In this document: in pieces, positions 1 to 64,000 of the stretch
How the letters are laid out: the number at the start of each line of letters is the position of its first letter
Position numbering within the stretch: the stretch's first letter is position 1
Source: Ignavibacteria bacterium
GTDB lineage: Bacteria > Bacteroidota > Ignavibacteria > Kapaibacteriales > UBA4661
Assembly: GCA_014654705.1 (NCBI GenBank)
Contig: JACVZY010000051.1
Coordinates: forward strand, 124,001 to 188,000
Reading direction: 5' to 3'
DNA length: 64,000 bases
Notes under the pieces: model-generated
What the model was told of the DNA's origin: nothing
Database searches by the model: none
What the model saw: the letters and a program-made list of their open reading frames with translations, nothing else
Position numbers and translations under genes: made by a program

Positions 1-86
1 ACGCAAAATTATACTCTTCGATTGAAATCAGCTACGATGTCGTACACTAAAGTGTTTCAAGTACAAAAATAGTACGACGTGTTCAT

Positions 87-389
87 CTAGTCCAGTAATG
101 GTGGTTCAATCGTTTCCCAATCGTCCTCGTCGTGAAGATTCACAAACGATACGCCACATTGCTTATTGAATAAGCGGTAAAGGTCGCTGACAAGCTCCTC
201 AAATGTAGCATCTTCCGCACCACAAGTTTTTCGCCCAAAACCGATATACACTGTCAGGGAATTACCTTCTTCATTATTCCGCAAGATAATATCGTCGCCT
301 TCACGTGCAACTTGTGCCATTCGTTCGACAATGACACGGCACTTCTGCTCAAGGGTGAGTGCTGGTTTGGAGCGTTGTTGAGTGCTCAT
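87..389 (-). CDS. Small hypothetical protein (100 aa)
   Basis: I do not recognise this protein. It is 100 residues, acidic at the C-terminus (DEDDWETIEPP), with no signal peptide and no membrane segment, so it is probably a soluble cytoplasmic protein. The mixed hydrophobic/charged pattern (for example DDIILRNNEEGNSLTVYIGF) reads as a folded alpha/beta domain rather than a shadow frame. It starts at an ATG and lies on the same strand as, and about 170 bp downstream of, the cytidylate kinase gene. That gap is long enough for separate transcription. No function is proposed. Confidence 0.6.
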   Translation of the reverse strand: MSTQQRSKPALTLEQKCRVIVERMAQVAREGDDIILRNNEEGNSLTVYIGFGRKTCGAEDATFEELVSDLYRLFNKQCGVSFVNLHDEDDWETIEPPLLD

Positions 390-561
390 AGTATTTCGTC
401 AAAAATGAAGTCGGCGGTGGTGAAACGTGCAATAGCAAAGCTCAAACGTAGGAAGTACATAGTTTATCAAAGAGATACAGTCGTCAAAGGTGGAGTACAT
501 CATACGATAAAATCGCACGATAAATATACAATTTTTTGTGGTTTCACCGCAACTCGTTTTT

Positions 562-1287
562 CTAGCTGTTTTTGTCTATGCGCTCGCGGGCAAGTATCAA
601 AATACGCTCGGTTTGCTCATCAATACTCAATTGCGAGGTGTCAATTTCTATTGCATCGAAGGCTTTGCGGAGCGGACTGACAAGGCGCTCAGTATCTTGC
701 TTATCGCGTTCGCCGATTTGGTGACACATTTCTTCTAGCGTCATTCTTTCGTCATCCGGTTTACTGCTGTCTGTGCCCGCAAGTTCTGCCAAACGCCGTT
801 TTGCCCGTTCCTCCAGTGAGGCAATTAAAAACACTTTTAATTCAGCTTCGGGAAAAACTACTGTGCCGATGTCGCGTCCATCCATGACGACACCACCATT
901 TTGACCCATTTCGCGCTGACGCTTCGTCATTGCTTCGCGCACCGAAGGGAGTGCGCTGACGGCACTGACCATCTTCGTTACCTCCGGCGAGCGAATTTCG
1001 TTGGTTACGTCCTCGCGCCCCAGAATCGTGCGCTGTCCATCCGGCGAAACCGTTAATTCTAGGCGATATTCCTGTACAATCGGTGCCAAATCTGAGTTTG
1101 TCAGCGAACGCTCTTCTCTGAGCGCAGCGAGCGTAATAGCGCGATACATCGCTCCGGTGTCAATGTAGATATAACCAAGCGCTTCGGCTACGCGGCGTGC
1201 TGTGGTGCTTTTGCCCGACCCCGCCGGACCGTCGAGAGCAATGATAATACCTTTTGAGGGTGGAGTATGCAATGGTGCCGTCTTCAT
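562..1287 (-). CDS. cmk: Cytidylate kinase
   Basis: Phosphorylates CMP and dCMP with ATP in pyrimidine nucleotide salvage; cytosolic. The P-loop GPAGSGKST lies at residues 20-28, followed by the substrate-binding stretch IDTGAMYRA and the family motif MDGRDIGTVVFP in the middle of the protein; the C-terminal third carries the usual LID and helical region. I chose the ATG at 1287 (241 aa) because the longer reading frame, back to 1434, adds about 49 residues with no family resemblance and overlaps the end of the upstream phosphatase gene. It follows that gene by 37 bp on the same strand, so the two may be cotranscribed. The family and function are secure. Confidence 0.95.
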   Translation of the reverse strand: MKTAPLHTPPSKGIIIALDGPAGSGKSTTARRVAEALGYIYIDTGAMYRAITLAALREERSLTNSDLAPIVQEYRLELTVSPDGQRTILGREDVTNEIRSPEVTKMVSAVSALPSVREAMTKRQREMGQNGGVVMDGRDIGTVVFPEAELKVFLIASLEERAKRRLAELAGTDSSKPDDERMTLEEMCHQIGERDKQDTERLVSPLRKAFDAIEIDTSQLSIDEQTERILILARERIDKNS

Positions 1288-1324
1288 AAAATAGTACAAA
1301 ACAAGTGATGGCGAAGAATGTATC

Positions 1325-2035
1325 TCAAAAATTCGTCGCAATATCCGTAATTGCCCGCACATCCGCAAAATTTTCCACGACGTATTCCGCCCCTGCCGAG
1401 CGTAGTGTTTCCATGCTGACCGTTCCCGTCGCAACGGCTAGAGTCTTGATTCCATTTGCTTTGGCGCAATGAATATCGTTCAGTGTGTCGCCGATAATGA
1501 GCGTGTTTTCGGGGGAAAACTTTTTTCCACTATTGGTAAAATGGTTGTAATGCTTGTTTGCTCTGTGAAGTGCAATCGGCGGCAACATTGCTCGGTCAAT
1601 ATGGTCTGAACCAAAAGCACCAATGGGAAAATGTCCATCCAGCCCGTGCGGACGCAGCTTGAGATATGCTGTTGTTTCTAGATTCCCTGTGAGCAGCGCC
1701 AGTGCAACGTCTTCCCGTGCCGCCAGCGTCTCGACGAGCACACGCACTCCTTCCAGGAGCCGCATAGTTTCTGGATTGGACAGTGGTTCGGTGTGTGCGG
1801 TCAGCGTCACTTGTATTTTTTCTCTCTGCTCTTCTACAATTGTTGTCGGCAAACTCAGTGCTTGTGCTACTTCTGTCATAATTTGATAGTCCGTCTTGCC
1901 GCCCAACTGGAACTCAAAATCCGGCGGCAGCACAATAGAAAATATCTCCTCAACGACGCGCCGAAGCATGGCGCGAGAAGCTGTACGTTCCACAGAAACA
2001 AGTGTACCGTCAATATCAAACAACAAAAGTCTCAT
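1325..2035 (-). CDS. HAD-family hydrolase (phosphoglycolate-phosphatase-like)
   Basis: A 236-residue haloacid-dehalogenase-superfamily phosphatase. Motif I is FDIDGT with the nucleophile Asp7 and the acid/base Asp9. The cap domain follows (residues about 18-85), motif II is the ALLTGN stretch, and motif IV is IIGDTLNDIHCAKANG, which supplies the Mg-binding aspartates. The small helical cap and the overall length fit the phosphoglycolate phosphatase / beta-phosphoglucomutase-like subfamily, but the substrate cannot be read from the sequence. It sits 37 bp upstream of cmk on the same strand and about 40 bp downstream of the end of the large VWA/OmpA gene. A house-cleaning role on phosphorylated metabolites is an inference only. 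Confidence 0.88.
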   Translation of the reverse strand: MRLLLFDIDGTLVSVERTASRAMLRRVVEEIFSIVLPPDFEFQLGGKTDYQIMTEVAQALSLPTTIVEEQREKIQVTLTAHTEPLSNPETMRLLEGVRVLVETLAAREDVALALLTGNLETTAYLKLRPHGLDGHFPIGAFGSDHIDRAMLPPIALHRANKHYNHFTNSGKKFSPENTLIIGDTLNDIHCAKANGIKTLAVATGTVSMETLRSAGAEYVVENFADVRAITDIATNF

Positions 2036-2074
2036 TTGCAGTTGAGAAAAATGATAGAAAGTGGTGAAAAGTTT

Positions 2075-5000
2075 TTACGGTTCAGAAGGATGGGCAAGTT
2101 TTTTACTTGTATTGCGAAGCATAATCTCTACCATGCGGCAGTAGAAGCGCCCTTCGGGCAGGTCGTTGTCGTAGAGCAGTACCGCTTCGCCCACACCATT
2201 CATGGTCTTGCGCGTGGCGCTCATTCCGGGCAACATGTCGGCAACAGTCTTTGCGCGGTCGGTGGAAAGGCGTTTATTGTACGCGGCATCGCCCACACGG
2301 TCGGTGTAGCCCAGGATGATTGCTTCGGTCTCCGGTTTGATGCGGCTTTTGACCACGTTAATAATTTGAGTGTTTTGATTATTGAGCGTGGCTTTGTCAA
2401 AGTCAAAGAACGTGAGCGCAAAACGGCTTATTTGCTCGTCGTGTGCTGTGTCTTTTGCAAAGGCAGTACCCTTCGCCGAGGAATCCCGCACCGTGCGAAC
2501 ATCACGCAATGATTCCAGCGAAACAAGTGTTGGTAAGGTCTGGGCAGCAATAAATTGCCCCGCACGATTGATAGCACGCAGACGGAATTGCATCCGCGCT
2601 GTCTTGGCGACTGCTCCAATACCCTGCAAATCAGCACCGCTGAGGCGATAATCAAGCGTTGCAGGTGGCGTGCCTGCGCCCGAAAGCGTCGTAATAATGC
2701 GTTGTTTGCCTGATGATGATGGTGGCGTCGTAGGCGCTCCGGCTGGTGCTGCCAGAAGATCTAGTGACCATTCGGTAATATCTTCCTGCGATGTTGCCAT
2801 ACAGGAAAGCCTTACAATATCAGGCTCGGCAGTCCAAAGCACCTCGTCGCTGGCAACAGGCGACATTGCATCTTGCGGTTCAAGCAGAATTTCTACGCGC
2901 CTGTTCTCGGCAGCACCGTCACTGTCTGTGTTGTTCGATGCGCGTTCCGGCTTGTTTCGGGCTTGCGCTTTCAGTCGTTTTTCGTCAATACCCCACGTGG
3001 CTGTGAGGTATCGGCGCACTGCTTCGGCACGCTCTTGTGAAAGGCGCATATTACCTCGCTCTGCGGCAACATCGCTATTGCAGCCGATAATTCGTGCAGT
3101 GAGCCTAGCATCATCACGAAGGCGCTTCCCAAAAATGTTCAGCACGTGGTAATAGTTGTCAATGCCACGTACTTGCTTGGCTTTCAGGCTTGCTGCTGTT
3201 ACAGTCTGCATCAGATTTGTTTCGGTAAATTCTCGTGTTTGCTCGCGGCTGAGTGGGCGGTAGCGAACAGGGATTTCAGAGGAGTTCTCCTCGAAAAACA
3301 CGTAGTTCAGAAGTGGACGAATAAGTGTGGTACGCACTTCCCGTGCCTTGAGCGTGTCTCCCACGCCAAGGGCAAACGTCGCGCCGGTATTGTCTAAAAA
3401 CGTTGCGCTTACTGAAGCACTAATCTCTGCTGCCACTCCTTCGCCGAGAATCGGCATGATGACAGGCTTTTGCACCCCCGCAATTTCTATACGGATTCCG
3501 CCATTTGCCACACCCACGTTCACGGGCGCAAAAGATATTTTTGCAACTAGACTATCGCCAGCACTAAGGCTCAAGGGCGCACGTCTGCTCAGGGAAAGCG
3601 AAAATTGCTCGGTGTCGGGTCCCGATTTCTGTAAGCGAGTAATAGTCATGGGAAGTGTTCCCGTATTGCGCAGTACCGTTATGGTTGTGTCAAATGTTCG
3701 GCGCAGAAGTCGTGCTCCAAAACTAAGTGCCGGAGCACTCTCGAAGCCTTTGGCGTTGCTCTCCCCGCGAATGATGGTGCGTAGTGTGTCTGTCCAGGTA
3801 ATGACTTCGAGAGTTGCGCTTCGTTGCCCACGCTCTTTTGGTGCAAAACGAAACTCCAGTGCTTTGGCGCTGTCGCTTGGTACATCGAAGGGTGGCAAGC
3901 CTGAAACAAGCGAGAAATCATCCGCATGAGCACCAACAAGACGAATTTCTTGTACCCTGACAACGGATTTATCAGGATTTGTCAGTATCGTGCAAACAGA
4001 ATCTCTCACCATACCCTGCATAATTGCTCCCATATTGACTTCGCGCAAGGTTGCGACAGGTGCGATAACATTAAAAACTTTCGATGTTGCTTCTTGTAAA
4101 TATCCCCCGCCGATATCCCAAATCCTCCCGACCGCATCAACGCCCGCTCCTACAATGCGGGAACCGTCGGGACTAAATTCTGCATGATGAAAGCCACCGG
4201 CTTCTGCCGGAAGTGTCAGTTCCAATGCGCCTGTTTGGGCATCCCACACACGCACCGCGCCATCGGCAGATGCCGTAACAATGCGCCTGCCATCAGGGCT
4301 GTACCGTGCTGACCAGACGTTCCCTTTGTGCTTCAACTTCAAGAGCTGTTTTTCGGTTTTTATATCCCAGATGCGAGCGGTCTGATCATTGCTTGCGGTC
4401 GCAATGCGCTGTTCATCAGGGCTGAAGCTGGCAAAGGTTACTTGGTCTTCGTGTCCGGCAAAGTATTTGATATTTGTTGTAGCGCCGCTCCAAAGTCGTG
4501 CGGTGTAGTCCCCACCTGCCGTGAGAACGAATTTACCATCGCGGCTGTACTGCGCGGAGTAGAGCCAGCCGGCAGCAAACATTGTGATAAAGCCGTGTGG
4601 GCGTAGTATCGTTCCTCTCCAACGAATAGCCATACCATTATCGGTCGTAGTTATAACCTCCGTGCCATCGGGCGAGAACGTTCCAAAAAGAAAGCGTTGC
4701 TGGTCTTGATTGGTAAATGATAGTTTTTCTGAGCCAAACATCTTTGCCTGGCTAAAAAAGAACTGCCGTAAGCCCTGTCCGTAGGAAGTGTTCAGGAGAG
4801 AGCCTGTTTCGGCATCCCAGAGGCGAATGGTGTTATCGTAGCTGGTTGTGAGTACGCGCTTTTCATCGGGACTAAATTCGGCTGAAGAGACAAAATTTCC
4901 ATGCCCCTCGAAGGACTGGAGTACTGTGCCTGTGTAGGCATCAAAAATCTTTGCTGTGCGGTCGGCACTTGATGTTAGCACCTTTGAGCCATCTTTGTTG

Positions 5001-6703
5001 AACATTGCGGTAAATAATGACCCCGCGTGTGCATCAAGGGTTACAGCAGCTTCTACCGAAACTTCTTTTGGTATCCAGACCTGCTGGGCGCGGACAATCA
5101 TTGGTCGTGCATTGCCGGAAAGCAGGCGAGCGGAGGAAACAGGCGGCACACGCCATGGAGAGCGCAGTCCGTTGGTCTTGGGCGTAATGGGCAGCCACGA
5201 GACGCCCATATCAAGGCTGTAATCCAACGCAACATTCTCCGACGGCATAATCCCTGACCAAGCGATAACGGTATCTGCACCGGAGTACAGCGTTGAAGCG
5301 CCTTCCGGTAGCGTTACTTGCATTTGCTGCGTGGCGGCAGCTTGTTTGTTGCCATAGACAGCACGGGCAAAAATTGAGACCGGAGCGCACAAATCGGTAC
5401 GAACATCGATGCGGGCTATATGCGGCACGGAATCTATGCCCGTGAAGCCGACGGTGAAGGTTGCTGTTTCGTCTGCTTCGATGCGAAGCGGGAATTTCAA
5501 ACCGCCAACGTCGAAAAGGGCATTATTGGTTTCAATGCCAAGAATGGTAACAGGCTGATAGGTTGCTTTGAGAGTGATGCGCTGCCCTTGCGAATTCCCC
5601 ACTCCCACATCGCGGAAGGTGAGCGAGCGTGGCGTGGGGGCGATGCGAATAAGTGAAGAAGCGGGCGCAACATAACGAACTGTTGCCGAAGTCGCACCCG
5701 TTGTAAATTTAGCACTGTTGCTGATACGCACAACGGCATCTCGGTCGAGTGTGCATCCTGCTTTGCTTGCCCATGTAATTGTTGCAGGCTGAATATTCTG
5801 CGTTTGAAAAAGAATACGGCGATAAATACTCGTAAGTGCCTCGCGCTCGGTGATATTCTCAAACCAAGCACCACCAGTGCTGTCGGCAATAGCTCGCAGC
5901 ACGGGAGGCATTTTCATTCCAAGCGTTATACAATAGACCGTAATGCTATCTTTGCGAGCTGCATCAATAATTTTTCGCTCCGAACCGCCGCCCAGCCCGT
6001 CGGTAACAAACACGACGATACGGCGATTTTGCCCCCGTCGCGCCATACTAAGCGCTCCGGTCATCGGTTCGATAAAACCTTTGTCATAGTCCGTGCCGTT
6101 CAAAGGCTTCAGCGTTTGCAGGGCATTCAATAATTTGGTGCGTGAGTGCGTAAAATCTTGATTGAGATAGCTGTTGTCATCAAAGCTGGAAAAGGCGCAC
6201 TCCGACACATCAAGTGCAATTGTCCGTACCCAGTCAGCACCTGCTTCTTGAGCGAGGAAAATACGACCATCCATCGTCATCGAGCCGGATACGTCCAGCG
6301 TCAGAACAGCAGAGACCGGTTTGAAATCAAGTTCGCTTGGAAGTTCGACCGATACAATCTCACGTTCTGCACCGCTTTCAGTCAAAGAAAAATCTTCTTC
6401 CTTCAAGCCTGTAACCGGGCGACCATCCTTGCTAAGTACATAAAACTTTGCTTTCACGAGCGGGAAGCCCGATGCATCCGAATTGAAAACCGTGAAGGAC
6501 TGCGCGGACAAATGCTGGCAAGGTGCAGCAATGACCACGAAAAAGAAAGTCCACACAATAGCCAGGCACTGGGGACGGCAAGACGCGAAAAACGAAGGTA
6601 CAAGGTACATCATACAAGTACAGACACTAAACCAAAAATTCGATATTGTTATGATTGTTGTGCGAAAGATACGAAAAATGAAGCGCATCCAAAAACTCTG
6701 CAT
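2075..6703 (-). CDS. Secreted VWA - WD40 propeller - double OmpA-like protein
   Basis: A very large exported protein of about 1,512-1,542 residues. A hydrophobic signal segment (ending near APCQHLSAQ) precedes a von Willebrand A domain at about residues 125-300 with the MIDAS motif DVSGSM. Immunoglobulin-like segments follow, then a WD40-type propeller at about 556-866 with repeated blades of the form FSPDG...ARIWD. Two choice-of-anchor-like beta domains come next, and finally two OmpA-like domains (about 1138-1278 and 1421-1541). The first OmpA domain keeps LSQERAEAVRRYL and ENRRVEI; the second keeps GYTDRVGDAAYNKRLSTDRA but has CRMVEI instead of NRRVEI. The start is uncertain: the ATG at 6703 gives an unusually long N-terminus, while ATGs at 6613/6610 put the signal peptide first. 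The OmpA domains suggest a peptidoglycan-anchored periplasmic or outer-membrane location. Function unknown. Confidence 0.85.
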   Translation of the reverse strand: MQSFWMRFIFRIFRTTIITISNFWFSVCTCMMYLVPSFFASCRPQCLAIVWTFFFVVIAAPCQHLSAQSFTVFNSDASGFPLVKAKFYVLSKDGRPVTGLKEEDFSLTESGAEREIVSVELPSELDFKPVSAVLTLDVSGSMTMDGRIFLAQEAGADWVRTIALDVSECAFSSFDDNSYLNQDFTHSRTKLLNALQTLKPLNGTDYDKGFIEPMTGALSMARRGQNRRIVVFVTDGLGGGSERKIIDAARKDSITVYCITLGMKMPPVLRAIADSTGGAWFENITEREALTSIYRRILFQTQNIQPATITWASKAGCTLDRDAVVRISNSAKFTTGATSATVRYVAPASSLIRIAPTPRSLTFRDVGVGNSQGQRITLKATYQPVTILGIETNNALFDVGGLKFPLRIEADETATFTVGFTGIDSVPHIARIDVRTDLCAPVSIFARAVYGNKQAAATQQMQVTLPEGASTLYSGADTVIAWSGIMPSENVALDYSLDMGVSWLPITPKTNGLRSPWRVPPVSSARLLSGNARPMIVRAQQVWIPKEVSVEAAVTLDAHAGSLFTAMFNKDGSKVLTSSADRTAKIFDAYTGTVLQSFEGHGNFVSSAEFSPDEKRVLTTSYDNTIRLWDAETGSLLNTSYGQGLRQFFFSQAKMFGSEKLSFTNQDQQRFLFGTFSPDGTEVITTTDNGMAIRWRGTILRPHGFITMFAAGWLYSAQYSRDGKFVLTAGGDYTARLWSGATTNIKYFAGHEDQVTFASFSPDEQRIATASNDQTARIWDIKTEKQLLKLKHKGNVWSARYSPDGRRIVTASADGAVRVWDAQTGALELTLPAEAGGFHHAEFSPDGSRIVGAGVDAVGRIWDIGGGYLQEATSKVFNVIAPVATLREVNMGAIMQGMVRDSVCTILTNPDKSVVRVQEIRLVGAHADDFSLVSGLPPFDVPSDSAKALEFRFAPKERGQRSATLEVITWTDTLRTIIRGESNAKGFESAPALSFGARLLRRTFDTTITVLRNTGTLPMTITRLQKSGPDTEQFSLSLSRRAPLSLSAGDSLVAKISFAPVNVGVANGGIRIEIAGVQKPVIMPILGEGVAAEISASVSATFLDNTGATFALGVGDTLKAREVRTTLIRPLLNYVFFEENSSEIPVRYRPLSREQTREFTETNLMQTVTAASLKAKQVRGIDNYYHVLNIFGKRLRDDARLTARIIGCNSDVAAERGNMRLSQERAEAVRRYLTATWGIDEKRLKAQARNKPERASNNTDSDGAAENRRVEILLEPQDAMSPVASDEVLWTAEPDIVRLSCMATSQEDITEWSLDLLAAPAGAPTTPPSSSGKQRIITTLSGAGTPPATLDYRLSGADLQGIGAVAKTARMQFRLRAINRAGQFIAAQTLPTLVSLESLRDVRTVRDSSAKGTAFAKDTAHDEQISRFALTFFDFDKATLNNQNTQIINVVKSRIKPETEAIILGYTDRVGDAAYNKRLSTDRAKTVADMLPGMSATRKTMNGVGEAVLLYDNDLPEGRFYCRMVEIMLRNTSKKLAHPSEP

Positions 6704-6932
6704 AGGTGAAAAAGATGAAAAACCTGAATTTTGTGTGGCAGGTGCTTCTGCCGGTCATAACGCCTCGTCTTCCGTTCCCTGCGCTTCCCTTGTTTTTTTC
6801 GACGCTTCGCTGTTCTTTTGTTGTCTTGGAGTATCTTTCTGACGATGTTTGTATCAAGAACAAGCGACGACAACGACGGATTTGTAAGGCTGTTTATCAA
6901 CCAATTTTTCGGACATTTTTTAGACTACATCC

Positions 6933-8054
6933 ATGAAACCGCATTCACTCGCAATACTTTTGAAAAGCATGACATTATGTGCTTTTGCAGCAACCGCCAT
7001 TTCATGTAAGAAAGCGGACGGTAGCACCAAACCTGAATATCGGGCGCTTACCGAAGCCGTTTACGCATCGGGCGTGATTGCTCCGCGTGGCGAATATAAA
7101 GTTTTTGCTATGGCAGATGGTGTCATTACTCGCCGTGTGGTGGACGAGGGAAGCATTGTAAAAGCTGGCGACGTGCTGTTTCGCATTGACAACGACGAGC
7201 AGGCAGCCCGCATGAACGCTGCCCGCGATGTGTATCGCACGGCGCAGTCGAATTACAATCTCTCCTCACCTGCTCTTGCGGAGGCTGAATCATCATTGCG
7301 TTCGTCGCAATCAAAATTCAGCACCGATTCGGTACAGTTCGCCCGCGTGAGCGACTTGTTTGCCTCTAAAGCTATGACGCAAAGCGATTATGACAAGGCA
7401 AAACTTGCTTTCCAAGTCTCTCAAAATGACTTTGCTGCCGCCAAACAGCGCTATGAGCGTACAAAACGCCAGTTGTATGTGGACTTGCAAAATGCTGAGA
7501 GCCAATTCAAAGTGAGCGCGAAGCAAGAATCGAATGCACTGGTGAAAAGCTTGACCGACGGCATGGTGTATGAAGCATACAAGCAGCAAGGCGAGGCTGT
7601 GCGCCGCAATGACGCACTGGCTCTTATTGGGAGCGATCGCGAGGTCTATATTCGGCTCAGCGTGGATGAATTGGACATTCAAAAAATTCGTGTTGGGCAG
7701 GAAGTGCTGGTTAAAATTGACGTTTACAAAGATCGCACATTCAAAGCTCGTGTTGAGAAAATTTATCCGATGCTCACCAAGCAAGACCAATCTTTCCGTG
7801 TGGATGCGGCATTTACCGACACACTTCCCGAAAAATTTGTGGGCGTAACCGCCGAAGCAAATATCGTCATTAGCCGCAAAGAACGTACACTTGTGATACC
7901 GAAATCCCTTGTTCTCGCCGGTGATAGCGTTCTTATCAAAAATGCAGATGGCAATACAACAAAAGTGAAAATACGCAAGGGTGCAGAAAACTACGACGTT
8001 GTGGAGGTCTTGGACGGACTGAGCGATAGTAGCCAACTTGTTGTGAAAAAATAA
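6933..8054 (+). CDS. HlyD/MacA-like efflux periplasmic adaptor lipoprotein
   Basis: A 373-residue membrane-fusion protein. The signal peptide ends in a lipobox (TAISC, lipidated Cys25), so it is a lipoprotein. The first half of the biotinyl-lipoyl-like domain is at about 53-85 (VFAMADGVITRRVVDEG), a long alpha-helical hairpin runs from about 90 to 205, and the second lipoyl half (DGMVYEAYKQQGEAV) and beta-barrel domain follow to about 315. In MacAB-type systems this protein links an inner-membrane ABC permease to an outer-membrane channel. An FtsX/MacB-like permease and ATPase lie downstream at 10052-12079, on the far side of a chemoreceptor gene; no TolC gene is in the window. The pairing is inferred from context. 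Confidence 0.88.
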   Translation: MKPHSLAILLKSMTLCAFAATAISCKKADGSTKPEYRALTEAVYASGVIAPRGEYKVFAMADGVITRRVVDEGSIVKAGDVLFRIDNDEQAARMNAARDVYRTAQSNYNLSSPALAEAESSLRSSQSKFSTDSVQFARVSDLFASKAMTQSDYDKAKLAFQVSQNDFAAAKQRYERTKRQLYVDLQNAESQFKVSAKQESNALVKSLTDGMVYEAYKQQGEAVRRNDALALIGSDREVYIRLSVDELDIQKIRVGQEVLVKIDVYKDRTFKARVEKIYPMLTKQDQSFRVDAAFTDTLPEKFVGVTAEANIVISRKERTLVIPKSLVLAGDSVLIKNADGNTTKVKIRKGAENYDVVEVLDGLSDSSQLVVKK

Positions 8055-8190
8055 CAGAATTAGGGCTTTCGCAAGTATGGTATGCAAGGGGCTAAAGACC
8101 CCCTGTTAAATAATAACTTAGCAACAAGGGATTCTAAGCACTTGCCCACAAAAGTAACAGAATCTTACTACCATTCTCTATATCATCGCT

Positions 8191-9975
8191 ATGCAAGCAT
8201 TTCTTCTTCGGTTTATCCCTGCCACGTTGCAGCACGACGTACAGACCTTGCGCCGCTCGTTGTTAGTGGTCGCCTCAGCAACGCTTCTTTCGGGATTCTT
8301 TTTTCTGCAAGCTCTTCGCAGCTCAGTGATGATGCTCACGGGAATGGATGCGGGTATGAGTGATTTTATCAAACTGCTCCCGCTTGCTGTCGTGGCTGGC
8401 GTTTTGGCGGGTATGGTGCCGTTTATTCTTCGCGCAACTTCTTCCGTCAGAACCTCGGCAACAGTATTGCTTATAGTTTTTACCGTAGCCGTGACGACTC
8501 TGGCGACCTTTACCGGCGGCACGACAAGTCCACTTCGTTACTTGCTTGGGATTGTACCGCTCTTGGCGACGAGCTTTTATGGTTCGCGGGGTGGTGGGCT
8601 GTGGTTCGGTATTTCTGCGACTATCGTCATCATTTTTTACAGCCTTCATAGCGCGGGCATTGTTCTACCGATGCTCGTTCCACCTTCTGCCGCAGAGCTT
8701 TTTACGATGAGTGTTGTGATTATGCTTCTTCTGCTCTTGCTTGTCATTGGGAATATTCTCGAAAAAACACAAGAGCAAACAACTACAATGCTGGAGGAAA
8801 TACGCACCAAAGCGGATGCTCAGGCAGCAAAGGACTACGCGGAACTTGCCGCAATGAAAGCCGAAAATGAGCGCCGCGCTTCTCACGACCTTGCGGCAAT
8901 GCAAGCACAAAAGGAGTATTTAGCTCAAAGCGTAGATTCAATGCTACGTGCGACCGAACGCCTTGCGAATGGCGATTTAACCATTCATCTTGATTCTACG
9001 CAGAATGATGACATTGCACGACTTTTCGACGGGCTGAACAAAAGCGTAGCAACAATGCGCGAAATGCTGGGGCAAATTCTGTTGTCGCTCGGCGATACCG
9101 TTCAGACGGCAAGCGAAGTCAGCAGTACAGTGCACCAAATGGCAGTCGGTACAATCGAAGGTGCAACGCAGGTGCAGCAGTCAACAGCAGCCGTGCAGCA
9201 GATGTCGGATGTTATCGCCGATAATACGCGCCAAACTTCGACCGCAGCCTTTGAAGCAGCAGAAGCACACGGCGAAGCAGAGCGCGGCGGAAGTGTGATG
9301 CAAAACATGGTCGAGAATGTGCGCAATATCGGTGCGGTCGTGATGGAATCTTCTTCAACGGTTAGTATTTTGGGCAAACGCAGTGAGGAAATTGGCGAAA
9401 TCGTTTCTACCATTGATGAAATTGCCGACCAAACGAATCTTCTGGCACTGAATGCTGCCATTGAAGCCGCACGAGCGGGCGATGCGGGGCGCGGCTTTGC
9501 TGTGGTCGCCGATGAAGTCCGTAAGCTCGCCGAGCGTACACAAAAAGCGACGAAGGAAATTTCCGGTATGATAGCCGTGATTCAGCACGAAATGGGCGAT
9601 GCTGTCCGGGCTATGGCACGCGGGAAGCAACTTGTGGACGAAAGCGGTTCGCTTATCAGCGCGACCACAAATACTTTTGACACAATCGTTCGCAAAACCG
9701 CACACGTCTCAGATATTATGTCCCAAGTGGCAAGCGCCAGTGAGGAGCAAGCCGCGACCAGTACGCAGATAGCGGGAAATATGCAAACCATTGCCGGGCT
9801 TATCAGTGAAGCCAGCGCAGGCACGAATCAAATTGCAGCGACGATAGAATCGCTTGCTTCGCAGACGATGGAAGTGCAGGCGCTTGTGGGGCGATTCCGC
9901 ATTGACGCGCACGGTGCGGAATCGCATGGCGCACGGCATCTTGTCCCTGCGCAAAACCCTAAACGTCTGCGCTAA
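8191..9975 (+). CDS. Methyl-accepting chemotaxis protein with multi-TM sensor region
   Basis: A 594-residue chemoreceptor-type protein. About six hydrophobic helices lie between residues 22 and 192 and replace the usual large periplasmic ligand-binding domain. A charged linker/coiled coil follows (about 195-245), then a HAMP-like segment (about 240-290, [16 protein letters not shown]), and the cytoplasmic signalling domain to about 575. The highly conserved hairpin tip, [20 protein letters not shown] followed by [18 protein letters not shown], is intact at about 412-445, so coupling to CheA/CheW is plausible. No che genes are in the window. It lies between the HlyD-like adaptor (136 bp upstream) and the ABC permease (76 bp downstream), all on one strand. 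What it senses is unknown; a membrane-embedded sensing mode is inferred. Confidence 0.92.
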
Positions 9976-10051
9976 CATTGCTTTTCACATCAAGCAGCTG
10001 ATGTCCTATTTAGTAGTAACAACACTCAAAATTTACCATTCCTCTTCCGTC

Positions 10052-11311
10052 ATGGCTTTTTCACTCATTTTCCAAATCGCCAAAACGCATCTTCTTTCCA
10101 AGAAGAAGCAAACCATTACCGCCATGCTCGGCGTTACCTTCGGTATCGGGATGTTTGTCCTGATGATTAGCGTTATGACGGGCGTGAACGATTACCTGAC
10201 CGATTCGATGCTGGAATCTACGGCGCATATTCGGATGTATAACGACCTTGAATCATCTTCGCGGCTCTCTATCGTGGAAGAGATTTTTAATGGCGTGAAG
10301 AATATGGCGACCATCGCACATCAAAAGCCGAAAAACATGAAGCTCAACATACGCAATGGAATGCAGATTGTTGAGGCATTGCGCACAGACCCGAATGTGG
10401 CGGGGGTCTCGCCACAGCTCAATTCTCAAGTGTTTTACAATTATGGTGTTGTTCAGTTAAATGGCTCAATTGCGGGTGTGAATATTTTAGATGAAGATAA
10501 ACTCTTCAATGTAACCGAAAAACTCAAATCCGGCACACTCGAAAGCCTTTTGGCAACGAGCAACGGAATGATAATGGGCGCAGGGCTGGCAAAGAAGCTG
10601 AATGCCAAAGTAGGCGACCGAGTGCAAGTAACAACCCCCTTCGGAACAACGATGACACTGAAAATCGTTGCTACTTTTGCCACTGGCAATGTGGCAGTGG
10701 ACAACGTGAAAAGTTATGCCAGCATCACAACGGTACAGAAAATATTACAGCGCGACCCGGGCTATATTACTACCATCAGCATCAATCTTCATTCGATGAC
10801 CTCCGCCAAGCAGCTTGCACCGGAGTTTCAGGCAAAGTACGGCGTGAAGTCCGAAGACTGGGAGACCGCCAATGCCGTGATTTTGCAAAGTTTTGTGATT
10901 CGCAATTTGATGACCTACGTGGTTGTTACGACGCTCTTAGTGGTAGCAGGCTTTGGTATTTACAACATTATGAGCATGACCATCAACGACAAAATGAAAG
11001 ATATTGCGATTCTGAAAGCAACGGGCTTTTCGGCGAGTGATATTGTGGCGATTTTTCTTGTACAAGCTATTGTTGTTGGTGTTTTGGGTGCATCGCTGGG
11101 GCTGTGCATCGGCGGCACGCTTGCGTATTTTGTGTCGCAGATTCCGGTGGATTTCGGTGAATTTTCCTCTATGACGCGCTTTCCGGTGGCTTTCCACCTG
11201 ATTCACTACGTTTCGGGCATCCTCTTCGGGGTTGGCGCGACGTGTCTTGCGGGCTTGCTGCCTTCGCGCAAGGCGGGTAAGATTGATCCGGTGCAGATTA
11301 TTCGTGGGTAA
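10052..11311 (+). CDS. FtsX/MacB/LolE-like ABC transporter permease
   Basis: A 419-residue permease of the type VII ABC class. It has one N-terminal membrane helix (about 20-42, TAMLGVTFGIGMFVLMISVM), a large extracytoplasmic domain (about 43-285) and three C-terminal helices (about 287-312, 335-365, 385-410) containing the FtsX-type segment around NIMSMTINDKMKDIAILKATG. The ATG at 10052 is chosen because the longer frame runs back into the chemoreceptor gene and adds no family sequence. The ATPase is encoded separately 81 bp downstream, unlike E. coli MacB where the domains are fused. Together with the HlyD-like lipoprotein it may form a MacAB-like or mechanotransmission exporter; the substrate is unknown. 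Confidence 0.88.
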   Translation: MAFSLIFQIAKTHLLSKKKQTITAMLGVTFGIGMFVLMISVMTGVNDYLTDSMLESTAHIRMYNDLESSSRLSIVEEIFNGVKNMATIAHQKPKNMKLNIRNGMQIVEALRTDPNVAGVSPQLNSQVFYNYGVVQLNGSIAGVNILDEDKLFNVTEKLKSGTLESLLATSNGMIMGAGLAKKLNAKVGDRVQVTTPFGTTMTLKIVATFATGNVAVDNVKSYASITTVQKILQRDPGYITTISINLHSMTSAKQLAPEFQAKYGVKSEDWETANAVILQSFVIRNLMTYVVVTTLLVVAGFGIYNIMSMTINDKMKDIAILKATGFSASDIVAIFLVQAIVVGVLGASLGLCIGGTLAYFVSQIPVDFGEFSSMTRFPVAFHLIHYVSGILFGVGATCLAGLLPSRKAGKIDPVQIIRG

Positions 11312-11392
11312 TATTAGCACTACTTGTCATGCCGGAACATAGCGCAGCACAACAACCATAATCAATCTACACTATTCGAGAACCATACCACC

Positions 11393-12079
11393 ATGAATAC
11401 ACCTGTTCTTCAAGCCAATAATCTTGTGAAATACTTTCACGAACCCGAAACGTTTGCTGTGCTTAAGAAGGTTTCCTTCGATGTACAAAAAGGTGAATTT
11501 GTTTCTATCGTCGGCAAGTCCGGCTGCGGCAAGTCCACACTACTCTATGTTCTCTCTACGATGGACACTGATTTTGAAGGCGAACTCACGCTCAACGGCA
11601 CAACCATTCACGGTAAATCACAGGATGAACTGGCGCGTTTTCGCGGTGAGCACATCGGCTTTGTGTTTCAGTTTCACTATCTGTTACCCGAATTTACGTG
11701 TCTTCAGAACGTGATGATACCGGCACTCAAGCTCGGCAAATACTCACGCGAGGAAATTCGTGAGCGGGCAATGGAAAAGCTGCGTCTGCTGGGCGTGGCG
11801 GAGCAGGCAGATAAACGTGCCAGCAAGCTCTCCGGCGGACAACAGCAGCGTGTGGCGATAGCACGGGCGCTCATCAATGACCCTACGATAATCATGGGCG
11901 ACGAGCCAACGGGCAATTTGGACTCGAATAATTCCAAAATCGTATTCGATATTTTTAGAGACTTGGCTCACACCTACGGTCAAACCTTGATTTGCGTTAC
12001 GCACGACCAAGAATTTGCCCGCGCCACCGACCGCACGATTGAAATGCAAGATGGCGAAATAATCTCGCATGGCAACTAA
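11393..12079 (+). CDS. ABC transporter ATPase (MacB/LolD type)
   Basis: A 228-residue nucleotide-binding subunit. Walker A is GKSGCGKST (41-49), the signature is LSGGQQQR (from 146), Walker B is [12 protein letters not shown] (about 166-177), and the H-loop is in VTHDQEFA. These are typical of the LolD/MacB/FtsE group that drives FtsX-like permeases. The ATG at 11393 is preferred over an upstream in-frame start at 11324, since the latter adds 23 residues unlike the family. It follows its permease by 81 bp and precedes the LytS-type kinase gene by 23 bp, so permease, ATPase and two-component genes probably form one transcript. Confidence 0.93.
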
Positions 12080-12090
12080 CACCAGCGCCA

Positions 12091-12095
12091 AGGAG
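12091..12095 (+). promoter_or_regulatory. Shine-Dalgarno site of the LytS-type kinase gene
   Basis: AGGAG lies 7 nt before the ATG at 12103. It is a clear ribosome binding site in a genome region where many starts lack one, and it fixes the start of the kinase. Confidence 0.7.
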
Positions 12096-12102
12096 TTCGG
12101 TA

Positions 12103-13152
12103 ATGATTATCAATCGTAAAAAAGCATACCCCGCTATATTTGTCTTCTCGACGATAGGGATTATTGTGCGGGGGCTTGTTTTCCCGGAACTTGGTCTGCT
12201 GTTCCATTTGAGTACGCTTGTGGTTTCGATATTTTTAATGCCTATGTTATTTGAAGGTACGGTGCTGATTCATAACTTCTTTAACCGCCAATTTCCTTAT
12301 TCTATCAGGCTTTTTTCGGAGGATTATCGAGTATTGCAGCGTATCGTGCTTCAAATTCTGACGGGTGTGTTGTTATTTGCCTCGCTCGCCGCGCTTTCTT
12401 TATGGCTATATCAAGATGTTATACCGGCGAGTTTGCGGTTCCCTTTGCTGACAAAACCTTTTCTTGTTGTGGCTTTTGTTACGAATATTCTTGCGGTAAC
12501 GGCTGTTAATCTGGGCTTATTCGGAAAAGAGTTTTTTGATAACTGGAAGTCCGAGATGTTGCGCAATGAACGGTTGCAGAAAGAGCGCGCTGAAGCGCAG
12601 TTTGAGAGCCTGAAGAACCAATTGAATCCGCACTTTCTTTTTAATGCACTTACCTCGCTCAATAGCCTCATCGTCGAAAATCCAATGCTTGCCGGTGAGT
12701 TTGTGCAGCAGCTTTCCAAAGTCTATCGGTATGTGCTGCAAAGCCGCGATAAAGAATTTGTATCGCTCGAAACCGAACTCAAATTTGTCGAGCATTATCT
12801 TCGGCTGCTCAAAACCCGCTTTAATACTGCCTTGCAAGTTGAGATTCATGTTGGTGCAGAAGCCCGCGAGCGCCTGATTGTGCCGGTGACGCTACAAACA
12901 CTTGTAGAAAATGCGCTCAAACACAATATCGTTAATGCCCAAAAGCCGCTTCACATCATGATTTCTACCAAACAACACGAAAATGTGTGGTATCTTGTGG
13001 TCGAAAATACTCTGCAGCGGCGCACTCTTGTCGAAACATCCAACAAACAAGGTCTGACGAGGCTTGCGGCATTGTACAAACACCTCAGTCCTGAAGCGCT
13101 GAAGGTCTGCGAAACGGAACAAACCTTTGCGGTGGAACTGCCCTTATTGTAA
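12103..13152 (+). CDS. LytS/YpdA-type sensor histidine kinase
   Basis: A 349-residue membrane kinase of the His_kinase (LytS) family. About four membrane helices occupy the first 140 residues. A coiled coil follows, then the phosphoacceptor motif LNPHFLFNALTSLNSLI with His177, and an HATPase-like domain with the N-box LQTLVENALKHNIV. A strong ribosome binding site precedes the ATG. The LytTR regulator gene starts within 50 bp downstream, so the two form a cognate pair. The kinase has no large extracytoplasmic domain and may sense a membrane-associated signal or the neighbouring transporter itself, as in Bce-type modules; that last point is inference. Confidence 0.92.
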   Translation: MIINRKKAYPAIFVFSTIGIIVRGLVFPELGLLFHLSTLVVSIFLMPMLFEGTVLIHNFFNRQFPYSIRLFSEDYRVLQRIVLQILTGVLLFASLAALSLWLYQDVIPASLRFPLLTKPFLVVAFVTNILAVTAVNLGLFGKEFFDNWKSEMLRNERLQKERAEAQFESLKNQLNPHFLFNALTSLNSLIVENPMLAGEFVQQLSKVYRYVLQSRDKEFVSLETELKFVEHYLRLLKTRFNTALQVEIHVGAEARERLIVPVTLQTLVENALKHNIVNAQKPLHIMISTKQHENVWYLVVENTLQRRTLVETSNKQGLTRLAALYKHLSPEALKVCETEQTFAVELPLL

Positions 13153-13197
13153 TTTTTACAAATAATTGCTATGACTCCTGAAACACTTCTGTACACC

Positions 13198-13965
13198 ATG
13201 AAAGCCGTCATCATTGAGGACGAACCGCTTGTTGCTAAGGATTTGCGGCACTTGCTGAACCAAATAGATGCAGGGATTGAGATTCTGAGCGTACTGGATA
13301 GTCTCGAAAGCGCTGAGGCGTGGTTTCTGGCGAATCCTGAGCCGGACGTACTCTTCTGCGACATTCAGCTTTCCGACGGCGTGAGTTTTGACCTTTTTAA
13401 GCGTATCGAAGTTGCTTGTCCTGTTATTTTTACCACCGCCTACGATGAATACGCCCTTCGCGCTTTCAAACTCAACAGCCTTGATTACCTTCTGAAGCCG
13501 ATTGACCGCGAAGAACTAGAAGCAGCATTGTCAAAATTTCAGCGTTGGAAGTCGCAGAATATCGCGTTGGATGTACCGTCCCAGCTTACGGGCTTGCTCC
13601 GTGACCTTCTGCCGCAAGCACAGAAGCGCTTCAAGGAACGTTTTTTAGTGCATGGAAAAGGAACCATGCTGCTCATTCCTGCGAAAGAAGCAGCAATTTT
13701 CCAAAAGGAGGAAGTTATCTTTCTAACAACACTTGATGGGAAGCGCTTTCTGACGGATTATACCACAATGGAAGAACTCGAAGAGCTTGTCAATCCGGCA
13801 GAATTTTTTCGTGCTAATCGGCAAACACTTCTCCACATTAGCGCCATAGCGGGTTTTCGCAGCGATTACACGGGTAAGCTCCATGTGAGCCTCAAGAACA
13901 TACCAAACATCATTGTGGACATTAGCCGCGAGAAAGCAAGTGCTTTCAAGCGGTGGCTTGGGTAG
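13198..13965 (+). CDS. LytTR-family response regulator
   Basis: A 255-residue regulator with a receiver domain (residues 1-120) and a C-terminal LytTR DNA-binding domain (about 145-255). The receiver starts MKAVIIEDEP, with the acidic pocket in EDE and the phosphorylation site Asp55 in FCDIQLSDG; the switch residues appear in FTTAYDEYALRAF and the conserved Lys in YLLKPID. The LytTR domain carries the usual ETTMEELE-like and FFRANRQTLLHISAI stretches. An ATG 27 nt upstream (13171) is also in frame; I prefer 13198 because the receiver fold begins there. The regulator is likely to bind direct repeats near a target promoter, possibly that of the adjacent transporter. No such repeat was identified. 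Confidence 0.93.
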   Translation: MKAVIIEDEPLVAKDLRHLLNQIDAGIEILSVLDSLESAEAWFLANPEPDVLFCDIQLSDGVSFDLFKRIEVACPVIFTTAYDEYALRAFKLNSLDYLLKPIDREELEAALSKFQRWKSQNIALDVPSQLTGLLRDLLPQAQKRFKERFLVHGKGTMLLIPAKEAAIFQKEEVIFLTTLDGKRFLTDYTTMEELEELVNPAEFFRANRQTLLHISAIAGFRSDYTGKLHVSLKNIPNIIVDISREKASAFKRWLG

Positions 13966-14067
13966 AAACGCATAGAACAGATCGGAAGCGGAAAATTCAT
14001 CGTGTGCAGTTTGCTCGAAGATTGTATTTTTGTAGGCATTGTTTTTTCGCCTCCAATTTTTCACACG

Positions 14068-15045
14068 ATGAATAGCGCACCATCTCACGTCGTCAGTATT
14101 ATCATGCCCGTCTTCAACGACTGGCAGTCCTTTACGCTACTTGTCGAAAAAATTGATGCTGCTATTTCCGCAGCGAATGAACCCTTGAGCGTAAGCATTC
14201 TTGCCGTCAATGACGGTTCAACCTCCGAACCCACCTTGCTGCAGAGCGTATTTCATGTGCTCCCGAACGTCTCGTCTATTCGCATTATTCATCTCACCCG
14301 CAATTTCGGTCACCAACGCGCCATTGCCATTGGGCTTTGTTATGCCGCCGAACATCTCCCGCATACATCAGCGATTGTCATGGATTCCGACGGTGAAGAT
14401 AAGCCGGAAGATGTCTTGACGCTCGTTCGCGCTTCTCTTGCCAATCCCAGAAAAATCATCTTCGCCGAACGTTCCAAGCGTTCGGAAAGTCTTCAATTCC
14501 GCTTTTTTTACGCACTCTACAAACGTGTCTATCACGTGCTGACGGGCGCTCCGATTTCCTTCGGCAATTTTAGTATTATTCCTCCGGCTTTACTCAAGCG
14601 CGTTTCGTCGGTGTCGGAGGTGTGGATACACGTAGCGGCGGGAATTATGAAAGCACGATTGCCGCTTGCAGCCGTACCGACGGTGCGCGGAGTGCGTTTG
14701 GCGGGTGAATCGAAGATGAACTTTGTGTCGCTTCTGCTGCATGGCTTGAGCGGTATTGCTGTTCATTCCGAAGTAGCTGCGGCAAGGCTTTTGGTAGTGT
14801 CATTAGTCTTTATTTTGTTCTCAGTCGTCGGTATTGCCTCTGTGCTCGGCATACGTTTCTTTAGCGATGTAGCCATTCCGGGCTGGGCGACAAGTTCCAT
14901 CGGTAGCCTCGTAGCAATTTTTATTGAAGCGCTTTTGATGTCAGTGCTGCTCGTCTTTCTGGTTCTCAATAATCGCTCACAGCAGCCCTTCGTGCCGCGC
15001 CTGCACTACAACGACTATGTGGCAGACGTGGAAAATGTACTCTAA
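14068..15045 (+). CDS. GT2 glycosyltransferase, polyprenyl-phosphate type (GtrB/DPM1-like)
   Basis: A 325-residue family 2 glycosyltransferase. The GT-A domain (about 8-230) shows VSIIMPVFNDW, the nucleotide-binding AVNDGS and the DxD-type IVMDSDGEDKPED. Two membrane helices follow (about 240-266 and 275-300). This architecture is that of enzymes that load a sugar onto undecaprenyl phosphate on the cytoplasmic face. The ATG at 14068 is chosen; an upstream in-frame start would add 22 non-family residues. A GT-C-like membrane protein, the usual consumer of such lipid-linked sugars, lies three genes downstream. The sugar and the final acceptor are not determinable here. Confidence 0.9.
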   Translation: MNSAPSHVVSIIMPVFNDWQSFTLLVEKIDAAISAANEPLSVSILAVNDGSTSEPTLLQSVFHVLPNVSSIRIIHLTRNFGHQRAIAIGLCYAAEHLPHTSAIVMDSDGEDKPEDVLTLVRASLANPRKIIFAERSKRSESLQFRFFYALYKRVYHVLTGAPISFGNFSIIPPALLKRVSSVSEVWIHVAAGIMKARLPLAAVPTVRGVRLAGESKMNFVSLLLHGLSGIAVHSEVAAARLLVVSLVFILFSVVGIASVLGIRFFSDVAIPGWATSSIGSLVAIFIEALLMSVLLVFLVLNNRSQQPFVPRLHYNDYVADVENVL

Positions 15046-15093
15046 GTTTTGCTGTTTTGACAACTTCTCACAATCTCATTTTTCTAAATCTCA

Positions 15094-15807
15094 ATGAATG
15101 ACGCAACATATATCGGCAACGAACTCGAATTATTTGAAAAAGCAGTCAACTGGAAGCGTTACTACGCCTCGTTTTTGAAACCGTACCTGAAAGGGCGCGT
15201 CGTGGAAGTCGGCGCGGGACTTGGTGGCACAACCTCTTCGCTTTGCGACGGTTCACAAGAAGAATGGCTTTGTTTGGAGCCGGACGGAGCGCTCGCAGCA
15301 CACGTTAGTGAGAAAATCGCTGCCAAGACATTACCTACTTGCTGCCGCGTTCATGTGGGATTTTTGAGCGAGTTGCCCGAAGACCACAAGTACGATGTAG
15401 CGATTTACATTGACGTATTGGAACATATCGAACACGATAGCGCCCAACTTGAAGAAGTAACACGCTACCTTAAGCCCGGCGGACACGTGATTGTCCTCTC
15501 GCCCGCGTACCAATGGCTTTTCAGTCCGTTCGATGCAGCTATTGGGCATTATAGGCGTTACACGCGCCCGATGCTTTTGGCAGCCGCACCGCCTACGCTC
15601 AAGCGCGTCAAAGCATTTTACCTTGATTCTTTGGGCTTGTGTACATCAGCGGCAAATAAACTTTTTCTGAAACAATCGCAGCCCAAGCCGGAACAAATCA
15701 AGCTCTGGGATAGTGTGATTGTACCCATTTCCAAAGTGACCGACGCGCTTATCGGCTATAATGCAGGGCGCTCGGTGATTGCTGTTTGGCAATATAATGG
15801 CAAATAG
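15094..15807 (+). CDS. Class I SAM-dependent methyltransferase
   Basis: A 237-residue Rossmann-fold methyltransferase. Motif I is VVEVGAGLGGTTS at about 36-48, the acidic residue after strand beta-2 lies in CLEPDG, and motif IV is IYIDVLEHIE, with the post-motif LKPGGHVIVLSP typical of the Methyltransf_11/23 group. It starts with ATG 48 bp after the GT2 gene and is followed by a second methyltransferase and a GT-C-like gene. O-methylation of a surface sugar, or an intermediate of it, is a reasonable inference from the cluster, but the substrate is not visible in the sequence. Confidence 0.88.
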   Translation: MNDATYIGNELELFEKAVNWKRYYASFLKPYLKGRVVEVGAGLGGTTSSLCDGSQEEWLCLEPDGALAAHVSEKIAAKTLPTCCRVHVGFLSELPEDHKYDVAIYIDVLEHIEHDSAQLEEVTRYLKPGGHVIVLSPAYQWLFSPFDAAIGHYRRYTRPMLLAAAPPTLKRVKAFYLDSLGLCTSAANKLFLKQSQPKPEQIKLWDSVIVPISKVTDALIGYNAGRSVIAVWQYNGK

Positions 15808-15859
15808 TCTGTTTGCTCCGTGTCCCCAAAATCATATCCTGATCAGTTAAAATACTCTC

Positions 15860-16663
15860 ATGTTTCTCAACAAACCTTATTTTCCTGCGCCCACAGAAAA
15901 CCGCATGGGCGACGACGGCGATTTACTGACAGCGCGGCAAATCTTTTACGACGAAAAACCGCGTAATCTCTGGGCGCTCATGCGCAACCGCTTTTCGTGG
16001 ATGAATCGGTATATTGACTCCGAAAAACACGTCGGCGTTGAGGTGGGGTGCGGTATCGGCGTTGTGAAAGAGTTTGTGCGAGCAAAGTCCATTTTGCTGA
16101 CGGACTATGCCGAAAGCCCGTGGCTGGACGTGAAGATGGTAGATGCCATGAAAACGCCCTTTCAGGATGAAGAGTTTGATTTTGTCGTCTGCATGAATAT
16201 GATTCACCACTTGCCCAATGCGATGCAGCTTTTCCGCGAGATGCGGCGTATTCTGAAGCCGGGCGGCGTGCTGCTCGTGCAAGAAGCAAATGCGTCATTT
16301 TTGCTGCGTCTGGCTCTGCGTCTGATGCGCAAGGAGGGATATTCATTTGAAGTGAATGTGTTCGACGACAATATCATCCTCAGCGACCCCGCCAATCCTT
16401 GGTCGGGCAACAACGCTGTCGGAGAATTACTCTTCAATGACCATGCAAAATTTCACGCTAACGTTCCATTTTTCCGCATTGAGCAGGACGAATACAGCGA
16501 GTGTTTTCTTTTTCTCAATTCCGGCGGGGTAACAGCGAAAACCGTCTCTGTGCCGCTTCCCAACTGGGGTATTCGCCTTGTAGAATTACTCGACAAAATG
16601 TGCGTAGCGATTGCTCCGAATTTTTTTGCTATGCAGCGTAGTATCGCTCTACGTAAAGTGTGA
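15860..16663 (+). CDS. Class I SAM-dependent methyltransferase
   Basis: A 267-residue methyltransferase unlike its upstream neighbour in detail. Motif I is GVEVGCGIGVV (about 57-68), followed by DYAESPWLDV, the Methyltransf_11 pattern DFVVCMNMIHHLPNAMQLF and LKPGGVLLVQEAN. The C-terminal 100 residues (ANPWSGNNAVGELLF and later) form an extra domain seen in sugar or lipid methyltransferases. Its coding region ends 58 bp before the GT-C-like gene's ATG. Membership of a glycan-modification operon is inferred from position. Confidence 0.88.
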   Translation: MFLNKPYFPAPTENRMGDDGDLLTARQIFYDEKPRNLWALMRNRFSWMNRYIDSEKHVGVEVGCGIGVVKEFVRAKSILLTDYAESPWLDVKMVDAMKTPFQDEEFDFVVCMNMIHHLPNAMQLFREMRRILKPGGVLLVQEANASFLLRLALRLMRKEGYSFEVNVFDDNIILSDPANPWSGNNAVGELLFNDHAKFHANVPFFRIEQDEYSECFLFLNSGGVTAKTVSVPLPNWGIRLVELLDKMCVAIAPNFFAMQRSIALRKV

Positions 16664-16721
16664 TATTCTCTGTGAGTTTCTCCAAGTCACTATCTTTTCT
16701 GAAATTTCATTATTCTTCGCT

Positions 16722-18428
16722 ATGTCTAATCGCCGCCTCGTCTTTGTTGCCGTTCTTGTACTCGGTTGCGTTGCCTATTTGCCGTACATTTTCGGCGGTG
16801 GCAGTTTTATGATTGACGATTTAATGATGATTGTGCAATCGCACTTTGACAAAAGCGTGTGGAAGACATTTGTCTTTTGGAATACGTTGGGCGGTGGCGG
16901 TATGCGCCCTCTGGGTTCGACGTTTTTTGCTCTCACACCTCCACTTTTTGGCACGAATCCCATTCCTTATATTCTCCTCAATACGGCGTGCTGGATTGCA
17001 GCCATCGCGCTCGTCAGTCGCGTTGTCAAAGACTATTGCGGTGAGTCGGCGGCACTATGGTTCACTGTTCTAGGGATTATTCCGACGATTGCGTCTTCGA
17101 CTATTTTTGAACCGATTGTGATGATTATCGGTTCGTCCAGTACGCTTTTTTGGGCGCTTTCGCTATGGAATTTACAAGAGTATTTGAAGGGAAAGAAAAC
17201 ACTCAATCTCATACTAACATATTTGCTCGTCATTATCGGGCTTTTGATTTATGAAGTCAGCGCACCGCTGTTGCTTATCACTGCACTTCTACCTTTGCTG
17301 CCGACGTTGGCAAATCATCGGTGGTCGGAATCGCTCGTGCGACGTGAAGCTCTGCGATATGGCGCTCCTGTGGCACTAGTTATTATTGGCTTGGCGCTCT
17401 TCCAAAAACTGATTGTCCCGCTTTACGGAGTCTCACTTTCGCGTCTTTCTGCCCGTCCTCTTGGCGACATGGCACGTTCTTTCGGGCGCTGGCTTTTTAG
17501 CGTTGTTATTGATACGCCCGTTATGCTTGTTTCTTCGCTTACGCACTATGGCGCGGGTTTGTTTGTACGCTGGGATTGGTGGCTGCTTGTTCTGGCGGTG
17601 GTTGCTTTCGTGGTCATTCTTCGCAAAGCTGTACCGGAACTTGCCACAACGAATAAATCCCAACGTGAGCGTCAGCTTTTTCTTGCAATGATTGTGCTGA
17701 CCTTGCTTGGCTGTTCCGCTTTGGCGGTGTTTTCAGGATTTAATATGCGCGTAGAGGGAATTGAAAATCGTTTCTTGGGTTCGACGTGGATTTTACTTTC
17801 TATTCTGCTTGCTGCCGCTTTTGCCCGCTTGCAACATGGCTTTGGTGTTATTGTTCCGGCATTAATTGTCGTAATGACCTATTTTTCGTTTATGATTCAA
17901 GCGCAGAACTACATTGCAAATCGCCGACTGCAAGAAGCGGTGATTAACGATAGTTTTACCAAGCTGCAAGCAGAACAAATACAGCCCGGAGCTTTTATTA
18001 TCGGCAATGTACCGATCTATGCAAACAATAATTTCAACAACGAAGTCGTGTTTGCCTATCGTCATGATTTTGGCGGACAGCTCAAAATGCGATTCGACAG
18101 CAAAACGCTCATTGACGAGGGGCAAGTGGTCAACGTCAACCGCGAAGCACCGACAAACGACACCACACGTTTCTTCCTTAGCCGCGACCGTGACACCGTG
18201 ATGACGGGCAATCTTACCGGACTGATGAAACGCCCACTGAATGGTAATGTGTGGTGGTACGAATACGACCAATACACGCAAGCCTCGCGCCTCGTGCGTC
18301 TGCGCGACTCGCTGCACTTTGATTCCATCTGGACGGCAAATCGTCAAGGAAGTGTCAATATCGCCGTATTGCCGGTGACCGAGCGCTTTCGGAACAATAT
18401 CAAGACCATGTTCGGTAAAAAGAAATAA
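16722..18428 (+). CDS. Multi-pass membrane protein, GT-C-like
   Basis: A 568-residue integral membrane protein with roughly 10-11 hydrophobic helices and a soluble C-terminal domain (about 440-568). Right after the first helix is FMIDDL (Asp32-Asp33), the acidic pair in the first extracytoplasmic loop that marks GT-C glycosyltransferases such as protein O-mannosyltransferases and TMTC-like enzymes. GGGGMRPLGSTFFAL follows in the same loop region. GT-C enzymes transfer sugar from polyprenyl phosphate on the outer face of the membrane, which fits the GT2 gene at 14068. The ATG at 16722 is used since earlier in-frame starts lie inside the preceding gene. The GT-C call rests on topology and the acidic pair only. 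Confidence 0.7.
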   Translation: MSNRRLVFVAVLVLGCVAYLPYIFGGGSFMIDDLMMIVQSHFDKSVWKTFVFWNTLGGGGMRPLGSTFFALTPPLFGTNPIPYILLNTACWIAAIALVSRVVKDYCGESAALWFTVLGIIPTIASSTIFEPIVMIIGSSSTLFWALSLWNLQEYLKGKKTLNLILTYLLVIIGLLIYEVSAPLLLITALLPLLPTLANHRWSESLVRREALRYGAPVALVIIGLALFQKLIVPLYGVSLSRLSARPLGDMARSFGRWLFSVVIDTPVMLVSSLTHYGAGLFVRWDWWLLVLAVVAFVVILRKAVPELATTNKSQRERQLFLAMIVLTLLGCSALAVFSGFNMRVEGIENRFLGSTWILLSILLAAAFARLQHGFGVIVPALIVVMTYFSFMIQAQNYIANRRLQEAVINDSFTKLQAEQIQPGAFIIGNVPIYANNNFNNEVVFAYRHDFGGQLKMRFDSKTLIDEGQVVNVNREAPTNDTTRFFLSRDRDTVMTGNLTGLMKRPLNGNVWWYEYDQYTQASRLVRLRDSLHFDSIWTANRQGSVNIAVLPVTERFRNNIKTMFGKKK

Positions 18429-18479
18429 CGGAAATTTTCACCACATTTTTCTTCACCTTTGTTCACGAGGGCGATTGTT

Positions 18480-21011
18480 ATGAGGACACATTTTTTCTCT
18501 GTATGCCGCATTATAGCAGCGTGTATAGCTGTTTCATCTCTTGTCTCTTTGGGTGCAACTATGAGCGCACAACCGCTTTCCGAATCCCTCGGCGCAATGA
18601 CTTCATGGAGCGCCGATGAACAAGGGCTTCTTGTCAAGACAGCGCAGGCGCACCTTCGTGTCGTTGTTTATTCGCCGACCATAGTGCGCATCCGCATTGC
18701 GAAGGCTTCGGGTGACGTGGCGGCATGGGATAATCATTCGTTTGCCGTCATAGCCGAACCGCAACGCGGAATGGTTACAGCAAGCGAGAATGCTGAAAGT
18801 ATCACGCTCGTCACAGATGCCGTGCGACTGGTAATTCGTAAGAATCCCGTGCGTGTGCAGTTCTTGACAAAAAGTGGCGATCTTCTGAACGAAGACGAAC
18901 CCGCCTTCGGTACGTCGTGGATAGGGAATGAAGCCACCACCTACAAGCGTTTGCTTCCCGATGAACGCTTCATCGGTTTGGGCGAAAAAACGGGGAATTT
19001 GGACAAGCGTGGCAGTGGCTACACCAACTGGAATACGGATGCCTACGGCTACGGTAACGGCACAGACCCGCTTTACGGCACAACGCCATTTTACATGGGT
19101 TTGCATAGCAGCTCATCAGGTAAAAATCTCGTCTATGGCGTGTTTTTGGATAATAGCTACAAATCAAATTTTAACTTTGGGGCATCGAATAAGCGCTTTG
19201 CATCATTTTCGGTGGAAGCAGGCGAAATGAATTATTATCTCATTCACCGCCCCAGTGTTTTCGAGGTGTTGCAGGATTACACTCGCCTGACGGGACGCAT
19301 GGAACTCCCGCCGATGTGGTCGCTTGGCTATCACCAGTGCCGATACAGCTATTTCCCCGAAAAAGAAGTGCTGAACGTCGCTCGCACCATCCGCGAGAAA
19401 CAAATTCCGGCAGATGTGCTTTGGTTCGACATTCACTACATGGATGCGTACAAAGTCTTTACATGGAGTCCGGAGCGTTTTCCTAATCCTAAAAAAATGC
19501 TTGCTGAGCTTGATAATATGGGCTTTCGGACGGTTGTTATCACCGACCCGGGAATAAAAGTGGAAAAAGGCTATGCCGCATACGAAGACGGCGTGAAAAA
19601 CGATGTCTTTCTGAAATATCCCGATGGCACATATCACACAAGCGACGTGTGGCCCGGAGCTTGCCATTTTCCAGACTTTACCAAAGGCGCAACGCGCTCG
19701 TGGTGGGGTGAAAAATTAAAACCACTCGTTGAGGATGGCATAGACGGCTTTTGGACGGATATGAACGAACCTGCTACGTGGGGAAATCGTTTCCCAGACT
19801 TGGTGGCATTTGATTTCGACAGCGATGAGGCGACGAGCCACCGCGCAACGCACAAGAAAGGGCATAACGTCTATGGTTTGGAAATGGCAAAAGCAACCTT
19901 TGAAGGCTCGAAAAAGCATCTCGGCGGTAAGCGTCCGTTTAATCTGACGCGGGCGTTTTATTCCGGTGTGCAGCGCTATTCTGCCGTCTGGACGGGCGAT
20001 AATACCGCTTCGGACGACCATTTGATGCTGGGCGCACGTCTGGTGTCAAATCTTGGTTTGGCGGGCGTTCCTTTTACGGGTGTAGATGTTGGTGGTTTTA
20101 ATGGCAACGGCTCACGCGAACTTTTTGCACGGTGGATAACGGTGGGCGCATTTACGCCATTCTTCCGTGTTCATGCAGCCATCTACACAAAAGAGCAAGA
20201 CCCGTGGTCATTCGGTGAGGACGTAGAGGAAATTAGCAAAAATTATATCGAATTGCGTTACAAGCTGCTTCCGTACTTGTATTCCGCGTTCTACGAGGCA
20301 AGTCAAACGGGTATGCCTGTTGCGCGGTCACTGGCGCTCTACCACGCTTTCGACCCCACTATTTACGACCCTACCTTTGGAGCGCAGTATATGTTCGGGC
20401 AAAGCCTGATGGTGGCTCCGGTGGTGAGCAATAAAGAGTTTGCAAAAGTGTACTTGCCCGAAGGCGAATGGTACGATTTTCACAACGATAGCAAATATGC
20501 GGGTAAACAAACGATTGTGGTCGAAACGTCGCTTGATCGCTTGCCGCTCTTTGTCAAAGGTGGACAAATGCTTGTGATGCAATCAGTGGTACAATCCACC
20601 AAAGAACAGCCGACGGACGTGCTGACAGTGCATCTCTACGCGGGTAAACAAGGCTCGGAGTTTGTGTATTATGAAGACGACGGCGAGACGTATGCTCACG
20701 AAAAAGGCGATTACCACAAGCGTACTATCACCTTTGATGCCGCCGCCAAAGCCTTTCGCTTTGCCAAAGCCGAGGGCAATCGCACCTCGAAATTCAAGCA
20801 AATACGCCTTATGATGCACGGTTTTGAAACATTACCCAAAGAACTCACCGTGCAGGGCAAAAAAATCGCATGGCAAGCAGATTCTACACCAATGCTGAAA
20901 AGTGGTTCGGGTTTTGACCCGCTTGGAGCGCAGTCGGTGGGTAGTGCTGGTAAAGGTGCGAAAGCGGTGATGTTCGGGAATAGCGCTGAGGCGTTTAGTG
21001 TGAGTTGGTGA
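18480..21011 (+). CDS. Secreted GH31 alpha-glucosidase
   Basis: An 843-residue glycoside hydrolase family 31 enzyme with a signal peptide (ending near GATMSAQ). The N-terminal beta-sandwich is followed by the (beta/alpha)8 barrel. The nucleophile is Asp427 in the family signature GFWTDMNEPATW, and the acid/base is probably Asp507 in WTGDNTASDDH; GVDVGGFNGNGSRELFARW is the conserved substrate-binding region. C-terminal beta domains include the YYEDDGET stretch. GH31 enzymes release terminal alpha-linked glucose (or xylose) from oligosaccharides; the exact linkage is unknown. The ATG at 18480 begins the signal peptide; a TTG at 18459 is less likely. It follows the glycan genes but, being a secreted hydrolase, need not share their pathway. 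Confidence 0.93.
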   Translation: MRTHFFSVCRIIAACIAVSSLVSLGATMSAQPLSESLGAMTSWSADEQGLLVKTAQAHLRVVVYSPTIVRIRIAKASGDVAAWDNHSFAVIAEPQRGMVTASENAESITLVTDAVRLVIRKNPVRVQFLTKSGDLLNEDEPAFGTSWIGNEATTYKRLLPDERFIGLGEKTGNLDKRGSGYTNWNTDAYGYGNGTDPLYGTTPFYMGLHSSSSGKNLVYGVFLDNSYKSNFNFGASNKRFASFSVEAGEMNYYLIHRPSVFEVLQDYTRLTGRMELPPMWSLGYHQCRYSYFPEKEVLNVARTIREKQIPADVLWFDIHYMDAYKVFTWSPERFPNPKKMLAELDNMGFRTVVITDPGIKVEKGYAAYEDGVKNDVFLKYPDGTYHTSDVWPGACHFPDFTKGATRSWWGEKLKPLVEDGIDGFWTDMNEPATWGNRFPDLVAFDFDSDEATSHRATHKKGHNVYGLEMAKATFEGSKKHLGGKRPFNLTRAFYSGVQRYSAVWTGDNTASDDHLMLGARLVSNLGLAGVPFTGVDVGGFNGNGSRELFARWITVGAFTPFFRVHAAIYTKEQDPWSFGEDVEEISKNYIELRYKLLPYLYSAFYEASQTGMPVARSLALYHAFDPTIYDPTFGAQYMFGQSLMVAPVVSNKEFAKVYLPEGEWYDFHNDSKYAGKQTIVVETSLDRLPLFVKGGQMLVMQSVVQSTKEQPTDVLTVHLYAGKQGSEFVYYEDDGETYAHEKGDYHKRTITFDAAAKAFRFAKAEGNRTSKFKQIRLMMHGFETLPKELTVQGKKIAWQADSTPMLKSGSGFDPLGAQSVGSAGKGAKAVMFGNSAEAFSVSW

Positions 21012-21084
21012 AGACTGTTAAACATTTCCCTCATAATGATAACTTGTAAGCTATCGTTTTTGTAATATACTTTGCTATCGTGCT

Positions 21085-21603
21085 ATGCGAAAATTTCTTG
21101 TTTTTTCTTGTTCAATTCTTATTATGAGCAGCTGCAATACTTCCGGACCAGATATTGGGAAAGGTGAGTATTTACCACTAGCAGTTGGAAATAAGTGGGA
21201 ATATAGCTATTTGGAAACGGTAATAGAACGAACAAATAATTCTGGTGTTTGGGATGAAAGAACAATAAAAAATGATGGAACAAGAACATTGGAGGTTGTT
21301 TCAACAAAAGAGTCTGGTTTTGATGCTATCTTTACTATACGAATCAACAAAACTTCTACAGTTGAAGTAAAAAGAACACTATTTGGATATGAAACCTCAG
21401 ACGGTAGCCGTATTGATTTGCCTAGTTCGCGTAGTGGTGGTGGCGACACCATAAGGCAAGGTGAATTCTATTCAGGGACAACAGCTTTTGTTAAAGGAAT
21501 AGGCTTAATTCAAAAAAACTGGGTTATTCATAGTGGCGTAAATGGTTCGAGAACAACTGGAAGTGGCAGCCTGACACTTCTTAAACATTTCGTAAAACAA
21601 TAG
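21085..21603 (+). CDS. Hypothetical lipoprotein (172 aa), AT-rich
   Basis: A short predicted lipoprotein: signal peptide with lipobox IMSSC (Cys17), then a soluble domain of about 150 residues beginning PLAVGNKWEYSYLE, which is a common opening in secreted Bacteroidota proteins of unknown function. No catalytic motif is visible. Its codons are visibly richer in A and T (runs of AAA, AAT, GAA, ACA) than those of the genes on either side, suggesting recent acquisition or low expression. It stands alone on the plus strand, 73 bp after the GH31 gene and convergent with the next gene. Confidence 0.75.
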   Translation: MRKFLVFSCSILIMSSCNTSGPDIGKGEYLPLAVGNKWEYSYLETVIERTNNSGVWDERTIKNDGTRTLEVVSTKESGFDAIFTIRINKTSTVEVKRTLFGYETSDGSRIDLPSSRSGGGDTIRQGEFYSGTTAFVKGIGLIQKNWVIHSGVNGSRTTGSGSLTLLKHFVKQ

Positions 21604-21625
21604 AAAATTATCAAATTCATGCCAG

Positions 21626-21658
21626 AATGCCTCAGCAAATTCGGCATACTGAGGCATT
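21626..21658. terminator. Hairpin between convergent genes
   Basis: A 10-bp perfect stem (AATGCCTCAG / CTGAGGCATT) with a 13-nt loop lies 23 bp after the lipoprotein stop and 44 bp before the end of the convergent minus-strand gene. The T-tract after it is weak, so termination strength is uncertain. Confidence 0.5.
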
Positions 21659-21702
21659 TCCATTGTTAAAACGCTTGATGTAATTTGTCAACTACAAACC
21701 AA

Positions 21703-22066
21703 TCACGATTCCTTAAAAAATCGAATGATTTTCCGCACGTAGCTTACTATCGCCGCATCCGCCATTGCTTGCGACATGGCGTTTTGTGCATCGCGGGAGA
21801 TTTTTTCATGGTCTAGTTTGTTTGTTTCTGCAAGGTCGTTGGTGCGCTGCCGAAGTGCTTCGAGTTTTCGTTGTTGCTCGTCTAGCGCCGACTTGCGGGC
21901 GAGAAATCGTGGCATCAGTCTTGATACCCAACACATTACGTCCAAGTTTTACTTCGTTTTGTGGCGCAATACCGCACAACAAGGCAGCTTGGGCGCTGCC
22001 ATAGACATTCACCAATTCCGCCAGCTCGGGCAAATTGGGGCGAATGCCGCCTGTTACATATTCGTC
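21703..22066 (-). pseudogene. Small gene apparently broken by a 1-nt frameshift
   Basis: Two adjacent frames together look like one protein. The upstream frame, open directly after the stop of the T9SS protein gene, reads ELVNVYGSAQAALLCGIAPQ and then KLGRNVLGIKTDATI. The downstream frame reads LARKSALDEQQRKLEALRQR, a coiled coil, and ends in IIRFFKES. They join if one base is removed from the three A residues at 21904-21906 (TTT on the coding strand). Beyond the junction the first frame becomes an Arg/Thr-rich shadow. No ATG begins the first part; a TTG at 22033 is possible. Alternatively an intact 80-residue coiled-coil protein starts at 21945 (TTG) or 21936 (ATG). Family not recognised. 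A sequencing error would also explain the break. Confidence 0.45.
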
Positions 22067-25000
22067 TCAGCGAAGAATAATAGCCGAGCCGCTTGCCAGT
22101 TGTTCGGCTGTTTGTTCTCGTATCATTTGCCACATATACTGCCCGGCGGGTAAGTTGGTAATAGGTATCGAAAGCGGCGACAGCTGTGCGCTGAGGGTGT
22201 GCCGTGATGTTTGCCGTTCTGCACCATAGATATCGAAAAAGCGAACTATTACTCGTTCTTCCGATGGTGCATCTGCGGTGAGCGGCGTTATATCAAGCGC
22301 CACGACATCTGAAGCGGGTTGTGGGGAAAGGCTTGCTCTCAATGCAATCACCGTGCGGCGAGGAGATAACCTGACGAGTGCATTGCAGCGGGACATGGCT
22401 TCTAGTGCTTCCTCTACGGTTGTGCCTACAATCGCAATGTTTTCACGCTCACAGAATTTTTCCAGCACAAGAGTATCCCTAAAACTTGCCACTACATTCG
22501 GAGCAAAGCAGACGTGAAGCGGTTTTGTTTCGCCTGCCGCCACGAAGAACGGTAGTTCAGACGGTGGAAGAGAAAAGATGATATTACCCTTCAGCCAGAG
22601 TGCATCAAGCTGTAACGAATAGGCACTCAGGTTTTCTATGCGTACTGTCGCACAAGTTAGCATTTGAGCCGTTGCTGCCGACACAATAATCGGATAAGCC
22701 GAACTGATGATTTCGCTTCCAAGCGTCAAGCGCACATAAAAGCCCGGAATAGTACGCTCTATCATTCGCACATTTCCTGCAGAATCACGAACGGCAACGC
22801 GGAATGCCGCATCACTACGCCTGTTGGGTAGGCTTACTCGTACTTGCATCACACCATCGGCGCGGCGTTCTGAGCGAATCGTACAATTTGATGCACTCAG
22901 GATTTCCACACGCTCCACGCCGGAATCAAAGCGCCGATTGTCGCTTGCAAGATATTCCATGCTCCGTTCGCACTCGCCAATGGTTTCAGTGACTGCTGGC
23001 TCTTGAGTGTCAGCAAAGGCTTCCACACTTACTGCCAGAATCGGACGGGTCGTGCAGCCGCTCTTGAGAACAAGTGTATCGGTGAATGTTCCACTCTCGA
23101 ATGTTCTCACACAATAGTCCAGCACTCGCCGTTCGCCCGGCTGCACAATAAACGGCAGTGAGATATTGGCAGTCAAATGCCGCCCCACAAAGCCGATGGA
23201 ATCTATGCGGTGAGGAAACGCCCCATAATTCACCAGCGACAAGCGAAAACACGTACTGCGTCCGGTGATAAGCGATGCCGTCGTCGTGAGTAATTGTACC
23301 CCTTGCAAGGTAGAATCTCTATGAATCGTAAACCCGGGAATGTCAATACGACTAGTGGTGACTTGCCCAAGCGAATCCATTGCTTGAATCGTTGCCGTGC
23401 CGTCTTGATACGGATTGAGCAGCCGCGCCGTAAATATCAGCGAATCCGGTAAAACGAGACGTTCCAATCCCGATAGTGCAATATTCCTTTGCAAAGAATC
23501 TACCGAAGCGACGCGGTAGAGTTTGGAATCCGTTTGTGCGCTGTCGAAGACCACGCCACGCACACCATCGCAGAGCGCTTGCGTAACGACACGCGGAGCA
23601 AGATTGTCCATTTCCAAACGCTGACCTGCTGTGTAGCCGTAGGACGTAGCATTACCATAACCAAGCGCAAGAACACCGATTGCAGTATCTGCACTCACGC
23701 TATGCAGCCCTTCGCTCACACGCACGTTAGCGAAAGCATAATCCGAAGAATCCGAAAAACGTTGAAACAGTGCAGCACCGATGAGCTGATTATCCACTTG
23801 TACGCTTGGCACAGCACTGAGAGGGGCAATAATGGTCAGGTAATGTTCGCGGAATGCTTCTTCGGTAATCGTGCGACTAATGCGCTGAATGCTCCGTACA
23901 TTCACGGTGCGTATGGCGCGTACAAACTGCTCCGGCGGAGGAATTGCCATCATAAACGGGTCTCCAATGCCGGAGCCGCTTCCGTTGGAGCTTGCATAGA
24001 CAGCAGCATATATCGGCTTGGAGCCTTCGATTATTAAGCCGCGTTCGCGTGTATTTACCGTAACAGCAGATGCAATCGTGGTTTCGTAGAACTGCCCTGT
24101 TTGCAACGTTGTTGCAATTTGTCCGTGAATGCGGATAATAGTTGAGTCCGCACTTGCTATGACCCGCACGGTATGGTTCGTTGCGTCGGACATAGAGGTT
24201 TGCGGTTGCGGGAGTGGCGGTATCAATAACTTCCTTCCCCAAAACTCCACGGGCAAAAGTTGCTCAAGCAAATAATCCCGCGAAATACTCCGCGTGCCCG
24301 CATCAGACAACGCTGAAAGCGGGACGGTGGCTCGTTCATGGCTACTAAAAACGGCAATAGGTTTGTCGGCGGTGAGCACTGTTCCCGTCAAGTCGGCTGC
24401 TGTCGAGACGGTCATATCTGCTTGAAGTAGATACGTTTCTCCGCGTTGCAATGTGATTTCATGCGGCGCACGACCATGAATTTTCGTCAGTGCAGAGGGG
24501 GTAATACGAATGCGGGTGGAATCCGACGTTGCGACAATACCAAGTTGCGAAGGTGTTGGCGGAACAATCCCTGCGCCGTCATCGCCGGGATAGGAAAGCG
24601 CGACAAAACGTGTTCCGGCTGCGTGTGCAGGAAACACCAACGTCCCATCTGCAGATTGATGTGCCGTGCTCAGCGCATAAACACTGACGGGGTTATTGCT
24701 GAGAATGCGTATAGACCGCTTGGAAACTTGTTCGTTTACTCGGAGTTCAATGTTTTTTGCCGGAATGACAAGCGTATAAGCCTGCGCGGGATTGGCTATG
24801 TTAAAACGCAGCAGAGAAGCGCTTCCCGCACTATCACCAAAGCGGATTTCCCCTTGCGTCGGGCGCTCGACGGTGATAAACAGAGAGATATTATCATCAC
24901 CGTCGAGTTGGGCGGTATGGTAATTGGGCGGTATGGTGAGCCAGAAGTCGGTTCCGGCGCTTGTACGTGGTGCTTTGGGCGTAGAAACGCTTTGTGCCTC

Positions 25001-25069
25001 AAGTCTATGATTTACTAACAGAAGCAAGCACAGCATGGTGTAAAAAAAAATCCTCTCATGCTGCTTCAT
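22067..25069 (-). CDS. IgGFc-binding-domain-like protein with T9SS sorting domain
   Basis: A 1,000-residue exported protein. After a signal peptide (about 25 residues, ending LEAQS) comes the pattern AGTDFWLTIPPNY, typical of the IgGFc-binding N-terminal domain (about residues 38-480) found on many Bacteroidota surface proteins. Two beta-sandwich repeats follow with the form VQPGERRVLDYCVRTFESG and VAAGETKPLHVCFAPNV. The last 70 residues have the look of a type IX secretion sorting domain (FFDIYGAERQ, then LPAGQYMWQMI). It is therefore probably secreted across the outer membrane and attached to the surface. The ATG at 25069 begins a good signal peptide. It is the last gene of the sigma-factor operon. 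Confidence 0.83.
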   Translation of the reverse strand: MKQHERIFFYTMLCLLLLVNHRLEAQSVSTPKAPRTSAGTDFWLTIPPNYHTAQLDGDDNISLFITVERPTQGEIRFGDSAGSASLLRFNIANPAQAYTLVIPAKNIELRVNEQVSKRSIRILSNNPVSVYALSTAHQSADGTLVFPAHAAGTRFVALSYPGDDGAGIVPPTPSQLGIVATSDSTRIRITPSALTKIHGRAPHEITLQRGETYLLQADMTVSTAADLTGTVLTADKPIAVFSSHERATVPLSALSDAGTRSISRDYLLEQLLPVEFWGRKLLIPPLPQPQTSMSDATNHTVRVIASADSTIIRIHGQIATTLQTGQFYETTIASAVTVNTRERGLIIEGSKPIYAAVYASSNGSGSGIGDPFMMAIPPPEQFVRAIRTVNVRSIQRISRTITEEAFREHYLTIIAPLSAVPSVQVDNQLIGAALFQRFSDSSDYAFANVRVSEGLHSVSADTAIGVLALGYGNATSYGYTAGQRLEMDNLAPRVVTQALCDGVRGVVFDSAQTDSKLYRVASVDSLQRNIALSGLERLVLPDSLIFTARLLNPYQDGTATIQAMDSLGQVTTSRIDIPGFTIHRDSTLQGVQLLTTTASLITGRSTCFRLSLVNYGAFPHRIDSIGFVGRHLTANISLPFIVQPGERRVLDYCVRTFESGTFTDTLVLKSGCTTRPILAVSVEAFADTQEPAVTETIGECERSMEYLASDNRRFDSGVERVEILSASNCTIRSERRADGVMQVRVSLPNRRSDAAFRVAVRDSAGNVRMIERTIPGFYVRLTLGSEIISSAYPIIVSAATAQMLTCATVRIENLSAYSLQLDALWLKGNIIFSLPPSELPFFVAAGETKPLHVCFAPNVVASFRDTLVLEKFCERENIAIVGTTVEEALEAMSRCNALVRLSPRRTVIALRASLSPQPASDVVALDITPLTADAPSEERVIVRFFDIYGAERQTSRHTLSAQLSPLSIPITNLPAGQYMWQMIREQTAEQLASGSAIILR

Positions 25070-25121
25070 TAGAACGGCAGTGTACATTCTCGTTTTGTAA
25101 GGAGAGACTTTGCAAAAAAGG

Positions 25122-26057
25122 CTATTTCAACTCAACCTGCACAAAAGAGTGTGTAGTTGCCATGATAGTCGCCGTATTATTTCGGAATGCTTTGAGAGTA
25201 TAGAGATTAACTGCAAAACCAGCATAATCCGCAGGAAGCCCTGCTAATTCCTCGCGTGAAAAACTAACGCTCGTCGCTCCGTTAGGAATGCGCTTGATTG
25301 CTGAAGGTACTGGTAACAAGAGGGAAGGGGCGTTTGTTGTACGCTCCTTATCCTTGACATTTGCGACAATAACCACCTCAGCAAACATTCCTTTTGTGGT
25401 ATCATAATTGATTGGAGTGTCCCATTGTAAGGTGGCACCTTTTGACCGCTCAATGACTGCACCAACAGCAGGTGCAGTCATCTTTACTGCTGGTGGTAAA
25501 TCAATACTATTTTCCTCAAGTTGAAGCGGTTCGATGTAGAAGTTTGTTCGGAGTTTACCGGTTGGAAATGACCTTCTCTCTACACCATTCCATGAGATAA
25601 CATCAATGTTAGTAAACAAGCGGTGTCTAGATAACCCGCGCGGTGACAAATCTAGCAGTTCGATAGTACGTTCTGCAATATTGACAGAAGCTCGGCGGGG
25701 AGCAAAGGCAGTATCAATACGTGCCCCATACCAAACGGTTGTTTCCGATTGGTCTGTTCTAAATTCCGTCCGACGATAAACGTATAGATCAATTATTGGC
25801 CATTCGCCGTTGAACGTTATATTACTCGACATTCCGCTCTCTTGCGGCGGCTCAAGCTGGAAACCATTGACAATGCGGTCTCGTTGGGAAAGAAGAGCTG
25901 TACCGGAACCATTGCCGGTCGTAGTGATGACGTTCGGTCCGCCGATAGTATTCGGGTCGGTGCAGGAGACAGCGGCTGTGAGTATAGCTGCTATCAATGC
26001 AAAAGTAATAACCATGCCGCGCAAACGGCTTTGTGGAGAGAGATAAACGTTGTGCAT
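25122..26057 (-). CDS. Hypothetical lipoprotein in sigma-factor operon
   Basis: A 311-residue predicted lipoprotein with a lipobox AAVSC (Cys32) and no recognised enzymatic motif. The C-terminal part (from about residue 195, KMTAPAVGAVIERSKGATLQWD, through to YAGFAVNLYTLKAF) resembles a fibronectin/Ig-like beta domain that introduces comparisons with a value, common in Bacteroidota surface proteins. It lies 51 bp after the anti-sigma-like gene and 52 bp before the T9SS protein gene, all on the minus strand, so it is probably cotranscribed with them and may help display or anchor the T9SS protein. That role is inferred from position only. Confidence 0.75.
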   Translation of the reverse strand: MHNVYLSPQSRLRGMVITFALIAAILTAAVSCTDPNTIGGPNVITTTGNGSGTALLSQRDRIVNGFQLEPPQESGMSSNITFNGEWPIIDLYVYRRTEFRTDQSETTVWYGARIDTAFAPRRASVNIAERTIELLDLSPRGLSRHRLFTNIDVISWNGVERRSFPTGKLRTNFYIEPLQLEENSIDLPPAVKMTAPAVGAVIERSKGATLQWDTPINYDTTKGMFAEVVIVANVKDKERTTNAPSLLLPVPSAIKRIPNGATSVSFSREELAGLPADYAGFAVNLYTLKAFRNNTATIMATTHSFVQVELK

Positions 26058-26108
26058 AGCGAAAGCGAAGAACGTGAGAAAAAATGTTGGTCTGATGAAA
26101 AAAGGAGA

Positions 26109-27437
26109 TTACAACTCAAACGAAATACCATAACTAATACCGACATTCGGCGAAAAATTCCAAACGTCCCGGTGAATGTAGAGCAGCGAACTTGCTTCCA
26201 CGCCCAGAGTGCAGCGCGTTTTGGTGTCAATCGAATATTGCAGTCCAAGCATTGTACGCCCCATCGCACCGATACTTGTACCGCCCAGCGTAAAATTCAT
26301 CACCGGAGAAAATAGGTCGTTCGGCAGGAATGTATGACGATAACTCACACCAGCCCACGCCAAGACGGGATTTTTCTCAATACCGACAATCTGCTCCTGT
26401 TCGGGCAATATCGTCCGATAGCGTAAGAAATATGCTTCCTGACCGACTTCTATTCCCAGTGCGCCTGTGGGCGACAGTGGTAGCATGAGGCTCAGGGCGG
26501 TATTATTGAAGAGAGGATATGAATTTGCTTCAACGGTTGCTTCGGGCAGAGAGCGCGACCGAACCCCGCGAATACCGGCAATAATGCCAAGTTTTGTGCG
26601 GCTAAAAATGGGCGCTTCGGTCGTGTTAGAGACGGGGCGTTCGTGTAGTGGTAATGATGAATTTACTTCTTGCGATAACGGATTGCTACTGGAAGCCGAA
26701 ATGTGTGTGCTTCGACGATATGGATAGCTCGGTTGCGGCTCTTGGGCAATTGGTGTCGGCATCGGCAGTTCTTGTGCTTGCTGTGAGGCTTGCTCACTAT
26801 CGTTAGTTGGCAGACTATTCGGGTGTGAAGCCTGAATTCCGTCTGCGTCGGAGTGGTTTGTAGTGTTTAGGCCGGCAGCATTTTGCACGATGGGAACATA
26901 GCGTACAATCGTCGTTGTTTCACGAATCGTATCGTGTGGCATAAAAGCCTGATTTGTGGGGTCGGAAGCAAGCAATGAAGAGTTTTGAAAGGGCGGTGGT
27001 GCGCCACCATCGGTGATTTTGCTGCCGCCTTGGAACCAACCCGTTTGCAGAAAGAAAAGCACTGCAAAGGCTGTGGCTACGGAAGAAAAAAGACTCAGAA
27101 AAACAGTAAAGAGCGTGGACTGCCCACCGAGCGTAGCGCCTGTACCAACCGCTGCTTGTGGGAGAGTAATAGCTGCGGCTGCGTTTGGGGTTGCACTTTG
27201 GACTGCGCTTTGCGGAAGAGACAAGCCTAGTTCTGCAAAGAGCGCATTTTTTGTGCCGGATGCAGGACGGAGGCTTGCTGCATGGCTCTTGACGGCGGCA
27301 AGCAATTTTAGATGCTCGGTCATCTCTGCACGCAAATCGCTGTTGGCGGAGAGTTCTGCAAAGAGCGCATTTTCGGCGTATTCCGGCAGAAGTCCTTCGC
27401 AATAGAGATGTACTTGTTCTCGAAATGATGCGTTCAT
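26109..27437 (-). CDS. Anti-sigma-factor-like membrane protein with barrel-like C-terminus
   Basis: A 442-residue protein. The N-terminal 105 residues resemble an anti-sigma domain (HLYCEGLLPEYAENALFAEL, then SDLRAEMTEHLKLLAAVKSH), without an evident zinc-finger Cys/His set. One membrane helix follows at 108-131 (TVFLSLFSSVATAFAVLFFL), then a Pro/Ser/Gln-rich linker (about 135-270). The last 170 residues alternate like outer-membrane beta strands (LGIEVGQEAYFLRYRTILPE; WNFSPNVGISYGISFEL at the end). The start is 19 bp after the sigma-factor stop, so the anti-sigma call is supported by context. A protein with one inner-membrane helix and a barrel-like tail is topologically odd. The octet ENALFAEL/KNALFAEL occurs twice in the N-terminal domain. 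Confidence 0.72.
   Translation of the reverse strand: MNASFREQVHLYCEGLLPEYAENALFAELSANSDLRAEMTEHLKLLAAVKSHAASLRPASGTKNALFAELGLSLPQSAVQSATPNAAAAITLPQAAVGTGATLGGQSTLFTVFLSLFSSVATAFAVLFFLQTGWFQGGSKITDGGAPPPFQNSSLLASDPTNQAFMPHDTIRETTTIVRYVPIVQNAAGLNTTNHSDADGIQASHPNSLPTNDSEQASQQAQELPMPTPIAQEPQPSYPYRRSTHISASSSNPLSQEVNSSLPLHERPVSNTTEAPIFSRTKLGIIAGIRGVRSRSLPEATVEANSYPLFNNTALSLMLPLSPTGALGIEVGQEAYFLRYRTILPEQEQIVGIEKNPVLAWAGVSYRHTFLPNDLFSPVMNFTLGGTSIGAMGRTMLGLQYSIDTKTRCTLGVEASSLLYIHRDVWNFSPNVGISYGISFEL
27229..27373 (-). repeat. 22-nt direct repeat within the anti-sigma-like gene
   Basis: A perfect 22-nt repeat occupies 27229-27250 and 27352-27373, exactly 123 nt (41 codons) apart and in frame. Both copies encode NALFAEL. 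It could be an internal duplication or a duplicated binding motif. Confidence 0.75.
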
Positions 27438-27456
27438 GGTCGGTTAAGAATAAAGA

Positions 27457-28038
27457 TTATAATTGATTCAGGTCGTTGATAAAAGGTGAGAGCACTTGTT
27501 TTAAGCGTTCTTTTGCCCGCCAAATACGCTTGGTAACGGTTGTTTCGGGAACGCCCGTCAGCATTGCAATTTCTTGATACGATAGATCTTGATAATGCCG
27601 CAGTACAAAGGCTTCACGAATATCGAAGTCCAAATACTCCAGCCCAATTTCTATCAAGCGCATGAGTTCTTGCTGCTCGTAGTTTCCCGATGAAGGTGGA
27701 ATACTTTGCCGCTGAGGTGTATCGTCGTCCAGTACAACGGTATGCTTGCGTCTGCGCTTGAGATCAATGCAGACATTGCGGGCAATAGTCGTCAGCATAG
27801 CAGGAACGTTCTCCACCACGGTACGCCCTGCCGCGTGATAAAACTTCACGAATGTTTCTTGAAATGCATCATTGCCATCCTGCTTGCCCAAAAGTGCAAT
27901 GCAATACTTGGCAACACGCCCGTGATAACGGTCATACAGTTCCGAAAATGCGGCATTAGCTGTCGGCTTCTGCAATCGGATAGAAAGCAATAATTGCTCA
28001 TCCGAAGCATTGGTATAGGTTATGGCATCTGGTTGCAT
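27457..28038 (-). CDS. ECF-family RNA polymerase sigma factor
   Basis: A 193-residue sigma-70 family factor with only regions 2 and 4. Region 2 (about 30-95) has the core-binding and -10-recognition helices (FSELYDRYHGRVAKYCIALL, DAFQETFVKFYH, TIARNVCIDLKRR). Region 4 (about 130-185) has the helix-turn-helix YQEIAMLTGVPETTVTKRIWRAKERL that reads the -35 element. It is the first gene of a minus-strand operon followed 19 bp later by an anti-sigma-like gene. The ATG at 28038 is preferred to a TTG at 28059. It probably directs transcription of its own operon, including the T9SS protein, but no binding site was identified. Confidence 0.93.
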   Translation of the reverse strand: MQPDAITYTNASDEQLLLSIRLQKPTANAAFSELYDRYHGRVAKYCIALLGKQDGNDAFQETFVKFYHAAGRTVVENVPAMLTTIARNVCIDLKRRRKHTVVLDDDTPQRQSIPPSSGNYEQQELMRLIEIGLEYLDFDIREAFVLRHYQDLSYQEIAMLTGVPETTVTKRIWRAKERLKQVLSPFINDLNQL

Positions 28039-28306
28039 ACAGTAGAGATTCGTCGTCAAGTATCAAGTATGTTAGTGCATCTATAATCAATGACGCAGCA
28101 GCAAAATATTCCTTCCCAACGGGCGGAAAAATTATTATTGCCACAAGACGAAAAAGATTGGGATGTACGGAAAGGAGGATATGTTGGTTACGAAGAGGCG
28201 TGCACGTACCTACTTTGGCGAAAATTTTTCTTTGTTTTATGCGCCAAAAATCGTAAACTGAGGGCTTGTTTTTTCGTTCTGCAATGTTCATCAACTACGA
28301 ACTATA

Positions 28307-31300
28307 ATGTTTAAGCCGTTTTCCGACGATTTTTCTTATCCCGCACTGGAACACGAAATCCTGAAATTTTGGGATGATAACAAAGTGTTTGAACGCTCAC
28401 TCGAAGAGCGTAAGGATGCTGAAGTTTTTATGTTTTACGAAGGTCCGCCGACCGTCAATGGTCGTCCGGGAATTCACCATGTGATGGGACGGACGATTAA
28501 GGATATGATATGCCGCTACAAGACGCAGCGCGGTTATCGTGTTCCTCGTCAAGCAGGCTGGGATACGCATGGGCTTCCTGTGGAACTTGCCGTTGAAAAG
28601 CAGCTTGGGCTGGCGAACAAACAGGAAATTGACAAACTCGGCGTGGCAAAGTTCAACGAAGCCTGCCGCGCATTTGTCTATGCAAATATTGAGCAAAATC
28701 AAGGTTGGCGCGAACTCACGCGCCGCATGGGATACTGGCTTGATCTTGACAATCCCTACATCACCTGTACCAACGAATATGTCGAATCTGTGTGGTGGTC
28801 GTTGAAGCAATTTTTCGACAAAGGGCTTATTTACAAGTCGTTTCGCATCACGCCACAGTCGCCCACGCTAGAAACACCGCTTTCCTCGCACGAACTCTCG
28901 CTTGGCTACAAAGACGTGCGTGACCCGAATTGCTACATCAAGTTGCCCGTACAATCTTCGCCCTTAAAAGCTATTGAAGGCGCACAAATCCTCGTCTGGA
29001 CGACTACACCGTGGACGCTCATTTCCAATACCGCTCTCGCCGTGAGCGCGGACTTGGACTACGTGCTTGTGCTGAACAAGCGCGAAATGAAGCAGTCATC
29101 TGCTTCCGGTGGTGAAGGTAAAATTACCACCGAAGATAAACTTGTTGTAGCAGAAGCACTTCTGGGTAAATTAGATGGTGAATATGAGATTTTGGCAAAG
29201 TTCAAAGGCGCAGATTTTCTCGGAACTGAGTACGAAGCACCGTTTCCGGGTATGATTCCGCACACGCGCCAGGAGTTTACCGACCTGCATACTGTTTTAG
29301 CGGGCGATTTCGTCTCCGCAAGCGACGGTTCGGGCGTAGTACACCTCGCTCCTGCCTTTGGTGCGGACGATTTCGAGATGAGCAAAAAATTCAATCTGCC
29401 TTTCTTCAATCCAGTCAGTCCGGGTGGGCGCTTCACGGATAAAGCAGGTGAATTTGCCGGGCGCACGGTTAAAACGTTTACCTATCCCGACCCCGCAACA
29501 GGCGGCACACGCACGGAAGAAGGCGCAGATAAAGACATTGTCATTGCGCTGAAGAAAGCCGATAAAATCTACCGTTCCACGAATGACTATCTTCACAGTT
29601 ATCCGCATTGCTGGCGTACTGGCAATCCCGTTATCTACTACGCCCGCGAATCATGGTTTATTAAGTCCTCATCCTACAAAGAAGAGCTTGTTGCCAATAA
29701 CAACATCATCAATTGGCAGCCGCCCGAAATTGGCGCGGGGCGCTTCGGGAACTGGCTGGAGGAAGTGAAAGACTGGGCAATTTCGCGTGACCGTTACTGG
29801 GGAACACCGCTTCCACTCTGGGTTGCGGAGGGCGAAGGCAATGAAAAAGATATTTTTGCTGTCGGTTCTATTGAGGAGCTGAAGCAGGGTTTATACGAAC
29901 ATCCCGACTTTCAAGGCGGAAAGCGCATTCCGGTTGCCGAAGCACTTGCAAGCGGCATCGAACTTGACTTGCACCGTCCCTTTGCCGATAATGTTGTCTT
30001 TGAACGGAACGGCAAAACCTATCGCCGCGTGAAAGAAGTGATTGACGTGTGGTACGATTCCGGTGCAATGCCCTTTGCGCAGTTGCATTACCCGTTTGAA
30101 AACAAAGAATTATTCGACAAAGCATTTCCGGCACAGTTCATCTGCGAAGCGGTTGACCAAACGCGTGGCTGGTTCTACACGCTGCACAATATCGCTACGG
30201 CGGTCTTCGGTACACCGTCCTTCCGCAATGTGATTGTAAACGAACTGATTCTGGACAAAGAAGGGCAAAAAATGTCGAAATCGAAGGGCAATGTTGTTGA
30301 CCCCTTTGATGTCATGGAAAAATATGGCGCGGATGCGGTGCGGTGGTACTTTATCACGAATAATCCGCCGTGGAAGCCGACACTTTTCAATGGCGACGAC
30401 ATTGCAAAAACGGTCATTGCTGATTTCTTCCGCTCGCTTACCAATACCTACGCCTTTTTCGCGCTTTATGCGAACATTGACGGTTTCACGGGTGCAGAAG
30501 CAGAAATTCCTTTTCAGGAGCGTCCCGAAATTGACCGTTGGATTTTGTCCAAACTGAACTCCACACTGCGTGAATACTTGCGTCTAATGGACGAGTACGA
30601 AATCACGCGGGCAATGCGTCTGGTGCAAGAATTCAATATCAACGATGTTTCTAATTGGTATGTGCGTCGCAATCGCCGCCGCTTCTGGAAGGGCGAAAAA
30701 GATGCGGATAAAATCGCAGCATACCAAACGCTTCAAACTGTTCTCAAGACGCTTTCGAGCATGATTGCGCCACTTGCACCTTTCCTCGCCGAAACGCTCT
30801 ACAAACGGCTTGAAAACTCAGCACTCAACACTCAAAACTCAACACTTTCTTCAAAACCTTCTTCTGTTCATCTCGCGCCAATGCCGATGCCTGTGGAAAA
30901 CCAAATTGATACAGCATTAGAATTACGCATGGAAAAAGCGCAAAATATCGTATTTTTGGCGCGTTCTCTTCGTGAGAAGTCGAAAATTAAGACACGGCAA
31001 CCGCTGAAACGTATTCTGGTTCCCGTTTCGTCGCCGGATGAACGCCGTCAAATTCAATCGGTGCAAGAGATTATCACCGAAGAAATTAACGTTAAGACAG
31101 TAGAATACGTTTCTGGTGAAACCGATATTGTACGGAAATCTGCCAAAGGTAATTTTAAGACGCTGGGCAAAAAGTTTGGCAAAGACACCCAATCGGTTGC
31201 CAATGCTATTAAAGACCTGACAGCTGCACAAATTAAAGAACTTGAGCGTACAAAATCGCTCACCTTTGGTTCAAATGGTACTTCCTTGACGATTGCACTC

Positions 31301-31651
31301 GACGACGTAGAAATTGTTAATGAAGATATCGAAGGTTGGCTCGTTGCCTCGGGCAATGGTGTGACGGTCGCACTTGACACCGAACTGGATGCGGCGCTCC
31401 GCAGCGAAGGGCTTGCTCGCGAGTTTGTGAGTCGTATTCAGAACTTACGCAAAGATTCGGGCTTTGAAGTAACAGACCGTATCACATTGGAAGTGAACGT
31501 AAGCAGTGACGTTCAGAGCGCCCTTGAGACCATGCGCTCTTATGTGCAAGACGAAACCTTGTGCCAGAGCCTTGTTTTTAGCGCTCAACCGCTTCCAACA
31601 GTTCTGGATTTTAATGAAGAGACAATTTCTGTCACAATTCAAAAAGTGTAA
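28307..31651 (+). CDS. ileS: Isoleucyl-tRNA synthetase, long eukaryote-like form
   Basis: A 1,114-residue class I aminoacyl-tRNA synthetase that charges tRNA-Ile. The HIGH-type motif is HVMG (58-61, in GIHHVMGRT), the editing (CP1) domain lies between, and the second signature is KMSKS at 655-659. The anticodon-binding domain and a long C-terminal extension follow. The length and motif forms match the IleS2/eukaryotic-type group common in Bacteroidota/Chlorobiota rather than the E. coli type; members of that group often tolerate mupirocin (general knowledge, not tested here). A low-complexity insertion with repeated ACTCAAC-like units (about 30813-30850, encoding NSALNTQNSTLSSK) sits between the anticodon-binding and C-terminal parts. 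Confidence 0.95.
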   Translation: MFKPFSDDFSYPALEHEILKFWDDNKVFERSLEERKDAEVFMFYEGPPTVNGRPGIHHVMGRTIKDMICRYKTQRGYRVPRQAGWDTHGLPVELAVEKQLGLANKQEIDKLGVAKFNEACRAFVYANIEQNQGWRELTRRMGYWLDLDNPYITCTNEYVESVWWSLKQFFDKGLIYKSFRITPQSPTLETPLSSHELSLGYKDVRDPNCYIKLPVQSSPLKAIEGAQILVWTTTPWTLISNTALAVSADLDYVLVLNKREMKQSSASGGEGKITTEDKLVVAEALLGKLDGEYEILAKFKGADFLGTEYEAPFPGMIPHTRQEFTDLHTVLAGDFVSASDGSGVVHLAPAFGADDFEMSKKFNLPFFNPVSPGGRFTDKAGEFAGRTVKTFTYPDPATGGTRTEEGADKDIVIALKKADKIYRSTNDYLHSYPHCWRTGNPVIYYARESWFIKSSSYKEELVANNNIINWQPPEIGAGRFGNWLEEVKDWAISRDRYWGTPLPLWVAEGEGNEKDIFAVGSIEELKQGLYEHPDFQGGKRIPVAEALASGIELDLHRPFADNVVFERNGKTYRRVKEVIDVWYDSGAMPFAQLHYPFENKELFDKAFPAQFICEAVDQTRGWFYTLHNIATAVFGTPSFRNVIVNELILDKEGQKMSKSKGNVVDPFDVMEKYGADAVRWYFITNNPPWKPTLFNGDDIAKTVIADFFRSLTNTYAFFALYANIDGFTGAEAEIPFQERPEIDRWILSKLNSTLREYLRLMDEYEITRAMRLVQEFNINDVSNWYVRRNRRRFWKGEKDADKIAAYQTLQTVLKTLSSMIAPLAPFLAETLYKRLENSALNTQNSTLSSKPSSVHLAPMPMPVENQIDTALELRMEKAQNIVFLARSLREKSKIKTRQPLKRILVPVSSPDERRQIQSVQEIITEEINVKTVEYVSGETDIVRKSAKGNFKTLGKKFGKDTQSVANAIKDLTAAQIKELERTKSLTFGSNGTSLTIALDDVEIVNEDIEGWLVASGNGVTVALDTELDAALRSEGLAREFVSRIQNLRKDSGFEVTDRITLEVNVSSDVQSALETMRSYVQDETLCQSLVFSAQPLPTVLDFNEETISVTIQKV

Positions 31652-31755
31652 TTGCGGTCTCTTATATCAAGTACAATCACAAAGCAGCATAACGAGTATC
31701 TTTCACATTCGGTCGCTCACGAAAAATAAGAGGCGTAGAGCGTTCGGAGTCTTTC

Positions 31756-31760
31756 AGGAG
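31756..31760 (+). promoter_or_regulatory. Shine-Dalgarno site of the DksA-family gene
   Basis: AGGAG lies 10 nt before the ATG at 31771 and fixes that start, so the Lys/Ala-rich tail is truly part of the protein. Confidence 0.65.
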
Positions 31761-31770
31761 TAACAAAACT

Positions 31771-32751
31771 ATGGCAAAATCAACCAAAGCACCTGCTAAA
31801 ATCAAAGCAAAAGCAGCGAAAGAAGCACCCAAAAGCTCTTCCAAAGCCGCACCGGTGAAGGCAGCAACGAAAGCAAGTGCCAAAGCGCCCGCAAAGGCAG
31901 CAGCAAAAGCCGTTGTGGCTAAAGCCGCACCAAAGGCTGCATCTGCAAAGGTAGAGAAAGCCGTTGCGACAAAAACTACCGCTTCTAAATCTACTGCTTC
32001 TAAGACTTCTGCGAAGGCAGCGCCTGCAAAAGCAGTGCCCACGAAAGCCGCTCCGGCGAAAGCTGCCTCTGCAAAACCCGCTCCTGCAAAGACATCGCCC
32101 GTGAAAGTAGTGGTCAAGCCAGCGCCTGCAAAAGTTGTACCTGCTCCAGCAAAAGCTCTCGCTTCCAAGCCTGCGGTTGCGCCGCCGCCTGCGGCAACCA
32201 GACCTGTGCCTGTTGCTCCAAAAGCTCCCGAACCTATTAAAGCACCTCCTGCTGAAGAATTTGAAGATGCTTTCAGCGACGTACCGCAAGAGCCTGAGCA
32301 ATTCTCACCTGTTCCAATGGCATCGCGTTTGCATCGCACGTCGGTACGCTATGCGGACAAAGACCTGAATGATTTTCGAGTGCATATTGAGGCAGAGCGT
32401 AAAAAGGCAATGGAAGAGTTTCAAATCTTGCGCGAAAACCTTGATGACCTCACAAACTCTGAGATGGCAGACGAAAACGCTTCCTACTCTATGCATATGG
32501 CGGAACAAGGTACGGATGCACAGGAAAAAGAAAAGCTCTATGCCCACGTGCAGCGTGTTTCGGACTATATTAAAAAGCTGGACGAGGCATTGCAGCGTAT
32601 TCAAGACAAAGTTTACGGTATTTGTAAAATGTGCGGCATTTTGATTGCAAAAGAACGCCTGCTTGCTGTACCGATTACCACGCAATCTGCTTCCTACAAA
32701 CTCCGCAAACGATGCCCCGAAGACGGCATTGACCGCATCGTGAAGCGATAA
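31771..32751 (+). CDS. DksA/TraR-family protein with histone-H1-like N-terminal tail
   Basis: A 326-residue protein. The first 165 or so residues are almost only Ala, Lys, Pro, Ser, Thr and Val (AKAPAKAAAKAVVAKAAPKA and similar), like histone H1 or AlgP tails, so very basic and probably disordered. An acidic stretch (EEFEDAFSDVPQEPEQF) follows. The C-terminal 130 residues are a DksA/TraR coiled coil plus finger (VYGICKMCGILIAKERLLAV). The first Cys pair is present (Cys285, Cys288), but the second CxxC is replaced by SASY; one later Cys (315) remains. DksA proteins bind the RNA polymerase secondary channel. Here, direct DNA or RNA contact by the tail is inferred. Bacteroidota often have ileS next to such a gene; the usual following lspA is absent. 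Confidence 0.9.
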   Translation: MAKSTKAPAKIKAKAAKEAPKSSSKAAPVKAATKASAKAPAKAAAKAVVAKAAPKAASAKVEKAVATKTTASKSTASKTSAKAAPAKAVPTKAAPAKAASAKPAPAKTSPVKVVVKPAPAKVVPAPAKALASKPAVAPPPAATRPVPVAPKAPEPIKAPPAEEFEDAFSDVPQEPEQFSPVPMASRLHRTSVRYADKDLNDFRVHIEAERKKAMEEFQILRENLDDLTNSEMADENASYSMHMAEQGTDAQEKEKLYAHVQRVSDYIKKLDEALQRIQDKVYGICKMCGILIAKERLLAVPITTQSASYKLRKRCPEDGIDRIVKR

Positions 32752-32784
32752 CGTTAAACTGTAAATTTGATACTGTTCGTTAGG

Positions 32785-32832
32785 AGTCGGTCAAGTCACT
32801 CCTTCTTTGGAATAGCAATGACCTGACCGACT
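32785..32832. repeat. Inverted repeat downstream of the DksA-family gene
   Basis: A 9-bp perfect inverted repeat (AGTCGGTCA / TGACCGACT) with a 30-nt loop in the 290-bp gap before scpB. The loop is long and no T-run follows, so it is a weak terminator candidate at best; it could be an operator. The rest of the gap holds nothing I can support. Confidence 0.35.
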
Positions 32833-33043
32833 ATTATTATCCAAACCTCAACCTTCCACGCACGACAGCATCCCACCCCGTACGCCTACAACCTCAAACC
32901 CAGCATCAGAATTGCCTCATATTGTTCATTGTCATCTGAGCCGATGTTTTTTGCAACCAATGAAATGGCTGAAGAAGTTGTAATGTGCGGAGTTTTCACG
33001 ACCATTGAAACCAAGCAGTCACTTATCATTGCCCGAAATTTTT

Positions 33044-34042
33044 ATGGAATCATCCAACAATAATTTCAACGAAGAAGAATTTGCCGTGAGCGATTCTGCG
33101 GGAGCAAACGCAGCGCCTGAGGCTGTACAATCACGCCCCGATTTCCTTTCCCTCACGCGCCGCGAACAAATGAGCGCCGTGGAGGTTCTTCTCTTTGCCT
33201 CCGAAGAGCCGTTATCAGCACAAGCATTGTATGACATCCTTGTCTCCAATATCGGCGACGAGAAGAAACCAAGCGTTAAAAGCACAAAAAATAGTTCATC
33301 TTCAAACGGTGTATCCACAAATGGAGCAATAGCAAACGGAATAGATGCTCATGCAGACGGTGCAAACGCCCAGCACGAAGAGTTTACCGATGAGGCAGTT
33401 CACGTAGCATATCTGCGAATAGAACCGCCTGACGGGGCTATGGAGGGCGAGATAGGGGGGATGAATTTCGACGACGAAACCGTTGTGAAGCCCCTCAATA
33501 AGGAATCGTTGATAAGCAGCCTTATTGACGACTTGAATGTGGAATTAGAAGCCACCGGGCGCGTTTTTCGGGTACGGGAAGTCGCCCGCGAAGGCAGTAA
33601 AGGCTTTCAGTTCGCTACCAACCCCGAACACGGCGAACTTTTGGCAAGTTTGGTGAAATCTAAGTCCAAGAAACGGCTTTCCAAAGCGGGTTTGGAGACT
33701 CTTGCTATCATTGCCTATCGGCAGCCTGTTTCCAAGCCGGAACTTGAGGTGATTCGTGGGGTGAGTTCGCATGAGATTATGAACCGCCTATTGGAAAAAA
33801 ATCTTATTACCATTGTCGGGCGCAGCGAATCCGTCGGCAAGCCGCTTCTATACGGCACGACGGACGAATTTCTCCGACTTTTCGGACTGCAGAGTATTGC
33901 AGACCTGCCCAAGCCGCGCGAACTTGAAGAGCTGATGGCAGAACGCGCGGATATTCTAGAAGTCGCTCAAATACTAGCGCCTTCTGAAACAACCGATACC
34001 ATGTCGAATACGGAACAAAGCGATGTGAGCGGGCTGCCCTAA
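33044..34042 (+). CDS. scpB: Segregation and condensation protein B with acidic insert
   Basis: A 332-residue ScpB. Two winged-helix domains are recognisable: the first around TRREQMSAVEVLLFASEEPL and the second around SKAGLETLAIIAYRQPVSKPELEVIRGVSSHEIMNRLLEKNLITIVGRSESVGKPLLYGTT. ScpB dimers bind ScpA and the SMC ATPase to organise the chromosome. The first winged helix is split by an insert of about 85 residues (70-155), rich in Asn/Ser then Asp/Glu, that normal ScpB proteins (about 180-200 aa) lack. scpA is not adjacent. The ATG at 33044 is preferred over a TTG at 33005. A pseudouridine synthase gene follows, as in many genomes. Confidence 0.88.
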   Translation: MESSNNNFNEEEFAVSDSAGANAAPEAVQSRPDFLSLTRREQMSAVEVLLFASEEPLSAQALYDILVSNIGDEKKPSVKSTKNSSSSNGVSTNGAIANGIDAHADGANAQHEEFTDEAVHVAYLRIEPPDGAMEGEIGGMNFDDETVVKPLNKESLISSLIDDLNVELEATGRVFRVREVAREGSKGFQFATNPEHGELLASLVKSKSKKRLSKAGLETLAIIAYRQPVSKPELEVIRGVSSHEIMNRLLEKNLITIVGRSESVGKPLLYGTTDEFLRLFGLQSIADLPKPRELEELMAERADILEVAQILAPSETTDTMSNTEQSDVSGLP

Positions 34043-34138
34043 TGCTTGCAAACCATTTCTGACGGACACGACGAACAATTTTCCACACTTCAGAAGCGCC
34101 CCCTCAAAAGAACGCGCTTCTCATCGAAAGCAAGCATT

Positions 34139-36214
34139 ATGCCACGACCTACACGCCCCAAATCTGCCCCTAGAAGCGGCTCATCATCCGGGGGAAGAAC
34201 ACGCTCGGCTTCCAGCCCGCGCTCCGGCTCGAGTTCGGGAAACTCACGCGCAGGCGCACGTTCTACCTCGTCATCATCATCGGGTGCTTCTCGCTCAGGG
34301 GGGCGTTCCGCATCCAGCCCGCGCTCCGGCTTCAGTCCGCGTCCCGGCTCAAGTTCCCGTCCTAGTTCAGGAACAGGAAATTCACGCGCAGGCGCACGTT
34401 CTCCTTCATCGTCATCACCATCAGGTGCTCCTCGCTCTGGACCACGTTCGGCTTCGGGCACACGTTCTGGTTCAAGCTCACGTTTCAGTTCGGGAGCGGG
34501 AAATTCACGCGCAGGCGCACGCTCTACCTCATCATCATCCGGCGCTCCACGCTCTGGACCACGCCCATCGTCATCTGGCACGTACTCAGCCTCAAGTTCT
34601 CGCTCCGGCTCAAGTTCCAGCACCGGAAGGCGCTTTTCGTCATCACCTCGCCCGGAAGGCGCATGGAAACGCTCCCAAAGCAGTGATTCTTCTGAAGGTG
34701 CTTCTGCACGAGCGCCAAAACGCCCATATTCTGCCGGAAAGACCTTTGGTGCATCGTCCTCAGGGAGACCATCAGGCGGAAGACCGTCCTCAGGGAGACC
34801 GTCTTCGGGCAGACCATCGTCAGGACGAGCCACAGGGAGACCTCCCGCAGGCAAGCGTCCGACAGGTTTCGCAAGACCAACTGGACGCAGAGATTTTGGA
34901 CAAGATTCTTCTTCCGGCGAACGCAGCGAACGAAAATTCTCAAGTGAGCGCCCAGTACGCAGATTTTCCGATGACCGTAGTGATAGTAGAACAAGTGAGC
35001 GCCCAGTACGCAGATTTTCCGATGACCGCAGTGATAGCAGAACAAGCACTCGTCCGTACAGCAGAGGCGACGAGCGTTCTTCCTCGCGCCCTACGTCAGG
35101 CAGCCGTCCGCGGGCAGATGGTCGAACGCGACCGGGTGAAAAACCGACATTTTCAAAGGATTCTCCAAGAACCTCCTCTGTACGTCCTGTTTCAACAGAT
35201 TCCGCACGTCCGGCATCAAAAACTGCGTATAGTAAAAATGCCCAACGTGCAAATGCTGATGCCGCCACAAGCCTTGCCGGAAGCACCTCGGCGGTGTTGC
35301 GCCTGAATAAATTTCTTGCCGATGCGGGTATCTGTTCGCGTCGTCAGGCAGATGAGCTTATTGAGCAAGGACACGTGAAGGTGAATGGTGTCGTCATTAC
35401 CGAACACGGCACTCGTGTTCACCTTGCTGACCTCGTAACGGTCAAAGGTGAGCCGGTGAATGCCGAGAAACATTTGACGTATATTATTCTCAATAAGCCG
35501 AAGGATTACATTACGACCACCAGCGATGAAAAAGGGCGCAAAACCGTCATGGAGCTGATTCCTATTCACTCGCGGGTGTATCCCATTGGGCGACTTGACC
35601 GCCACACAACAGGCGTATTGCTCTTCACCAATGACGGCGATCTCGCGCATCGTCTTATGCACCCCAGCTATCAGGTTTCACGGATGTATGCCGCATACTT
35701 GAATAAGCGCTTAACGATAGCCGATGCACGGAAAATTGCGGGTGGCGTGAATATCACGGTGGACGATGGCGAAGACTACGTGAGCGGCGAATGTAACGTT
35801 TTGATTGACCCCGACGACCCGCACTCCGCAATCATTGAACTTGCCGAAGGTAAAAACCGTGAAGTGCGTCGTATTTTTGAGACTCTTGGCTATGAAGTGG
35901 AAAAACTCGACCGCCGCGAATATGCCGGTATTACCACTCGTGCTCTGGCGCGAGGCGAATACCGCCACCTGTCTATACTGGAAGTGCGGGCTTTAGAAAA
36001 GTTGGTCGGGCTGGAAAACCGCCACGAACTGGAAACGACTGCCCCCAAAGGACGCACGAAACTCCGCATTGGCGAGCGTCCGTCGGCAAAAAAACTCTCC
36101 GGTAAAACAGTTGGCAGAGGAGCGGGCAAGACGTTCAGCAGAACGCCTGAAAAAACCTACGGAAAGTCGCCTGCACCAAAGACCCCGACAAAATCTTCCG
36201 GCAAACGCTCGTAA
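34139..36214 (+). CDS. RsuA/RluB-type pseudouridine synthase with long disordered tail
   Basis: A 691-residue protein. The C-terminal 300 residues are an S4 RNA-binding domain (about 384-430, LRLNKFLADAGICSRRQADE) and the RsuA/RluB/RluE/RluF catalytic domain, with catalytic Asp487 in PIGRLDRHTTGVLLFTNDGD. The enzyme isomerises uridine in rRNA; RluB-type (23S, near U2605) is likely by context with scpB, but not proven. The first 380 residues are Ser/Arg/Gly/Pro-rich tandem repeats with no fold (for example blocks with NSRAGARSTSSSSSGA). It ends with a basic Lys/Ser/Pro tail. The ATG at 34139 opens the repeat region; a TTG at 34046 is less likely. Normal members have about 250-300 residues. Confidence 0.9.
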   Translation: MPRPTRPKSAPRSGSSSGGRTRSASSPRSGSSSGNSRAGARSTSSSSSGASRSGGRSASSPRSGFSPRPGSSSRPSSGTGNSRAGARSPSSSSPSGAPRSGPRSASGTRSGSSSRFSSGAGNSRAGARSTSSSSGAPRSGPRPSSSGTYSASSSRSGSSSSTGRRFSSSPRPEGAWKRSQSSDSSEGASARAPKRPYSAGKTFGASSSGRPSGGRPSSGRPSSGRPSSGRATGRPPAGKRPTGFARPTGRRDFGQDSSSGERSERKFSSERPVRRFSDDRSDSRTSERPVRRFSDDRSDSRTSTRPYSRGDERSSSRPTSGSRPRADGRTRPGEKPTFSKDSPRTSSVRPVSTDSARPASKTAYSKNAQRANADAATSLAGSTSAVLRLNKFLADAGICSRRQADELIEQGHVKVNGVVITEHGTRVHLADLVTVKGEPVNAEKHLTYIILNKPKDYITTTSDEKGRKTVMELIPIHSRVYPIGRLDRHTTGVLLFTNDGDLAHRLMHPSYQVSRMYAAYLNKRLTIADARKIAGGVNITVDDGEDYVSGECNVLIDPDDPHSAIIELAEGKNREVRRIFETLGYEVEKLDRREYAGITTRALARGEYRHLSILEVRALEKLVGLENRHELETTAPKGRTKLRIGERPSAKKLSGKTVGRGAGKTFSRTPEKTYGKSPAPKTPTKSSGKRS
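34200..35060 (+). repeat. Nested tandem repeats in the pseudouridine synthase tail
   Basis: Within the tail, units containing GNSRAGARS recur three times at roughly 120-150-nt spacing (34239-34540), a 12-15-nt Gly-Arg-Pro-Ser-Ser unit is repeated near 34770-34830, and a near-perfect 51-nt duplication encoding SERPVRRFSDDRSDSRT lies at about 34942-35044. Such repeats can change copy number by slippage. Confidence 0.8.
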
Positions 36215-36241
36215 CGTTCCACACGAACAAAATATCTCCGT

Positions 36242-36292
36242 AAACAGTAAACGGCGCAATGAATTTGCTTCATTGCGCCGTTACTGTTTTTT
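36242..36292. terminator. Strong terminator between convergent genes
   Basis: A stem of about 20 bp with one bulge (core AACGGCGCAATGAA / TTCATTGCGCCGTT, 5-nt loop) is followed on the plus strand by TTTTTT. It lies 27 bp after the pseudouridine synthase stop and 40 bp before the end of the convergent T9SS gene, so it probably ends transcription from both sides. Confidence 0.88.
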
Positions 36293-36332
36293 AAGGCGAA
36301 TTATTCGATCTGCTGTTATTTTTTATGCCCCA

Positions 36333-38402
36333 TTAGCGGATAACGCTAAATTTTTGAGTTACCACGCCGCCATTCGTTACGACTTGGACAAAATATACGC
36401 CCGAAGCAAGATTTTGTGCCGTAATGCGGAACTCATAGACGCCTTGCTCTTGTGTTTCGTTCACCGCCACCGGAGCCACCAATGCGCCAAGCGCATCGGT
36501 AACGCGAACACTCACGAGCGACGGACGCTCAAGCGTGTAGCGCACCAGCACTTCATCCGTAGCCGGATTCGGCGATATGCCAACAGAGCCAATACTATTG
36601 CGTTCTTCGCGGACGCTCACCAGCGTACGACCTGCTGTCTGACCGGCACGATATTCAAAGCTGTTCGGGTCGTATTCAGCCCAGCCACCGTCCCAACGGC
36701 GCACTACACCCGCAGCACCAAACGCTCCGCGATAGCTAACACGCTGAAAGTATGAGTCTTCAATATTTACTGCATCATTGGTATTCGTAAATGCAGCACT
36801 TGCAAGGAATGGTGAATCTGCTGTCGGACGTGGGTCAAACGAATTGGTTTCAATGCGGAAGGGATCGCCAAGACGTGCGCTTGATGGAGAAGCTGCGTTG
36901 ACAACATTACCAAACGCAGCACTAGCGAGCCAATCAGCTGGGATTGCAGGGGAAGTGCCGTCGCGGCGGAGTGCTTCGCCTTTTACGCCATACCAGCTAT
37001 TATTGCGAATTTGAAGCGAGTCGCGCGAAGCAGCACCTTGTCCGGGCGTGCTGAGAATATCAATACCACGTGCCCAACCCAAGAAAATGGAGTTCAAGAT
37101 GGAGGTACGAGCATTACGGCGAATTTGTGCAGCAGCACCGAAATTCGAGTTGTACTGATTTGGATTACGACCAGTTGTCCACGAAGTATCTTGCATAGGA
37201 CCAATCGCTGTGATGTTTGAAAAAATAGGACGAGTAAGGGGTTGATTAAATGAACCGTTTGCATCATTATCCATTTCAAACGACTGGCTCACCGAAACGT
37301 CGGCACGTTGCGCAAAACGCTGGGTAACGCCAAACTGCACACGACCACTCCAGCCATTATCACCATCGAAGTCGTCATCAAGAGTGCCGTTGGCAATAAG
37401 ATAGCGAGCATTCACCGTACCGCCGAACCACTCAAAAGCATCGTCATTGCCATAGCTGCACTGCACGTATTCAATCGTCGTACCGCGACCGACACCACCC
37501 ATAGTGAGCGAGTTCAACTCTTGATTCGGCGCAGCCGCAATACCGGCAAATTCGATGCGCACATAACGCACAACACCGCTATTGTCGTCGTCGTTTGTGC
37601 CACCAAAGTATCCCGCACTGTCGGCAGCAAGATTTGCAATACCGCCCTCAAGCGTCGAAAAACCGCCCGGATGATTGGTGCGAGCACGACCGCAAATAAG
37701 CAGACCGCCCCAGTCGCCCGGCTGGCGCTGACCCGGAGGCGCGGAACTGGTCATTACCACAGGACGCGAAGCCGTACCTTCAGCAAAAATTTGACCGCCG
37801 CGATTAACGCAAATAGCGGAGTTCTGACCAACAGTATCACCGATAATGACTGTACCCGGCGGAATACGGAGCGTACCATTGACGTAGTAGTAGCCGTCTA
37901 GTGCATAAATAGAATCTGCCGAAAGTGTGCGGGTCGTGCCGCGAGCCACAGTTCCTCGAAGCACAACATCAAAACTGGTAGGAAGCGGGCGCACGACCGT
38001 TATCGGACCATTGACCGTTTGCACAGAACTCGGTGTGCCGTCTGCGTTCAGCAGAGTCATGCGCACAAAAAGCGTCGTTGTGGAAATCGAAGGAACGCGG
38101 AAACCGCCATTAAACCGACCACTATAACGTGACCCGCTTGCAATAGTGTTCAACGAATCCAAACGGCTTGCGGTAATTGAGGTAAAAGGACCTTCTTGTG
38201 CGGTGGCATATTCAAAGCGAAAACGGCTTTTGTATGTGCCCGTAGAATCCCAGACAAGATCAACTGAGGTACCGGCACGAAGTGTGGTTCCGGTAGCGGG
38301 TTCGGTGAGACGCAAGGAAGTGGGTTGCGCAAAAGTGGCGATAGTGCAGACCATAAAAAGTGCAAGAAAGGCACCGGTCAGCAAGGGGAAGCGGTTTTTC
38401 AT
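36333..38402 (-). CDS. T9SS-exported surface protein, beta-helix-like
   Basis: A 689-residue secreted protein. A signal peptide (ATFAQ) precedes an Ig-like domain (about 30-130) and a long region of beta-rich repeats with many Gly/Asn/Asp turns, including GYFGGTNDDDNSGVVRYVRI and CSYGNDDAFEWFGG. That region is a recurring Bacteroidota surface-protein pattern I recall as being encoded next to TonB receptors. The last 85 residues form a T9SS type-A sorting domain (VGISPNPATDEVLVRYTLER ... ASGVYFVQVVTNG). The ATG at 38402 begins the signal peptide; a longer frame extends it with unrelated sequence. It lies downstream of the TonB receptor gene on the same strand, but a terminator and a repeat element separate them. 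Confidence 0.82.
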   Translation of the reverse strand: MKNRFPLLTGAFLALFMVCTIATFAQPTSLRLTEPATGTTLRAGTSVDLVWDSTGTYKSRFRFEYATAQEGPFTSITASRLDSLNTIASGSRYSGRFNGGFRVPSISTTTLFVRMTLLNADGTPSSVQTVNGPITVVRPLPTSFDVVLRGTVARGTTRTLSADSIYALDGYYYVNGTLRIPPGTVIIGDTVGQNSAICVNRGGQIFAEGTASRPVVMTSSAPPGQRQPGDWGGLLICGRARTNHPGGFSTLEGGIANLAADSAGYFGGTNDDDNSGVVRYVRIEFAGIAAAPNQELNSLTMGGVGRGTTIEYVQCSYGNDDAFEWFGGTVNARYLIANGTLDDDFDGDNGWSGRVQFGVTQRFAQRADVSVSQSFEMDNDANGSFNQPLTRPIFSNITAIGPMQDTSWTTGRNPNQYNSNFGAAAQIRRNARTSILNSIFLGWARGIDILSTPGQGAASRDSLQIRNNSWYGVKGEALRRDGTSPAIPADWLASAAFGNVVNAASPSSARLGDPFRIETNSFDPRPTADSPFLASAAFTNTNDAVNIEDSYFQRVSYRGAFGAAGVVRRWDGGWAEYDPNSFEYRAGQTAGRTLVSVREERNSIGSVGISPNPATDEVLVRYTLERPSLVSVRVTDALGALVAPVAVNETQEQGVYEFRITAQNLASGVYFVQVVTNGGVVTQKFSVIR

Positions 38403-38514
38403 AGTGAAGAGAATCGGATGATGAAAAAAACTGAAAAAGATGAAGTAGAATTGGTATCGGAGGAGTGGTTGTCTGTGTAGCCATAAGGAATGCCAGTAAA
38501 ATAAGTGAAGAACG

Positions 38515-38622
38515 TTCCTTGGCTTCGGTAGCACAGACATTCCTGTCTGTGAGGTTTGAAGGGGCTTTCAGGAGCTACAGAGGCAAGATGAGCGCGGCGC
38601 TCAGCCTGTGCTACCAAGGAAA
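38515..38622. repeat. REP/MITE-like palindromic element
   Basis: About 108 bp with inverted ends: TTCCTTGG(cttc)GGTAGCACAG on the left and CTGTGCTACCAAGGAA on the right. Inside are a perfect 8-bp hairpin (CACAGACA-ttcc-TGTCTGTG, 38532-38551) and a smaller one (GAGCG/CGCTC near 38590-38602). The structure is that of REP/BIME-type or miniature mobile elements. It encodes no protein, and no second copy was noticed in this window. Confidence 0.7.
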
Positions 38623-38820
38623 GTTTGACCACTTAATTTTTGACTCTTTCCTAACAATGTTCGGGTTATTGACTTGTATTTGAAGTAGTTGGAAGAACTA
38701 CCAAAACCTTTTGCAACAAGTAACAGCGCAAATCTACACGCCGAACATTACCTGAGTGTTATCAAGAGTATTAAGGCTACATAACACAGAAGAAACAATA
38801 CAAAATCGGAAAGGTCAGAA

Positions 38821-38877
38821 AACAAGAATGCCCTCAACAAAACTTGTTACCAAGCTATTGAGGGCATTCTTGTTTTT
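38821..38877. terminator. Terminator of the TonB receptor gene
   Basis: A perfect 17-bp stem (AACAAGAATGCCCTCAA / TTGAGGGCATTCTTGTT) with a 20-nt loop lies 38 bp beyond the receptor stop on the minus strand. TTTTT follows on the plus side and a T-rich stretch on the minus side, so it can act in both directions. Confidence 0.75.
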
Positions 38878-38912
38878 CGTATGGTGGTTGCGAGAGAGAT
38901 GCAGACAGAAGT

Positions 38913-41756
38913 TTATCGAATGCGGTAGCTCAAGCTAAGGCTATAGGTAGCACCACGAATGTTCGATGCTGTGATAACGCCGCCTTGCTCCCAGAGAAGC
39001 GGTTGATTGAGAATATCGCGGGCAGAGAGTTTTACTTCGAGGCTACCGAAAAGCGGTTGAACAAGGGAAATATCAACGACATTCCGTGGAAGCTCGTAGA
39101 TATGGGGGTCTGCGAAGCTAAATGCTCCCAGTTGACCAACCGAAACAATACGACGACCGGTAATATTGTAGGCAATGTTGAGCGATGTTTTTGTGGTCGG
39201 CTCAGAGAAGAACATCCCGATATTGATCGTGTATGGAGCTTGTCCCCACATTGGGCGGGTGTCATTTAGTCCGCCTTGTGCAACGGTCAACTGCGACTGC
39301 ACGAGCGTCAAATTGGCATTCACCACGAAGTTTTGTCCATATTCCCCAAGAAAGCTAAGGCTTTTGCGTGCTTCCAGCTCAATACCATAGTTGAAAGCAG
39401 TACCTTGTGCGTTCGTGAAGGTTCGCGTAAGTTCACTTTGCTGCGGAAAGATTGTTTCTTCGATCGCATTGGTGAAAATTTTATAGAAAGGGTTAATCGA
39501 GATCACTTCGCCCGGCGCGGGAAACGTTTCGAGGCGTATGTCGTAATTCTGAATCAGTGCCCGAATCAGTGCCGGATTACCTTGGGTAAGCACTTGCTGT
39601 TGGAAATCAAAGAACGCAAAGGGCGCGAACTCACGAAGCGAAGGGCGCGTAAGCGTTTGTGAGGCAGAAGCACGAAGATTCGTGCTGTTATCTAATTTCC
39701 AGAGGATATTCAGCGATGGCAGCACATCAAGGAAAGGAAGGTTTACATTGACCGGCGAGTCATTGATAGCGAAGCCGGTAAGATTCTGCTCATTGTATTC
39801 CAACCGTGCTCCGGCGATAATACGAATCTGAGCGCCCGCTATCTCTAGCGGTACATCAGCCATTGCATAACCGGCGATAAGATTTTCTGAAGCATTGTAG
39901 GCATCGCTGAGGCGTGTGTCTTCAGAAATCCCAAGACCATCTAAGCGGAAATTAGCAGGGGAAAACAAGCGGTCAACGTTATCAATCGGTATAGCAAAGT
40001 CCACGTCAATACCGGCATTGCGAGGCTCGATGATAGTGATGGAGCGGGCAGTAAACGTGCGCTTGCGCTGCTCGAAGAGTCCGCCGGCTTTCACCTTGAA
40101 TGTTTGGAGGGGAATCGTAACATTCACCGCCCCGCTCAAAGAATTTTCGGTTAAGTACGAGAAAAATCTTCCCGCTCGTGTGCCGTCTCCCTGCTGCGAT
40201 TGAATAATTTGGGCTTCAAAGGGCGCATCCGGATTAGCAAGTTGGCGAGCATAGCGAATACGACGGAAGTCGGGTTCGTCGCGAACGGATGTGGAATAGC
40301 TCAAGCGCCAGTCTAGAAGAAGATTTCCGGCATCTTTGAACGTGTGTTCGCCATTAAGCTGCCCCGAATACAATTCTTTTTGTACGAACTGAAAACTACG
40401 AAGCTGCAAATCGAGAAATTGATAGCCCACGTCCTGACCGTCCAAAATAACCGCTTCATCATCGCTAGAGCGATTGTAAATGTTCTTAAAGCTGATGGAA
40501 GAATGATCACCGATTTTGTATGCCAAGTTAAACATTCCGCCCACATTCACTGAACGGCTTGCTTGCTGACCTTTGGTCTGAAAAAGATAAGAACGGTCGG
40601 CAAGAATACCATCGCGAATGATGGTGTTTAAGCCAAAACTATTGCCATAATTAAACGAGGCAATCACACCTAAATCGTTGTCGGCAACATTGTAAACATT
40701 GGTAAACGAAATCCCGACCCCGCCATTAGGAGCGGCTGTGGCGCGTTCTGTGCGCCAAGCATTGGAGTTCATGCGCTGCCCCAGTCCCGTCCAGCGCTGA
40801 ATAGCCGAGGCATCACCACGATTAACACCTGCGAGTAGGTCGTTCATTTCTCGGCGATTAGCAGGAAAATCGCTTGGCAACGCACGCGAAGATGAGCCAT
40901 TGGCAATCCAATCACCATTACTGGAGGGAGAGCCGAAATATTTCCCATTTGCAAGCGTTACATTGGTATTATAGGCGGTGGAAGCATTAAAACGAAGTGA
41001 GAAACCATCAGGGAAATCAATCGTGTTCAGTTGCACCAAACCGCCGGCAAAATTACCCGGAAGGTCAGGCGTGAAAGATTTAGCGACATTGGCATTTTGC
41101 AAAAACTCCGACGGGAACATATCAAAGGCAAATGCTTTTTTATCCGGTTCTGTGGAACTTAGCCCTGCACCGTTGAGCGTTGTGTTATTGTAGCGTTCAT
41201 TGACACCACGCACATAGACAAATTTCCCTTCTGAGAGTGTCACACCCGTAACGCGCCGTAAGGCTTGACCGGCATCGCTGTCCGGTAGTTTTTTGATTTC
41301 TGCCTCGCTAATACCGTCGCTCATCTGAGCAGCATTTTTGCGCTGCGCAAGTATTGCGGCTGCATTATCATTGATGCGAGAAGCCTGAACGACAATTTCT
41401 TCCGTTTTTTTAATGGATGATTCCAGCACGGCGTTGAGTGGTGTCGTCTGCCCGTCGCTTACGACAACGCCTTCAAACGTTTTTGGTTTGTAGCCGATGT
41501 AGTTAAAACGCAGCGAATATGTACCTGCCGGAAGACCCTTGATGCTGAATGTGCCTTTCACGTCAGCGATTGCGCCCTTTTTCGTATTGAGCACTTGTAC
41601 CGTTGCGCCGCGAAGCACCTCGCCGCTTTCACCGTCGCGGATAGCGCCCGTGATTGTGCCTCCTGCTGCGGGAGTTTGTGCAAAAATTACTGATGATACA
41701 GGAATAACACTCGCCAAACAAAGGGAAACAATGAGGAAACGCAGTAACAAGAGCAT
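38913..41756 (-). CDS. TonB-dependent outer-membrane receptor
   Basis: A 947-residue receptor. The signal peptide (SSVIFAQ) is followed by a CarboxypepD-regulatory-like beta domain (about 32-115, GTITGAIRDGESGEVLRGATV ...), the plug domain (about 125-240, with NAAQMSDGISEAEIKKLPDS and RRVTGVTLSEGKFVYVRGV) and a 22-strand barrel ending in SLSLSYRIR. Such receptors import siderophores, vitamins, glycans or peptides using proton-motive force; the substrate is not evident. There is no SusD partner. A T9SS beta-helix-like protein gene lies downstream. A palindrome and a candidate promoter lie upstream at 41822-41858. Confidence 0.93.
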   Translation of the reverse strand: MLLLLRFLIVSLCLASVIPVSSVIFAQTPAAGGTITGAIRDGESGEVLRGATVQVLNTKKGAIADVKGTFSIKGLPAGTYSLRFNYIGYKPKTFEGVVVSDGQTTPLNAVLESSIKKTEEIVVQASRINDNAAAILAQRKNAAQMSDGISEAEIKKLPDSDAGQALRRVTGVTLSEGKFVYVRGVNERYNNTTLNGAGLSSTEPDKKAFAFDMFPSEFLQNANVAKSFTPDLPGNFAGGLVQLNTIDFPDGFSLRFNASTAYNTNVTLANGKYFGSPSSNGDWIANGSSSRALPSDFPANRREMNDLLAGVNRGDASAIQRWTGLGQRMNSNAWRTERATAAPNGGVGISFTNVYNVADNDLGVIASFNYGNSFGLNTIIRDGILADRSYLFQTKGQQASRSVNVGGMFNLAYKIGDHSSISFKNIYNRSSDDEAVILDGQDVGYQFLDLQLRSFQFVQKELYSGQLNGEHTFKDAGNLLLDWRLSYSTSVRDEPDFRRIRYARQLANPDAPFEAQIIQSQQGDGTRAGRFFSYLTENSLSGAVNVTIPLQTFKVKAGGLFEQRKRTFTARSITIIEPRNAGIDVDFAIPIDNVDRLFSPANFRLDGLGISEDTRLSDAYNASENLIAGYAMADVPLEIAGAQIRIIAGARLEYNEQNLTGFAINDSPVNVNLPFLDVLPSLNILWKLDNSTNLRASASQTLTRPSLREFAPFAFFDFQQQVLTQGNPALIRALIQNYDIRLETFPAPGEVISINPFYKIFTNAIEETIFPQQSELTRTFTNAQGTAFNYGIELEARKSLSFLGEYGQNFVVNANLTLVQSQLTVAQGGLNDTRPMWGQAPYTINIGMFFSEPTTKTSLNIAYNITGRRIVSVGQLGAFSFADPHIYELPRNVVDISLVQPLFGSLEVKLSARDILNQPLLWEQGGVITASNIRGATYSLSLSYRIR

Positions 41757-41821
41757 ACAATAACAGGAAAAGTGGGAAAACTATTGATAAAAGCGTGCCT
41801 TGAAGGCATTTGCAGGACGTG

Positions 41822-41858
41822 CAAAATTACGCCCGCAGTATTACGTGTATATTACACG
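41822..41858 (-). promoter_or_regulatory. Candidate promoter and palindromic operator of the TonB receptor
   Basis: On the minus strand TAATTTTG (plus 41822-41829) matches the Bacteroidota -7 consensus TAnnTTTG, about 65 nt before the receptor ATG. No -33 TTTG is found at the usual spacing. Instead a perfect 6+3+6 palindrome, CGTGTA-TAT-TACACG, sits at 41844-41858 in that place, suggesting a regulator binding site. Confidence 0.45.
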
Positions 41859-42045
41859 CAGTGTTAAGTTTTGGTAATATTGAGGTTCGCTGCCTAGTAA
41901 AAATTGCGGCAACGGTGGATGATACAACGATTTTCACCATTCACTTGCATTAGAGTTTGCGCATCTGCACGTTTTTTGGCAATTTTGGCGCTGCGTGCTA
42001 CGCGCTACACCTCGTAAGTCCTTATTCATTTATCAGACATCTATC

Positions 42046-43032
42046 ATGGTTGCATTTATTACCGGCGCGACGGGCTTCGTGGGAAGTTTTGTTGCCGAAG
42101 AACTTCTCCGGCGCGGCTACACCGTGCGGACTCTCACACGCGCCACCAGCAGCTTGCAGTGGTTGGAAGGCTTACCCGTTGAGCGGGCTGTAGGGTCGCT
42201 TACCGACCCTGCTTCTCTTGAAAAAGCGGTTTCGGGAGCAGATCTCATCATCCACATCGCAGGACTAACTGCTGCTCGTAATCGGGAAGAATTTTTTCAA
42301 GGAAATCACATTGGGACAAAAAATCTTCTTGAGGCGGCACTCAAAGCCGCACCAAATCTCAAACGGTTCTTGCATTTGAGTAGCTTGACCGTGTGCGGTC
42401 CGGCGCAGTCGCTGGAGCGCCCCACGTTGGAATCCGACCCCTGCCGACCGCTTACTGCCTACGGCGAAAGCAAAAAAGCTGCTGAAGACGAAGTAAACGC
42501 CGTCAAAGACAAGCTCCCCATCACCATTGTCCGCGCTCCCGCTATTTATGGGCAACGCGACACGGCGATTTTTGATTACTTCAAAGCAGTCAGTAGTGGC
42601 ATTTCAGCGCTTATTGGTTTCGACGACAAGCGACTCAGCCTTGTTCACGTGGAAGACTTGGCGCGCGGTATTGTAGATGCAGCAGAATCCCCCGCCACCG
42701 TTGGTGAAACCTACTTTATTGCCGACGAGCCATTTTACTCGTGGGTGGAAATTACCGAAGTTACAAAGCAAGCACTCGGAAAAAAGGATGTTTTGACCAT
42801 TCGCCTTCCGCACGCAGTGGTGATGGGCGTTGCGGGTGTTTCCGAATTTTTCGGCAAGTTTTCCGCAAAGCCACCGGTATTCAACTACGAAAAAGGCGTA
42901 GATTTCGTTCAGAAATACTGGATTGGCTCGACCGAAAAGGCGCGACGCGACTTTGGTTACGCCTCGCAACTGGGACTTGAGCATGGTATTCCCAAGACAA
43001 TCAGTTGGTATAAGGAGAAGAAGTGGCTCTAA
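42046..43032 (+). CDS. NAD(P)-dependent epimerase/dehydratase family protein
   Basis: A 328-residue extended short-chain dehydrogenase. The nucleotide-binding motif is TGATGFVG (6-13), an acidic/basic switch follows the second strand, and the active-site pair is Tyr139-Lys143 (YGESK) with HLSSLTVCG before it. It resembles the dihydroflavonol-4-reductase/3-beta-HSD-like subgroup; the substrate (sugar nucleotide, sterol-like lipid or other) is not readable. The ATG at 42046 precedes the Rossmann strand directly. The stop overlaps the start of the next gene by 10 nt, so the two are translationally coupled. Confidence 0.88.
   Translation: MVAFITGATGFVGSFVAEELLRRGYTVRTLTRATSSLQWLEGLPVERAVGSLTDPASLEKAVSGADLIIHIAGLTAARNREEFFQGNHIGTKNLLEAALKAAPNLKRFLHLSSLTVCGPAQSLERPTLESDPCRPLTAYGESKKAAEDEVNAVKDKLPITIVRAPAIYGQRDTAIFDYFKAVSSGISALIGFDDKRLSLVHVEDLARGIVDAAESPATVGETYFIADEPFYSWVEITEVTKQALGKKDVLTIRLPHAVVMGVAGVSEFFGKFSAKPPVFNYEKGVDFVQKYWIGSTEKARRDFGYASQLGLEHGIPKTISWYKEKKWL
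43013..43017 (+). promoter_or_regulatory. Shine-Dalgarno site deciding a GTG start
   Basis: AGGAG lies 5 nt before the GTG at 43023, inside the end of the epimerase gene. It supports GTG as the start of the acylase-family gene, since no in-frame ATG is nearby. Confidence 0.7.
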
Positions 43033-45971
43033 ACCAAGATGATTTTCGCAAAGCATTTGGCGTAAGCACGAATCTGGCTGATGCGAGGCGCACGACCTTT
43101 GCTCGACGCGCCCCAAATCATTTCTGGGGGCTTGTGTTTGCCGGATTGTTCATTGGAGCGTGCTTGGCAGTGTTTGCTTTTCGCCTTGCAACGCGCTCTG
43201 CATTTGAGCGCGAGGGCGAGCAGGAGGTTCAAGAAATTTCGGACGTGGTCTCGGTACATCGCAACGATTACGGCATAGTACATATCACGGGGCGCACCGA
43301 CAACGATGTCTATTTTGGCATTGGATACGCTCACGCGCAAGATCGTCTTTGGCAAATGGATTTTTTACGCCGCGTAGGGCGTGGTCGCTTGTCGGAAATG
43401 TTTGGCAGACGCACATTGGAGCAGGATATTTTCCTCCGCGCAATGCGCTTTGATTCTACCGCCAATGCTCTTGCTCGGCATATTTCACCGGAATCTCGTG
43501 CGGTGCTTCAGGCATATACCAATGGTGTCAATCAATACCTTGCCACGCACGAAGGGCGAATTGCCGCCGAGTTTGATGCACTCGAATATCAGCCCGAACC
43601 ATGGCGTGTGGAAGATTGCTTGCTTGTGCTGCGGCTCTGGGCATGGGAACTCAATAGCGGATTTACCGCAGACCTTGTGCTAACGGCAATCGCTGACACT
43701 ATCGGGCGAGACCGCGCATTGCAGCTTCTGCCACCGCCGGATAACGACCCGTACTTCGCGCCCACTATACTTGATTCGCTGATTCCCAATCGCCCCGCGG
43801 CAAGCATGGTGAAGACTTTACCAACACTTGATTCACTTCGAGCGGATTCTCTGCAAAAGCCCTCTACGAGTGCAACGCTTTCGCGTAATTCGGTTGTAGG
43901 GAGCGCTACTCAAAGGAGTCCTGCTCAAAGGAGTACTATTCAGAAACGCCCAACCAATCCCACCGCAACCAATCTGCTTTCTCTTGCCGAAAGCGTCCGC
44001 GAAGTAGCAAATATGCGTGGTTCGTCGCTTGGAAGTAATGCGTGGGCTGTGCGGTCATCATCATTTTATCATCCCGAACAAGATTCCTTGGGGCAACAAT
44101 ACTCTCAGAAACACCGTCACGGCGCAATACTCGCCGCCGACGCACATCTCGCACTGACGCTTCCGGCGCGGTGGTACGAAGCGCATTTGTCTTCGCCCAC
44201 GCTGAATGTGCTTGGGCACACGCTTCCGGGGCTACCCTTTGTGGTAGTCGGGCGCAATGACCGTATGGCGTGGAGCCTCGTCAATGCAATGGTGGACGAC
44301 ACCGATTTTTTTGCCGAGAGAATAGATTCCACCGACATTCGGAGATATTTTGTCATAGACAGCACAGGGAGTCGTGTTTCTATGCCATTTCGTATCGTAA
44401 CCGATACTATCAAAGTCAAGGATTCCAGCGATGCTGTCGTGGAAATGCGCTATACGCAGCGATCTTGTGTTCTGTCGGACTTGCCCTCTGGCATGAAAAA
44501 TTTTCCGGGGTTGCAAAATGCAATTCCGTGGCGAAGCAGCCTGCAAACCCCGTCATTACTCACTCGCATAGCTGACAGCACAAATGCAAGCACGCAGCGT
44601 GCCTTTCAAACGCTCACACGGCGCGAATGTCTGACCTTCCAGTGGACGGGGCAGCAAATGTCTGATGAGGCACTTACTCTCATGCGGCTTGCCAAATCGC
44701 GGTCGTGGGATGATGTCGTGAGTGCAGGAAATACATTCGCAACGCCATCGGTGAGCTGCGTTGTGGCAGATAGCGACGGCGAAGTCGGCGTCGTACCGTT
44801 TGGGATTGTGCCCAAGCGCACACCCGGAGCGCATCCGAACTTCGTGCGCAAGGGATGGGAGCAGAGTGAAGCATGGCGTGGATTTGCACGGCTCACGGAC
44901 GTTGGGCGATTGCTCAATCCGCCAAGCGGACGGGTGATTGCTGCCAATAACCCGATAACACGCAACGCTACCGTGAACGGTGAGCTGCTTCATCTCTCAC
45001 TTCTTTGGGATACACCGTCGCGGGCGTCTCGTATCGGTGAGTTTTTGCAGGATTTTGAGAACTTCTCCGTAATGGGTATGAGTATCATGCAAACAGATGC
45101 GGTCTCACACTACGCACAAATGCTTGTTCCGCATATTGTGCAGGCATTTGCGACCGTAACGGCATCGACGGTGCAATCGTTCCCTCGTAATCAATCGCAG
45201 AATCCCACGTCGCCGCCACTTACTCTGACTGAGCGCCGTGCATTGCAACTCATCGCATCGTGGAATGGAGCGCTTGAAAGCACCTCAGCGGCGGCATCGG
45301 TCTATACGGCGTTCTTGGGGCGTTATGCGTACAATACGCTTGCTGACGACCTCGGTGAGGCATTGTACCGTCAATACGTTGCCACTACACGCCTGCCGCT
45401 TCGGGCAATGCTCTCGCTCACACAAGTCTATAAGCCTGATGATTCCTTGTCTGCCGCGTGGTTCGACAAACGCCAAACGCCCCAGCAAGAATCCCGTGAT
45501 GATATTATTCGGCAGAGTTTCCTAGAGGCGGTCGCTCTCGTTCAAAAGCAGATGAATACAACCGCTGAGGTTGACTCCATTGCTACGTGGCGTTACGGGC
45601 GTTTGCACAAACTCTCTATGCGTCATATTCTAGCAAACGGCTCAGAATGGACATACCTTCCCATACGCGGCGTGGTGAATGGGCAAACCAGTGAGTATGC
45701 GGGCGACGCAACAACTATCTCTTCCGGCGAATGGTCGTTTAATCGTCCGTTCGAGGTTGCGGCGGGTGCTTCCATGCGGTTTGTGTGCGATGTGAGCGAT
45801 ACCGTTGCGTATATGATTCTGCCCAGTGGCAATACTGGAGAGATAATGACACGCAATTACAGCGACCAAACGCAACTTTGGCTTGGCGGCGGCTTATTGC
45901 CTGTCACGGTTTCGCGTGAACCAAGCGCTGCTTTCCACAAGGTATTGCGTCTTGTCCCCAAGCGTTTGTAA
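43023..45971 (+). CDS. Membrane-anchored penicillin-acylase-family hydrolase
   Basis: A 982-residue Ntn hydrolase precursor. One N-terminal membrane helix (about 33-55) anchors it, facing the periplasm. The alpha-chain region has NDYGIVHITGRTDNDVYFGI and GYAHAQDRLWQMD. The predicted autocatalytic cleavage site is before Ser338 in LGSNAWAV, which becomes the N-terminal nucleophile of the beta chain. Before it lies a Ser/Thr/Gln-rich spacer (about 278-315) with a 15-nt tandem repeat (CTCAAAGGAGT units at about 43911-43936). The family includes penicillin G acylase, quorum-signal (AHL) acylases and others; which substrate applies here is unknown. The GTG start is supported by a ribosome binding site. 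Confidence 0.9.
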   Translation: MALNQDDFRKAFGVSTNLADARRTTFARRAPNHFWGLVFAGLFIGACLAVFAFRLATRSAFEREGEQEVQEISDVVSVHRNDYGIVHITGRTDNDVYFGIGYAHAQDRLWQMDFLRRVGRGRLSEMFGRRTLEQDIFLRAMRFDSTANALARHISPESRAVLQAYTNGVNQYLATHEGRIAAEFDALEYQPEPWRVEDCLLVLRLWAWELNSGFTADLVLTAIADTIGRDRALQLLPPPDNDPYFAPTILDSLIPNRPAASMVKTLPTLDSLRADSLQKPSTSATLSRNSVVGSATQRSPAQRSTIQKRPTNPTATNLLSLAESVREVANMRGSSLGSNAWAVRSSSFYHPEQDSLGQQYSQKHRHGAILAADAHLALTLPARWYEAHLSSPTLNVLGHTLPGLPFVVVGRNDRMAWSLVNAMVDDTDFFAERIDSTDIRRYFVIDSTGSRVSMPFRIVTDTIKVKDSSDAVVEMRYTQRSCVLSDLPSGMKNFPGLQNAIPWRSSLQTPSLLTRIADSTNASTQRAFQTLTRRECLTFQWTGQQMSDEALTLMRLAKSRSWDDVVSAGNTFATPSVSCVVADSDGEVGVVPFGIVPKRTPGAHPNFVRKGWEQSEAWRGFARLTDVGRLLNPPSGRVIAANNPITRNATVNGELLHLSLLWDTPSRASRIGEFLQDFENFSVMGMSIMQTDAVSHYAQMLVPHIVQAFATVTASTVQSFPRNQSQNPTSPPLTLTERRALQLIASWNGALESTSAAASVYTAFLGRYAYNTLADDLGEALYRQYVATTRLPLRAMLSLTQVYKPDDSLSAAWFDKRQTPQQESRDDIIRQSFLEAVALVQKQMNTTAEVDSIATWRYGRLHKLSMRHILANGSEWTYLPIRGVVNGQTSEYAGDATTISSGEWSFNRPFEVAAGASMRFVCDVSDTVAYMILPSGNTGEIMTRNYSDQTQLWLGGGLLPVTVSREPSAAFHKVLRLVPKRL

Positions 45972-46046
45972 TGCTTAATTGGCAGCACTGAAAGCACAAC
46001 ATTTTTGGTGCATTGGAATTGCGTGTAACTTCGCTTCAAGAAATCG

Positions 46047-46054
46047 TATATTTG
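46047..46054 (+). promoter_or_regulatory. Candidate -7 promoter element of pyrE
   Basis: TATATTTG matches the Bacteroidota -7 consensus TAnnTTTG, 65 nt before the pyrE ATG. A TTG at 46019-46021 is a poorly spaced -33 candidate (25 nt), so only the -7 box is proposed. Confidence 0.35.
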
Positions 46055-46119
46055 TGAGAGGCGATGCGCCAGAAGCAAAGTCTCATTTTTTCTTATCCTC
46101 TTTAAGGTACTAAACGATT

Positions 46120-46656
46120 ATGACCAAAGCGGCTCTTGCGCAAGAAATTATGCACACTGCGCATCTTACCGGCAGTTTTACCCTGCGTTCCGGTGCGATA
46201 AGCAATGAGTATTTCGACAAATATCTTTTTGAAAGCAAACCACAACTTTTGCAAGCGATTGCAGAACATCTCGCACCACTTGTCCCGAAGGAAATTGAGG
46301 TGTTAGCGGGTTTGGAGATGGGCGGCATACCGATTGTAACGGCGCTTTCGCTTGCAACAGGCTTACCGGCTACATTTGTGCGCAAGAAAGCAAAGGATTA
46401 TGGTACGCGAAAATCTGCCGAAGGCGCACAGGTCTATGGCAAAACGGTACTCGTGATTGAAGACGTGATTACAAGCGGTGGTCAGGTGATTTTAAGTGCT
46501 ACCGACCTGAAAAATACGGGTGCAAATATCCATTCTGTGTTGTGCGTGATTGACCGCGAACAAGGCGGAGCGGAAAAACTCGGGGCAGCAGGACTGACGA
46601 TGAATGCCCTCTTTACGATGAGCGAACTCAAAGCAAGTGTTTCCCAAAGTGCGTAA
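46120..46656 (+). CDS. pyrE: Orotate phosphoribosyltransferase
   Basis: A 178-residue type I phosphoribosyltransferase that makes orotidine monophosphate from orotate and PRPP in pyrimidine synthesis. The PRPP-binding motif is VLVIEDVITSGGQ (about 110-122), and the flexible catalytic loop region is VRKKAKDYGTRKSAEG. The N-terminal FTLRSGAISNEYFDKYLFES is typical of the family. It is slightly shorter than E. coli PyrE (213 aa), as in many archaeal and some bacterial forms. It is followed 36 bp later by tamB. Confidence 0.93.
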   Translation: MTKAALAQEIMHTAHLTGSFTLRSGAISNEYFDKYLFESKPQLLQAIAEHLAPLVPKEIEVLAGLEMGGIPIVTALSLATGLPATFVRKKAKDYGTRKSAEGAQVYGKTVLVIEDVITSGGQVILSATDLKNTGANIHSVLCVIDREQGGAEKLGAAGLTMNALFTMSELKASVSQSA

Positions 46657-46692
46657 GCACGACCTGCTTTTCCTACATATTTTCTCGTACCA

Positions 46693-49600
46693 ATGCACGA
46701 ATTCCACTTCAATCCCTTCTTCGGTGTGCGCACACGCCGCGTGGTACGGATTGTGCTTGGGATTTTGCTGGTTTTTCTTTTGATCTGCACAACGACTGTG
46801 CTGTTGATAGTGAATGTTCCTGCAACGCGCCAATGGGTCGTAAAATTTGCTACCGAGCGCATCAATTCTGCCTTGGAAGCGGAACTTACGTTCGATGATT
46901 TCAATGGCTCGCTGCTGTACGACCTTACGCTGACCAATGTACGCCTTGTGGCGGCGGGTGACACGCTGCTTGCCGCACGGGAATTGAAATTGAGTTACGA
47001 TATTCAAATGGTCTTTGTCAGGCGTATTGCGCTGAACCACTTGCAGCTTGTGGAGCCGCGAGTGCGCTTACTTAGAGGCATGGATAGTTCGTGGAATTTT
47101 GCCCATATTCTGAAGCCGCCCGCGCCCGGTTCCACACCGAAGCCCTTTCAATGGACTGTTGCTCTACGCGACGTTTCGATAGTGAACGGCTCGATCATAA
47201 CAATAGATTCGCTGCAGTCGCTCACCGATGTCTTTCGCAATGCTTCGCAAAGTCGCTTAAATGCTGCACGGGCAAATATTTCTCACCTCAATCTTGCCCT
47301 CTCTGCCCAATTATTCATCAAAAAAAATGAGTACGCAGTTTCTCTGCATAATTGCTCGTTTCGTGAGGAATCATCAGGATTGGAGCTAAGAAATTGTACG
47401 TTTTTTGCTTCTGCCGATACCTCACGCCTTGAGGTCAATAATTTTATTCTCCAGACGGCTTCCTCGCACACGAGGGTACGGCTCATTGCCGAAAAAGTCA
47501 ATCTCTTCGCAAGCCGCCCTGCATCTGCTTTCCATCCCGATAGCCTCTCCTCCACGTTCCGCAATGCAGAGTTTCAACTCGCCATTCATGCAGATTCTGT
47601 CAGCGCCTATGAGGTGCAGCGTCTTTTGCCAGCCGCCGACGCTTTAAGTGACAGACTGGCGCTCAATCTCGATACCTACGGCACACCGGAGCAAATTTTC
47701 GTTAAGCGACTTGACATTAAGGGCGTAGAAGAGAACGATATTCCGCCCATAACGCTGCTTTCTCTGGACGGAAGTGTGCTGCAACCTTTGAAACCAAGCG
47801 CACTCAACTATTCCGTGCGGCTCAACCCCATGCGTCTTAGCGCAGCCGACGTGCGCCGCTATCTGCCGCGTGTGCCGATGCCCAATCTAAGCGGACTGGG
47901 GACGCTTGCGCTGGAACGCGGAACACTGCAAGGTACGCTGATGACTCTTACTGCGAATGTTCGCGCCGCCAGTGCTGCCGGCAATGTAGAGACCGATTGC
48001 AAATTGAGTTGGCATGATACGCTCCGTTACGAAGCCTCGCTCACAACAGAGCGCCTCAATCTTGCTGCCATCACGCAGAACAGCGAGTTACAGAGCAATT
48101 TGAACACGAAAATTAACCTCACGGGGCAAGGAGCCACGCTCGCCGCACTTATTGCAAAAGTACACGTAGAAGCCTCGCCGTCGGATATTGCCGGACGGAG
48201 TTTTGATGAGCTTGTCCTTGATGCCAACGCACACGATGGAGGAATTATCACTGTTTCGTCATTGAATGTGCATTGGAACAAAGCTGCGGACTTTTTAGCA
48301 GAAGACAATGCCGGAGAAACAGTTGCACGAGAAAGCGATGCCGATAACCTTCACAATCTTCACCAACTTCCCGCCGCCGAACTTTGGGCAAATGGTTGGA
48401 TAAACTTACAAAACCCTGCATCGCCCGCCTACAAACTGGATGCACGGGCAATGCACCTCGACCTCAGCCGTGTGCTGCTTATGCCGGACGCGGCTACGGA
48501 CGCTTCTTTCACGCTGAACGTGCTGGGAAGTGGTTTTGGGGCAGATAGCCTGCGTGGTTCGCTTAATCTTGTGACGCAAGAATTTATTACGCCCAAAAAA
48601 GCCTTCGACCCCTTTAGCATCAAAGCACGCTTGGAGCATCTGCCAACGCCTCAGAACCCGCTTTACCGCGAATTTCATTTGAACTCCGAGCTTGCGGAGG
48701 CACATTTGAAGGGTGTCTTTACGATGCCAGACTTTATTTCTTCTTTTGCGCACACGGTGGACAATTCAATTTTTCTGGTGCGCCGTAAATACCATGTGAT
48801 TCGTGATTCCCTTCAAGCTACAACCTACAACGGTTTGTACCGCCCTCGCCCGGAGCGTCTGAAACCACTTGATGTGGAGTTTGTCCTGAAGCCGCACGAC
48901 CTCACGATTTCTCGTCTTTTTAGCGGTTTTGCGAAAATTCAGTGCATCGGCGATATTCGGGGGACAATGCGTGGTAATACGCATGATTACACGTTCCGTC
49001 TGGATTCATCATCCAGAATTGATGAATTTTTCTACACCGACGGATTTACGCAGGTCAATTTTGCCGACACACGGCTACAAGCCTCCTTCCACAGCGTTGT
49101 TAATGGTGATTCACTCAATGTTGTAGCTGCTTCCGCTCGGATTCGGTCGGATTCGGTCTTTCGTTTTAATGATTTTGTGTTCCGCCACACCAAAGCCGAA
49201 GCCGATTATCGAAATAATGTATTCGCCTTTGATGTGAATTCAGTGTGGGACGATAGCCTTTTGGTGTTCTACACAAAAGCGCGACTGGACATGAACACTA
49301 AGGACGCAGCATTTGTTCTGGATAGCGCATGGATGCTCTATCGCAGCAATATGGAATGGTCGAGCGTTGGGAAAATTACGAGCGTTTTGAATAAAGAAGG
49401 CTTACTCGTGGAGAATATGACACTCCGCCGACCGAAGGCTGAAACCGTATATTTGAGCGGTTTAGTGTGGTTTGATCATTTTTCTAATGCGCTTCTAACC
49501 ATAGAATCTATGCCGCTTCAAGACATTAACCGTCTTTTTCCGCCTGCCAATCGTATTCCTACGCTCGAGCCGCTTCGTGGCACATTGGAGCGCATGGAAT

Positions 49601-51642
49601 GTCGTCTTTCGGGACTGCCTTCTAACCCGCAACTGAGCTTGCTTTTGAACTCCTCCAATGTGTTTTACAACGGTACGTATTTGGGTCGGTGTGGTATTTC
49701 GGCGACTCATCAGGATTCCACCGTACGTGGAACTGCGGAAATACAGAATCCACTTTTGATGAATGACACGCTGCATACGCTGAAAATCCGCGCCAAATCA
49801 CTCCCGCTCAATCTCTGTTTTACCGATACCGCCGAGCGTCTTGTGAGCGGTAAGCCTATCGAAATTCTTTTTGATGCAGAGCAGATGCCGCTTGGCGCAG
49901 TGGACGTTTTTGTGCCGGGCATTACAAATTTACAAGGTTATGCCGACGCGCATTTCACCATCACCGGCACCACTCCGGAGAATATCATGTATCGCGGAAA
50001 TGCCGTTATTCCACGCGCGTCATTTGTTTTTGAGGCTACTAATCTCAAGTATTATATCGAAGGCAAAGCAAGCCTGCTGAACCGCACCGTTACGGTCGAG
50101 AACGCAACTATTGCCAACGACCCGCTTGATTACGCACGCGGGAGGGCGTTTGCGAATGGGACTATCACCGTAAACGGTTTTGATATTACAGGATTCGATA
50201 TTACCGCCCGCGTACCGCAGCAGGGATTGTTTGTGCTTGGCAATGCGTCGCGTATCCCCAATCCACAGCTTTTTGGTGATGTTATTATGTCCACAGGCGA
50301 CAAACCTCTTCATTTCTATGGCTCACTGGAGCAGCCGTTTTTGCGTGGTGATGTGAACATTCTGGAAGCAAAAATCAACTTCCCTGAAATTAAAAGTGTG
50401 AAAACGGAAAACAAACTTTTTTGTTTTGAGACGGTGACCAGAGAACGTGGCGGACTGACTACCAGTGCCCGCGACTGCAACCAGCAGGAGTACGCCCTAC
50501 TCATGCCACCTACGTCATCCGCCGACTCTACGAAGGGCGCGACACGTCTTAGCGCTGCTGAACTGGCGACATTAGCGACGGAAGAAATTATTAAGGCGCA
50601 AAATGAAAATGCGACCTCGCATCCGGCAGACTCGAATGTAAGCGCTCTCAAGGTGGTCTCGGCAGAAAAGCTGCGAGCGCAGAGCGAGCAAGAAAATAAT
50701 ATGCAGGCTAACGGTGGTATTGCTGAAGAGCGCTCGCGTCTTAGCTTCGCCGATAAGATTGATTATGCGCTGAATGTGAATTTGCGAGGAAATTTTTCAG
50801 TTACAATGGACTGGGGACCGTTTGAACAGCTTGTCGCCAATCTTGCACAAGAGAACACCGACCAGCCTCTCCGCTACGTCAAAACGCCTGATGCACCCGA
50901 CGAGCACAAACTTTTTGGTGATTTGATTTTGCGCGATGGCTCCACGTACAAGTATTATCGCGTCTTCACAGCCTCCGGCAAACTCGCCTTCAATACGGGT
51001 GCAATGAGCAATCCACGGTTGAATCTGAACGCGCTTTTGCGTGGACAGCGCACAATTACTGACCGCAACGGCACGAGCGAATACATTGTCAATCTTGGCA
51101 TCACTGGCACAAAGAAAGCACCGATGCTGAAAATGAATTATTTGGTTGATAATGTGCCTGGCGTGGGTGATTCAACGAAAATTCAGAACGATGCCATTAT
51201 GCTCCTTCTCTTCGGACGGACGCAGGATGAATTTGCTCTTGGAAGTGGCTTGGGCGGGGTTACGCAGAACTATTCGTCGTCGCTTGCTTCGCGTCTTTTG
51301 ACCGACCTTCTGCAAGGCACGGGTGTTGTCCGTAGTGCCGATATTTCCTTTGGGGGCGGGCGGACAGGCGGCTTACCGCTCGACCTTTCGCAAGCACGAG
51401 TGCAGTTCACAGGAGAAATCAGTAATTTAGGGGTTCTCTGGCAGGTAGCGAATGATTTTGGCACGAATACGCCGAATACGAGTTTTTCGATTGATATTCC
51501 CTTCCGCAGTTTTCTCGACCAAGAGCTTTTCCGCAACATAGTGCTGCAAATTACCCGTTCTTCTGCAATGTCCAATTCAAGTGTGTTCTTGCGGCAGCAG
51601 CGCGAATGGGAAGTGAAGATTGGTTCGCGAAATTCGTGGTAA
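46693..51642 (+). CDS. TamB-family translocation/assembly protein
   Basis: A 1,649-residue AsmA-like/TamB protein. One N-terminal membrane helix (about 18-40, IVLGILLVFLLICTTTVLLI) anchors it in the inner membrane. The rest is a very long series of beta-strand repeats forming a hydrophobic groove across the periplasm. The C-terminal DUF490/TamB domain (about 1330-1649) includes LRDGSTYKYYRVFTASGKLA, the family's QNDAIMLLLFGRT and ARVQFTGEISNLGVLWQV. Current models give these proteins a role in moving phospholipid to the outer membrane and in beta-barrel assembly. A Ser/Thr/Ala-rich insert lies at about 1275-1335. No TamA/BamA gene is adjacent. It ends 15 bp from the convergent LRR gene. Confidence 0.9.
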   Translation: MHEFHFNPFFGVRTRRVVRIVLGILLVFLLICTTTVLLIVNVPATRQWVVKFATERINSALEAELTFDDFNGSLLYDLTLTNVRLVAAGDTLLAARELKLSYDIQMVFVRRIALNHLQLVEPRVRLLRGMDSSWNFAHILKPPAPGSTPKPFQWTVALRDVSIVNGSIITIDSLQSLTDVFRNASQSRLNAARANISHLNLALSAQLFIKKNEYAVSLHNCSFREESSGLELRNCTFFASADTSRLEVNNFILQTASSHTRVRLIAEKVNLFASRPASAFHPDSLSSTFRNAEFQLAIHADSVSAYEVQRLLPAADALSDRLALNLDTYGTPEQIFVKRLDIKGVEENDIPPITLLSLDGSVLQPLKPSALNYSVRLNPMRLSAADVRRYLPRVPMPNLSGLGTLALERGTLQGTLMTLTANVRAASAAGNVETDCKLSWHDTLRYEASLTTERLNLAAITQNSELQSNLNTKINLTGQGATLAALIAKVHVEASPSDIAGRSFDELVLDANAHDGGIITVSSLNVHWNKAADFLAEDNAGETVARESDADNLHNLHQLPAAELWANGWINLQNPASPAYKLDARAMHLDLSRVLLMPDAATDASFTLNVLGSGFGADSLRGSLNLVTQEFITPKKAFDPFSIKARLEHLPTPQNPLYREFHLNSELAEAHLKGVFTMPDFISSFAHTVDNSIFLVRRKYHVIRDSLQATTYNGLYRPRPERLKPLDVEFVLKPHDLTISRLFSGFAKIQCIGDIRGTMRGNTHDYTFRLDSSSRIDEFFYTDGFTQVNFADTRLQASFHSVVNGDSLNVVAASARIRSDSVFRFNDFVFRHTKAEADYRNNVFAFDVNSVWDDSLLVFYTKARLDMNTKDAAFVLDSAWMLYRSNMEWSSVGKITSVLNKEGLLVENMTLRRPKAETVYLSGLVWFDHFSNALLTIESMPLQDINRLFPPANRIPTLEPLRGTLERMECRLSGLPSNPQLSLLLNSSNVFYNGTYLGRCGISATHQDSTVRGTAEIQNPLLMNDTLHTLKIRAKSLPLNLCFTDTAERLVSGKPIEILFDAEQMPLGAVDVFVPGITNLQGYADAHFTITGTTPENIMYRGNAVIPRASFVFEATNLKYYIEGKASLLNRTVTVENATIANDPLDYARGRAFANGTITVNGFDITGFDITARVPQQGLFVLGNASRIPNPQLFGDVIMSTGDKPLHFYGSLEQPFLRGDVNILEAKINFPEIKSVKTENKLFCFETVTRERGGLTTSARDCNQQEYALLMPPTSSADSTKGATRLSAAELATLATEEIIKAQNENATSHPADSNVSALKVVSAEKLRAQSEQENNMQANGGIAEERSRLSFADKIDYALNVNLRGNFSVTMDWGPFEQLVANLAQENTDQPLRYVKTPDAPDEHKLFGDLILRDGSTYKYYRVFTASGKLAFNTGAMSNPRLNLNALLRGQRTITDRNGTSEYIVNLGITGTKKAPMLKMNYLVDNVPGVGDSTKIQNDAIMLLLFGRTQDEFALGSGLGGVTQNYSSSLASRLLTDLLQGTGVVRSADISFGGGRTGGLPLDLSQARVQFTGEISNLGVLWQVANDFGTNTPNTSFSIDIPFRSFLDQELFRNIVLQITRSSAMSNSSVFLRQQREWEVKIGSRNSW

Positions 51643-51657
51643 GTGCTGAATTGGCTC

Positions 51658-52416
51658 TTACTTGATGGTTACATTTGGTAAAAGCTCTTTAATGCGCAGC
51701 AATTCTACATCCGAAAAAAGATTTCCACTGAGGCGTAGTTCGCGCAAATTGACAAGATTCTCAATGCCAAGCGGAAGCGTGGTGAGGTTATTACCCGTCA
51801 AATCAAGAATCATAAGGCTGGAAAGTTTACCGACTTCGGGCGGCAGGGTTTCGATTTGATTGTTGTCTAAGTATAATTCTCGCAAATGTCGCAGCCAGCC
51901 AATGCTGGGCGGAATATAGGTCAGATAATTCCGGCTTAAATATAAAATTTGAACGTTGGTCATGCTACCAATGAGCGAGGGAATATCTTCTAATTCGTTA
52001 TCACTAACGTCGAAAAGACGTATATTGGTGAGTTTCCCAATATCGGCAGGGAGCTTGCTAATGCGATTACGTCGTGCGTAGAAGGTTTGTAGATTCGTCA
52101 AATTCCCGATGCTTGTTGGCAGCCCACGAAGATTATTACGGTTCAAATACAACTCTTGCAAATTATACAAGTCCGCAATTTTAGGCGTAAGGTCGTTCAA
52201 TTTGTGAATGTCAAGGTCAAGACGAAAAACATGGTCTCTGTCCTCAAATGCCTTGTCGAGTGCCTTGTAGATAGGAAGCGCAGCCAGTTGCGCAGAGTCT
52301 AGTATTTTTGAAGACTTCGGCGATGAGCCTTGCGCCAACGCAGTATGCGGCAACGTCGTAACACTAGAAATAGCGGTCACTACAAGTGCAATGATCAACA
52401 ATTGTTTATGTATCAT
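51658..52416 (-). CDS. Secreted leucine-rich-repeat protein
   Basis: A 252-residue exported protein. After the signal peptide (ALAQ) and a short N-terminal helix region come about seven LRR units of 23 residues with the consensus LPxxIGxLxxLxxLxLxxN (for example NLTNLQTFYARRNRISKLPA and LSSLMILDLTGNNLTTLPLG). They are of the bacterial/plant-type class. Such proteins usually mediate protein binding in the periplasm or at the surface. The ATG at 52416 begins the signal peptide; a TTG at 52437 is unlikely. It is 24 bp downstream of creD on the same strand, so possibly cotranscribed; partners are unknown. Confidence 0.88.
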   Translation of the reverse strand: MIHKQLLIIALVVTAISSVTTLPHTALAQGSSPKSSKILDSAQLAALPIYKALDKAFEDRDHVFRLDLDIHKLNDLTPKIADLYNLQELYLNRNNLRGLPTSIGNLTNLQTFYARRNRISKLPADIGKLTNIRLFDVSDNELEDIPSLIGSMTNVQILYLSRNYLTYIPPSIGWLRHLRELYLDNNQIETLPPEVGKLSSLMILDLTGNNLTTLPLGIENLVNLRELRLSGNLFSDVELLRIKELLPNVTIK

Positions 52417-52440
52417 GGGAATCCTCAGCAGCTTCAATAA

Positions 52441-53811
52441 TTAGGGTTGTTCCGTGTTTGGGGTTTGTTCGTCAATGACGGGTTCTGTATCCATTTTTGC
52501 AATAGCGAACCAGTCTATTTTGCGCGTCACATACATCACGACCGCAAGTATCACAAATAGACCAATACTGCCCAAAAGTAAGGCGTAATCTTGCAACTGC
52601 AAAATAACAAACAAAAATCCATACAATACTGTTAATATCCCAAAAATAATCAACGTGGCGCGATTATTTGCCAGTACGCTGCGTGTGTACAGCGTGATGA
52701 GCGCTATTGTGGCTATGCTTGTCGTCCAATATGCTTTGTTGAAACTGAACTGTTCCGAGAGCGAAAGCAAGAGCGTGTAGAAAATCACCAGTGCAAGCCC
52801 GATAAGCACGTACTGAATTGGGTGAATCACGCGCCGCGTGAGCACTTCTACCATAAAAAACGCCAAAAAAGTCAGCGATAGGAACATAATAGCGTATTTC
52901 GCCGTGCGCATCGTTTTTTGGTATTCGTCAATTGCCGGAATGAGCTTCACACCGAAGGTGGATTCTTTGATGACGTAAGCGTTACCCGTCCAGACTTGGG
53001 GATAGTTGCGGTTCAGATGCAACACTTTCCATGCGGCGGTGAATTTCTGCGGCGTTACATCGCGGCTTTCGGGGAGGTAGGCACCGATAAAACTGGGATT
53101 GCCCCATGCCGCTTCTACGCTGACGTTTGTTTCTCGTCCAACGGGTGCGAAGGCAAGCGTGGTGCTGCCGTTTAGGTCAAGTTCAAGGGTAAAATCTGCT
53201 TTGTCTTTATCGCCGATTTTAGGGCGAAAAGTGATGCCCTGCTCCAATGCTTGGGTGGAGAGAAGTCCGGGATTGGCGGCATATTTTTTGCCGTTGTAGC
53301 TCACGTTTATACTTTCCTTAATGCCCTTCAGGTCGCTGATACCCAGTGATACGGCTGCTTCGTCCCATAAAATAGCGTCGGGGTCAACGCTTATATCCGT
53401 CATGCCACTCATCAAAAATGTACCTTTGATGACAATTTTGGAGCGGTACAAAATTACTTGATAAATGCCGCGATACCGCACCTCTGGCGTGAGGACAGTC
53501 GTAACAACGAGACTTTCGGGTAGAATATGAATATAATCCGTTACTTCTTCCATAAAGGACGATACGACACCTTTGTCATTCGTACGCTCTTGGCGGACAA
53601 CGTTTCTATAAGGAATTTCGAGGATAGGTCCTGTAATTGTCTGGCTATCACCCCATTTTGCACTGACTTCGGTAATTGCCTCTGCACGCCTTGTTTCTCG
53701 TTCATTGATAAGGCTTTCGACAAAGGAGACGGGAATGAGCATGAGCAATGTCAGGACGGCAATAATAATCATCCGTAGCCCGACCGAATTTTTGAAGAAG
53801 CGTGTAAGCAT
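52441..53811 (-). CDS. creD: CreD-family inner membrane protein
   Basis: A 456-residue member of the CreD family. There is one N-terminal helix (about 12-30), a long periplasmic domain (about 35-310, with SQTITGPILEIPYR near its start), and about five C-terminal helices (from 320, AKYAIMFLSLTFLAFFMVEV, with RRVIHPIQYVLIGLALVIFY). A short charged tail (IDEQTPNTEQP) follows. In E. coli, creD is part of the CreBC regulon and affects colicin E2 tolerance and envelope stress; no creBC genes are seen here. It is followed 24 bp later by the LRR gene. Confidence 0.9.
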   Translation of the reverse strand: MLTRFFKNSVGLRMIIIAVLTLLMLIPVSFVESLINERETRRAEAITEVSAKWGDSQTITGPILEIPYRNVVRQERTNDKGVVSSFMEEVTDYIHILPESLVVTTVLTPEVRYRGIYQVILYRSKIVIKGTFLMSGMTDISVDPDAILWDEAAVSLGISDLKGIKESINVSYNGKKYAANPGLLSTQALEQGITFRPKIGDKDKADFTLELDLNGSTTLAFAPVGRETNVSVEAAWGNPSFIGAYLPESRDVTPQKFTAAWKVLHLNRNYPQVWTGNAYVIKESTFGVKLIPAIDEYQKTMRTAKYAIMFLSLTFLAFFMVEVLTRRVIHPIQYVLIGLALVIFYTLLLSLSEQFSFNKAYWTTSIATIALITLYTRSVLANNRATLIIFGILTVLYGFLFVILQLQDYALLLGSIGLFVILAVVMYVTRKIDWFAIAKMDTEPVIDEQTPNTEQP

Positions 53812-53879
53812 AGTCTTGGCTGGATAAGGAGTGACTGGACAAAAATTGTGATTCTTTGGAGGTTAATCTCTGTTTTATT

Positions 53880-54947
53880 TCAAGCGCTCATGCGCTGCGG
53901 CTGACGCTGTGGGGGCAGATTGGAGGATAAAATAATTCCGGCGTGTATTTCGGGCAAAGCCGCGCCGACGGTTGGTACCAAAATATGCGCCACACGTGAT
54001 GCGTACTCTTGGAGACGCGCGTCAAGCGTAGTGCTCATGCGCCGAAGCGGATTGAGGCGTTTTGTGGGCATTTGCAAAATGGTCGAAGCCTCGTCGAAGG
54101 CAGCTTTGGTGAGGTCTGCACCAAAAAAATATACATTGTCAATCGCCGACTGAACTGATTCTGAAGCCTCTGAAAGGACTTCATTGCAGATATGACCAAA
54201 TGCGTTTTCTAGCAATACCTCATCTTCGGAAAGAACCTCGTTCGGGGCGGTGTTAGTACTGCGTTCAGGTTTTTCGGCAGCATTGCGCAACGCTTGACTG
54301 AGCGCTTCTTCAAGCGAAATTGTGGCTGTGTGCAAAAGAACACTGTTGCGAACGATGCTAACATCCATAAACCCATGCTGAACACTGCACAGCGCTGTCA
54401 CGGAGCGCTCTTCGGGGTAACTATGAACAAAAGCAGTATGCGCCGACGTTTGCGCTGAGACGAACCGTTGCAAATCCGCACCCAGCAGTGTGGAGGCGTG
54501 TTCTGCGACTCCCGTGATAGTGCGTGATACTAAGACCGACATGGCAGTAAAAGGGTTTGATGCGAAGCCATACAACGGGTAAATTGTTGCTAAAAACTGC
54601 GATGGATCGTACGTGGGCAAGTGCTCGCTTGCTTCAAGCCGCACAATACGGCGGAGTTCATCGGTCGTAAGCGTGTTGGAATAGGGAATTTGATGCGACA
54701 AAACGCTTTCCATCGTCATAGCAATACCAAGCGAACGAACTTTTCCGGCTATGGGACGTAGAATTTCTTCCAGTTCGAGCATAGCGGGCGAGTCCAGCGC
54801 TTCGGTGAGCGGGCGCGTCCAGTCGAATGTTTGCGACGTAGCGTTCAGATAGGTGAGCGCCAGCCCGCTTTCGTGAGACTCAAACAGCGCACAGTATGTG
54901 CGGTAGCTGTCGAAGTAGAGTGTTGCAATGGTCGAGCCTATGAGCAT
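53880..54947 (-). CDS. PilM-like actin-fold protein (orphan)
   Basis: A 355-residue protein with the pattern of PilM/GspL-type ASKHA proteins: an N-terminal strand-turn (ATLYFDSYRTYCALFES), then the PilM-like TTDELRRIVRLEASEHLPTY, a later strand set (VTALCSVQHGFMDVSIVRNS) and YFFGADLTKAAFDEASTIL near the end. There is no signal peptide or membrane helix, so it is cytosolic. PilM normally links type IV pilus ATPases to PilN/PilO. None of those genes are here; creD and an LRR gene follow instead. Similarity is recognised by pattern only, so a distant ASKHA relative with another role is possible. Confidence 0.6.
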   Translation of the reverse strand: MLIGSTIATLYFDSYRTYCALFESHESGLALTYLNATSQTFDWTRPLTEALDSPAMLELEEILRPIAGKVRSLGIAMTMESVLSHQIPYSNTLTTDELRRIVRLEASEHLPTYDPSQFLATIYPLYGFASNPFTAMSVLVSRTITGVAEHASTLLGADLQRFVSAQTSAHTAFVHSYPEERSVTALCSVQHGFMDVSIVRNSVLLHTATISLEEALSQALRNAAEKPERSTNTAPNEVLSEDEVLLENAFGHICNEVLSEASESVQSAIDNVYFFGADLTKAAFDEASTILQMPTKRLNPLRRMSTTLDARLQEYASRVAHILVPTVGAALPEIHAGIILSSNLPPQRQPQRMSA

Positions 54948-55222
54948 ATACCCTCAATTGTTCATACAAAAAAGTTCGCAAAACAGCGATTATGAGATGA
55001 ATAACCGATAATGACAGAACTGCACGATGAACGCTCGTAAAATACCGTTTCTTCTACGAAAATCCATCGTGAAAATAGAAATGTGCAAAACTTCTTTGAT
55101 GCCTTCACAATAGCATCCCCCAAAGAAAATACCTCATTCCTATCCAGTGCTAAAGTGCTTATTAAAAATGTATGCCAAACTTTTTTTTTCTCTAACTACG
55201 GCGGTTTGTGTAAATTCGGCGA

Positions 55223-55864
55223 ATGAAAAATATACTTTCCTCATATCTCTCTCTCTTCCGCTCGGCGTTTCTCCCTGCGTTTGTGGTCGTTTTGGTGATG
55301 ACGCTTGCGCCATGGCAGCTCTCCGCGCAATATTGGCACGCCGGTATTTATCAGGGGGTATCCATCGCACAACGCGGACTCGCGGGCAACACCAACCAAT
55401 TGAACTGGATACCTTCACTTGCCATTCATTATTTCCCCAAAAATAATCCGATTATTTTGGGTGGTTCTTTGTCCATGCAGTTCTTCAACCCTTCCGAAGC
55501 TGCACGCAAACAGGGGGAAAATTTTGAACTACTTGTCTTTCCGCTTTCAATGTGTTTTCAGTTTCTCCTTCTGCCCGAACCGCCATTCCGTCCTTATTAC
55601 GGTGTAGAAACAGGCGCGGCATGGTATCGGTATCGCTTTTTTAATAAAGAACGTGAAATAGGGAGTGATAACAATATTGCACTCCTCGTCACACCGAATG
55701 TGGGCGTAAAAGTAGAAATTTTTGAAGATTTAGATATTGATCTGAATGTGCGCTATCAGTTTCTTTTCCACGAGCGGCTTGAGTGGGGCAGCGCAGGACA
55801 GGCAACCCAAGGATATAATATCCTGAACGTTTCGCTGGGACTGAATTATCAGTTGTTTCGGTAA
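55223..55864 (+). CDS. Small outer-membrane beta-barrel protein
   Basis: A 213-residue exported protein. The signal peptide ends near WQLSAQ (residues 1-36), and the mature part is a series of about eight amphipathic strands with aromatic girdles (YWHAGIYQGVSIAQ, FRPYYGVETGAAWYRYRFFN, LNVSLGLNYQLFR). The C-terminal strand ends in Leu-Phe-Arg. This fits an OmpA-barrel/OmpX-like eight-stranded porin-like fold of unknown role. It stands alone on the plus strand and is followed by a strong terminator. Confidence 0.8.
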   Translation: MKNILSSYLSLFRSAFLPAFVVVLVMTLAPWQLSAQYWHAGIYQGVSIAQRGLAGNTNQLNWIPSLAIHYFPKNNPIILGGSLSMQFFNPSEAARKQGENFELLVFPLSMCFQFLLLPEPPFRPYYGVETGAAWYRYRFFNKEREIGSDNNIALLVTPNVGVKVEIFEDLDIDLNVRYQFLFHERLEWGSAGQATQGYNILNVSLGLNYQLFR

Positions 55865-55891
55865 GAGAGAAAAGCTCGAAGAGCAAATGAA

Positions 55892-55929
55892 AAAGCCCGC
55901 TTGCAAAGTAGTCTTTGCAAGCGGGCTTT
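55892..55929. terminator. Bidirectional terminator
   Basis: A perfect 17-bp stem (AAAGCCCGCTTGCAAAG / CTTTGCAAGCGGGCTTT) with a 4-nt loop lies between the convergent barrel gene (27 bp away) and lipoprotein gene (25 bp away). Confidence 0.92.
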
Positions 55930-55954
55930 GGTCTATTTCAACGAAGCTCAATAT

Positions 55955-56773
55955 CTATTTGCCGGGTGTAAATGATACCAATGTCCGTCGCTCACCGTTA
56001 AACACGGTGGAGCCAATAATAGGAACGTTGAGAGTAACCGTATTAAACTGACGGCGCAAAAGTGTGCGGGGGGTACCGCTTTCGGAAGGAACGCCGTAGT
56101 CGTACTCGCCTTGAATTGTGGGGATAGTCAAATTACCTAAAAGCGGAATAGTCAGCTTGAGACCGATAGTCTGCGATTGACGGTGAACACTGTACGTGGT
56201 GTTATTCAACGAAAGACTGGTCTTGCCCAAACCTTTACCGCCGATAGTCGCTGCAATAGCAATCGAACCAACAGGTTGAACATTTATTGTTGCACTGAAC
56301 GATGTTGTGGAGAAATCTTGAGCGCTCGCTGCATCTTTCAGATCGCCCAGTTTTATCCATTGCGGCTGAAATCCGCTCAGGCTAACGCCTGCCAGATTAA
56401 AACTTCCCGAACCGCCCAAGAATTGGGCAATAGCACCTGTGTTGAAATACCAATATATTTCATCATTGCTAACTCGGAAGTAGCTGGAATCACGGCTTGT
56501 CAAGCGCGTGGTTGAGCCTGCGGCGAAGGTTGAGTCAATTACCAAAACTGCATCATTTTGTCCGCCAATAGACTGACCTGTGGCAATGACGGTACTGGTA
56601 ACGCGGAAAACGCTATCGCGGATTGCATTATTTGCGCTGTCAAGGGTCACGGATTGATACACCGTATAATCACCTGTTTTGAAGCCAAATTTTTCGCCGC
56701 TCGGCTGTGTCGTACACGCCGCAAGTGCAATGATAAGCGCACCGCACGCGCAAAGGATTCTGGAGAATTTCAT
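55955..56773 (-). CDS. Hypothetical lipoprotein (272 aa)
   Basis: A predicted lipoprotein with lipobox LAAC (Cys20), followed by a beta-rich soluble domain. It begins GFKTGDYTVYQSVTLDSANN and contains WKLG-like repeats (PQWIKLGDLKDAASAQDF, GSIAIAATIGGKGLGKTSLS). Many Bacteroidota have such lipoproteins of unknown role, and no motif identifies this one. The ATG at 56773 begins the signal peptide; a longer frame adds 21 non-signal residues. A hairpin at 56799-56842 separates it from mdh, so it may have its own promoter. Confidence 0.75.
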   Translation of the reverse strand: MKFSRILCACGALIIALAACTTQPSGEKFGFKTGDYTVYQSVTLDSANNAIRDSVFRVTSTVIATGQSIGGQNDAVLVIDSTFAAGSTTRLTSRDSSYFRVSNDEIYWYFNTGAIAQFLGGSGSFNLAGVSLSGFQPQWIKLGDLKDAASAQDFSTTSFSATINVQPVGSIAIAATIGGKGLGKTSLSLNNTTYSVHRQSQTIGLKLTIPLLGNLTIPTIQGEYDYGVPSESGTPRTLLRRQFNTVTLNVPIIGSTVFNGERRTLVSFTPGK

Positions 56774-56798
56774 AGTGAGGAGGGGAAAAGTGAGAAAA

Positions 56799-56842
56799 GA
56801 AGCCTTGCAAGGCGCACAATGAGTACATTCTTGCAAGGCTTG
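56799..56842 (-). terminator. Terminator of the malate dehydrogenase gene
   Basis: A 12-bp stem (AAGCCTTGCAAG / CTTGCAAGGCTT) with an 18-nt loop lies 15 bp past the mdh stop. On the minus strand it is followed by the T-rich CTTTTCTCACTTTT, fitting a rho-independent terminator. Confidence 0.7.
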
Positions 56843-56856
56843 GAGACTTCGATTAC

Positions 56857-57783
56857 TTAGACATTCGTCAGTTTCGCCATGTTCGATTTCACATCGTCGG
56901 CAGATTTTTGCAATGCTGCTTGCTCATCGGCGGAGAGCTTGATTTCAAAAATGCGCTCCATACCGTTTTTGCCAATCACAATCGGTACACCACAGACGAC
57001 ATCCTTCAAGCCGTATTCACCTTCCAGCCAGACAGCGCTTGGCAAGATGCGGCGTTTGTCTTTGATGATACATTCTGCCATCTCGACGGCGGATGCCGAT
57101 GGTGCGTAGTATGCGCTGCCTGTTTTGAGCAAGCCCACGATTTCAGCGCCGCCGTTGGCGGTGCGCTTCACGATTTCATCAATGCGGTTTTGCGGCATCA
57201 GTTCGGAAATCGGTACGCCCGCCACAGTGGTAAAGCGTGGAAGCGGAACCATTGTATCGCCGTGACCACCCAGAACGAAAGCGTTAATGTCTTCCACAGA
57301 AACGCCCAATTCCATCGCAATAAACGTGCGGTAGCGAGCCGAATCCAGTACGCCCGCCATACCAAGAACCTTGTGGCGTGGAAGTCCGGTTGCTTTCAGT
57401 GCGACGTATGTCATTACGTCAAGTGGATTGGAGACGATGATAAAAAACGCATTGGGCGATTTCGCATATGCTTGCTCAATGCAGGATTTCACGATTTCCG
57501 AATTTTTGAACAATAAATCGTCGCGGCTCATGCCGGGCTTGCGGGCAAGTCCTGCGGTCATAATCACGATGTTAGAGCCCTCGGTTGCATCGTAGGAATT
57601 TGTACCTGTCACACGAGTATCTGAGCCAATTACGGGCATAGCTTGAAACATATCCAAGCCTTTGCCCTGCGGCAAATCTTCCACCACATCCACGATAACA
57701 ACTTCGTGGGCGAGTCCGTCGTATGCAATTTTTTGAGCGGCAGTCGCGCCGACGTTTCCTGCGCCGATAACGGTAATTTTCAT
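56857..57783 (-). CDS. mdh: Malate dehydrogenase (LDH-like type)
   Basis: A 308-residue NAD-dependent malate dehydrogenase that interconverts malate and oxaloacetate in the citric acid cycle (or its reductive version). The dinucleotide-binding motif is GAGNVGA (7-13). The substrate loop is [14 protein letters not shown], whose Arg supports malate over lactate. The proton-relay His174 is in [12 protein letters not shown]. Length and motifs match the LDH-like Mdh group found in Chlorobium and relatives. The ATG at 57783 directly precedes the first strand. It has its own terminator downstream. Confidence 0.95.
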
Positions 57784-57868
57784 GATAAACCTTGTAAATA
57801 TGCGGGATTTGAAATAAAAGAGAGTGGATTATCGTTGACGTTTATGTTCGTTTGCTTTTCAAGTAGCA

Positions 57869-57899
57869 TTGTTATTGGTCAGAATGCTTCATAGATTTG
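57869..57899 (+). promoter_or_regulatory. Candidate Bacteroidota-type promoter of the GT2 gene
   Basis: A -33-like ATTG/TTG (TTG at 57869-57871) is followed after 20 nt by TAGATTTG (57892-57899), an exact TAnnTTTG -7 match. The element lies 85 nt before the glycosyltransferase ATG at 57985, in the divergent gap with mdh. Confidence 0.55.
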
Positions 57900-57984
57900 C
57901 AAGTTACGCGCTTTTTCAGAAATTTGCGCAAAGGTTTTGCGCTTTATAGCAAATTTTCCTTTTTCACCACTCAACTCGCTTCCA

Positions 57985-59191
57985 ATGAATGTTTTCTCCA
58001 TGATAGACGCAGCAACGCTTATAGTGTTGTGCGCCTGTGCCGTTTGGCTCATTTTTTTTGCCATTGTTGGCTTGAACGGGCTTGCGATGAAGCCGCTTGT
58101 GAGCGAAGTATTTCCCCCGATGACTTCATTTCCACGCCTTAGCGTTATCATCGCTGCGTGTAATGAAGCCGATACCATCGAAAAGGCTCTTCAATCCTTG
58201 CTCGGCACGACCTACCCCAATCTCGAAATCATTATCGTCAATGACCGCTCCACCGACGAAACCGGGGCAATCATTAACCGTCTTGCTGCTCAGGACAAAC
58301 GCATCAAGCCATTGCACGTGACCACACTGCCGGCTGGTTGGCTGGGTAAAGTTCATGCGCTCCACGTGGCTTCCGAAGCCTCAACAGGAGATTTTCTGCT
58401 TTTTACCGATGCGGATATTCACTTTGCGCCGGAGGCACTCACCTACGCCATTGCTTTTGCCGAGCTGCATCATCTTGACCATCTGGCAATGGCTCCTGAA
58501 ACTCGCAAGCCCTCGTCGGTAAGCGCCGTGCAGCAGTGGCTTATTTCGCTCGTCATTGCAGGCTTTGCTTCACTCTTCCTTTTTGCTATGCGTATTCGAA
58601 AGCTGGGCAAATCTGATGAGATGAAAGCATTTGTAGGTATTGGCGCATTTAATCTCGTGCGGAAAAGCGTTTTTCTGAAAACCGAGGGCTTTGCGTGGCT
58701 CAAAATGGAAGTTCTTGACGATGTTGGCTTGGGAATGATGATGAAGCGCTCGGGAGCACGGTGTGGGTGTGTAAACGGCGTGGGGCTGATTCATCTGGAA
58801 TGGTATCCGACCTTGAGCGCTGTTGCTCAGGGCTTTGAGAAGAATTTCTTTGCGGGCTTTGGGCACTATCGCTGGCGACGAATTGTGTGGCGAGTGTCGC
58901 AACTAGCCGCAATGGTGCTTCTGCCGTGGGTGGTGGCACTTTGGGTGTGGTGGTCAAGCGCACAGGTTCTACTTGTGTTTCTGCTTGTGTGTGTGCATAT
59001 TGCATTGCCTCTCAGTGTCGCAGCGTGGAAGCGTAAAGGTTTGCCCGTAGAAGTATCGGTCTTTGCGGGACTGCCACTTGCTTTTGCGTTCGTGATAGCT
59101 TTGATGCTGCGTTCGGCGTGGTACGTTTCGCGAAAGGGCGGTATTACATGGCGAGGGACGTTTTATTCGCTTGAAACTCTCCGCCGCGAAC
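57985..59191 (+). other. Catalytic and membrane part of the GT2 gene (see CDS)
   Basis: Marks the segment of the glycosyltransferase gene that carries the GT-A domain and the membrane helices; the full gene is listed separately. Confidence 0.4.
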
Positions 59192-59208
59192 AGCGCGTTA
59201 GAATGTAA
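57985..59208 (+). CDS. Family 2 glycosyltransferase, CrtQ/HpnB-like
   Basis: A 407-residue membrane glycosyltransferase. One N-terminal helix (about 7-30) precedes the GT-A domain, with LSVIIAACNEADTIEKAL, VNDRS and the DxD-type LFTDADIHF. The motif LPAGWLGKVHALH is characteristic of the CrtQ/HpnB/ceramide-glucosyltransferase-like group. Three C-terminal helices follow (about 300-385). Members glycosylate carotenoids, hopanoids or lipids; the acceptor is not evident and no carotenoid or hopanoid genes are near. I use the ATG at 57985; an in-frame ATG at 58000 is equally possible and a TTG at 57937 is unlikely. Confidence 0.88.
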   Translation: MNVFSMIDAATLIVLCACAVWLIFFAIVGLNGLAMKPLVSEVFPPMTSFPRLSVIIAACNEADTIEKALQSLLGTTYPNLEIIIVNDRSTDETGAIINRLAAQDKRIKPLHVTTLPAGWLGKVHALHVASEASTGDFLLFTDADIHFAPEALTYAIAFAELHHLDHLAMAPETRKPSSVSAVQQWLISLVIAGFASLFLFAMRIRKLGKSDEMKAFVGIGAFNLVRKSVFLKTEGFAWLKMEVLDDVGLGMMMKRSGARCGCVNGVGLIHLEWYPTLSAVAQGFEKNFFAGFGHYRWRRIVWRVSQLAAMVLLPWVVALWVWWSSAQVLLVFLLVCVHIALPLSVAAWKRKGLPVEVSVFAGLPLAFAFVIALMLRSAWYVSRKGGITWRGTFYSLETLRREQRVRM

Positions 59209-59251
59209 CGTACAAAATTGAACACTCTCTTTCATTTAACTCTCTTTTACT

Positions 59252-60574
59252 ATGCCTTCTTTGTCCAATAGTCGTACAGCGCCGAGAGCGCTTGCTGTTG
59301 CAATGCTATTTGCCAGCCTCTTTGCAGGTCTCTTTGCTGCTTGTCAGCAGGTGCGCCCGCCTGATGCGTTCACGTTCTATGGGGGCGCGAGTCGTGCCGG
59401 TAATTATGAAAATGGAGGTTCGTTCACGAACACCATGGTTATCAGCGATTTTCCGAAGAAAAACGACTCGCTGGCACTCAATTCGGCAAAGGGGCAAATT
59501 GGTGCAAATATGCCGCCCGTTCCAATTTCCTTTATCGCAAGCTATCTCACGCTTCTGGACGGTAACGCCGTGCGCTTCGCAAACGGAAGAATGGAGTGGA
59601 AAGCGCCATTTGACGCGACTGTGAGCGGTAAACGTGCGATTGCCGCTGCCCTGCCTTGCCGCGACAAAGAAGACAATTTCTACGTTCTGGCAAATGACGG
59701 CGCGTTGTATGCCATCGCAAAAGATGGTAAGCGACGCTGGAAACAAGCCTTCTTCACGCCCGTTCCCCTCACACTCTTTTGCGATTTACTACCGCTTGCC
59801 GATGGTATTCTTGTTGGCTTCAGCGCCGATGGTATTCGCGGAACACTCATCAAATGCACATTCGACGGCGCTATTGCGTGGAGGCAGGATTTTGCGACGG
59901 CTCCTGTGCGGGCGTTTGCTGCTGACGAAGCGGGCAATATCACGCTTGCGCTGACGGCGAACACACCCGGTGCAACGGACTCACTTGTGAGCCTCGCGCC
60001 CAATGGCGGGCGGCGATGGGCAAAAGGAATCTCCTCAACGCGGCTTTTGCGTATGCCAATTATGGAAGCGGGGCAAATTCTCATCTCCGGCATACGAGAA
60101 ACAAAAACTGCACGGGAGGATGTTCTGTTGGCATTCGATGCAAGTGGTAATCAGCGTTGGGAAAAAGTGCTCACCTTTACACCGCAGGGAATCGCAATGG
60201 GAACACACGAGGGTTCGCCATTGCTTGTGGTAGCGGGCTATCGGATGGGTATGGGCGAGCCGCTTTCGCTTGTCCTGGGCTTGGATGCTAATGGTAAAGA
60301 GCGCTGGCGCTTGAGCTATGACCTCGCTGTGATGGGTGCTCCGATGATAAGCCAGCAAAACATCGTTTTTGTCGGCACAAAGGGTGAAGCCATTGGCGCT
60401 TACTTTATGAGTAAAAGTGGTGTTTTTCAGCAAGTTGTTTCCATGAGCGATGCGCCGCCGTTGTGTCTTATTCCGGCGGTGGATGCCGAAAATAACATTC
60501 TCTTTTCGGCTTCTGATGAGTTGGGAATTGTGAAAATCGGCAAGCTGCCCGTTCAACGGCTGTTACCGTATTGA
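59252..60574 (+). CDS. PQQ-like beta-propeller lipoprotein
   Basis: A 440-residue predicted lipoprotein (lipobox LFAAC, Cys31) whose mature part is a series of blades of the type GALYAIAKDGKRRWKQAF, KCTFDGAIAWRQDFATAP and LAFDASGNQRWEKVL. That is the repeat pattern of PQQ-like/BamB propellers. BamB-like proteins assist outer-membrane barrel assembly, but most such lipoproteins in this group have unknown partners. It starts 43 bp after the GT2 gene on the same strand and is followed by a terminator. Confidence 0.83.
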   Translation: MPSLSNSRTAPRALAVAMLFASLFAGLFAACQQVRPPDAFTFYGGASRAGNYENGGSFTNTMVISDFPKKNDSLALNSAKGQIGANMPPVPISFIASYLTLLDGNAVRFANGRMEWKAPFDATVSGKRAIAAALPCRDKEDNFYVLANDGALYAIAKDGKRRWKQAFFTPVPLTLFCDLLPLADGILVGFSADGIRGTLIKCTFDGAIAWRQDFATAPVRAFAADEAGNITLALTANTPGATDSLVSLAPNGGRRWAKGISSTRLLRMPIMEAGQILISGIRETKTAREDVLLAFDASGNQRWEKVLTFTPQGIAMGTHEGSPLLVVAGYRMGMGEPLSLVLGLDANGKERWRLSYDLAVMGAPMISQQNIVFVGTKGEAIGAYFMSKSGVFQQVVSMSDAPPLCLIPAVDAENNILFSASDELGIVKIGKLPVQRLLPY

Positions 60575-60592
60575 CAAGGTACATAATAAAAA

Positions 60593-60624
60593 AACGGCTT
60601 TGGGAAGTGCTTCCCAAAGCCGTT
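60593..60624. terminator. Terminator between convergent genes
   Basis: A perfect stem of about 14-15 bp (AACGGCTTTGGGAAG / CTTCCCAAAGCCGTT) with a very short loop. On the minus strand it is followed by a run of T (seven A on the plus strand at about 60588-60594), making it a strong terminator for the DUF4249 gene and probably also for the plus-strand propeller gene. Confidence 0.9.
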
Positions 60625-60657
60625 GTGCTATGATTTTGCTAACTCTTCTGTGATACT

Positions 60658-61647
60658 TTACGGTCGCACAGTCAGGCGTGTTTCGGCTGTGCCTATAAAA
60701 ATTCCTATGCCGTCTCCTTTGACATTCCAGCGAGGATTGATGCCTTCCGAGCCGATTGGATTATTACCGGAGTTCGCACGGGCATTACTGACCACATAGT
60801 CGTAATATGCAGAATCTGCCGCCTGCACAACGAGCGAAATTGAAGCTGTGGGCGGATAAATACGTGCCGGAAGAATAAAGTTTGCGGGCGGGAAACGCCT
60901 GATGAGGGAAAGTGTCTGCCGAAGCGTTACCGTGCCACTGCTGGCACTCGCGCCACTTTGTGCATTTTGAACACCGAGAGACGTTTCTCCGCCTAAAGAA
61001 TCGCGGGATTGAGAATCACGGACAATCAAGGAGGAAACGCGGTACATCTCCGTTACGCGAGAGCGCACGTTCAGCGTTACAACGGCTGTTGTCGCCGGAA
61101 CGACAGCAATCATACCGTTTTGGGGCAGCAGTCTTGTTGTGTCGCCGGTGAGAAAGATATTCGCATTGGTTGTAAATTCACTTGTGCGGGAGAATGTCAA
61201 GCGAGGCTGTTCAATAGAGGGAGCAGCGGGTACGACTGTTTCAGCCGTTGCCACTTTGCCTTGCCATTCTATGCGTAGAGCATACGTTTTTCCTGATTGC
61301 ACGATAAGCCCCGGCGCTTCGTAGAAACTCCTACGGGGTGCGGGCTTGCCATTGGGAAGCGTATCGCCGGGCGTTGGGGCTTGGAGATTCAGAGCAAATG
61401 TTTGCCCATCAACGATAATACTTGCTTTGGCATCGCCCACAAAAACTCTATCCACCGTGAAGGTATCCAATGGCGGAAGGGTGCGCGAAATCTGAATATT
61501 TCGCACGGGAGAACCGGAGACGAGCAAACCCGAAACAACGATACGCTCAGTGCTGGTAAGCTGAATATCGGTAACGGTGCTGGTGCAGGAATGAATAAGA
61601 AGTGCGATTGTAAGCGACGTTATGAGAAGAAAACTAATGCGTTTCAT
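60658..61647 (-). CDS. DUF4249-family lipoprotein
   Basis: A 329-residue lipoprotein (lipobox IHSC, Cys21). The N-terminal pattern ERIVVSGLLVSGSPVRNIQI with TVDRVFVGDAKASIIVDGQT is that of DUF4249 proteins, which in Bacteroidota are nearly always encoded next to a TonB receptor carrying a CarboxypepD-regulatory domain. That partner is present 51 bp upstream on the same strand. The function of DUF4249 is unknown; a surface lipoprotein that works with the receptor, as SusD does with SusC, is an inference. Confidence 0.85.
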   Translation of the reverse strand: MKRISFLLITSLTIALLIHSCTSTVTDIQLTSTERIVVSGLLVSGSPVRNIQISRTLPPLDTFTVDRVFVGDAKASIIVDGQTFALNLQAPTPGDTLPNGKPAPRRSFYEAPGLIVQSGKTYALRIEWQGKVATAETVVPAAPSIEQPRLTFSRTSEFTTNANIFLTGDTTRLLPQNGMIAVVPATTAVVTLNVRSRVTEMYRVSSLIVRDSQSRDSLGGETSLGVQNAQSGASASSGTVTLRQTLSLIRRFPPANFILPARIYPPTASISLVVQAADSAYYDYVVSNARANSGNNPIGSEGINPRWNVKGDGIGIFIGTAETRLTVRP

Positions 61648-61698
61648 GAAGTAAAAGTAAGGTGTGACAAATGAACAATCAGTGAAATGCAGCTACAG

Positions 61699-64000
61699 CT
61701 AGAACCGAACGCCAATACTGATATTCGGCAAAATACCAAAGACCGTGATTTGCTGGACTCTGGGAATAGAAGGTCGCGTTGCGTCAGGAATAAGTCTCGT
61801 TTCGGCGGTAGAACCGTAATTGACAAACCATGTGAAGGGGTTCTGACGGTTATAGGCATTGTACACGCTGAGAGTGAGATTCCACGGCAGCCCGAAACCC
61901 GTCCATTTGTACGTGGCGCTCACGTCCAGTCGGTGATAATCCGGCAGACGAAAACCATTCCGCTCGGTGTAGAGTGTGCGTGGCGTACGAAAGCCGCTCG
62001 TGGGCGTACTGCCAACGCCGGAGAAATCAAATTGTGCGGCGGGCATTGTAAATGCTTGTCCCGTAGCAAATGTCCATGTTGCTCCAAAGTCCCACGAATC
62101 GTTTAACTGGTATTGCGCTACAATCGAAATATCGTGGCGGCGGTCGTAGCGCGGATAGAACATTTTTCCACCATTGAGATCGGCGAATGTGCGTTCTGTC
62201 CACGAGAGCGTGTAGCCAATCCAGCCCGTCAGAGCACCCATTCGTTTATTCAAGAACAATTCTACGCCGTAAGCCTGCCCGTTGCCGGAAGTAAGTTGGT
62301 CTTCTCTTGGTGCGCCGATGGCGGTAAGTTGTACGTCGTCACGAAATTCGAGGAGGTTTCGCAGTGACTTGTAATAGCCTTCGACGCTGAAAAGATATTC
62401 TTTGTCGAATAATTGCGTTTCCACGCCAAGAACGTACTGGACACCACTGGCGGGGTTAATCGTTTCTGTGGCAGGAAACCACGTGTCATTCGGGAGCGAA
62501 AACCCATTGAGCACAAGCAAATGTAAAAACTGGTTCGCCACTGCAAATGCACCTTTGACGGCAACGTCTTCCGCTACTTGAAGGCTTACCGAAGCACGTG
62601 GTTCAGGCAGCCATCGGTTACCGCGCGAGAAATAGGATAGTCTGAAGCCAAGATTTGTGGAGAGAATCGGTGAAATTTGCCATTCGTCCTGAATATATGC
62701 GCCGCCTTCGATAGATTCTTGTACGGCAGCATTTCCGCTATTGCGCAAAAATTGCTCAAAAGCAGATGTTCCCGATGTGCCGAGAGCCGTTTGAAAGCGG
62801 TGAAATGTGCCTTCAATGCCGGTTTTGATGGTATGCTCAGGAGCGGGAAACCACTGCGCTTCGCCTCGCACGGTGAAATCGCGCACGTTGGAAAAGGTGT
62901 TGAACGCGAAATCATTGCCAAAGTCAATATCTTGGCGGTAGGCGTAATCAGTAAAAATGGCGGAAAAATTAGTAAAGAGCGACGGCGAGACGATGTGCGT
63001 CCAGCGCAGATTTCCCGTCGCATTTCCCCAGTTAATGCCGAAGCTCGCGTCTGCACCGATGCCGAGCGTAAGGTCGTCGCGTCCGAAATATCCGCTTAAA
63101 AATAAGCGGTCGTTGTCTGAGATTTTATAGTTCAACTTTGCGTTCAAATCATAAAAATAATATCCAAAGCCGGGCGCACCGGCTCCAGGTGGGTTCACGA
63201 GATTCGCAACAGCAAGCGGAAGGTCGAAATATGTACGCCGCCCGGACACCATAAAGGTCACATCTTCCGTAATCGGACCCTCGACCGTTAGGCGTGCGGC
63301 AATCAGGCTGACATTTCCTGTTCCCGAAAATTTCTCCTTTGTTCCTTCGCGCATCGTCATATCCACAACGCTTGAAAGTCGGCTTCCGTACTCCGCCGGG
63401 AATGCGCCCTTAATCACCCGCACGTCTTGAATCGCGTCGGCATTGAAGGTGCTAAAAAAACCGAAGAGGTGGGAGGGGTTGTACACCGTAACGCCATCGA
63501 GCAAAATTAAATTCTGGTCGGGCGACCCTCCGCGAACATACAAACCGCTTGAAAGCTCGTTTCCTGCTTTAATGCCAGGCAAAAACTGGAGTGTTCGGAA
63601 CACGTCTGCTTCACCCAAAATAGCGGGCATCTTTTTGATAAAATCGCTCGAGATCGCTACGGTGCTAATTGTTTTCGTAGAATTGATTTCCTGACGCTCT
63701 GCACTTACGGTTACTTCGCCCGATTTTGCGCTTTGCACAGTTAGCCCTATATTCAGCCGAATGCTTTCATCGGGCTTTGCAATCGTTACTTGCTTTTTGT
63801 AGGTTTTGTAGCCGATTCCGCGCACTTCGAGGAAGTATGTTCCGGGGGCAATGTTGGGCAGGGAATAGAACCCAAATTTATTCGTCCGTGCGCCGCGTAC
63901 GGTCGAGGCGGCAGTTATCTTCTCCTCTTTGGAAAGAATAACATTTACTCCAATAACAACTTCGCCGGAGGCAGATTCGTTCACGGAGCCTGAAATAACG
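61699..64000 (-). CDS. TonB-dependent receptor (N-terminus beyond window)
   Basis: The visible 767 residues start inside the CarboxypepD-regulatory-like domain (ISGSVNESASGEVVIGVNVI ... GVGYK-like FLEVRGIGYKTYKK). Next come the plug (about 105-230; AILGEADVFRTLQFLPGIKA and SSGLYVRGGSPDQNLILLDG) and a barrel ending in ITVFGILPNISIGVRF. The frame stays open to the window edge at 64000, so the signal peptide and start lie outside. It precedes the DUF4249 gene and forms a pair with it. The substrate is unknown. Confidence 0.93.
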   Translation of the reverse strand, partial: VISGSVNESASGEVVIGVNVILSKEEKITAASTVRGARTNKFGFYSLPNIAPGTYFLEVRGIGYKTYKKQVTIAKPDESIRLNIGLTVQSAKSGEVTVSAERQEINSTKTISTVAISSDFIKKMPAILGEADVFRTLQFLPGIKAGNELSSGLYVRGGSPDQNLILLDGVTVYNPSHLFGFFSTFNADAIQDVRVIKGAFPAEYGSRLSSVVDMTMREGTKEKFSGTGNVSLIAARLTVEGPITEDVTFMVSGRRTYFDLPLAVANLVNPPGAGAPGFGYYFYDLNAKLNYKISDNDRLFLSGYFGRDDLTLGIGADASFGINWGNATGNLRWTHIVSPSLFTNFSAIFTDYAYRQDIDFGNDFAFNTFSNVRDFTVRGEAQWFPAPEHTIKTGIEGTFHRFQTALGTSGTSAFEQFLRNSGNAAVQESIEGGAYIQDEWQISPILSTNLGFRLSYFSRGNRWLPEPRASVSLQVAEDVAVKGAFAVANQFLHLLVLNGFSLPNDTWFPATETINPASGVQYVLGVETQLFDKEYLFSVEGYYKSLRNLLEFRDDVQLTAIGAPREDQLTSGNGQAYGVELFLNKRMGALTGWIGYTLSWTERTFADLNGGKMFYPRYDRRHDISIVAQYQLNDSWDFGATWTFATGQAFTMPAAQFDFSGVGSTPTSGFRTPRTLYTERNGFRLPDYHRLDVSATYKWTGFGLPWNLTLSVYNAYNRQNPFTWFVNYGSTAETRLIPDATRPSIPRVQQITVFGILPNISIGVRF

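Follow-up and report, generated by a model that had tools for sequence, protein, structure and literature searches.

An ECF sigma factor operon in an Ignavibacteria bacterium with a predicted envelope-spanning Dma-type anti-sigma protein and T9SS-type cargo

A four-gene cluster on the minus strand of an Ignavibacteria bacterium likely constitutes an envelope-spanning sigma/anti-sigma operon that regulates itself and, with it, a lipoprotein and a surface protein of T9SS type, that is, a self-contained unit for surface sensing and display. The case is built on features computed here, namely gene order, domain architecture, barrel fold, conserved gene adjacency, a conserved promoter motif and T9SS tails at the family level. 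The window refers to the whole stretch of DNA that was analysed (64 kb), in which the operon comprises the following features.

28089-28116, minus strand: predicted ECF-type promoter, GGAAGGAAT-N10-TGCGTCATT, ~50 nt 5' of the sigma gene ATG
27457-28038, minus strand: ECF sigma factor gene, ATG start, 193 aa
26109-27437, minus strand: Dma-type anti-sigma protein gene, 442 aa
25122-26057, minus strand: lipoprotein gene, 311 aa, with lipobox AAVS-C32 (Cys32) and a C-terminal beta-rich domain
22067-25069, minus strand: IgGFc-binding-like surface protein gene, 1000 aa, with IgGFc_binding PF17517
22070-22327, minus strand: putative T9SS type A C-terminal sorting domain of the IgGFc-like protein, from family-level matches

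The four genes occupy 22067-28038 with gaps of 19 nt (between the ECF and Dma genes), 51 nt and 52 nt, as the original prediction had stated. The open reading frame calls also allow a TTG start at 28059 for the sigma factor, giving 200 aa, and an ATG at 25087 for the IgGFc-like protein. Since a single ECF promoter precedes the sigma gene and the spacing is tight, the genes probably form one operon in which the sigma factor controls the lipoprotein and the surface protein, as had been proposed. The assignment of the first gene to the ECF sigma factors holds: sigma70 regions 2 and 4 (Sigma70_r2 and r4_2) exceed their Pfam cut-offs and TIGR02937 exceeds its own, and the ECF models matched are general ones, the profile libraries being without an ECF21 model. 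The nearest relative, 71% identical, lies in a genome of the same genus (G005), and the genome that contains the window has 21 ECF matches.

The second gene was originally described as encoding an anti-sigma-like membrane protein, and this description was correct as far as it went; a C-terminal outer-membrane barrel had gone unnoticed. A Pfam profile search found no family in the protein, and thus no FecR domain. An AlphaFold2 (AF2) model, calculated from an alignment of 32 homologues, divides the chain into four parts.

27228-27437, minus strand: N-terminal cytoplasmic helical domain, putative sigma-binding, residues 1-70
27045-27119, minus strand: single inner-membrane TM helix, residues 107-131 (AF2)
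26595-27044, minus strand: disordered Pro/Ser/Asn-rich periplasmic tether, residues 132-281, ~150 residues
26112-26594, minus strand: C-terminal 8-stranded outer-membrane beta-barrel, OmpA/OprF-like, residues 282-442

The N-terminal domain is modelled as four helices (residues 3-13, 19-31, 33-56 and 60-69; pLDDT 76-97), and weak matches to RseA_N and zf-HC2 occur in this domain in 3/32 and 4/32 of the relatives, respectively. It would bind the ECF sigma factor. The TM helix has a Kyte-Doolittle peak of 2.3, and the corresponding value exceeds 1.6 in 63/66 relatives. The tether has pLDDT values of ~38-54, mostly below 50, and varies in length across relatives from approximately 87 to 189 aa (median ~137). 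The barrel is modelled with a pLDDT of ~95 and resembles known outer-membrane structures (OprF, Z 15.5; NspA, 15.0; OmpA, 14.4; OmpW, 13.4), to which class of protein Foldseek likewise matches it, while a sequence search of the PDB with the Dma profile gave no match. The chain ends in Phe, a residue common at the termini of outer-membrane barrels, in 34/66 relatives. Taken together, the helical domain, TM helix, tether and barrel of the model lead to the prediction that one Dma chain spans both membranes, from the cytoplasm to the outer-membrane barrel.

In Bacteroides thetaiotaomicron, the Dma anti-sigma factors have been described as having this same domain order (PMC13088901). Judged by that description, the proteins share an anti-sigma domain, a TM helix, a disordered tether and a C-terminal barrel; in both, the gene adjoins an ECF sigma gene, occurs in several copies per genome and is followed by further operon genes. 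The window protein differs in its Ignavibacteria-type lineage and in the apparently chimeric origin of its two halves, and its operon has as cargo, in place of BT_1555-1557 (DUF4943, DUF4858 and an enzyme-like protein), a lipoprotein plus a surface protein of T9SS type. Like FecI/FecR, the system would pass a signal from the outer membrane to an ECF sigma factor; unlike FecI/FecR, which uses a TonB receptor together with FecR, it combines a predicted barrel and anti-sigma domain in one polypeptide. The TonB/FecR-type signalling to which the operon had been compared is therefore not supported as an analogy, as there is no FecR and no TonB receptor among the four genes and the anti-sigma protein carries its own outer-membrane barrel.

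The pairing of the two genes is conserved in the order. In each of the 66 distinct pairs, from 31 genomes of the order, the gene next to the ECF gene on its downstream side encodes a Dma-type protein, so the adjacency is not due to chance; these pairs are the best ECF matches whose downstream neighbour was readable and thus represent a part of all ECF genes. The genome of the window alone contains eight Dma-family profile matches at about seven places. Under a strict lipobox rule, the third gene encodes a lipoprotein in 45/66 cases, compared with ~16% of control ORFs; several of the misses resemble lipoproteins by eye, and many of the mature N-termini read C-x-x-P-x-D-[IL]-[DN]. The original check for adjacency of the four genes in relatives thus has a mixed outcome. 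The ECF-Dma pair recurs throughout, and mostly so does the ECF-Dma-lipoprotein trio, but a conserved four-gene order is ruled out, as an IgGFc gene follows ECF-Dma only in this genome.

The Dma architecture is the rule across this whole order of Ignavibacteria-type bacteria, with several copies per genome. The family profile found no full-length match in the sampled genomes beyond the order, and the ECF neighbours in sampled Bacteroidia were mostly short proteins with no clear Dma. In a genome from another order of the same class (G187), two ECF genes (L184 and L197) are followed by genes for proteins of 431-442 aa that have a single TM segment around residue 100 and C-termini resembling barrels, which probably represent the Dma architecture outside the order. 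Whether the published restriction of Dma to Bacteroidota holds depends on the taxonomy used: NCBI assigns the lineage to Ignavibacteriota, and the grouping used in the genome searches unites other classes with it in one phylum. Two variations on the pair were also observed. A second, divergent ECF and Dma-like pair in G005 (L069 3053-5147) has a conserved barrel and an N-terminal domain without the usual conserved pattern. At L084 (10209-10631) and L083, a small possible lipoprotein (~100-140 aa, no Pfam match) lies directly behind the Dma gene and is itself followed by a predicted outer-membrane protein.

The two remaining products of the operon are putative envelope and surface proteins. The lipoprotein had been recognized from the beginning, and the lipobox at Cys32 bears this out; its AF2 model has a mean pLDDT of 64, and the Foldseek matches, to Ig/FnIII-like proteins and to Zcp, are weak (TM ~0.2-0.3) and led to no family assignment. 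The last gene had been read as encoding an IgGFc-like protein with a T9SS-like tail. The IgGFc_binding domain is clear (PF17517, E=6e-58, at ~23660-24649), and the window copy is one of nine matches in this genome. The tail is established at the level of the family, where TIGR04183 matches 15/19 and PF18962 16/19 of the IgGFc-like homologues; in the window copy alone, the sequence is divergent and falls under the profile threshold. Machinery for T9SS export is present in the genome, as a 2541-aa frame of contig C69 matches SprA_N with a score exceeding the cut-off. The same genome has two further Dma operons that end in T9SS-tailed proteins. The last gene of the C4 operon encodes a BNR/Sortilin-type protein whose tail scores 25.0 bits, slightly short of the cut-off (27). 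In the C79 region, three lipoprotein genes and a 138-nt gap precede the gene for a 1155-aa protein whose tail exceeds the cut-off at 34.7 bits. These proteins are unrelated, so T9SS-type cargo recurs in a non-homologous form.

Other genes of the window were also noted. A 735-aa protein (36333-38540, minus strand) has a T9SS tail that scores 39.6 bits with PF18962, exceeding the Pfam cut-off, and adjoins a TonB-dependent receptor (38913-41756, minus strand). A 1542-aa protein (2075-6703, minus strand) has the unusual combination of WD40-type propeller repeats and a C-terminal OmpA domain, and a TamB-like protein of 1649 aa (46693-51642, plus strand) matches NF047952 with an E value of 1e-11, well under the curated cut-off.

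The regulatory part of the proposal depends on the promoter. The element was first spotted by eye in aligned upstream regions; it can also be read as GGGAAG-N16-CGTC and fits the general ECF promoter plan, GAAAC-N16-CGTC. The site at 28089-28116 is the sole match without mismatch in the window, and the 5.7-Mb genome has two exact sites, both 5' of ECF-Dma operons. The G005 orthologue has the same element with identical spacing despite diverged flanks, and other ECF-Dma operons of the family are also preceded by it at a fixed spacing. At the family level, 13/18 upstream regions contain the motif and 5/18 are without it; 200 dinucleotide shuffles gave 0.3 on average and never more than 1. Order-wide, the count is 13/64, all from the family's 18 and none beyond the family. 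As the pattern was set after inspection and some of the sites are orthologous, this evidence is strong without being independent. The C79 operon has a private variant of the motif with one exact copy in the genome. Because the exact forms are nearly private to each operon, the upstream sequences suggest that each sigma factor acts locally, on its own operon. In agreement with this, a Dma operon of B. thetaiotaomicron is autoregulated, given that deletion of dma2 raises the expression of das2 (log2FC 4.54) and of the downstream operon gene bt_1557 (log2FC 6.00) (PMC13088901). A search for a promoter motif shared with T9SS genes had been suggested; the exact motif is found before the operon and not before T9SS component genes, where weaker variants may occur. 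The link to T9SS machinery genes is thus not upheld, and local autoregulation is likelier than control of the machinery because the exact motif precedes only two ECF-Dma operons.

Local control of the sigma/anti-sigma pair could still leave the last two genes outside its reach. The pair may regulate itself and a distant regulon, which might serve the homeostasis of envelope or vesicles as with Dma1/Dma2, with the lipoprotein and IgGFc genes having landed downstream with a promoter of their own. A free-standing lipoprotein and IgGFc-like pair does occur on contig C38 (L056 3586-7688), overlapping by 4 nt and with no ECF gene nearby, its IgGFc-like protein being 59% identical to that of the window; the window lipoprotein and IgGFc genes could therefore carry their own regulation. 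By eye, the region upstream of the C38 pair has no clear promoter match. The IgGFc paralogues in relatives are likewise not beside ECF genes, and the other homologues of the window lipoprotein stand alone. However, just 51 and 52 nt separate the genes in the window, operons of this class usually encode a lipoprotein in third place, the only other genomic site of the exact motif precedes the second ECF-Dma operon, and two further Dma operons of the genome carry T9SS-tailed cargo. Independent control of the downstream genes is accordingly regarded as unlikely, and control of all four genes by the operon sigma factor is preferred.

The phylogeny of the operon indicates that its parts have different histories. 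The window sigma factor is sister to the sigma factor of L053 in G005 (support 100/100), the N-terminal domain of the window Dma is sister to that of L053 (100/95), and both proteins place the two within a clade of seven members. A different barrel is present in the remaining six, where the third gene mostly encodes predicted outer-membrane proteins of ~250 aa. The window barrel groups instead beside the C4 type (90/78), the operon of which contains a lipoprotein. A sister relationship between the window barrel and that of L053 is rejected (AU test, p 2e-5), as is an ECF tree that leaves the window out of the seven-member clade (p 1.5e-5). Placement of the window barrel at the base of its six nearest sigma relatives is not rejected (AU test, p 0.47), so the claim of a swap rests on the rejected L053 sister relationship and on the ECF tree. 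By these sequence comparisons, the window Dma is a natural chimera whose sigma-binding half and barrel derive from different subfamilies, and the simplest reading would be a single event that replaced the barrel and the cargo downstream of it while the sigma-binding module was kept. A more speculative reading, put forward tentatively, is that Dma operons are modular cassettes for surface sensing that deploy T9SS-exported cargo, the barrel and the adjoining lipoprotein being a matched sensor pair swapped as a unit between sigma/anti-sigma modules; the natural barrel swap of the window makes this idea testable.

The joint change also bears on the direction of signalling. Conceivably, it is the T9SS-exported protein or the lipoprotein that acts on the barrel, thereby informing the sigma factor of export status. 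The logic would be comparable to that of PorA of Porphyromonas gingivalis, a T9SS CTD protein for which a role in passing a surface signal on to PorXY-SigP has been proposed (PMC7712824). The barrel and the lipoprotein that follows it differ jointly from those of the nearest sigma relatives, with their mostly predicted outer-membrane third genes, but this reflects a single swap event and a physical interaction is conjectural. The IgGFc gene is moreover missing from nearly all Dma operons and therefore cannot be a general signal. Such reverse signalling is considered improbable as the explanation of the operon; some feedback from the surface protein or lipoprotein to the anti-sigma protein is possible, the one hint being that barrel and lipoprotein changed together here.

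That the sigma factor regulates expression of the T9SS machinery, like SigP of P. gingivalis, can hardly be maintained despite the T9SS-type cargo in the operon and the T9SS genes in the genome, as the exact motif occurs elsewhere only before the second ECF-Dma operon and a whole-genome search with two mismatches gave 6 matches in unrelated neighbourhoods, compared with 11 for a reversed-pattern control. The two systems share an ECF sigma factor connected with T9SS, whereas PorXY-SigP relies on two-component activation, targets T9SS component genes and has no Dma, and the exact promoter motif of the window is local to its operon.

In the preferred autoregulatory reading, the Dma-type protein would span the envelope, bind the ECF sigma factor and keep it inactive. 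When the barrel senses a change at the outer membrane, be it a ligand, an assembly state or tether tension, the sigma factor would be freed and would then transcribe its own operon from the promoter at 28089-28116. Cotranscription of the four genes would yield more of the sigma factor and the anti-sigma protein, and also of the envelope lipoprotein and of a surface protein that the type IX system exports for display. The cell can thus probably sense its outer surface directly and respond by switching on surface proteins.

Experimental work on Dma proteins comes from a single gut species, in which they influence colonization and the production of vesicles. Across the order described here, Dma operons look to have promoters apparently private to each and local cargo consisting of lipoproteins and sometimes T9SS surface proteins. 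The natural barrel swap in the window offers a handle on which part of the system sets the signal and the output, and the order-wide occurrence of Dma operons points to direct sensing from the outer membrane to the cytoplasm, with local outputs, as a general strategy.
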